Source: a virus. Taken from it: a DNA stretch of 26,664 bases. Where the stretch lies: positions 1-26,664 of the IMG/VR virus record IMGVR_UViG_3300025131_009698; one strand, given 5' to 3'. The translations under genes and the position numbers were made by a program. Positions within the stretch are counted from its first letter, which is position 1; each line of letters begins with the position of its first letter. The notes beneath the pieces are model-generated. The model saw only the letters and a list, made by a program, of their open reading frames with translations. It had not been told where the DNA came from and did not search any database. Positions 1-26,664 of this stretch are shown here, in pieces.

Positions 1-39
1 CTGTGGGGCAACCTGGTCATCTACCACAACCAGCTGTAA
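1..39 (+). CDS. 3' end of an upstream gene (partial)
   Basis: Frame 1 is open from the window edge and stops with TAA at 37-39, giving the C-terminal residues LWGNLVIYHNQL. An extended -10 promoter and a new gene follow at once, so a gene end here is plausible. The fragment is too short to identify and could be chance. Confidence 0.3.
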   Translation: MWGNLVIYHNQL

Positions 40-62
40 TCCGTGCAATACGACCGCAGCTG

Positions 63-71
63 TGGTATAAT
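63..71 (+). promoter_or_regulatory. extended -10 sigma70-type promoter
   Basis: TGG immediately precedes TATAAT (66-71), which is the TGn-TATAAT extended -10 form and needs no strong -35. It lies 25 bases before the ATG at 96, with an AAGGAG ribosome site between them. The other two promoters of this GC-rich block are also exact TATAAT boxes. Confidence 0.65.
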
Positions 72-95
72 GTACCTACCAACCAAGGAGATAAC

Positions 96-383
96 ATGAG
101 CGAATCAGCCCCGACCACAGTCGCCCTCATTAGCCGCGGCCTCCCACGACACACCTCCATGGGCGTGCGCGCCGACAACCCAGTCGAGCTGCAGCGGTTC
201 GCGGACTACGTCAGCACCACCACCCTGACCGTCGAGGATCTCCTGGCCTACGCCGACAGCACCTACGACGGGCCGAGCTACGAGTTCGGTGACAAGCGGG
301 TCCGCTACGCCGCCAACAAGTGTCGACGCTTCGTCCGCAACGCGGTCGGCGCCCACTTCCTCCCAGCACAGGACCTCGTGTAG
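96..383 (+). CDS. small hypothetical protein, tandem paralogue A
   Basis: A 95-residue protein beginning MSESAPTTVALISRGLPRHT. The start is fixed by AAGGAG six bases upstream and by the promoter at 63-71; the frame is open further upstream, but that part would precede the promoter. It is clearly paralogous to the next gene: both share RGLPRHT-x-MG near residue 20, DLLAYADS in the middle, a GDKR-x-RY element and a C-terminal KxRRFVRN-x-V-x-AHF block. It has no membrane segment or known catalytic motif. Basic Arg/Lys clusters in the C-terminal third would suit nucleic-acid or protein binding. It resembles the small, strongly promoted early genes of lytic phages that act on the host, but no function can be named. 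Confidence 0.75.
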   Translation: MSESAPTTVALISRGLPRHTSMGVRADNPVELQRFADYVSTTTLTVEDLLAYADSTYDGPSYEFGDKRVRYAANKCRRFVRNAVGAHFLPAQDLV

Positions 384-406
384 CGGGGACGCCGGCGAGT
401 TATAAT
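378..406 (+). promoter_or_regulatory. sigma70-type promoter of repeated leader (copy 1)
   Basis: TATAAT at 401-406 is preceded 17 bases upstream by GTGTAG (378-383) in the -35 position. The same GTGTAGCGGG...TATAAT arrangement with the same spacing recurs at 818-846, so the block is a duplicated promoter cassette. The -35 half is non-canonical. Confidence 0.65.
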
Positions 407-415
407 TGAGCTAAT

Positions 416-430
416 GGGGGATGAACCCCC
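416..430 (+). promoter_or_regulatory. 5' leader hairpin GGGGG-ATGAA-CCCCC (copy 1)
   Basis: A perfect 5-bp G:C stem with an ATGAA loop, starting about ten bases downstream of the -10 box and so at the extreme 5' end of the predicted transcript. The ribosome site GGGAGAGAA and the ATG at 446 follow. A 5'-terminal stem like this would be expected to stabilise the mRNA (inference). There is no T-run, so it is not a terminator. Confidence 0.65.
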
Positions 431-445
431 TGGGAGAGAACCATC

Positions 446-736
446 ATGTACGTAGCACCAACCACCCTGGCCGTCATCCTTCGAGGCCTGCCCCGACACA
501 CCCGGATGGGAATCTGGGCAGATGACCCGGACGGCATGCGCCACTTCGCCGCCTTCGCCATTGGCACCGGCCTGACCCGCAGCGACCTGCTGGCCTACGC
601 CGACTCCCCCGTCCGGCACAACGGCTGCCACGAGGAGGGCGACAAGCGCAACCGGTACATCGATCAGAAGCACCGACGCTTCGTCCGCAACGTGGTCGAG
701 GCACACTTCGCCCCGGCCGTGGACCCCTCCTCGTGA
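446..736 (+). CDS. small hypothetical protein, tandem paralogue B
   Basis: A 96-residue protein beginning MYVAPTTLAVILRGLPRHT, paralogous to the gene at 96-383. Shared blocks are RGLPRHT-x-MG, FA, LT-x-x-DLLAYADS, GDKR-x-RY and the C-terminal RRFVRN-x-V-x-AHF-x-PA. The pair therefore arose by tandem duplication and has diverged between the blocks. It has its own TATAAT promoter, leader hairpin and a GGGAG ribosome site. The conserved, charged C-terminal third is probably the functional part. No known domain is recognised. The stop TGA overlaps a possible tiny membrane gene by GTGA. Confidence 0.75.
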   Translation: MYVAPTTLAVILRGLPRHTRMGIWADDPDGMRHFAAFAIGTGLTRSDLLAYADSPVRHNGCHEEGDKRNRYIDQKHRRFVRNVVEAHFAPAVDPSS

Positions 737-807
737 GGGCGTTCCTCCGGGACGGCGCCATGGCCCTGGCATCCACCGCCGCGCTGCTGACACTGCTGCT
801 GGTCTGA
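733..807 (+). CDS. possible 24-residue membrane mini-protein
   Basis: A GTG at 733 overlaps the preceding TGA as GTGA and opens a 24-codon frame whose second half (ALASTAALLTLLLV) is a single hydrophobic helix after a basic start (MRAFLRD). Translational coupling through the overlap would explain expression. Short hydrophobic peptides are common in phage early regions, but a 24-codon frame in GC-rich DNA can be chance. Confidence 0.35.
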   Translation: MRAFLRDGAMALASTAALLTLLLV

Positions 808-817
808 CCGGTCCCCC

Positions 818-846
818 GTGTAGCGGGAGCGCTGAGGGGTTATAAT
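818..846 (+). promoter_or_regulatory. sigma70-type promoter of repeated leader (copy 2)
   Basis: GTGTAG at 818-823 and TATAAT at 841-846 repeat the layout of 378-406 with the same 17-base spacing. The sequence downstream (AGAGCTAATGGGGGG) also matches copy 1, showing duplication of the whole control cassette. Confidence 0.65.
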
Positions 847-855
847 AGAGCTAAT

Positions 856-872
856 GGGGGGATGAACCCCCC
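856..872 (+). promoter_or_regulatory. 5' leader hairpin GGGGGG-ATGAA-CCCCCC (copy 2)
   Basis: A perfect 6-bp G:C stem with the same ATGAA loop as copy 1, followed by GCGGAGAC as ribosome site and the ATG at 886. The stem length differs from copy 1 (6 versus 5 bp) while pairing and loop are kept, which argues for a selected RNA structure. Confidence 0.65.
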
Positions 873-885
873 GCGGAGACTCAGA

Positions 886-1167
886 ATGTCCTACACCATC
901 CCACGCGACCAGAACCCCACAACCCCCCGCACCCGCATCGAGTCGTACGGTGTCTGGACCAAGGGGCAGCGCGTCCTGGCCTGGTCCCGCGACGCGGCCC
1001 GTACCCAGTGGTGCACCATCACCTGCATCCCCCGGCGCCCCGATGGCACCGTCTACGTCACCTTCGACCGAGGCGAGTCCTACGAGCTGGAGTGCTACCA
1101 GCTGATGTGCAACCAGAACGCCGCCGACCGCGGTGAGGTCTGGGCACAGCCCGCCAACGCCCGGTAG
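886..1167 (+). CDS. small hypothetical protein behind the second duplicated promoter
   Basis: A 93-residue protein beginning MSYTIPRDQNPTTPRTR. The start at 886 lies six bases after a GGAG ribosome site; the in-frame ATG at 862 is inside the leader hairpin loop and is rejected. The central part (VWTKGQRVLAWSRDAARTQW ... GTVYVTFDRGESYEL) alternates hydrophobic and polar residues and could form a small beta-barrel of the kind seen in SH3- or Tudor-like folds, but this is only an impression. It is not related to the two preceding paralogues although it shares their promoter/hairpin cassette. The function is unknown. Confidence 0.7.
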   Translation: MSYTIPRDQNPTTPRTRIESYGVWTKGQRVLAWSRDAARTQWCTITCIPRRPDGTVYVTFDRGESYELECYQLMCNQNAADRGEVWAQPANAR

Positions 1168-1189
1168 GAGTGGCTGCCCCGACAGCCCG

Positions 1190-1430
1190 TCCGGGGCCCC
1201 GCCTAGGGGCCCGGACAAGGGCTGCCCAAAGGGCTGCTCAAATGGCCCTCAAAAGGGCCCCAAAAAGGGCCATGTGTGTGGGGCTTAAAGGGCCCGCTGG
1301 AGGGCGCCAGGCCCCCACGCAATCTACGTGCATTTTTAAAATCGTTTCCGAAAACTTTTCTAAAAACCTAAAACGCCTACTTCTAAAAATTTTTCTCGGG
1401 AAATTTTGAGCTTCTCTCTAATATTTAGTA
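1190..1430 (+). other. non-coding composition switch: GGGCC-rich tract then A/T-rich tract
   Basis: Bases 1190-1315 hold many GGGCC/GGCCC elements separated by A-runs that lengthen along the tract (CAAAGGGC, CAAAAGGGCCCC, AAAAAGGGCC). From about 1332 the DNA turns into A/T-rich sequence up to 1430. A weak terminator-like hairpin (CACG 1316-1319, CGTG 1327-1330, then five T) sits at the boundary. I see no convincing gene: the open frame from 1170 gives an Ala/Arg/Lys-rich product that changes character at the boundary. Confidence 0.5.
1422..1429 (+). promoter_or_regulatory. candidate phage promoter element (TATTTAGT, weak copy)
   Basis: The context TAATATTTAGTATG lies 38 bases before the ATG at 1460. 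It resembles the TAYTTATA elements at 5171, 6629, 7914, 17416, 23433, 24745 and 26123, but with G in place of T near the end. Confidence 0.35.
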
Positions 1431-1459
1431 TGTACACGCACGTACAGGAGCCCCATAAC

Positions 1460-1810
1460 ATGAAACTAACAGCATCACAACTAAGACAGATAATCCAGGA
1501 GGAGCTTCAGGGTGCCATTAATGAGACAGCCGACACGGCCGGTGAAGAGGTGGTAGAGTTCGTTGATAACTTCTATAACCACGAAGCCTTGATGCTGCGG
1601 CCTCACCACACATACCGGAGTGATAATAACTCGATCAATGTCAACTATACCCGTGATTATACCGATGCCAGCTTCAACGTCGCCCAAGACGAAGACGGGC
1701 AAGTGTATGCCACGATCCTCAGTGACCCGGAGGAGAAGAAGCATCGTTCAGTCGAGGCCACGGTCGATGCTGTCAACATAAAAATAGATGAGAAAAAGTG
1801 GAAACCATGA
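1460..1810 (+). CDS. hypothetical protein with capsid-targeting-like N-terminus
   Basis: A 116-residue protein starting MKLTASQLRQIIQEELQ. An AGGAG site nine bases upstream, and alignment of this N-terminus with eight others in the window, fix the start at 1460. The first ~15 residues form a basic amphipathic helix ending I-Q-E, the hydrophobic-x-Glu pattern cut by T4-type prohead proteases. The remainder (about 18-116) is acidic and polar with alternating residues suggesting beta strands, and has no known domain. It overlaps the next gene by ATGA, so translation is probably coupled. The likely role, by inference, is an internal head protein packaged with the DNA; the biochemical function is unknown. 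Confidence 0.75.
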   Translation: MKLTASQLRQIIQEELQGAINETADTAGEEVVEFVDNFYNHEALMLRPHHTYRSDNNSINVNYTRDYTDASFNVAQDEDGQVYATILSDPEEKKHRSVEATVDAVNIKIDEKKWKP

Positions 1811-2388
1811 GACTAACAGCAAGACAGTTAAGAAGAATTATCCAAGAGGAGGCACAGAAATGCCTTGTTGAGGAGTACACCTATGCTGAGGCACCGACCA
1901 GTCAGGTACTGTTGGATGACCTGTCTCGCTGGCGGGAAGAGATACTGGGAATGATGAATGCCATTGAGCAGGGCAATGTCCAGCCCCCAGCCACCAGTGA
2001 CCCGGGTCCAGGACCTTCGCCGGATATTCACAAGGAACTGGTAGCCAAGTTGAACCGGGCCGCGGCCGAGCTGTTCAGCGTTACCACGATGCTTAATGAG
2101 GACGCCAAGGGGGAACCGCTCGCCGAAGAGTATAGGGGCAGTCGCGATGACACCCGCGGGGGATATGGCAATTGGGAGGGATTCCCCGCTAGCCAAGCCG
2201 TCGCGCTAGCCAAAAAAATTGCCGGAGCAGCACCCGGGCCTCGTCCTGTTAGGTATGGGATAATGAGTAGTCTAATTAATCATGTTCGAAACGCAAAGTA
2301 CGGCACGGCCAGCGAAGCCAAAAAAGATATTATTCAGTGGCTTGTTGACAACGACGGTCGCCAAGCATACGATTTCAGGAATGTGTAA
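1807..2388 (+). CDS. hypothetical protein with capsid-targeting-like N-terminus
   Basis: A 193-residue protein starting MRLTARQLRRIIQEEAQ. The ATGA overlap with the previous gene and the shared N-terminal helix choose the ATG at 1807 over the one at 1798. The body contains a predicted helical segment at about 35-55, a Pro-rich linker (PPATSDPGPGPSPD, about 61-74), another helical segment and a C-terminal part (VRYGIMSSLINHVRNAKYG) that looks like a small helical domain. No catalytic motif is recognised. It lies in a run of genes sharing the same N-terminus, which points to a common destination rather than a common activity. Confidence 0.75.
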   Translation: MRLTARQLRRIIQEEAQKCLVEEYTYAEAPTSQVLLDDLSRWREEILGMMNAIEQGNVQPPATSDPGPGPSPDIHKELVAKLNRAAAELFSVTTMLNEDAKGEPLAEEYRGSRDDTRGGYGNWEGFPASQAVALAKKIAGAAPGPRPVRYGIMSSLINHVRNAKYGTASEAKKDIIQWLVDNDGRQAYDFRNV

Positions 2389-2394
2389 TTAACC

Positions 2395-2919
2395 ATGAGG
2401 CTAACTCTACGCCGGCTAAGAGAGATAATCTCAGAAGAGATACAGGCCGAGCTGGTCAAGCTACCCCGTGGAGCCAAGCGGTACCATGAGAAGGAGTGGG
2501 TCCGCGGACACACCGACGACGATGGTGACCGAGTCGCCGGCCATCCCAGCACATTCACGGGAATGAAGCGCAAGTACAGGCCGGAGGCCTCCGACGAGGC
2601 GGCAGAGGCAGATATCGATGAGGTCGACGAGAAGAAACGTCGCAAGAAACGAAAGAAAAAGAAAAAAGGCAAGAAGAAGACGTACCGGGCATCTGACGGC
2701 TCCGTCTCAGTCCTCAAGAAGTATGACAACAAGTGCAGCAAAGCCGTCAAGGCCGGGAAGTTCGACTGGGCCGGCAAGGGCAAGTGGGCCGCATGCCAGT
2801 CAGCACACATAGTCGCCACAGGAAAGCCGACTGTCCAGCAGGGGGCCCACTTTGCCGGTGGTGAAGGCCCTGGAGGCGGCGGCAAAGGCAGCCATGTGGT
2901 CGAACCTAGAAAGAAATGA
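2395..2919 (+). CDS. lysine-rich protein with capsid-targeting-like N-terminus
   Basis: A 174-residue protein starting MRLTLRRLREIISEEIQ, which ends in the I-S-E cleavage-type motif. The middle (about residues 78-100) is a dense Lys/Arg block containing KKRRKKRKKKKKGKKK, like the basic tails of DNA-binding proteins. The C-terminal third has KCSKAVKAGKFDWAGKGKWAAC and a Gly-rich tail (GGEGPGGGGKG). A protein both targeted to the capsid and this basic could condense or accompany packaged DNA, as T4 internal proteins do (inference). It starts six bases after the previous stop with no clear ribosome site, suggesting coupled translation. Confidence 0.75.
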   Translation: MRLTLRRLREIISEEIQAELVKLPRGAKRYHEKEWVRGHTDDDGDRVAGHPSTFTGMKRKYRPEASDEAAEADIDEVDEKKRRKKRKKKKKGKKKTYRASDGSVSVLKKYDNKCSKAVKAGKFDWAGKGKWAACQSAHIVATGKPTVQQGAHFAGGEGPGGGGKGSHVVEPRKK

Positions 2920-2933
2920 AAAAAGGGGAAGAA

Positions 2934-5018
2934 ATGAACGTTACCAGACAGACACTAAGGGACATGATACTGGCAGAGTTGGGGGCCGTCGACGAGGATG
3001 CTGTCGTCACCCGGACATCCGCCCGTGGCGTTCCCAGCCAGGATCTGGCCAGCATGTCAACCGAGGATATCGAGGGGATACTCCGGCAGAAGGCCGGGGG
3101 CCTTAGCAGCAAGATGGCAGAGTTTATCAGTGCCATGGTCGATGCCGGCTGGGACCGCGACCAGTTCATTCGAAACTTGGCTGGCATGGATGACGACATC
3201 CTGGTCACCCTGCTAGCTCCGGCCATGAGGGAGTCATATGACAGGGCTGTCCAACTACTGGCCGAGGCCATCGGCACTCCAGGTCCGGCCGTTGACGGCG
3301 ATGACGGGACACTGATGACTGTCGGCCAGTTCCGACGTCTTGTCAGGGAGGCTTTGGACTACGATCCCGCCTACCGGAGGATTGCCGAGAGACTGCTCGG
3401 CGCCGGACTCCCGGACGATGCCTTCGTTCCCATCATGGGTCTCTACCAGGACACCGGTGCGGCCGATGCCTCCGGCTTCGAGGAGTGGCTGTCGGACGAG
3501 GGCGATCGGATGTCGGACACCTTCAAGGAGACATTCAACAGGCGGCCCCAGGACGTTAGCAAACTCTACATCGCCTACGTCACTGACTACAGCCGCTCAG
3601 GGTGGGACGAGCGCCTTTCCGGGATGAGGGAGTGGTTGGAGACGGTCGATCCTGACAGTACTGACCTCGGTACTGATAGCCTGGTGGTCACTGGTGCTAG
3701 ACTTCGAGGGCCAATGGATGAGTCAGTCCTGATGACCGTCGGACAATTCCGTGACATGGTCAAGGAGGCCATGGAGGCGGGAATTTTCGGCAATATTGAA
3801 AAGCATGACACTGGTGTTAACAAAGATGACACCAGCAGGATTAGCTGGGGCGTTAACCTGGACACCAAGTACGAAGGTGGATCTAAGTATGATGTGAATA
3901 CATTCTCCGAGTATATTGGCAACAAGTACGGTGGCGTCAATGGTGCGCTGGATAACCAGCGACTTAGGAGGATCAAGCAGGCAGCTAGGGCTGCCGGAAT
4001 GGTCCCGGAGTATGTCGACATGGAGACTAATACTGAAATCAACCCACCGCCGAGTGGACCCCCACGTGATGTCGCCGTTGAAGCTATCAAGGCTGAGATT
4101 GATAAATATATTAACAAAAAAGAACCGGGTAAAGAACTAGAAAACCCTAATATTGATATCCCTAATATTGATATCGATGCCCACAACATTTTCACCCACT
4201 GGAAGTACTTTGGAGTCCCGACTGATTACCTCGATCCAAACGATGTTGAGGGGGCGTGGCAGTCTTACACCACCAACGAGTCCACACTGATGACCGTTGG
4301 ACAGTTTCGGCGGCTGGTCCGCGAGGCTGCCGGTGGCAGCAGTGATTCGGATGTTAAAATGCATCTCATTGACCTAAGAAGTATGGGCTATTCGGCTGGG
4401 GACATTCTTGACGGACTGCGTGATATGGTCTATTATGATGAAGACCTGAAAAAACTGGACAACTGGCTTGAGGGTCAGGCACTAGTTCCTGAGTGGCCGG
4501 TGCTGCAAAACTGGTTAGATCATTTAGGCCCGGAGGAAGCTGAGGATAATCTTAGCATGCTGTTAAAGGCCATTCGACCTCCTGCCGATCCCCACCCCGT
4601 CGATGACGGCACAGTCAAGGGTGACTATAAGCTTGGACAGTCTAAAATGGGTGGAGCTGTCTCCGCTGGCCAGAGCCAGGGTGGACAGGCAACTGCCGGT
4701 GCCACCAGGGGTAACCAGCAGGCCTTAGCAGCGCAGAGCGAGAGTGTCACACGGACCATGTGCAAGTCTATTCCGCCCTCCGTCACCATGGTTCCGGTTG
4801 GTGAGGGTGCCACTGATGATGATATCGACGAGGACTGCGTCAACTTCTGGACAGAGGGCGATAAAGCCTCCGTGGATGAGGGACCAATGTCCGATGCTGT
4901 CTCCGGTGCTGTCGATAGAATTAGGAAGGCTATGGGAAAGGACCTGACCGACGCCGAACTTGAGCTGATTAAGATGAAACTGGACAAGCTGATCAAGGAC
5001 CTCGAGGAAAAGAAGTAG
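2934..5018 (+). CDS. 694-residue modular protein with terminal and three internal copies of the shared tag
   Basis: Start chosen at 2934 (MNVTRQTLRDMILAELG) because GGGGAAG lies just upstream and the N-terminus then aligns with its neighbours; an ATG at 2916 overlaps the previous stop. Three internal copies of LMTVGQFR-x-[LM]V-[RK]-EA begin at residues 128, 267 and 453, each preceded by a short acidic stretch (DDGT, MDESV, NEST). The protein thus divides into four modules of about 127, 139, 186 and 242 residues with unrelated bodies. Such a layout suggests fusion of several tagged genes, with possible cutting into several products by a prohead protease. The C-terminal module has a Gly/Gln/Ala-rich stretch at about 565-600 and a charged helical end. 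No enzyme domain is recognised. Confidence 0.8.
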   Translation: MNVTRQTLRDMILAELGAVDEDAVVTRTSARGVPSQDLASMSTEDIEGILRQKAGGLSSKMAEFISAMVDAGWDRDQFIRNLAGMDDDILVTLLAPAMRESYDRAVQLLAEAIGTPGPAVDGDDGTLMTVGQFRRLVREALDYDPAYRRIAERLLGAGLPDDAFVPIMGLYQDTGAADASGFEEWLSDEGDRMSDTFKETFNRRPQDVSKLYIAYVTDYSRSGWDERLSGMREWLETVDPDSTDLGTDSLVVTGARLRGPMDESVLMTVGQFRDMVKEAMEAGIFGNIEKHDTGVNKDDTSRISWGVNLDTKYEGGSKYDVNTFSEYIGNKYGGVNGALDNQRLRRIKQAARAAGMVPEYVDMETNTEINPPPSGPPRDVAVEAIKAEIDKYINKKEPGKELENPNIDIPNIDIDAHNIFTHWKYFGVPTDYLDPNDVEGAWQSYTTNESTLMTVGQFRRLVREAAGGSSDSDVKMHLIDLRSMGYSAGDILDGLRDMVYYDEDLKKLDNWLEGQALVPEWPVLQNWLDHLGPEEAEDNLSMLLKAIRPPADPHPVDDGTVKGDYKLGQSKMGGAVSAGQSQGGQATAGATRGNQQALAAQSESVTRTMCKSIPPSVTMVPVGEGATDDDIDEDCVNFWTEGDKASVDEGPMSDAVSGAVDRIRKAMGKDLTDAELELIKMKLDKLIKDLEEKK
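3315..3353 (+). repeat. internal tag repeat 1 (MTVGQFRRLVREA)
   Basis: First of three nearly identical internal copies in the 694-residue protein, residues 128-140. It ends V-R-E-A, a hydrophobic-x-Glu site. Confidence 0.8.
3732..3770 (+). repeat. internal tag repeat 2 (MTVGQFRDMVKEA)
   Basis: Second internal copy, residues 267-279, ending V-K-E-A. The preceding residues DESVL parallel NESTL before repeat 3. Confidence 0.8.
4290..4328 (+). repeat. internal tag repeat 3 (MTVGQFRRLVREA)
   Basis: Third internal copy, residues 453-465, identical in protein sequence to repeat 1 although the codons differ (TTCCGACGTCTT versus TTTCGGCGGCTG). That points to selection on the peptide rather than recent DNA duplication. 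Confidence 0.8.
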
Positions 5019-5110
5019 GCTCAACGCCGGGACGTTGCTGGCCAACGGCCGGCGGTGTAGTCGGTAGTCGCCGCCTCGCGGGCCTCCCGCGAAAAAAGGC
5101 GAGCCATGAC

Positions 5111-5151
5111 CACGAAAAACCACCTGCGAAAAAAATCCCGTTGGGATTTAA
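5111..5151 (+). repeat. repeated intergenic hairpin element, copy 1
   Basis: A CAC-x-AAAAACCA...GCGAAAAAA lead-in followed by the perfect hairpin AAATCCC-GTT-GGGATTT (5133-5149). The same element occurs at 5876-5915, after the next gene. The T-run after the stem is short on the + strand and longer on the - strand (seven T), so it may be a weak bidirectional terminator or an RNA-processing site. Confidence 0.6.
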
Positions 5152-5170
5152 CCTTAGTGATGGTGTAGCC

Positions 5171-5178
5171 TACTTATA
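5171..5178 (+). promoter_or_regulatory. candidate phage promoter element TACTTATA
   Basis: Lies 27 bases before the ATG at 5198 in an otherwise non-coding gap (5019-5197) and after a hairpin. Identical octamers stand 44 and 25 bases before the starts at 7958 and 17441. Confidence 0.5.
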
Positions 5179-5197
5179 AAATGAATGTGAGACTACC

Positions 5198-5848
5198 ATG
5201 AAGATAAAAGCATCGCAACTACGGCAGATTATCAAGGAAGAGCTTATGTCATCTCTTCAAGAAATAGAGGCTTACAGCGGACGACGTGATAGGGCTAAAG
5301 CAGGATCGCAGTGGGCTGGAGGCTCTATCGGAGCGCTCCTAGGGGGAGCAGGAGGAGCTGGATTCGGTGCTGTTCCAGGCTTGGCAGTCGGAGGCTTTGC
5401 AGGTGGGAAAGCATATGATTGGGCATCAAAACTACCGTGGCTGGATAAATGGCTTGGCCCAAAGCCTGAAGAGGTCATGAAAAAGCTAGAAGCCAACCCT
5501 ATTGATGAAAAAACTTTTATTCAAGCATTGGCAATAAAGACGGGATCCGGAACAGTGGATATTGCGGAATTTTTAAATGATGCTTTATCAGCAACCAAAC
5601 TATCAGAAAAAGAGTTAACAATGCTTCGATTTGATGAGGCTGACTTAAGGGATGCTGCACGGAATCCTGGCGAAGGTGCGCCTCCACTAAGCTCTGGCGA
5701 TATTAATGCGGTTGTTAACATCTTAAAAGATAAAGACATGTTAATGGCGGATACAGTAGCACGTCAGGTTAAAAAATATGCGACAGGAGAAAAGGGAGCG
5801 CTTAAGACTGTAAAGCATCTTGGCAATCCTGATGCATGGACTTCTTAA
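5198..5848 (+). CDS. glycine-zipper membrane-active protein with capsid-targeting-like N-terminus
   Basis: A 216-residue protein starting MKIKASQLRQIIKEELM, the closest relative of the tag on the 1460 gene. Residues ~38-72 form a long Gly/Ala-rich hydrophobic stretch (GGSIGALLGGAGGAGFGAVP and onward) typical of glycine-zipper segments that insert or oligomerise in membranes. The remaining ~140 residues are soluble and helical with Lys/Glu/Asp alternation and no known enzyme motif. It is flanked by the two copies of the repeated hairpin and has its own candidate promoter, so it looks like a separate transcription unit. A role in crossing or gating the host membrane after ejection is possible but unproven. 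Confidence 0.75.
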   Translation: MKIKASQLRQIIKEELMSSLQEIEAYSGRRDRAKAGSQWAGGSIGALLGGAGGAGFGAVPGLAVGGFAGGKAYDWASKLPWLDKWLGPKPEEVMKKLEANPIDEKTFIQALAIKTGSGTVDIAEFLNDALSATKLSEKELTMLRFDEADLRDAARNPGEGAPPLSSGDINAVVNILKDKDMLMADTVARQVKKYATGEKGALKTVKHLGNPDAWTS

Positions 5849-5875
5849 AAAGAAAATAACTTCGCTAGATATCTC

Positions 5876-5915
5876 CACAAAAAACCAACCGCGAAAAAAT
5901 CCCGTTGGGATTTAA
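5876..5915 (+). repeat. repeated intergenic hairpin element, copy 2
   Basis: Matches 5111-5151: CAC-AAAAAACCA...GCGAAAAAA, then AAATCCC-GTT-GGGATTT (hairpin 5897-5913). It is located 27 bases after the stop of the glycine-zipper gene, as expected of a 3'-end or processing signal. Confidence 0.6.
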
Positions 5916-6033
5916 ATCCAATCCACTGCCATCGATGGGAGGGGTCGAAAATCAAGACCTCTCAGCCGCTTCGTAATAGTTATTGGCTGTTATCTGGGGT
6001 CACACGATCTCAATAGCGGAAGGATATATAGTT

Positions 6034-6273
6034 ATGGAAATTTTGAACAAGGCCGCTGGCCTACTTAAGTCGCTCACATCACTGAGCATCTCACTGTTGG
6101 CTCTGGGGGTCGTCCTCCAGGTGCTGTTCGGAGCAACCGTTCCGTTCCTCGAGGTGGATGTGGTCGGTAGCGTGGTGGATGTCACCAAGCAACTCGGGTC
6201 CGAGGGACTCGTTGGACTGGTGGCCCTCTGGGTGCTCGTTGCAACTCTTGACAAAGATCAAAACTCAGAGTAG
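6034..6273 (+). CDS. small two-helix membrane protein
   Basis: A 79-residue protein starting MEILNKAAGLLKSLTSLSIS. GGAAGGA ten bases before the ATG at 6034 makes this the start rather than the in-frame codon at 5983. Two hydrophobic helices (about residues 13-35 and 55-73) flank a short loop with VPFLEVDVVGSVVDVTKQLG. Small proteins of this appearance occur in marine T4-like phage genomes as unnamed membrane or virion components, as far as I recall. A canonical terminator follows directly, so it ends a transcription unit. A holin is conceivable from the topology but there is no lysis gene beside it. Confidence 0.7.
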   Translation: MEILNKAAGLLKSLTSLSISLLALGVVLQVLFGATVPFLEVDVVGSVVDVTKQLGSEGLVGLVALWVLVATLDKDQNSE

Positions 6274-6298
6274 ATAGAGTTTCAGAAGCTTGAATTCC

Positions 6299-6337
6299 AA
6301 GGGGTCGCCTCGTTGAGGGGTGGCCCCTTTCTGTTTT
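6299..6337 (+). terminator. rho-independent terminator
   Basis: AAGGGG...CCCCTT outer stem with an inner CCTC-GTT-GAGG stem, followed by TTTCTGTTTT. This is the clearest intrinsic terminator in the window and closes the unit ending at 6273. Confidence 0.8.
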
Positions 6338-6371
6338 CTAGTTCCCCATATCTATTAATAGGGGACCTAAC

Positions 6372-6503
6372 ATGTCAAGTAGCCGGGGTCGAGGTGGTCT
6401 AGCCTTCGCAATTATTGTGGCACTTCTAACATTCGCCGGCGTCTCCGCCGCAATTAACTCCGCCGCCGAGTCGGTCACCTCCTCAGACAACGCCCTCCCA
6501 TAA
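6372..6503 (+). CDS. 43-residue single-helix membrane protein
   Basis: Begins MSSSRGRGGLAFAIIVALLT, ends SSDNALP. AGGGGAC eight bases upstream is a good ribosome site. A basic N-terminus followed by one hydrophobic helix (about 9-27) and a polar tail gives an N-in single-pass topology or an uncleaved signal. No family is recognised. It sits between a terminator and a 150-base gap, so it has its own small transcription unit or is read from the candidate promoter region around 6340-6360. Confidence 0.6.
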   Translation: MSSSRGRGGLAFAIIVALLTFAGVSAAINSAAESVTSSDNALP

Positions 6504-6656
6504 CGTCATCTGGTGTACTCTACCTTGCTTACCACCTTACCTATTGGTCCTAACCAACGAAATGCATCAGGGGACGTCCTGGATGACCTAAAGTAGGTCC
6601 TGGACCATCTAATTGAGATTTACGACGATACTTATTGGTGGCGGGTGACGAACTAG
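6504..6656 (+). other. non-coding gap with hairpin and candidate promoter
   Basis: No gene is visible. A GACCTA-AAG-TAGGTC hairpin lies at 6585-6599, and TACTTATT at 6629-6636 lies 28 bases before the next start, matching the promoter-like octamer seen elsewhere. Confidence 0.45.
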
Positions 6657-7241
6657 ATGAGAATTAGCCAAAAACAGCTACGTGGTATAATACGTGAGGA
6701 GCTCTCGGAGGCCGTTTTACGGGAGGGCTTTGTCGATAAACTGCAACTCGGCCTGGACGTTGTCGGAATGATTCCAGGTGTCGGTGAGGTGGCAGACGCC
6801 GCCAATGCTATTATATCGGTGGCACGAGGTAATCACCTGCAGGCGCTACTGTCTGTTATATCAATGATTCCAGCTGCCGGGGATGCTGTCGGAAAGGGTG
6901 GTAAGACTATCCTTAAGGCTCTGGAGCCTGTGATGGACATGATTACTGCTGGTGCCGAGGTTGCCGAGGTTGTTGAAAAAATCGATCCAAAAGCACTTGA
7001 GGCAATAAAACCAGCCATCGGTCTGTTCAGTAAGGTGATGATCGCCAACAATGGAACAATTAATAAGATTCTCGGCTTCCTCGAGGCAGATAATATTGCC
7101 GCCGTTGCCAGTCAGATAGGAATAAAAACAGAGATACCAAAGTCCGTGCAGTTTAAGATCAAAGAAATAATTGAAGAGGAAGGTGGTATTGACATCGACG
7201 GCATCAAGAATATAATTAAATTTATAGAGGAAATGTCGTGA
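6657..7241 (+). CDS. pre-toxin-like hydrophobic protein with capsid-targeting-like N-terminus
   Basis: A 194-residue protein starting MRISQKQLRGIIREELS (I-R-E site). Residues ~33-85 read LDVVGMIPGVGEVADAANAI, then a short polar turn and LLSVISMIPAAGDAVGKGG. This duplicated IPGVGE/IPAAGD hydrophobic pattern resembles the pre-toxin linker found before the toxic domain in polymorphic and contact-dependent toxins, which is thought to aid membrane passage (family knowledge). The C-terminal ~110 residues are helical (EVVEKIDPKALEAIKPAIG; IKEIIEEEGGIDIDGIKNII) and match no nuclease or deaminase I can recognise. Packaged and injected, it could be a membrane-interacting effector; that is inference. 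Confidence 0.75.
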   Translation: MRISQKQLRGIIREELSEAVLREGFVDKLQLGLDVVGMIPGVGEVADAANAIISVARGNHLQALLSVISMIPAAGDAVGKGGKTILKALEPVMDMITAGAEVAEVVEKIDPKALEAIKPAIGLFSKVMIANNGTINKILGFLEADNIAAVASQIGIKTEIPKSVQFKIKEIIEEEGGIDIDGIKNIIKFIEEMS

Positions 7242-7269
7242 TACCCCGACTAAAAGGAAAAATAGTAAT

Positions 7270-7650
7270 ATGAAAATTAATCGAAAACACCTTCAGCGTT
7301 TTATTCTAAATGAGGTTACCGCAATGGTAACAGAAAAGAAGGGCCCTGATGGGCTGGGTCAAAAATGCGCAAAATCAGAGGGCGGCGAGGGCTGTGTGAG
7401 GAAAAGTACTGGTGGTAAGTACGGAGCAGTGGGCACATGGTATATCCTGGATAATAAGGACGGTGGAATATTTCGAAAGGGATTTAAAAGCAAGAAGAAG
7501 GCGCTTGCAGCGCTGAGCGTTCCTGGAGTTCATGAGACAGTAGAGATTAAGGAAGAGCTGCGAAAGGCAGCCGAAAATCCCTTTGGAACCGGCATGGAGG
7601 AGCTCGACACAGACGATCCTGAGGCTGAGGAGATCATTGGACACACGTGA
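7270..7650 (+). CDS. small basic protein with capsid-targeting-like N-terminus
   Basis: A 126-residue protein starting MKINRKHLQRFILNEVT (L-N-E site); AAAGGA lies upstream. The middle has two cysteines in GQKCAKSEGGEGCVRKSTGG and a Lys-rich strand-rich section (YILDNKDGGIFRKGFKSKKK), followed by an acidic C-terminus. Its TGA stop is followed in the same frame by 80 more open codons up to 7890, so the next small frame may be either a separate gene or a readthrough extension. No known fold is identified. Confidence 0.7.
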   Translation: MKINRKHLQRFILNEVTAMVTEKKGPDGLGQKCAKSEGGEGCVRKSTGGKYGAVGTWYILDNKDGGIFRKGFKSKKKALAALSVPGVHETVEIKEELRKAAENPFGTGMEELDTDDPEAEEIIGHT

Positions 7651-7698
7651 CTGACTCACGCTCGGCGGAAGGGTTCCGCTGTTGATGAGGTTGGCAAG

Positions 7699-7890
7699 GT
7701 GATGTGGCACTCCCTGGACGAGTCCGGACACATTGCTGTCTATGATATTCGCTGGCCCAATGGGAGAATTGAGACGGATATTCCAGTCGAGCTGCTGGAG
7801 GCTGTCATGATGGGGGAGCATGAGACTGATGAGCAGCACGGCATTCATGAGCAGTCCACTCCAGTCCATATGAGGAAGTACAAGGACTAA
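7699..7890 (+). CDS. small acidic protein, possibly a readthrough extension of the preceding gene
   Basis: A 63-residue frame from GTG-ATG at 7699/7702, beginning MMWHSLDESGHIAVYDIRWP and ending QSTPVHMRKYKD. It is in the same frame as the preceding gene with no stop between 7651 and 7890. It could therefore be an independent gene started at GTG 7699 or ATG 7702 (the nearby AGG and AAGG are poorly spaced) or a C-terminal domain reached by UGA readthrough. The content (WPNGRIETDIPVELLEAVM) looks like genuine protein. Function unknown. Confidence 0.5.
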   Translation: MMWHSLDESGHIAVYDIRWPNGRIETDIPVELLEAVMMGEHETDEQHGIHEQSTPVHMRKYKD

Positions 7891-7913
7891 CTTATTTTTT
7901 GTGCCGGCGTTAA

Positions 7914-7921
7914 TACTTATA
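7914..7921 (+). promoter_or_regulatory. candidate phage promoter element TACTTATA
   Basis: Lies in the short gap after the stop at 7890 and 44 bases before the ATG at 7958, in the context GTTAATACTTATAGTGTG. Identical to the octamers at 5171 and 17416. Confidence 0.5.
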
Positions 7922-7957
7922 GTGTGACATAGCGCACGCGTGTAGGAGAGTTTTACT

Positions 7958-8419
7958 ATGAAAGTAACAGTAGGTGCCATTAGGCAGATAGTTCGTGAAG
8001 AGGCAGATAGGCTTCATGAAACCGAAGAGGCAGAGCCGGATGCTGGATCAGTAGCAGATGCTGGATCAGTAACAGATGCTGGATTGTTAAGCTGGGTAAA
8101 AGGTGAGCTGCTGGGCATGCTCGACCCTATTAAGGATCAGTGGAACGATGAACTGAAAAAAAGTATAACATTGCTTATTAAGTCATGGGAAAATCCTCAA
8201 GTTGCTAAGCAGCTTGATCGAAAGATCCAAGCTGTTGTATCCGATGAGGGTTCATCTCACACCTCAGGATACGAGGATGGGAAGGCTTCCGATGAGGGAT
8301 CCTCACAGACCTCCGGATTCAGGCCTGATGGAAGTGGTCGCGCTTCAAATGAGGCTATAGGTCGTGCTGGCCTTCGCAACCTGATTATGCAAGAGGCCTC
8401 CTCTATCGTTGGAGAATAA
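7958..8419 (+). CDS. repeat-containing protein with tag-like sequences at both ends
   Basis: A 153-residue protein starting MKVTVGAIRQIVREEAD (V-R-E site), with AGGAG nine bases before the ATG. After the tag come short tandem repeats (DAGSVADAGSVTDAG, about 28-42), a helical middle, then two copies of SDEGSS-x-TSG (about 95 and 110). The C-terminal residues AGLRNLIMQEASSIVGE again resemble the shared tag (LR-x-LI-x-x-EA), so the protein may carry tags at both ends. The repetitive acidic linkers look disordered. No enzymatic motif is seen. Confidence 0.72.
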   Translation: MKVTVGAIRQIVREEADRLHETEEAEPDAGSVADAGSVTDAGLLSWVKGELLGMLDPIKDQWNDELKKSITLLIKSWENPQVAKQLDRKIQAVVSDEGSSHTSGYEDGKASDEGSSQTSGFRPDGSGRASNEAIGRAGLRNLIMQEASSIVGE

Positions 8420-8423
8420 TATT

Positions 8424-9554
8424 ATGAAGGTTAGCCTGGAAGAACTTAAAAAAATAGTCCTCGAAGAGGCTGTTGTGATGTCCGAGCTTGATCGATCGTC
8501 GTCCGCTGCTGACTTTGATTCACCGGCTGAACTTAAGAAGCTTAGGAAGGCTGCGCTAGACAGCATCAAGGAGCTTCCAGTTGACCATCCTGACCTCGAG
8601 CGTCATGTCAATGACCTAATGATGAGGCTTGGCAATGCGTCAACAGAGGAGGAACTGGAGGGTGTTCGTAAGGCTGCCGATGACTGGCACGATCGAGCTC
8701 GACAGCTGATGGGCTGGATTCACCGCGGTGAGTATGAAGAGTCCACCGACATGACTGAGTCACAAAAGGATGGCACGCGTCGTAAGTCACTCAAGGATGT
8801 CTTGGATCACTTTAGGCCAGAGGATGTAGTGCACACAGTGCAGGACGCCTGGGCTGGTGGCGGTGAGGACGCGCTTAACTTAGTCGCTCCACTTGACCAC
8901 GTCAAGCGGCAGACCGGAGAGGATGCTGTAGGGGACCAGGAATTTATGGTTGTTGCTGACGAACCCAATGCAGGATATCCTGCACTACCACTCCAGGAGG
9001 CATTTGAGTCGCTGTCCACTATGGGCAGGTACTCGCCAGAGAATCACCTGGCCCCACACCGACCAATGTCTGCAATGAAGTCACTAGTCGATATTATGCT
9101 GGAGCAGGAGGAGCAGGAGGTAGAGGCTTCTCAAGAGGAATTTACGATCCAGACCAGTGATGATGAAATAACTTCAAACCATGACATGCAGACAGCATTT
9201 CTGGCACATGCCAATACAGTTTTTGGCAAAGAAAGCGGCCAGCAGATGCTAAGCGCATGGCTTGGTGGCCAGCAGGGTGAAGAGCTATCTACATTTGATA
9301 GTTTCATGGAAGAAATGGGCTATGCATTAAACAAGGAAGATTTCGCATCAGAATTTAATCTTGATGTGGAAACTGACGTTCGAAGTGATGTTCCTGTTAA
9401 AGTTGATGAAAAAGAAACCCCGGAATACGCCGAGGAAACGAACCTACTTCTTGGTGATACCAGCGAGGGAGAGCATCACGATAGTGATGAATCTCTTAGC
9501 GAGGGTGCCACTAATGATCGCTGGCTGGAAATGGCCGGTATTTTTAACAATTAA
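8424..9554 (+). CDS. acidic 376-residue protein with capsid-targeting-like N-terminus
   Basis: Starts MKVSLEELKKIVLEEAV at 8424, five bases after the previous stop; GGAG nine bases upstream supports this over the ATG at 8409. The first ~110 residues are helical and charged (ELKKLRKAALDSIKELP; LMMRLGNASTEEELEGVRK). The middle carries QEAFESLSTMGRYSPENH and MLEQEEQEVEASQEEF, and the C-terminal part is strongly acidic, ending RWLEMAGIFNN. Overall it is a helical, acidic protein with scaffold-like composition, but its position among tagged proteins rather than beside capsid genes leaves the role open. It is the last in the continuous run of tagged genes. Confidence 0.72.
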   Translation: MKVSLEELKKIVLEEAVVMSELDRSSSAADFDSPAELKKLRKAALDSIKELPVDHPDLERHVNDLMMRLGNASTEEELEGVRKAADDWHDRARQLMGWIHRGEYEESTDMTESQKDGTRRKSLKDVLDHFRPEDVVHTVQDAWAGGGEDALNLVAPLDHVKRQTGEDAVGDQEFMVVADEPNAGYPALPLQEAFESLSTMGRYSPENHLAPHRPMSAMKSLVDIMLEQEEQEVEASQEEFTIQTSDDEITSNHDMQTAFLAHANTVFGKESGQQMLSAWLGGQQGEELSTFDSFMEEMGYALNKEDFASEFNLDVETDVRSDVPVKVDEKETPEYAEETNLLLGDTSEGEHHDSDESLSEGATNDRWLEMAGIFNN

Positions 9555-9575
9555 TCAAAATAACGGAGTATTAAA

Positions 9576-9698
9576 ATGGACCTTAGAAATCTTTTAGATA
9601 GATTGAATCCGCTTGGCTGGAGTAGACCTGTGCAACTTGTTGCACTTGGTTCTTTGGTTGGCGCCGCAGCATTTGTCCTGCTTTCTGGCGGCTGCTAA
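9576..9698 (+). CDS. 40-residue single-helix membrane protein
   Basis: Begins MDLRNLLDRLNPLGWSRPVQ and continues into one hydrophobic helix (LVALGSLVGAAAFVLLSGGC). CGGAG eight bases before the ATG supports translation. The amphipathic first half and C-terminal helix give a C-tail-anchored topology. No family is assigned. It follows the tagged block directly and may share its transcript. Confidence 0.65.
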   Translation: MDLRNLLDRLNPLGWSRPVQLVALGSLVGAAAFVLLSGGC

Positions 9699-9724
9699 TA
9701 AGTGTAGCTACTTAATAGCAAAAA

Positions 9725-10123
9725 ATGCTAGTAATAAATAAAGATATTAATCTGACGAGGCTGGAGCAGGATCTGCTCCATGCCTTTATTACTTTTGCAT
9801 TAGACTATCTTAGCGTGCCATGTCCTCGAGCTATTATTATAGCAGCTGATAGAAAGGATGCCGGTATTCGTACCACAGCAAATTTCTCACCAGCCACACA
9901 TACTATTAAAGTTTTAGGAGCTGGAAGAGCCATGCCTGATATTTTTAGGTCATGTGCGCATGAATTAGTTCACTTTAAACAGATGTTAACTGGTGAGCTA
10001 GATAAATATCCTCATACTGATATTGGTGGGTACCTAGAGGATCAGGCGTCAAGCGGCGCCGCAGAGATGCTTAAGGCATTTTCTTATGTATTTCCTCCTG
10101 ATATAATTTATACCCCACGCTAA
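9725..10123 (+). CDS. small zinc metallopeptidase-like protein (HExxH)
   Basis: A 132-residue protein with the zincin motif HELVH at residues 79-83 inside a helix (RSCAHELVHFKQMLTGEL). The upstream part (PRAIIIAADRKDAGIRTTAN ... HTIKVLGAGRAMP) gives the edge strands usual in minimal metallopeptidase domains, and GGYLEDQASSGAAEML follows, where an acidic third ligand would be expected. Short proteins with HELVH-x-KQ are common in T4-like phages of marine bacteria (recollection). There is no signal peptide, so it would act in the cytoplasm or virion. The substrate is unknown. Confidence 0.75.
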   Translation: MLVINKDINLTRLEQDLLHAFITFALDYLSVPCPRAIIIAADRKDAGIRTTANFSPATHTIKVLGAGRAMPDIFRSCAHELVHFKQMLTGELDKYPHTDIGGYLEDQASSGAAEMLKAFSYVFPPDIIYTPR

Positions 10124-10142
10124 TAAGAGATACGGAAACATA

Positions 10143-10430
10143 ATGTTTAGAGGTTTTAATTTATTGGTTATATGCTTTTTTACGATATCTATCATGATAT
10201 CGACAATGTCCGTTGTGATGGCATATACGTCTGGGCCTGTCTCATCAAATTCTAGCATGCTGGATAGATCGTTATTTGATGGCAACATAGTAAAAGTCCC
10301 TTTTATCAATGGCAATCGATTTGAGATTGAAAATAATTCAGCAATACCATTCGATATTATTAGTGATGATAACCTAGCAAAGTGCGATGATAATTTTTCT
10401 CAAAAAATTGACCTTTTTACAATAAATTAA
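10143..10430 (+). CDS. exported small protein with signal peptide
   Basis: A 95-residue protein whose first ~28 residues (MFRGFNLLVICFFTISIMIS and onward to SVVMAYT) are a typical Sec signal with a possible cut after VMA. The mature part is polar with two acidic patches (ISDDNLAKCDDN), a single cysteine and no known domain. A CGGAAAC site precedes the ATG. Periplasmic or outer-membrane location in a Gram-negative host is the likely destination. Roles such as superinfection exclusion or envelope modification are possible but not shown. Confidence 0.65.
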   Translation: MFRGFNLLVICFFTISIMISTMSVVMAYTSGPVSSNSSMLDRSLFDGNIVKVPFINGNRFEIENNSAIPFDIISDDNLAKCDDNFSQKIDLFTIN

Positions 10431-10496
10431 TCCACGAATATCTAGCTTCTTGCGGCGACTTCAAACTAGGTTGCAGGTAATCGTATAATTATTGAT

Positions 10497-10808
10497 ATGT
10501 CATCTGTACATGATAATGCTGAAGGTTGTTTATTTTGCCTCGGTTTTCACAGAATGCCCAAGAGACCACACATTCATGTGTGGCCTGAATTTCCTAATCC
10601 AACTCCTGATTTTACGCCTGATTCAAATTATATCATGCACCGATGTGGCATTGCAATGACGGCAATGATGCAGGAGGGTGTTTATGATTTTAAAGAGGTC
10701 GAAAAAAACAGAGTATGGGAGTCAAAAAAGCATAATATCAAGGTAAAGCTTCAAGGAACTAGCGGACATGCCGATATGCGTGTTGTAGTTATATTTGAGA
10801 AGTTCTAA
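10497..10808 (+). CDS. hypothetical protein with a possible leaderless start
   Basis: A 103-residue protein beginning MSSVHDNAEGCLFCLGFHRM. CLFC near residue 11 and later His/Cys residues (HIHVW; MHRCG) could bind a metal. The C-terminal KLQGTSGHADMRVVVIFEKF looks like a beta strand pair. A TATAAT box at 10484-10489 ends only seven bases before the ATG and no ribosome site is present, so transcription may start at or near the start codon. Stop TAA overlaps the next start as TAATG, linking it to the HD-domain gene. Confidence 0.6.
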   Translation: MSSVHDNAEGCLFCLGFHRMPKRPHIHVWPEFPNPTPDFTPDSNYIMHRCGIAMTAMMQEGVYDFKEVEKNRVWESKKHNIKVKLQGTSGHADMRVVVIFEKF

Positions 10809-11407
10809 TGGATGATACAAAAATTATAAGGCGATTTATTCGAGAGTACCTCATAGAAGTATGCGGTGGTAATCTTGAAGATGTCGAGGATGTAATTGCC
10901 ACTGCAAACTTGGCACACCTAGGACAAAAAAGAAGGTCATCAGGAATGCCTGGCATTTCACATCCAGAAAAGGTGGCTAAAATAGTTAAAAGATTTTATG
11001 GTGAAAGGGATGACCTTTGCTTGGCTGCATACCTACATGATTCATTAGAGGATGCTCCCAAGCTTGGAAATGTGACACAAGGTGAATTAATAGGCCTAAT
11101 AAAGGGATCAATAAGAAACTTGGATCAAAGTGAAAAAATTCTTTCAATAATTCAGAATATGACACATGATAAAAACGAACAGTCGTATGACGAATATTTC
11201 AATTCTTTGATAAGCAAACCTGACACCCTAATTGTTAAACTCTCTGACATGTTACATAATTTACTGGATAATCCATCCCCTCAACAAGCTATTAAATACA
11301 AGAAAGCCATTGACTCTTTAAACAGAGAAGATATAGGATTTATAAGTAAGCACCACTGGGCAGCGTTGGACAAGGCACTTGCGCGGGCCCTTGAAAATGT
11401 TGCATAA
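10808..11407 (+). CDS. (p)ppGpp hydrolase-like HD protein (RelA/SpoT HD domain, MESH1-like)
   Basis: A 199-residue protein made only of the hydrolase domain of RelA/SpoT enzymes. Expected signatures are in order: AHLGQKRRSSG (36-46), His52-Pro, His77-Asp78 with Glu81-Asp82 (LHDSLEDAP), and Asp147 in KLSDMLHN. All metal and catalytic positions of SpoT-type hydrolases are therefore present, and no synthetase domain follows, as in MESH1/small alarmone hydrolases. It would remove the pyrophosphate from ppGpp and lift the stringent response. The N-terminus MDDTKIIRRFIREYLIE resembles the shared tag and ends I-R-E, so packaging in the head is possible. Another HD phosphohydrolase activity cannot be excluded. 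Confidence 0.8.
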   Translation: MDDTKIIRRFIREYLIEVCGGNLEDVEDVIATANLAHLGQKRRSSGMPGISHPEKVAKIVKRFYGERDDLCLAAYLHDSLEDAPKLGNVTQGELIGLIKGSIRNLDQSEKILSIIQNMTHDKNEQSYDEYFNSLISKPDTLIVKLSDMLHNLLDNPSPQQAIKYKKAIDSLNREDIGFISKHHWAALDKALARALENVA

Positions 11408-11462
11408 CTGTTAAATTAATTCAATAAATAAACAATTCAACTGTTCCATTTTATTTATTTTT

Positions 11463-11633
11463 ATGATAAAATTAATAAAAGACCAACGTGGACAGGGCAT
11501 GACCGAGTATGTTATCATACTGGTGGCTATTGCCATTGTCTGTATCGCAATATCAGTTCAGTTCGGTGGAAAGATTAAGAGCTTGTTTGAGACCGCCGAT
11601 ACAGAAATCGACACTGTTGACTCTAATATGTAA
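11463..11633 (+). CDS. Flp/Tad-type pilin precursor (56 residues)
   Basis: Begins MIKLIKDQRGQGMTEYVIIL and continues as one hydrophobic helix to about residue 34, then FGGKIKSLFETAD and an acidic tail. This is the layout of Flp-family type IVb prepilins: a short basic leader, Gly10, then QGMTEY with Glu at +5 and Tyr at +6 of the predicted mature pilin (the G-x-x-x-x-EY rule), helix, and GGK. The host TadV-type prepilin peptidase would cut after Gly10. No prepilin peptidase, ATPase or secretin lies in the window, so assembly would use host machinery. A TATTTATT element at 11452 lies just upstream; no ribosome site is clear. The gene is short and easily missed. Confidence 0.8.
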   Translation: MIKLIKDQRGQGMTEYVIILVAIAIVCIAISVQFGGKIKSLFETADTEIDTVDSNM

Positions 11634-11680
11634 ACAAAAGGTGTGCTAGTTCATAATTAATAAAAGGAGAACTATTGATT

Positions 11681-11887
11681 ATGTCTAATAAAATTGATTG
11701 GCGGGAACTGACTAGGAATTTTCTTTTGGGAGAATTCGATGATCCAGAGGCAACTGAAAGTAGTGTTGAACTTCTTAGGGAGGCCCAGGATCGCAAGCTT
11801 CTAATCAAGCATGAAGCGTCACGACTCCGTAATATGTTTAATAACTATGAGATTGAATCTCTCATAAGCGAAATTAAACGCTCCTAA
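11681..11887 (+). CDS. small helical hypothetical protein
   Basis: A 68-residue protein from the ATG at 11681, beginning MSNKIDWRELTRNFLLGEFD; AAGGAG is 11 bases upstream, and a TTG at 11675 would add two residues at tighter spacing. It is charged and helical throughout (VELLREAQDRKLLIKHEASR) with no membrane segment. Its stop overlaps the 3' end of the convergent serine protease gene by four bases. Function unknown. Confidence 0.6.
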   Translation: MSNKIDWRELTRNFLLGEFDDPEATESSVELLREAQDRKLLIKHEASRLRNMFNNYEIESLISEIKRS

Positions 11888-12573
11888 AAATCAGAGACAA
11901 AATTTAAGACCGCCTCTGTGGTTGGACCGATTGCGATTGATTCCATTACAGTCGTAGATGAGTGAATAATTCCGACAAGATGTCCCCTGGAATTAAAAAC
12001 AGGTGAGCCGCTTGATCCAGGAGCTGCTGGAATAGTATAAATCTGCTCATTGTCAGGTGACATTTTTCCCGAGTAGGTTCCACTAAAAGTTAGTATAAAC
12101 TTATTACCAAATATTCCATAAGGAGCCGCTAGATTGTAGACGGTATCACCTGGTTTTGGTAAAATCCTGCTTAGTCTAATGTATGGCAAGCCTGAAAAAT
12201 CACCTTCAAGCATGCACAGGTCGTTTACTATGTCTATTCCAACGACTTCAACCGATAATCTTTCTTCATTCCACGTAGACACCGTTATAAAAGTTAGCAC
12301 ATCACCCGAAAAATAATCTGAACTTGGCACGCAAACATGTGCCGCGGTAAGTATTAGGGTTCTGTATGTATTACTTTCTACAATAACACCAGATCCAAAG
12401 CCCTGCCTTTCTCTTTGCGCACCATCTTCATTTGAAATATTTAAATTATTAACTTCAACGTGTACGAATGCATCACGTTCAATAAAATTAGATGAGTCTT
12501 TTAGGTTAGTTGAACACCCTTGAGTGATGACTAAAATCAAAGCTATGCTTAGAAACTTAAAGATTGCTCTCAT
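11884..12573 (-). CDS. exported trypsin-like serine protease, likely lipoprotein
   Basis: A 229-residue protein on the reverse strand. The first 20 residues are a signal ending VITQGC, a near-lipobox with Cys20, suggesting a lipoprotein. The chymotrypsin-fold triad is complete: His79 in LTAAHV, Asp118 in VNDLCML, Ser188 in APGSSGSPVF, with the oxyanion Gly before it. No PDZ domain follows, so it is a minimal S1-type protease related to the HtrA/Glu-endopeptidase groups. It is one of only two reverse-strand genes here, and its promoter must lie in the 12574-12631 gap. Acting in the periplasm, it could cut an envelope protein, for example a receptor; the target is unknown. Confidence 0.85.
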   Translation of the reverse strand: MRAIFKFLSIALILVITQGCSTNLKDSSNFIERDAFVHVEVNNLNISNEDGAQRERQGFGSGVIVESNTYRTLILTAAHVCVPSSDYFSGDVLTFITVSTWNEERLSVEVVGIDIVNDLCMLEGDFSGLPYIRLSRILPKPGDTVYNLAAPYGIFGNKFILTFSGTYSGKMSPDNEQIYTIPAAPGSSGSPVFNSRGHLVGIIHSSTTVMESIAIGPTTEAVLNFVSDF

Positions 12574-12631
12574 ATTAATATCTATGTAAAATACATTTAT
12601 TTCTGTTATTTAACACAGACAAGGATAAGAC

Positions 12632-13243
12632 ATGATAACTGCTATTGGTGACGTAATGCGTGAATGCTATAAAAGGGGCTGGATAACTACACGAGACGGC
12701 AACTGCTCCCTGCGAAGAAAGGGAGATAACAAGATTTATATCACGCCTTCAGGTGTAAGAAAAAACATTATCTATCCGGAATCTATTGAAAAAATTAAAA
12801 TCACAAATGATGGACTTCATATTGGAAAAAATATTAATCCATCCGGTGAGCTAGAGATGCATTGGCAATTATTAAATAATGCGCCGCAAACACGCTGTAT
12901 TTTACATGTTCATCCGACTAATATAGTCGCCGCAATGTTTGCCGGTTTTGACCTACAGGCAGTCGCCTCTAATTTCCCTGAAATCTACAGGTATACTCGC
13001 GTTGGTAAAAATGTTCCCACATTACCTGCCACATCCATCGAGCTGGCCAATGCGACTTCAAAGCAGTTAAAAATAAGCGATGGAAAAGTGGAATATGATA
13101 TTGTAGGTCAGGCTAATCATGGAGCCTGCGCGGTGGGAAAAAATCCATGGGATGCATTTGAGCACATTGAACGATTAGAGCATATTTGTCAAATTATTTT
13201 ATTGTCTGGAGTAAGACCGTCTGTAAAAACTCGTTATATTTAA
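12632..13243 (+). CDS. class II aldolase/adducin-family protein
   Basis: A 203-residue protein covering the whole class II aldolase fold. NGNCSLR is replaced by DGNCSLR at 22-28, ITPSGVRK (37-44) gives the substrate-phosphate loop, Glu73 lies in PSGELEMHW, and the zinc histidines are His92 and His94 (ILHVHPTN) and His163 (ANHGACAVG). All metal ligands seem intact, so it should be an active zinc enzyme. Family members include L-fuculose-phosphate aldolase, ribulose-phosphate epimerase and methylthioribulose-phosphate dehydratase; which one cannot be decided. AAGGATAAG precedes the ATG. A phage could use it in sugar metabolism for capsule or lipopolysaccharide building blocks. Confidence 0.85.
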   Translation: MITAIGDVMRECYKRGWITTRDGNCSLRRKGDNKIYITPSGVRKNIIYPESIEKIKITNDGLHIGKNINPSGELEMHWQLLNNAPQTRCILHVHPTNIVAAMFAGFDLQAVASNFPEIYRYTRVGKNVPTLPATSIELANATSKQLKISDGKVEYDIVGQANHGACAVGKNPWDAFEHIERLEHICQIILLSGVRPSVKTRYI

Positions 13244-13258
13244 TAATGGGACACCTAC

Positions 13259-13762
13259 ATGCTATCCAATGTTGTAACACTTAAATTAGACTCATCGTAC
13301 AAGCCGATAGAGATTATTTCATGGCAGGATGCAATAAGCCTTGTTATTATGGGAAAAGCATACATTATAGAAGCATATGAAAAATTTATTAGATCTGCTA
13401 AAAAAGCGTGGCAAGTTCCTGCTGTCATAGTTTTAAAGCGATTTGTAAACTATGAGCATGTTAAATTTTCTTGTTCTAGGAAAAATATAATGATTCGGGA
13501 TGACTATAGGTGTCAATACTGCAGCGGGGTATTTGAGACGTCTAATCTCACGCTGGATCACGTAATCCCAAAATCCCGTGGCGGTATTAACTCTTGGCAT
13601 AACTTAGTGACTGCATGTCGAGAGTGCAATCAAAAAAAAGGAAACATGCTATCCTCTGAATCGGGAATGTTTCCACTTCGTACTCCAAAACCTCCTGATA
13701 AGAAGTTTTTTATAAAAATATTCAATAAAAAAATCAGTGCCGAGATTAAAAAGTACGTCTAG
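13259..13762 (+). CDS. HNH endonuclease
   Basis: A 167-residue protein with a C-terminal zinc-bound HNH domain: CQYC (85-88), LDHVIPKSRGG with Asp100-His101, Asn115 in HNLVTAC, and CREC (120-123). The ~70-residue N-terminal part (VVTLKLDSSYKPIEIISWQD ... VPAVIVLKRFV) is the extension commonly found with HNH proteins in bacteria and phages. It lacks the DNA-binding repeats of homing endonucleases and does not interrupt any gene, so a role in DNA processing, restriction of competing DNA or packaging is more likely than homing. Confidence 0.85.
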   Translation: MLSNVVTLKLDSSYKPIEIISWQDAISLVIMGKAYIIEAYEKFIRSAKKAWQVPAVIVLKRFVNYEHVKFSCSRKNIMIRDDYRCQYCSGVFETSNLTLDHVIPKSRGGINSWHNLVTACRECNQKKGNMLSSESGMFPLRTPKPPDKKFFIKIFNKKISAEIKKYV

Positions 13763-13864
13763 TTAAACAAACACACTATAGCAGTTATTTTTAATATTAT
13801 TAATACTAGAGGCTTGAATAGTATCTTCTAAGTAGAAGATTAATAACTAAAGGTGCTGTAAGTT

Positions 13865-14371
13865 ATGATATGGAGTAATATAGAAGATCTAGCTAACTAT
13901 CTAATAGAGAGTCAGTTTAGAGAAAGAGGTGGAAAAATTTACTTAACATCTGGTGGGTTTGATCCACTTCATGTTGGACATCTACGGTGTATTCAAGGCA
14001 CCGTTGACTTAGCATCGAAAGCTAAGAAGTCAATGGTTGTCATTGTAGTTAACAATGACGGCTTCTTAATAAGAAAAAAGGGCTATGCATTTATGCCAAT
14101 AGCTGAACGTATGGAAATTATTTCTGGATTAGAAGGTGTAGGTTCGGTGACAACCTGGGATGACGGTGGGCAAACAGTTAAAGGAGCAATAGAAATTCTA
14201 AAGCCAGATTTTTTTACAAAAGGAGGAGATAGGACAGATTCCTCTAATGTTCCAGAGCATGATATCTGTGAATTAATTGGCTGTGAAATTATATTCGGTG
14301 TAGGAGGGGGAAAAATTCAATCTAGTTCAACACTTGTAGCTAATATGAGATCTCAAAATAAAGGTGAGTGA
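13865..14371 (+). CDS. cytidylyltransferase-like nucleotidyltransferase (HxGH)
   Basis: A 168-residue protein with GGFDPLHVGHLRCIQ (30-44), the HxGH motif of the nucleotidyl(adenylyl/cytidylyl)transferase superfamily, followed by VVIVVNNDGFLIRKKG, ERMEIISGLEGV, KPDFFTKGGDR, and a C-terminal GGGKIQSSSTLV that corresponds to the ISTS-like nucleotide-binding segment. It most resembles the adenylyltransferase domain of RfaE/HldE or glycerol-3-phosphate cytidylyltransferases. It would activate a sugar- or polyol-phosphate as a nucleotide conjugate, in keeping with the aldolase and epimerase nearby. The 13763-13864 gap before it holds no gene. Confidence 0.8.
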   Translation: MIWSNIEDLANYLIESQFRERGGKIYLTSGGFDPLHVGHLRCIQGTVDLASKAKKSMVVIVVNNDGFLIRKKGYAFMPIAERMEIISGLEGVGSVTTWDDGGQTVKGAIEILKPDFFTKGGDRTDSSNVPEHDICELIGCEIIFGVGGGKIQSSSTLVANMRSQNKGE

Positions 14372-14404
14372 TAGTTAATATTGACATCTTTGGAGGGATC
14401 TAAA

Positions 14405-14884
14405 ATGAATGATGAATCTGATAATACAGTTCTTAATAATAGGCTAATGGCCATCGAGAATATTCTTTCATCTGCAGCAGCACTGAATGGTGGATTTGAT
14501 AAACTTATGGTAGAAATTATGCAAATTAAGTCAAATCAAGCAGAAGTAAAAGAATTAATCTCTAAGGTGGCTATAACAGTTTACGACCCCTCAGGAGGTT
14601 TAGTGGCTAAAACTAGAGACGTTGAAGCAAAAATAATTGAATTTGATAGATTTGAGGAATCAATGGAACAGGTTATTGATCGCCACAAAGAAATATCTCT
14701 CTGGGTTTCTGCAAGGTCAAAAGACTTGGAAAAGTGGGATGATAAAAAAGGAGAGCTTCTTATAGAGATCGATCGTTTAACACAATGGAAAAATAACGTT
14801 ACACGTTTACTGTGGCTAATGGGAGGTTCAACTGTCGGGCTGCTGGTTAAAAATTTCTTTTCATTGATGTCATCATCACAGTAA
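14405..14884 (+). CDS. coiled-coil protein with C-terminal membrane anchor
   Basis: A 159-residue protein starting MNDESDNTVLNNRLMAIENI; GGAGGG at the usual distance picks the ATG at 14405 over the TTG at 14381. Residues ~1-135 are heptad-rich helix (QIKSNQAEVKELISKV; EESMEQVIDRHKEISLWVSA), followed by one hydrophobic helix (LLWLMGGSTVGLLVKNFF) and a short tail. The topology is like XhlA-type phage proteins, which have a coiled coil and C-terminal anchor, though no specific match is claimed. It ends four bases before the yeaH homologue and may be co-expressed with that module. Confidence 0.65.
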   Translation: MNDESDNTVLNNRLMAIENILSSAAALNGGFDKLMVEIMQIKSNQAEVKELISKVAITVYDPSGGLVAKTRDVEAKIIEFDRFEESMEQVIDRHKEISLWVSARSKDLEKWDDKKGELLIEIDRLTQWKNNVTRLLWLMGGSTVGLLVKNFFSLMSSSQ

Positions 14885-14888
14885 TTTT

Positions 14889-16079
14889 ATGTCAATTTTT
14901 CGAGAACACAAATCAACATCTGATCGGTCAGCCACAGATAGACGTAGGCACAAGCAGAAGATCAATAAAGCTATTAAAGACGGAATCCAGCATATTGTTG
15001 CTGAAGAATCCATAATTGGGAAAGATGGAAAGAAAAAAATCCTTATTCCAGTCAAGGGCATCAAAGAATACAGGTTTATTTTTGGAGATGGCGAACACAA
15101 CAAGCAGGTTGGGTCCGCCCCCGGAAAAAACATCAGAAAGGGTCAAAAGGTCGGCCACGCTAAGAAAAAGGGTAGTGAAAATGGCCAGGGGGCCAGTAAT
15201 GAGCCAGGTGAGGAATATTATGAAGTTGAGCTTACGCTTGAAGAGCTGGCAGAGCATCTATTTGAAAACTTAGAGCTGCCAGAACTAGAGAAGAAAAAGT
15301 TTAGATTTGTAACAGAGAAGAAGCCAAAGTGGAGAGGTCATAGGACGCAAGGTCTTAGGTCCAGGCTTTCAAAAAAGCTTACATTAAAAAATAAGATAAA
15401 AAGAAAGCTTACAGCTGAAAGACTGGGAATTCATAAAAAAAATTTAGAAAATGAGCAGGAGGAGGATGAAGAGCGTTTCCCTTTTCATGATAGCGACTTA
15501 AAATACAAGCACTATAAGACAAAGCCCAAGGAAAATAGCAGTGCAGTCGTTTTTTTCATTATGGACGTGTCAGGAAGTATGTCCACAGAGAAAAAATACA
15601 TAGCTAGAAGCTTTTATTTCTTAGTCTATCAGTTTTTAAGGTACAAGTATGACAATATTGAGATTGTCTTTATATCACACACGATTAGTGCCAAAGAAGT
15701 CTCTGAGGAAGAATTTTTTTCTAGGACGCCCTCCGGTGGAACATTAATCTCTCCTGCATTAGAGCTCATGAATGATATTGTGGAAAAAAGATTTCACACT
15801 AGTATGTGGAACATCTATGGATTTCACTGTTCCGATGGTGATAATTGGCCAGAAGATCACCAAAAGTGCCTCACTGAAACTAAAAAATTAATTGAAAAGT
15901 GTCAGGTGTACTCTTTTTGTGAGATTACACCGGCAGGTGAGGCATATGGAAAAAACTACTCTGATACATACACAAACTACCAGCCACATTCTGGCAAAAA
16001 TTTTAAGCTCTTAAAGATGACATCTCCTTCCGATATCTGGCTGTCATTTAAAAAAATATTTGGAGTTACAAATGACTGA
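14889..16079 (+). CDS. yeaH: YeaH/YhbH-family (DUF444) protein with VWA-like domain
   Basis: A 396-residue protein with the layout of YeaH/YhbH: a basic N-terminal region (DRSATDRRRHKQKINKAIKD), a conserved EYRFIFGDGEH segment, a charged middle (KPKWRGHRTQGLRSRLSKKL) and a C-terminal von Willebrand A-like domain. The MIDAS motif is MDVSGSMS with Asp226, Ser228 and Ser230, and TPSGGTLISPAL supplies the later loop. In E. coli yeaH lies with yeaG (PrkA) and both are induced in stationary phase and nitrogen starvation (established). Length is slightly below the bacterial ~425. The stop overlaps the SpoVR start by eight bases. Presence of all three partners in one phage block argues for retained joint function. 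Confidence 0.9.
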   Translation: MSIFREHKSTSDRSATDRRRHKQKINKAIKDGIQHIVAEESIIGKDGKKKILIPVKGIKEYRFIFGDGEHNKQVGSAPGKNIRKGQKVGHAKKKGSENGQGASNEPGEEYYEVELTLEELAEHLFENLELPELEKKKFRFVTEKKPKWRGHRTQGLRSRLSKKLTLKNKIKRKLTAERLGIHKKNLENEQEEDEERFPFHDSDLKYKHYKTKPKENSSAVVFFIMDVSGSMSTEKKYIARSFYFLVYQFLRYKYDNIEIVFISHTISAKEVSEEEFFSRTPSGGTLISPALELMNDIVEKRFHTSMWNIYGFHCSDGDNWPEDHQKCLTETKKLIEKCQVYSFCEITPAGEAYGKNYSDTYTNYQPHSGKNFKLLKMTSPSDIWLSFKKIFGVTND

Positions 16080-17385
16080 CTGGACATTTGAAGAACTGGA
16101 AAAGTGGGATAAAAAGATCTGCAAACTAGCAGCATCCTATGACTTGGATTGGTACCCCATAGACTACGAGATGTGTGACTATTATGACATGATAGGGAAC
16201 ATGGCATATGTTGGACTCCCTACACACTATCATCACTGGAGCTTTGGGAAGAGTTTTGAGCAGACACATTTTAGGTATAATGCTGGAATGGAGGGGTTGC
16301 CCTATGAGATGATTATAAATTCGAACCCTAGCATCTCATATCTTATGCGAGAAAATGACATGGCAATGCATGTCCTGACTATGGCACACTGCATTGGTCA
16401 CTCTGACTTTTTTAAGAATAATATAAATTTTTCCCATACTGATCCGTCTAATGTGATATCCAAATTTAGATCGGCCGCATTAAGAATTAGAAAATATGTT
16501 GAGGATCCTGGCATTGGCGTCGATGGTGTGGAGCGAATATTAGATGCTGCACATAGCATTAAGTATCAGTGCCGTCGATTCCCTCACACTCCTAAAAAGA
16601 CACATAGGGAAATTAAAGAGAGTTACATCAATTTAATCAATAATGACAAAGAAAAAAAGTATGCAGATTTTGACATCGATAAATTTCCGCTAGAGCCTGA
16701 TTACGATATCCTAAATTTTATTAGGGATTACGGTCGACACCTTAGGGAATGGGAAAAAGACATCATTGGTATTGTCGTAGATGAGACTGATTATTTCATT
16801 CCTCAGGCACGAACAAAGATTATGAATGAGGGATGGGCTTCATTTTGGCACTATAAGATATTAAGTGAGGTAGGAATACCTCAGGAGTATCACCTGTCAT
16901 TTCTCAAGAGTCACAATCAGGTTATTCGACCACATATGGGCAGGATTAATCCGTATCACCTGGGATTTAAACTTTTTAAAATGATAGAGAAAGAAATGGG
17001 GCTTGAAGAGTGCTTCTTTGCCAGGGAAGTTCACCATGACGAATCATTTTTACGTGAGTACTTAAATGATGATGTCTGTAGGGATATGAATCTTTTTAGC
17101 TATTCATTAAAAAGGGATACCTACACGATAGACGAAGTTTCAGACGAGGATGGCTGGAAATTAATTAGGGACGATTTAATTAAAAATGTTGGCCTTAATA
17201 GTATTCCTAAGATATATGTAGAAGAGGTAATATCTCCTGATAATACGCTAATATTAAAACACGAGTTCGACGGCAGGGAACTTGACCTTGAGTATGCGGA
17301 GCAGGTCTGCAAGAATATTGTGGATCTTTGGGCTGATCCAGTTAAATTTTTCACTATCATAGAAGATGATCCGTGGGAGATTTAA
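16072..17385 (+). CDS. spoVR: SpoVR-family protein
   Basis: A 437-residue protein starting MTDWTFEELEKWDKKICKLA, overlapping the yeaH homologue by eight bases. It contains the family's conserved elements YEMIINSNPSISYLMRENDM, the AHCIGHSDFFKNN segment, and NEGWASFWHY (252-261), plus GRINPYHLGFKLF further on. Bacterial relatives are SpoVR of Bacillus (spore cortex) and YcgB of E. coli (stationary phase); their biochemical activity is not settled. It is a little shorter than YcgB (~510). The tight overlap and order yeaH-spoVR-prkA show a complete module, here in a different gene order from the usual prkA-first bacterial operon. Confidence 0.92.
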   Translation: MTDWTFEELEKWDKKICKLAASYDLDWYPIDYEMCDYYDMIGNMAYVGLPTHYHHWSFGKSFEQTHFRYNAGMEGLPYEMIINSNPSISYLMRENDMAMHVLTMAHCIGHSDFFKNNINFSHTDPSNVISKFRSAALRIRKYVEDPGIGVDGVERILDAAHSIKYQCRRFPHTPKKTHREIKESYINLINNDKEKKYADFDIDKFPLEPDYDILNFIRDYGRHLREWEKDIIGIVVDETDYFIPQARTKIMNEGWASFWHYKILSEVGIPQEYHLSFLKSHNQVIRPHMGRINPYHLGFKLFKMIEKEMGLEECFFAREVHHDESFLREYLNDDVCRDMNLFSYSLKRDTYTIDEVSDEDGWKLIRDDLIKNVGLNSIPKIYVEEVISPDNTLILKHEFDGRELDLEYAEQVCKNIVDLWADPVKFFTIIEDDPWEI

Positions 17386-17415
17386 AATTTTAAAAATTGC
17401 TGCCTGGTGGTAATA

Positions 17416-17423
17416 TACTTATA
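17416..17423 (+). promoter_or_regulatory. candidate phage promoter element TACTTATA
   Basis: In the 55-base gap between spoVR and prkA, 25 bases before the ATG at 17441 (context GGTAATATACTTATATTGAGG). A GAGGGAT ribosome site sits between. This would let prkA be transcribed separately from yeaH-spoVR. Confidence 0.5.
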
Positions 17424-17440
17424 TTGAGGGATGTGCACCT

Positions 17441-19372
17441 ATGTCTAACGATGATTTTCTGTCTATAATTCACGAACAGAGAAAAAAGAAGAAAAATACT
17501 AAGTTTTCAGGAAGCTTTATTGATTACCTGAACTTAATCCGCGAGGATCCTGGCGTTGTTAAGCTGGCTCATAAAAGACTTTATGATGCAATTATTTCAT
17601 ATGGGGTACACAAGATGGACCTTGCAGACCCGCGCTGCAAGAGCTTATTTGAGGGAAATTCTATCCCTATATATGACTACTATTCATCTCATTTTTTTGG
17701 GCTGGAGGATGCAATCTCAAAAATTATGAGATTTCTAAAGTCAGCCAGCTTAAAGGGGGAAGAATCACGTCAGGTACTTCTGCTTATGGGCCCCGTTGGA
17801 GCAGGTAAGTCAGCTTTAATGGAGAGGACAAAACAGGCTCTAGAAAGACAGGGGCCCATTTATCACCTAGAGGGATGTCCAATACGTGAAGAGCCCCTCC
17901 ATCTACTTCCAAGAAACTTAAGGGAAAAATTTGAGGAAATTTTAGGCATTAAAATAGAGGGTGATCTCTGTCCTGCATGCCGCTTTAGGCTAAAGGAAGA
18001 GTTCGATAATAAGTACGAAAAATTTCCCATAACTACCTCCTCATTTTCAATTAGGGGTCGTCGAGGAATTGGGGTTGTCCCGCCCATTGACGCAAACACC
18101 CAGGATACATCAATTTTAATTGGAACAGAAGATATATCAAAGCTGGACTTATACCCCGAGGACGACCCCAGAGTACTTTCCCTTAATGGTGCCTTTAATG
18201 TTGGAAATCGAGGAATTGTTGAATTTGTTGAGATTTTTAAGAATGAGACTGAGTTTCTTCACACTATCCTAACAGCCACACAGGAGAAGTCCGTACCCTC
18301 TCCTGGTAAAAATGCCATGATTTATTTTGATGGTGCAATTCTATCACACTGCAATGAGTCGGAGTGGAATCGTTTTAAGTCCGATCACACCAACGAGGCC
18401 GTGATGGATAGGATAGTCAAAATAAATGTGCCTTATTGCCTGGAATTAAAGGAAGAGTCCAAGATATACAGGAAAATTCTTGGACATTCTGATTTCGACG
18501 CACACATAGCGCCCCACTCTATAAAGGTGGCTTCCATGTTTTCTGTGATGTCTAGGCTTAAGGAGTCACAAAAGTGTGATGTTTTAACTAAGATGAAGAT
18601 TTACAATGGCGATGCAATTGTCGAAAAGGGTCGAGTAAAGAAAATTGACATTAAGGACCTACGTGATGAGGCGCGGGATGAGGGAATGAGCGGTATCTCG
18701 ACCCGCTTTATTATGAAGGCCATTGACTCGGCACTGTCTGACAGTGAGAAGGGCATTATTACACCCATTTCAGTCAGAGAGGCATTGGTCAAGCAGGTAA
18801 AGGAACAGGTTGTCTCTGAGGAGGACAGGAATAAGTACTTGGAACTTCTACAGAAAATTATTCATGAAGAGTACCTGAGCATACTTGAGAAGGAGATTAC
18901 CAAGGCTTTCGTTTCAGCCTATGACGAGCAAGCAGAATCGCTATTTAATAACTACTTAGATCATGCGGAGGCATTTGTCAACAAACAGGGCGTCAAGGAT
19001 AAAATCACCAACGAGGAGATGCAGCCGGACGAGAAGTTCATGCAGTCTATCGAGGAGCAGATAGGAATTACAGGCTCGGCAAAAGAGGGATTCCGGAATG
19101 ATGTTACCAGTTATATGTTTACCCTGTTAAGAAGGGGCAAGCAGGTCAGGTGGAATGTCTACGGACCCCTCCGCGAGGCAATTGAGAATAAGCTAATGTC
19201 ATCAGTACGAGAAATTGCCCGCATTGTTACTAAGTCTAAAACAAGGGATCGCAAGCAGCAGAAGAAGTACAGTGATATGATAGGAACGCTGGTTGATGAG
19301 TATGGATACAATGAGGACTCCGCAGAGGAGGTCCTAAAATATGCTGCCAATCATCTCTGGCGTGATAACTAG
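17441..19372 (+). CDS. prkA: PrkA-family AAA+ serine protein kinase (YeaG-like)
   Basis: A 643-residue protein of the same length as bacterial PrkA (~640). The AAA+ domain occupies about residues 60-390: Walker A MGPVGAGKS (116-124), a zinc-like CPACR, the family segment RGRRGIGVVPPIDANTQDTS, MIYFDGAILSHCNESEW, and MDRIVKINVPYCLELKEE. The C-terminal PrkA domain (about 400-643) includes GISTRFIMKAIDSALSD and AITHEEMQPDEKF-like EEMQPDEKFMQSIEEQIGI. Bacterial PrkA/YeaG is a stress-induced serine kinase, with Lon-like protease activity also reported for some members. It is the third part of the yeaH-spoVR-prkA module, with its own candidate promoter. Nothing in the sequence suggests inactivation. 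Confidence 0.95.
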   Translation: MSNDDFLSIIHEQRKKKKNTKFSGSFIDYLNLIREDPGVVKLAHKRLYDAIISYGVHKMDLADPRCKSLFEGNSIPIYDYYSSHFFGLEDAISKIMRFLKSASLKGEESRQVLLLMGPVGAGKSALMERTKQALERQGPIYHLEGCPIREEPLHLLPRNLREKFEEILGIKIEGDLCPACRFRLKEEFDNKYEKFPITTSSFSIRGRRGIGVVPPIDANTQDTSILIGTEDISKLDLYPEDDPRVLSLNGAFNVGNRGIVEFVEIFKNETEFLHTILTATQEKSVPSPGKNAMIYFDGAILSHCNESEWNRFKSDHTNEAVMDRIVKINVPYCLELKEESKIYRKILGHSDFDAHIAPHSIKVASMFSVMSRLKESQKCDVLTKMKIYNGDAIVEKGRVKKIDIKDLRDEARDEGMSGISTRFIMKAIDSALSDSEKGIITPISVREALVKQVKEQVVSEEDRNKYLELLQKIIHEEYLSILEKEITKAFVSAYDEQAESLFNNYLDHAEAFVNKQGVKDKITNEEMQPDEKFMQSIEEQIGITGSAKEGFRNDVTSYMFTLLRRGKQVRWNVYGPLREAIENKLMSSVREIARIVTKSKTRDRKQQKKYSDMIGTLVDEYGYNEDSAEEVLKYAANHLWRDN

Positions 19373-19379
19373 GTGAGCA

Positions 19380-20402
19380 GTGGCTAGGATTGTTATAACG
19401 GGTGGAGCGGGATTTATAGGTTCCCAACTAGGTTATCGACTGCACAACGAGGGACATGATATTATCCTGGTGGATGACATGTCCTTTGGCTACGAGGATA
19501 ATTTAGAAATAGATGGCAAGACTTTTGGCACCTTTATTAAGGAGGATGTCAGGTCTTCCATCATGGGTGATATACTAAAGGGTGTAGACTACGTGTTTCA
19601 CTTTGCAGGTATCTCATCATTGCCAGTTTGTCAACAGGATCCATATCATGCAGTAGACGTTAATGTGGGTGGCACAGTTAATGTGTTAGAACACGCCAGA
19701 AAAAATGGTGTTAAAAGAGTTGTATTTGCTAGCACGTCAGCCATATACGAAAATAATATTAATTTTCCGTCTGCCGAGACTGATAATGTGACCCCTGACC
19801 TGGTATATGCTACTTCAAAGTTACAAGCTGAGCACTCGTGCAGGGTTTACAGTAATTCCTACGGCCTTGATATCGCAATTATTAGGTATTATAACGTTTA
19901 TGGCCCACACCAGGACTTTCGTCGTCTATCTCCACCACTGACTGGTTACATATTAAGGGAGTTGCTTCAAGGTAATGTTCCTATATTACACTCTACTGGC
20001 GATCAGCGTCGAGACTATGTGTATGTTGATGACGTGAATGACCTTAATGTGCTGTGCATGACACATGTTAACGCCCCAGGACATATTTTTAATGCTGCAT
20101 CTGGCGAAGCATTTTCCGTAAAAGAAATATACAGTACGATAGCCGAGACCTTGCAAAGCGACACTAATCCTATATTTCATAGTGCTGGTGAATTTTGGGA
20201 TAAATATCCTGATCTATTTGAGGGTACTTATCCATTAAAAAAGATTCGCCTTGAAAAAGAGGTTAATAAGTTTACGTTGGGCTCTTATCAAAAGGCGAAG
20301 GCGCTTCTAGGATGGACACCTAAAATGTCATTCCATTCAGGAATGAAGGCCACTGCAAATTTTGCAATGTCAATGTCCCTGCAGGATATTGAAAAAAATT
20401 AG
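19380..20402 (+). CDS. NAD-dependent epimerase/dehydratase (GalE-like extended SDR)
   Basis: A 340-residue extended SDR. The nucleotide-binding motif GGAGFIGS occupies residues 8-15, the catalytic pair Tyr143/Lys147 lies in VYATSKLQAEH, ASTSAIYE just before it supplies the Ser/Thr, and RYYNVYGPHQDFRR follows. The C-terminal part (RRDYVYVDDVNDLNVLCM; AASGEAFSVKEI) is typical of UDP-sugar 4-epimerases. The start is GTG at 19380 with AGGTGAG just upstream, seven bases after the prkA stop. Substrate likely is a UDP-hexose or related nucleotide sugar; the exact sugar is undetermined. It would serve surface-sugar or DNA-glycosylation pathways along with the nucleotidyltransferase at 13865. Confidence 0.9.
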   Translation: MARIVITGGAGFIGSQLGYRLHNEGHDIILVDDMSFGYEDNLEIDGKTFGTFIKEDVRSSIMGDILKGVDYVFHFAGISSLPVCQQDPYHAVDVNVGGTVNVLEHARKNGVKRVVFASTSAIYENNINFPSAETDNVTPDLVYATSKLQAEHSCRVYSNSYGLDIAIIRYYNVYGPHQDFRRLSPPLTGYILRELLQGNVPILHSTGDQRRDYVYVDDVNDLNVLCMTHVNAPGHIFNAASGEAFSVKEIYSTIAETLQSDTNPIFHSAGEFWDKYPDLFEGTYPLKKIRLEKEVNKFTLGSYQKAKALLGWTPKMSFHSGMKATANFAMSMSLQDIEKN

Positions 20403-20404
20403 TC

Positions 20405-20809
20405 ATGTCGTGGTCGGATAGGAAGCTATTAAAATCTATTCCTAATCCTACTAAAGAACCGTATGAAATAAAGATAAAAAATCCAGAAATTACATTTGAA
20501 GGAGTTCCTGGTCAGCCAGATTTTGCCTCTGCCTATATCACATTTTATCCGAATAAAAAAGTTATCGAACTTAAGTCACTGAAGCAGTATTTTTTTCAAT
20601 TTCGTGGGTCGGTGATGTCTTATGAGAGACTTATAAATGTTATATACGATGATATCATTGATGTCTATAAGCCATGCAGGCTCAGGATTGTAATGCTGTT
20701 TAATGCCCGGGGAGGTATAAGTTCTAAACTGTGCATTGACTCTGACTGGAAGTCACGAGGTGGCAGTGAGGATTTCAAGGACTGGCTAGGTCAGGAAGAC
20801 ACCTGGTAA
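20405..20809 (+). CDS. QueF-family (preQ0 reductase-like) T-fold protein lacking the catalytic cysteine
   Basis: A 134-residue single T-fold domain. Family hallmarks are GQPDFA (36-41), VIELKSLKQYFFQFR (53-67; the QueF E-[SL]KSLK-x-Y segment), Glu74 in SYERLINVI, and ARGGIS. In active QueF the cysteine that forms the thioimide with preQ0 stands a few residues before GQPDFA (as in LCPKTGQPDFA). Here that stretch reads FEGVPGQPDFA with no cysteine, and the only cysteines lie far away (about 91 and 109). The acid Asp39 and substrate-binding Glu74 are kept; the usual His beside the Glu is Tyr. It may therefore bind a 7-deazaguanine without reducing it, or catalyse a different reaction. It starts two bases after the epimerase stop. 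Confidence 0.8.
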   Translation: MSWSDRKLLKSIPNPTKEPYEIKIKNPEITFEGVPGQPDFASAYITFYPNKKVIELKSLKQYFFQFRGSVMSYERLINVIYDDIIDVYKPCRLRIVMLFNARGGISSKLCIDSDWKSRGGSEDFKDWLGQEDTW

Positions 20810-20870
20810 TACCTCATATTAGAATATTGGATTTGTAAAATCCTATATCCCTTATTATAATAAAAAGTAT

Positions 20871-20947
20871 AGGGCGCTAGCTCAATCGGTCAGAGCATCC
20901 GGCTCATAACCGGCAGGTTCGGGGTTCAAGTCCCCGGCGCCCTACCA
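20871..20947 (+). tRNA. tRNA with CAT anticodon (Ile2 candidate, otherwise elongator Met)
   Basis: A complete 77-base cloverleaf: acceptor AGGGCGC pairs with GCGCCCT, D-arm with GCTC...GAGC, anticodon stem CCGG with loop CTCATAA, T-stem CGGGG-TTCAAGT-CCCCG, discriminator A and encoded CCA. A CAT anticodon means elongator Met or, after lysidine modification, Ile reading AUA. A TilS gene begins eight bases after its 3' end, which favours Ile2. The acceptor is fully paired, so it is not an initiator. Confidence 0.92.
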
Positions 20948-20954
20948 ATATATT

Positions 20955-21578
20955 ATGATTACTACAGCTGTAAAGATCCCTAAGAAAGTTGCCATCGCTG
21001 TGTCGGGTGGTCCTGACTCAATGGCTGCACTGGATTTTCTTCGAAATGGAAGAAAGGATATAACAGTTCTTCACTTTAATCACGGAACAAGTCACGCGAA
21101 TGAGGCGCAGCAACTGGTGACAGGGTACTGTAAGAAATATGATATTAAATTAGTTACAGACAGAATTTTGCTGTCACCCCCACAGGGTGAATCATTGGAA
21201 AACTATTGGCGTCTGTGCCGATATGCTTTTTTTAATATGTGTAATGCGGAATCTATTATTACATGTCACCACCTAGATGACGCTGTTGAAAATTGGATTT
21301 TTACTTCACTGCATGGAAATCCAATGATGATTCCACTTGCTCGAGATCAGTTTATTCGACCTTTTCTTGCAACTCCAAAAGAGTTTCTTGTTGATTGGTG
21401 CGATAGAAAGGAAGTGCCTTACGTGAATGATCCTAGTAATTTAGACGTTTCATTTATGCGTAATTATATTAGGCATGAGATTGTTCCTCGAGCGACACGT
21501 GTTAATCCAGGTATTAAGAAGGTTATTAAGAAAAAGATTTTTCAAATGCAAAAAACTCTTAATGATTTGAGTGTATAA
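20955..21578 (+). CDS. tilS: tRNA(Ile)-lysidine synthase, catalytic domain only
   Basis: A 207-residue PP-loop ATPase. Signatures are AVSGGPDSMAAL (17-22 for SGGPDS), LHFNHGTSHA, ESLENYWRLCRYAFF, CHHLDDAVENWIFTSLHG (Asp pair retained), IRPFLATPKEFLVDWC, and the TilS-specific FMRNYIRHEIVPRATRVNP near the C-terminus. It corresponds to the N-terminal catalytic domain and ends where bacterial TilS (about 320-430 residues) would continue with substrate-binding domains. TilS converts the C34 of a CAU-anticodon tRNA to lysidine so that it reads AUA. It lies eight bases after such a tRNA, so the two form a functional pair by inference. AUA codons are frequent in the A/T-rich genes here. Confidence 0.9.
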   Translation: MITTAVKIPKKVAIAVSGGPDSMAALDFLRNGRKDITVLHFNHGTSHANEAQQLVTGYCKKYDIKLVTDRILLSPPQGESLENYWRLCRYAFFNMCNAESIITCHHLDDAVENWIFTSLHGNPMMIPLARDQFIRPFLATPKEFLVDWCDRKEVPYVNDPSNLDVSFMRNYIRHEIVPRATRVNPGIKKVIKKKIFQMQKTLNDLSV

Positions 21579-21596
21579 TATAATGAGCATGCCCGA

Positions 21597-21672
21597 TCCC
21601 CGATAGCTCAGTTGGTAGAGCGTCTGACTGTTAATCAGATGGTCGTTGGTTCGAGTCCAGCTCGGGGAGCCA
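21597..21672 (+). tRNA. tRNA-Asn (GTT)
   Basis: A complete 76-base cloverleaf: acceptor TCCCCGA pairs with TCGGGGA, D-arm GCTC...GAGC, anticodon stem TCTGA/TCAGA around loop CTGTTAA, T-arm GTTGG-TTCGAGT-CCAGC, discriminator G (as usual for Asn) and encoded CCA. It stands 18 bases after tilS and ten bases before the chaperonin-like gene. Confidence 0.95.
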
Positions 21673-21681
21673 TATATTTTT

Positions 21682-22947
21682 ATGAACTTTTCTAAGGTAA
21701 TATTTGAGGATAAAATTAAGGAATCAACTGACAGGATTCTTTCTATTTTAAACTCTATTTCCGAAGCAGATGGAAGTATTATTCGTGGAAATGCCAATTC
21801 AATTTATGTGAGTAAGCGGACTTATATCATTTTAAACGAATTGTATCAGTCGTCTGTCGGTATAGATTCAATGATTGCAGGCATGCTTCTAGAGTGTGTT
21901 CATGAAGCAGAGAAAAGAGTTCCAGGCTCTGGGGCTATGGTTATTAAGTTAATAGTAGGCCCACGTGCTGACCTAGAAAATAAAAGCTACGATGATATAT
22001 CTCCAACAGTTCTAAGGCGCAGTGATATAGTTGGCCTCCTGTCTTCACTTTCATTCAGCTCAACTATTACAGATATCGTGACAGAGGCCAGCAGTATGGC
22101 TGGCATGACAGGCAAAATTTTTATAGACGTCTCAAAGACAAATGACACATTAATTGAATTAAAATCAGGTTATAATTTTTCATTACTTCTTCCTATAGGA
22201 CCTTTTTATGGAGAGAAGAAATGGGAAAAAAATTGGTGCAAGTGTTTTTTAATTGACGGCGTTATTGAGACGCTTGGCGAGATAGATGGACTACTGCAGG
22301 ACGCGTCTAAGGAAAAGGAGCCTGTCACCATATTTGCTAGGGGATTTAGCAGCGACGTAATCAACACGATAAAAGTTAATAATGATAGACAGACTATAGA
22401 CGTTATGCTCGTGTCATTTGGTGTGGATAACCTTAAGACACTGAATACAATTGCAGATGTTGCTGCCGCTGTAGGAACAGACATAGTATCACCAATGAAA
22501 GGTGACTTGATAGCAGGGGTAAAATTTTATGACCTTAGAAGCGTTGAGAAGATAATCTGTTCTAATGGAACAGTTACCATTATTAATGAAAGAGCGCGTC
22601 CTGCCGTTTTATCACATGTTAATGATCTAACCACCAGGGCATCTGCCGAACATCATGAGATTGCAAAATTGCTCAATGAAAGGATTAGGTCATTAAGTAG
22701 CACATGCGTTCTAATAAGCGTGAGTAAATTAACTGCGGAAATAAACAATATCACTATTGAGGAGCTAGATATGGCACTCAATGTCTTGCGATCAGCAGCG
22801 AATTGGGGGGTTACTATCTCTAATGATACAGGACAAGAGAGGATAGTGCCTGCCGCAGGGGCATCAGTTTCTAAAAGATACGCTTCCATATTTTTAGATA
22901 ATATAAATAAGTTAAGTGTTGCAATAATAAAAGATGGGAGCACGTAA
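21682..22947 (+). CDS. divergent GroEL-like chaperonin lacking ATPase aspartates
   Basis: A 421-residue protein; the start at 21682 is chosen because an earlier in-frame GTG lies inside tRNA-Asn. Collinear GroEL similarity is seen in KEPVTIFARGFSSDVINTI (~GKPLLIIAEDVEGEALATL), DVMLVSFGVDNLKTLNTIAD (~[21 protein letters not shown]), VEKIICSNGTVTIIN and LLNERIRSLSSTCVLISVSK (~LQERVAKLAGGVAVIKVGA). The ATPase positions are changed: GDGTTT is PGSGAM (Asp87 to Ser83), ITKDGV is VSKRTY (Asp52 to Arg46), and the Asp398 position is Met364. It also ends about 100 residues early, removing much of the C-terminal equatorial domain. It may be an ATP-independent chaperone, a subunit that mixes with host GroEL, or a repurposed structural protein. 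Confidence 0.82.
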   Translation: MNFSKVIFEDKIKESTDRILSILNSISEADGSIIRGNANSIYVSKRTYIILNELYQSSVGIDSMIAGMLLECVHEAEKRVPGSGAMVIKLIVGPRADLENKSYDDISPTVLRRSDIVGLLSSLSFSSTITDIVTEASSMAGMTGKIFIDVSKTNDTLIELKSGYNFSLLLPIGPFYGEKKWEKNWCKCFLIDGVIETLGEIDGLLQDASKEKEPVTIFARGFSSDVINTIKVNNDRQTIDVMLVSFGVDNLKTLNTIADVAAAVGTDIVSPMKGDLIAGVKFYDLRSVEKIICSNGTVTIINERARPAVLSHVNDLTTRASAEHHEIAKLLNERIRSLSSTCVLISVSKLTAEINNITIEELDMALNVLRSAANWGVTISNDTGQERIVPAAGASVSKRYASIFLDNINKLSVAIIKDGST

Positions 22948-22949
22948 AA

Positions 22950-23432
22950 ATGCCAGAGGGAATAAAGCACTTGGTGAGCTGCCACTGTGTATTACCACAA
23001 TTTAGAAGAATGCCTGATCCTATTTTTCATAAATTTGTTGTATTTTCTGTCGTTGATGATGATGATAAAATTATCTCTAAGACCGTCAAGTGCAATAACT
23101 GTGGGGTCATACATCGTATTATAGATTTTTGCAAGTCAGAGTTTGTTTATAATGTCGAGGACACCAGGTCAGTTATGACCAAAGAAGATATCGCCATTAT
23201 GATCCCTGAAAAACTCACCAATATCCTAGAGTCATACGATGTAGATATTCCGACATGGGAACAGGCTCAGTTTATTATTGATAACAAGCAGTGGAACAGT
23301 CATATAATACTAACATCAGACTTTATTGATGGACGAACTGAGGGGAAGCTCTTAAGAATATTAGGCGAAAAACTCTATAAAATAGAGCCATTTTTTAGGA
23401 CTGAATTCATTGAGCCTGAAACTGAAAAGTAA
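22950..23432 (+). CDS. hypothetical protein with possible zinc-binding cysteines
   Basis: A 160-residue protein starting MPEGIKHLVSCHCVLPQFRR. Cys11/Cys13 and CNNC (48-51) with a further Cys61 could form a zinc ribbon: the segment ISKTVKCNNCGVIHRIIDFC looks like a classic knuckle. The C-terminal ~90 residues are helical then strand-like (IPEKLTNILESYDVDIPTWE; GKLLRILGEKLYKIEPFFRT). It starts two bases after the chaperonin-like gene with GGGAG upstream, so co-expression is likely. I do not recognise a named family. A nucleic-acid or polymerase accessory role would be compatible with the zinc knuckle but is not shown. Confidence 0.65.
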   Translation: MPEGIKHLVSCHCVLPQFRRMPDPIFHKFVVFSVVDDDDKIISKTVKCNNCGVIHRIIDFCKSEFVYNVEDTRSVMTKEDIAIMIPEKLTNILESYDVDIPTWEQAQFIIDNKQWNSHIILTSDFIDGRTEGKLLRILGEKLYKIEPFFRTEFIEPETEK

Positions 23433-23440
23433 TATTTATA
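23433..23440 (+). promoter_or_regulatory. candidate phage promoter element TATTTATA
   Basis: Context AAGTAATATTTATAAGAC, directly after the stop at 23432 and 26 bases before the ATG at 23459. Matches the elements at 24745 and 26123. Confidence 0.5.
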
Positions 23441-23458
23441 AGACATGGACTATTTATT

Positions 23459-23698
23459 ATGACTAAATTTTATGGTAAAACTAAAACAGAACGAGACGCA
23501 ACTGACCTTGCCGCGGGGAGGCAAATTGTAGCGGAGATTATGAATTTTGGAGTCAAGCAGTCGCAGATTTTGCATATTATAAAACTGCTGGCACTGGAAC
23601 TCGAAGATGGGGCACAAATGCGCGTAATTTGTGAGTGTTTGAGCGAGTTAGACGAGAATGAAGTGATCGATAATTCTCCTGGGTTGGTCACTAGTTAA
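23459..23698 (+). CDS. small helical hypothetical protein
   Basis: A 79-residue protein beginning MTKFYGKTKTERDATDLAAG and predicted all-helical (RQIVAEIMNFGVKQSQILHI, then a second helix ALELEDGAQMRVICECLSEL) with an acidic C-terminus. The ribosome site is weak, but the candidate promoter and good spacing from neighbours support it as a gene. No motif is recognised. Confidence 0.65.
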   Translation: MTKFYGKTKTERDATDLAAGRQIVAEIMNFGVKQSQILHIIKLLALELEDGAQMRVICECLSELDENEVIDNSPGLVTS

Positions 23699-23758
23699 AA
23701 TAAAGTTTACAGGAAGATTAATTCAAATTTATAATATCAAATAGTTAGGGAGCCTAAT

Positions 23759-23947
23759 ATGAGACAGCAGATAATTGACCAGTGGACAGAACTGAAGACT
23801 CTAGTGGAGTCATTGGAAGTTGATGTTCACAAGAACGCCAACGGAAACAAGTCCGCAGGTGTCAGGGTGAGAAAGGGGCTTCGACTCCTAAAGAACAAGT
23901 CAGGTGACCTTGTTAAATCATCACTTTCTTCTAGGGATGAAGATTGA
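23759..23947 (+). CDS. histone H1-like (Hc1-type) small DNA-binding protein
   Basis: A 62-residue protein: MRQQIIDQWTELKTLVESLE, then DVHKNANGNKSAGVRVRKGL and RLLKNKSGDLVKSSL. The helix followed by GNKSAG-x-R-x-RK is the core of bacterial Hc1/H1-like proteins (GNKAA-x-R-R pattern), which bind DNA non-specifically and compact nucleoids. AGGGAG precedes the ATG by about seven bases, and a TTTATAAT box lies further upstream in the 23699-23758 gap. A phage could use it to organise its DNA or alter host nucleoid structure. The lack of the long Lys/Ala tail means it is the minimal helical form. Confidence 0.7.
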   Translation: MRQQIIDQWTELKTLVESLEVDVHKNANGNKSAGVRVRKGLRLLKNKSGDLVKSSLSSRDED

Positions 23948-24028
23948 TCATACAAATGGTTCCCCATTTTTTTGGGTGGGCACCTGTGTGCGGCAGGTAG
24001 GTGGGTTTCCCCGCACAGCTTAATCTAT
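23948..24028 (+). other. leader region of tmRNA with stem-loop
   Basis: No gene is visible. TGTGCGG pairs perfectly with CCGCACA around an 18-base loop ending about 15 bases before the mature tmRNA 5' end. This may be a processing structure for RNase P/RNase E or part of a transcription signal for the preceding gene. Confidence 0.4.
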
Positions 24029-24432
24029 GGGCCCGACTGGTTTCGACGGGGTAGCGGATAGTGATAGTGCAAGTGGTCTTATGAGCTAGATGACCTAAAA
24101 CTCAATCTCAAACTTATAATTGCCAACGATAGCAATTACAACACTTACGCGCTAGCCGCGTAATGTCGGGGTTTCCGATGACCTTGATACCCAACGTCGG
24201 ATAACAGGTAGAGATCCTGCGAAAATAAAAAATCACAATGGTTCCCTGGTACAAAGTTACCCCACTTAGAGATAAGTGAATACCTTTTGTAACAGGTGGA
24301 TCTCCGAGGTTACATAGGAGATGGGAAAATTTGTGACTACCTTGTCGATCCGGGAATGGACTGACTAAACTTGTGAATGACTTGACCTTGAAGATGCTCC
24401 GGACGTGGGTTCGATTCCCACCGGGTCCACCA
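24029..24432 (+). ncRNA. ssrA: transfer-messenger RNA (tmRNA)
   Basis: A 404-base one-piece tmRNA. The 5' end GGGCCCGACTGGTTTCGACG and 3' end GGTTCGATTCCCACCGGGTC (plus CACCA) pair in a 7-bp acceptor stem containing a G3-U70 wobble, the alanine identity element. The T-arm is GTGGG-TTCGATT-CCCAC and CCA is encoded. The tag reading frame runs 24122-24163, GCC to TAA, encoding ANDSNYNTYALAA, ending ALAA as needed for ClpXP/ClpAP recognition. The remaining ~200 bases would form the pseudoknots. No smpB is in the window, so host SmpB is probably used. It would rescue ribosomes stalled on damaged or degraded mRNA during infection. Confidence 0.96.
24122..24163 (+). other. tmRNA tag-peptide reading frame (ANDSNYNTYALAA)
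   Basis: Resume codon GCC followed by AAC GAT AGC AAT TAC AAC ACT TAC GCG CTA GCC GCG and TAA. The tag is three residues longer than the common ANDENYALAA-type tag, with SNYNTY in the variable centre and a normal ALAA degron end. Confidence 0.9.
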
Positions 24433-24433
24433 A

Positions 24434-24685
24434 TTAATTGGCGTTTGTTTTACGCCTAATCTTTTTTAATATTGATTTTTCAAGCTGGCACACTCGCATA
24501 CGTGTCAGTCCAAAGATGTCTCCAATTTGCTGCAGGGTCTTCGGCCCCCTTTTAGCAGACAGTACAGTACAGTTCAGGTCACCCTTACAGGGAATCCACT
24601 GCCTGCAACTTTGCTTTTGACACTGTATGCCAGTCTCGTGGTGAAATCCGAAACATGTTATATCGGATATTGGTTCATCTTCCAT
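24434..24685 (-). CDS. Cys-rich small regulator with sigma-region-4-like helix-turn-helix
   Basis: An 83-residue reverse-strand protein, MEDEPISDITCFGFHHETGI and onward. The N-terminal half has five cysteines (11, 22, 27, 33, 39) plus His15/His16, arranged like a zinc-binding module. The C-terminal half, GPKTLQQIGDIFGLTRMRVC then QLEKSILKKIR, is a sigma-70 region 4.2 helix-turn-helix (LTRMRVCQLEKS ~ LTRERVRQIEK). It could be a minimal sigma-like factor or -35-element-binding regulator for the phage TAYTTATA promoters (inference). CGAGGAG precedes the ATG. CACTTATT on the reverse strand at 24722-24715 is a weak promoter match, divergent from the phoH-like gene. Its 3' end overlaps the tmRNA terminator. 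Confidence 0.75.
   Translation of the reverse strand: MEDEPISDITCFGFHHETGIQCQKQSCRQWIPCKGDLNCTVLSAKRGPKTLQQIGDIFGLTRMRVCQLEKSILKKIRRKTNAN
24440..24467 (+). terminator. tmRNA terminator (shared with the convergent gene end)
   Basis: GGCGT (24440-24444) pairs with ACGCC (24452-24456) and is followed by TAATCTTTTTT. It begins eight bases after the tmRNA CCA end. The same DNA encodes the last residues of the reverse-strand regulator. Confidence 0.6.
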
Positions 24686-24744
24686 TTCAGCTCCTCGAAT
24701 TTAATTTTAAAATCAATAAGTGTGAGTGTATCGTAGAAATAATA

Positions 24745-24752
24745 TATTTATA
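24745..24752 (+). promoter_or_regulatory. candidate phage promoter element TATTTATA
   Basis: Context AATAATATATTTATAGATAT, 32 bases before the TTG start proposed for the PhoH-like gene. Its position is a reason to reject starts at 24726 and 24756, which would be upstream of or at the transcription start. Confidence 0.5.
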
Positions 24753-24776
24753 GATATGATGGGAAAGGACGCCATC

Positions 24777-26102
24777 TTGACAAAGATATTCTGTTTAGAC
24801 ACTAACGTTTTACTCTACGACTCTGAATCCCTTTTCGCCTTTGAGGACAATACGGTTATTATTCCGTTAGTAGTTCTCGAGGAGCTTGATAGAAAAAAGG
24901 GTCATCCTGGAGAGACGGGACAAAATGCCAGGCAAGTCAGTCGACACCTGGATAACCTTCGACAGCAGGGCAGCCTAAGTGATGGAGTTGAACTTCGTAA
25001 TGGAGGCACTTTAAAGATAACAAAACGCCTCGAGGTTACGGATGAGATGCCTGAGGAGTTAATTGATAACCCCTTGGCTGATAATATTATCCTCTCCGAT
25101 GCCTACGAGTTAATCCAGAGGTACGGAGATAATGTTACGCTTATCACTAAGGATATAAACCTCCGCGTAAAGTGTGACGTCCTGGGAATCCCGTGTGATG
25201 ACTACCTGAAACACAGGGTGACAAGTAACAAGAGTCTGATCTATACAGGCGTCCGCCGAGCAACGGTATCACAGGACATTGTCGATAAAATATATGAAGA
25301 TAAGAAGATGGCAGTGCTGGAAGATCATCCAGACTTTGAGGGTATCAAGCCAAATGAGTTCGTAGTGATGAAGTCCACACCGTCTGCGTCTGCCGCTATA
25401 GGCCGCCATCGTGAAGGCGAGATAACACTTCTTCCTGAATTTGGAGCTATCTGGGGTGTTAAGCCTAGAAATAAGGAACAGCGATTTGCCTTTGACCTGT
25501 TGTTCGATCCGACTATTAAGCTTGTAACACTAGTCGGTCCGGCTGGAACTGGTAAGACACTGCTCGCGGTTGCCGCAGGAGTACATCATGTCTTGGAAAA
25601 GAATATAGGCTTTCACCAGCTGGTGGTATCTAGGCCGGTACAGCCGCTCGGTAATGACATAGGCTTTTTACCAGGTTCCTTTGAGGAGAAGATGCATCCG
25701 TGGACAAAACCTATACTCGATAACCTAGGATATCTCTTTAATTCTGACAAGGACAGAAATGGCAAGTCAATGATCTCGCTGTATTTTGAAAAGGGCATCT
25801 TTGAGGTTGAGGCTATAACTTACCTAAGGGGAAGGTCAATATCCAATGCGTTTATTATAATTGACGAGGCCCAGAACCTTTCTGTCCATGAGCTTAAGAC
25901 TATTATTACAAGGGCCGGGGAGAACACAAAAATAGTACTGACAGGTGATGTCGAGCAGATAGATAATACGTACGTTGATTCGGTCTCAAATGGCCTCACA
26001 TATGCGGTAGAAAAGTTCAAGGACCACGATATAGCTGGCCATATCACATTAATAAAGGGACAGAGGTCTGAGCTGGCCACACTAGCTTCGCAGATACTGT
26101 AG
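24777..26102 (+). CDS. PIN-PhoH fusion ATPase (PhoH2/YlaK type)
   Basis: A 441-residue protein from the TTG at 24777 (MTKIFCLDTNVLLYDSESL), chosen because GGAAAGGA lies seven bases upstream and the start then matches PhoH2 proteins. The PIN domain (1-~150) has Asp8 and Asn10 in LDTNVLL, Glu and Asp in LEELDRKKG, and LITKDINLRVKC. The PhoH ATPase follows: Walker A GPAGTGKT (254-261), SRPVQPLGNDIGFLPGSFEE, Walker B IIDEAQNLS and the final TGDVEQIDN. PhoH2 proteins act as RNA helicase-nucleases in Mycobacterium (established), and PhoH-family genes are very frequent in marine phages. It probably degrades or remodels host RNA during infection. Both domains look intact. Confidence 0.93.
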   Translation: MTKIFCLDTNVLLYDSESLFAFEDNTVIIPLVVLEELDRKKGHPGETGQNARQVSRHLDNLRQQGSLSDGVELRNGGTLKITKRLEVTDEMPEELIDNPLADNIILSDAYELIQRYGDNVTLITKDINLRVKCDVLGIPCDDYLKHRVTSNKSLIYTGVRRATVSQDIVDKIYEDKKMAVLEDHPDFEGIKPNEFVVMKSTPSASAAIGRHREGEITLLPEFGAIWGVKPRNKEQRFAFDLLFDPTIKLVTLVGPAGTGKTLLAVAAGVHHVLEKNIGFHQLVVSRPVQPLGNDIGFLPGSFEEKMHPWTKPILDNLGYLFNSDKDRNGKSMISLYFEKGIFEVEAITYLRGRSISNAFIIIDEAQNLSVHELKTIITRAGENTKIVLTGDVEQIDNTYVDSVSNGLTYAVEKFKDHDIAGHITLIKGQRSELATLASQIL

Positions 26103-26122
26103 CACATTAACGACCTACGTAA

Positions 26123-26130
26123 TATTTATC
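26123..26130 (+). promoter_or_regulatory. candidate phage promoter element TATTTATC
   Basis: Context CGTAATATTTATCTAACG, in the 52-base gap after the PhoH-like gene and 32 bases before the ATG at 26155. One mismatch from the TAYTTATA consensus. Confidence 0.45.
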
Positions 26131-26154
26131 TAACGATAGCAGTGGGGCGTCAAC

Positions 26155-26496
26155 ATGGCAAGTACAAAGATCGATAGAAAGCATGATGCGAATAGGCTGA
26201 GAAAGACCTATCCGTTTGTCCGCAGATCACCTCAGTTTATATACCAGTCTGAGGACACGATGACAATGGAGGCATCGACAGTGACATTCTCCAACTCATC
26301 TGGCGAGACGTACACATTCCAGGAGGAGTACACCACAGCACCCATAGTTACCGCAACTGCGCTGGAGACGACTGACAATGCAAACGTAAATGTTTGGGTC
26401 TCGGGCGTTTCAACAACCAGTGCCGCTATTAACACGTCGGCAGCCTTTACGGGTAAGGTCAGCGTACAGGTAATTGCAATTGTGGAGAGCAGCTAG
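26155..26496 (+). CDS. small beta-rich virion/fibre-like protein
   Basis: A 113-residue protein: a basic N-terminal ~25 residues (MASTKIDRKHDANRLRKTYP) followed by regular alternation of Thr/Ser/Val (STVTFSNSSGETYTF; YTTAPIVTATALETTDNANV; NVWVSGVSTTSAAIN), ending VSVQVIAIVESS. Such patterns are typical of phage tail-fibre, baseplate or head-decoration beta domains and resemble the H-type lectin layout (PIVTATA ... VNVWVSGVSTTSA). A GGGG site precedes the ATG. The following frame has a related pattern, so this may begin a fibre or decoration gene cluster extending beyond the window. Confidence 0.65.
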   Translation: MASTKIDRKHDANRLRKTYPFVRRSPQFIYQSEDTMTMEASTVTFSNSSGETYTFQEEYTTAPIVTATALETTDNANVNVWVSGVSTTSAAINTSAAFTGKVSVQVIAIVESS

Positions 26497-26498
26497 GA

Positions 26499-26664
26499 AT
26501 GGTTATAAATACAGGCACAGCTATTATAACAACTCCGACCACATCGACAGCGATTACGTTTTCTGAGATCCACACAGATATTCCGGCTGTTAATTTTACG
26601 CTTTCAAAGGTCGATGCGGCATGGGGTAGCGAGGACGTAAATATATGGGCCAGCAGTGTCACCA
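26499..26664 (+). CDS. related beta-rich virion/fibre-like protein (5' part only)
   Basis: Starts two bases after the previous stop, MVINTGTAIITTPTTSTAIT and onward, and runs open to the window edge (55 residues visible). The end VNIWASSVT parallels VNVWVSGVST of the preceding gene, indicating a diverged paralogue. GGAG lies 12 bases upstream, overlapping the preceding gene's end. The remainder is not in the window. Confidence 0.6.
   Translation, partial: MVINTGTAIITTPTTSTAITFSEIHTDIPAVNFTLSKVDAAWGSEDVNIWASSVT

Follow-up and report, generated by a model that had tools for sequence, protein, structure and literature searches.

Large marine phages of a T4-like group carry a near copy of the pilus subunit of their probable host, an indication that host pili are supplemented or modified by the phage during infection. 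The gene was found in a virus fragment from IMG/VR of 26,664 nucleotides (26.7 kb), hereafter the window, where it lies on the plus strand at 11463..11633, with an ATG at 11463 and a TAA at 11633. Judged by its sequence, the product of 56 amino acids is a Flp (type IVb) prepilin with the full processing and assembly signature. Our preferred reading, to which we give a probability of about 0.58, is that the phages captured a host Tad major pilin (Flp) that has been kept under selection, and that it would be made in infection and then processed and assembled by the host, giving the phage control of the pili.

The leader, MIKLIKDQRG (11463..11492, plus strand), is predicted from the motif to be removed by prepilin peptidase. 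It is followed by QGMTEYVIILVAIAIVCIAISVQFGGKIKSLFETADTEIDTVDSNM, the putative mature pilin of 46 residues (11493..11630, plus strand), which starts with QGMTEY and comprises one helix and FGGK. The original prediction of an Flp-type pilin was right in position, strand and sequence, and the elements that it had listed (leader, RG/QGMTEY site, Glu+5, Tyr+6, single helix and FGGK) are all present within the 56 residues. The match to the Pfam model PF04964 (Flp_Fap; residues 5-47, E 3.8e-7, 30.2 bits) is clear but sub-threshold, 2 bits under the curated gathering score of 32.2 bits. Bacterial relatives with 3-5 copies per genome reach 25-30 bits against this model, and because these genuine homologues also fall under the cut-off, it appears to be strict for this branch of pilins. 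The AlphaFold2 model is a single helix over residues 3-55 (mean pLDDT 81) with no globular domain; a Foldseek search with it against the PDB gave no matches, as expected for one helix. An ORF of 56 codons is within the range of common gene callers. No obvious Shine-Dalgarno site precedes the gene in the window. An upstream motif, TTAACAACTTGGTAAYAAC, common to contigs L004 and L005, is absent from the window, and a promoter k-mer comparison yielded nothing usable. No other pilus gene had been noticed nearby, and none was found among the window's ORFs by the ORF list and family searches; there is no Tad machinery in the phage.

By its gene content the contig is phage, and it falls within the T4-like marine jumbo phage group. 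The genes for DUF444 (YeaH-like), SpoVR and PrkA (14889..19372, plus strand) form a cassette that places the window in this family and is common to the window, L003, L004/L141 and L005/L142. This row is a bacterial stress/sporulation-associated set; it is 83-88% conserved in L003 and occurs at about 60 viral loci of the group. The PrkA search gave 61 viral loci on contigs of up to 361 kb, and the gp23-type capsid (PF07068) and S77 prohead protease (PF03420) were over cut-off in the same 11 of 19 group records. Both genes are absent from the window and its nearest relatives, which are fragments and were placed by the cassette and the PrkA tree. Most related jumbo phage records have no detectable pilin, which is therefore not needed by the whole phage group.

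Several other features of these contigs deserve a description. At 1406-9554 the window contains at least nine consecutive or near-consecutive ORFs that share an N-terminal motif like MKITxxQLRxIIxEE and are otherwise different; the same type of motif is found on ORFs of L003, L004, L005 and L141. Given the S77 (T4 gp21-like) prohead protease of the group, the motif has the look of a capsid-targeting sequence, and the many proteins that bear it would be internal proteins packaged in the capsid. The GC content is sharply split, being 0.48-0.62 in the segment with these genes and 0.36-0.45 elsewhere (window positions 1-9000 and 9000-26664), with a similar split in L140 and L005. A complete tmRNA gene with the tag ANDSNYNTYALAA lies at 24029-24432 on the plus strand (ARAGORN; Rfam RF00023, 112 bits), and genes for tRNA-Met and tRNA-Asn lie at 20871-20947 and 21597-21672. 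A TilS-like PP-loop protein is encoded at 20955-21578 and a very diverged GroEL-like protein, with no Pfam match, at 21646-22947 (phrog_5725, E 6e-14). The adjoining ORFs at 3-383 and 446-736 resemble tandem duplicates (SRGLPRHTSMGVRADNP / LRGLPRHTRMGIWADDP).

How widely is the pilin distributed among phages? It was found in five phage contigs, the window and four from IMG/VR, representing four distinct sequences, since L002 and L003 are identical over the compared stretch and were counted once. When IMG/VR was scanned with a profile built from the pilin alignment, the same four contigs came back and none beyond them, and a scan with an ordinary Flp pilin returned none. Among the 50,697 phage records of INPHARED there was no match to the window pilin, to a typical host Flp pilin or to the second pilin-like protein discussed below. 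The gene order around the pilin is the same in the window and L003. Upstream lies a gene for an HD-domain phosphohydrolase (10808..11407, plus strand; 36% identical in L003). Downstream are a small unknown ORF (11681..11887, plus strand; 58% identical), whose ATG at 11681 is preceded by an AGGAG-like site while the ORF tool placed the start at TTG 11675, and a gene for a trypsin-like protease with a lipoprotein-like N-terminus (11884..12573, minus strand; 50% identical). At 96% identity the pilin exceeds all other genes of this stretch in conservation. In L005 the pilin is 91% identical to that of the window, and little else at this end is common to the two except a metallopeptidase-like gene (30%) and the protease (41%).

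Judged by its substitution pattern, the phage pilin is under strong purifying selection. Between the window and L003 there are 12 synonymous changes over 31 sites and 2 non-synonymous changes over 101 (dN/dS ~0.04; Fisher p 2.7e-7), and in the other pairs pS is 0.63-0.93, near saturation, against pN of 0.035-0.063. Over all four pairs tested pS was thus 0.39-0.93 and pN 0.02-0.06, with Fisher p from 2.7e-7 to 6.6e-18. A chance ORF was rejected on the excess of pS over pN in the four phage sequences and on cellular relatives that extend over at least 50 residues. The RG/QGMTEY site, whose retention in related phages had been named as a check, is present in the window and all phage copies, with no random drift, and is invariant across an alignment of 19 sequences.

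Contamination from bacteria, a chimeric join or a chance passenger is extremely improbable as the source of the gene. The similarity to bacterial pilins is very high and all contigs are metagenomic assemblies, but there are four distinct phage sequences, the gene has the same place relative to its neighbours in the window and L002/L003, its flanks are phage genes, its codon usage tends toward the phage and dN is much smaller than dS. We rejected contamination and chimerism in practice on the flanks, the four sequences, the codon usage and the dN/dS contrast. The original prediction had also named the phage nature of the DNA on both sides as a check, and this was borne out: the cassette recurs in T4-like jumbo phages and a chimeric join is not supported.

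Conservation is unevenly placed along the prepilin. In the mature part 42-45 of 46 residues are identical among the four phage sequences, while the leaders agree at 9 of 10 residues between the window and L003 but at only 2-3 of 10 across lineages, where little more than the RG ahead of the cleavage site is retained. A conserved block beginning at the processing site is the pattern that would be expected of a processed protein. A pilin turned into a phage-only membrane protein (holin-like, virion or injected) and no longer acting as a pilin is very unlikely: phages commonly encode small membrane proteins with a single helix and many nearby genes bear the N-terminal motif like T4 capsid-targeting sequences, but the pilin has no such motif, its leader varies except for RG, and the whole mature protein, E+5, Y+6 and C-terminal half included, is kept at 91-98% and near host pilins. 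The holin-like version was rejected because the mature pilin has stayed near the host form over its whole length. The earlier suggestion that pilin processing is used to place another protein in the host membrane is disfavoured too, as it is the whole mature pilin that is conserved and not the signal alone.

The cellular relatives point to one bacterial family. A search of a genome collection gave 15 close relatives, mostly 74-85% identical over at least 50 residues; each of them comes from a MAG of a marine deltaproteobacterium. One marine deltaproteobacterial family has a close relative in every one of its six genomes in the collection, usually in several copies at scattered sites, and in a sample of the phylum (284 genomes) the best match falls from ~128 to 51 bits outside that family, all others being below 52 bits. 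The genomes of this family (G005-G010) have up to five near-identical dispersed copies each, which is unusual for a major pilin. One copy (L011) lies directly upstream of genes for TadE, a Tad/TadG-like protein, a second TadE, RcpC, secretin and a T2SSE ATPase, and is the pilin of a Tad locus. When 17 kb of the phage (9600-26664) were compared with the host genomes, the strongest DNA match was again the pilin; the other matches were only tRNA/tmRNA-sized stretches and fragments of the SpoVR/PrkA and PhoH regions, and no spacer-like matches were seen for this segment. The host assignment, based on the pilin and its DNA similarity, is probable.

In both the protein and the DNA tree the phage copies group as a single clade (support 0.95 and 0.92), and the host sequence nearest to it is a copy from UBA6601 (L008). 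Two positions set all phage copies apart: mature +15 is I and +21 is S, against V and A in almost every host copy; both replacements are conservative and their effect may be nil. Codon usage of the pilin has shifted toward that of the phage, with GC3 of 0.34-0.46 in the window and L003, and 0.34-0.48 with L004 included, against 0.80-0.96 in the host copies measured. The L005 pilin, with GC3 of 0.77, sits in a GC-rich segment of its genome. The PrkA tree splits the phages with this pilin over two separate places (the L141 row is long and its position unsure), so a single capture followed by spread among phages would fit best.

According to our preferred reading, then, the phage group would have captured a Flp major pilin gene once from this marine deltaproteobacterial family, and the gene would later have spread within the group. 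During infection the phage would make the prepilin, the host prepilin peptidase would cut it between G10 and Q11, and the host Tad platform would build the mature helix of 46 residues into the host's pili, either alongside the host pilin or instead of it. The function would depend on the inferred host because the phage has no Tad machinery. The likely gain would be control of the infected cell's pili: the supply of subunits might be kept up while host expression fails, and/or a slightly altered exposed face of the pilus might change the adsorption of competing pilus-dependent phages. The interpretation first offered has stood in part: the Flp pilin gene in a phage, with its full signature and its conservation, is supported, and the blocking, decorating or poisoning of host pili would be candidate effects. 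Poisoning is disfavoured, because nothing needed for assembly has been lost: all residues known to matter for it are kept, and the differences from host pilins are only conservative. Superinfection exclusion or altered adhesion, both named there, may be the benefit.

The solved Tad pilus of Caulobacter allows a closer look at these positions. Residues equivalent to Glu+5 and Tyr+6 form a hydrogen-bond core there that is required for assembly, the contacts of phage PhiCb5 are residues equivalent to +15, +16, +18, +19, +29, +34 and +37, and PhiCb5 does not adsorb to a strain with four differences in its pilin, two of which lie at contacts (PMC11067988). The window pilin aligns with the Caulobacter PilA structure without gaps over mature residues 5-41, at a weak profile match (E 0.12). 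On this alignment one of the contact positions, +15, holds the phage-specific I, and +29, +34 and +37 are variable within the pilin family. This pattern would be consistent with receptor remodelling, but exposed positions are variable in any case and the replacements are conservative.

Superinfection exclusion would involve the same molecule as our preferred reading, with exclusion as the selected benefit: the phage pilin would be incorporated or would outcompete the host pilin, and the pili would be lost as a receptor for the phage itself or its rivals. We consider this rather unlikely. Few changes in a pilin abolish PhiCb5 adsorption (N43R and T51A are among the four differences; PMC11067988), the fixed change at +15 aligns with PilA Val29, part of the PhiCb5 contact, and the variable +37 with Thr51, and other phages shut down type IV pili against rivals (PfsE, PMC8764522). 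However, both fixed changes are conservative, the profile match to PilA is weak although its register is safe near E5-Y6, variability in the C-terminal half is expected of any exposed region, and known phage exclusion proteins usually inhibit pili and do not supply them.

A counterfeit surface-contact signal is improbable. Free pilin in the inner membrane would report the state of the pili, and the phage copy would push the host to an attached or replicating state that favours the phage; a host-like sequence would suit such a role. Pilin pools in Caulobacter are reported to feed surface sensing and cell-cycle control. Mechanosensing and cell-cycle regulation are named in the abstract of PMC11067988. 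However, the inferred hosts have no known signalling partner, and nothing within the window points to this role.

A second pilin-like protein was met in related jumbo phages. Two further records of the group with weak Flp matches encode a different protein of 66 residues (MIKELLKDEEGQSTVEYMLLISVIVIAIVAAAYVFIEPF...). This protein (EGQSTVEYMLLISVIVIA...) is present in 17 viral contigs at 84-100% identity, among them a 132-kb record with gp23. Of 71 genomes from the same class of bacteria, 21 encode relatives of up to 80% identity, and none of these genomes belongs to the six-genome family that carries the first pilin. The family matches are weak (PF16982, E 0.003; PF04964, E 0.04) and no Tad genes lie beside its relatives in the bacterial loci examined, so it is a putative pilin, by signature only. 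Its gene (L120, L121, L122-L138) adjoins tail-fibre-like genes or a gene for a secreted protein. The latter, small and beginning EIDFEELEIEGVLQKPQSALVLERKKASFNPLIKLRT..., is encoded directly upstream of or near the second pilin (L125:7744-8001, L135:7720-7983, L132:7744-8001 and others); it has relatives in 65 of the 71 genomes of the class, where they adjoin a gene for an FHA-like protein. Two phage lineages whose pilins match different bacterial groups are beyond a single accident. Capture of host pilins may even be a recurrent strategy of T4-like marine jumbo phages, in which at least two lineages, each with a strongly conserved pilin matching a different set of bacteria within one class, rebuild the pili of the infected cell, or the pilus signal, from within. 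We put this forward tentatively, with the odds somewhat against it.

Binding of pili by phages is known, as is their shutdown, and a phage that supplies a pilin like that of its host would be dealing with a receptor in another way. Through the pilin, marine jumbo phages that had no assigned host can be connected to a probable host family. The case also allows receptor remodelling to be tested in Tad pili, for which the phage interface has been solved in Caulobacter. The findings suggest that a systematic search for short pilin genes in phage genomes is worthwhile. We found no report of a phage-encoded pilin in the open-access papers searched. The protein itself is an ordinary Flp pilin, and what is new is its presence and conservation in jumbo phages.

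With the Flp/Fap (type IVb/IVc, Tad) major pilins of PF04964 the phage protein shares the RG end of the leader, the QGMTEY start, Glu+5, Tyr+6 and a mature helix of ~46 residues, and among them it is nearest to the major-pilin genes of the deltaproteobacterial family, one of which belongs to a Tad locus. In contrast to these, the phage gene is without any assembly gene in its genome, scores just under the family cut-off and is marked off by I at +15 and S at +21. Caulobacter crescentus PilA, known from solved Tad pili (8u2b, 8ucr, 8u1k), has the same E-Y pair, and its pilus is a phage receptor (PMC11067988). However, PilA matches the phage pilin weakly and its gene is chromosomal. Tip and Aqs1 of Pseudomonas phages block type IV pili. 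The possible goal of a phage-encoded action on host pili is likewise found in PfsE of Pf phage, which is not a pilin (PMC8764522). These three proteins differ from the phage pilin in that their targets are PilC or PilB, they are not pilins themselves, and the pili concerned are type IVa; a phage protein that is a pilin would act by another mechanism. Genes such as cyanophage psbA, a host gene carried by phages as an auxiliary gene, are also supplied by the phage, highly similar to those of the host and under purifying selection, but they encode a metabolic enzyme, whereas the gene described here encodes the subunit of a surface filament.
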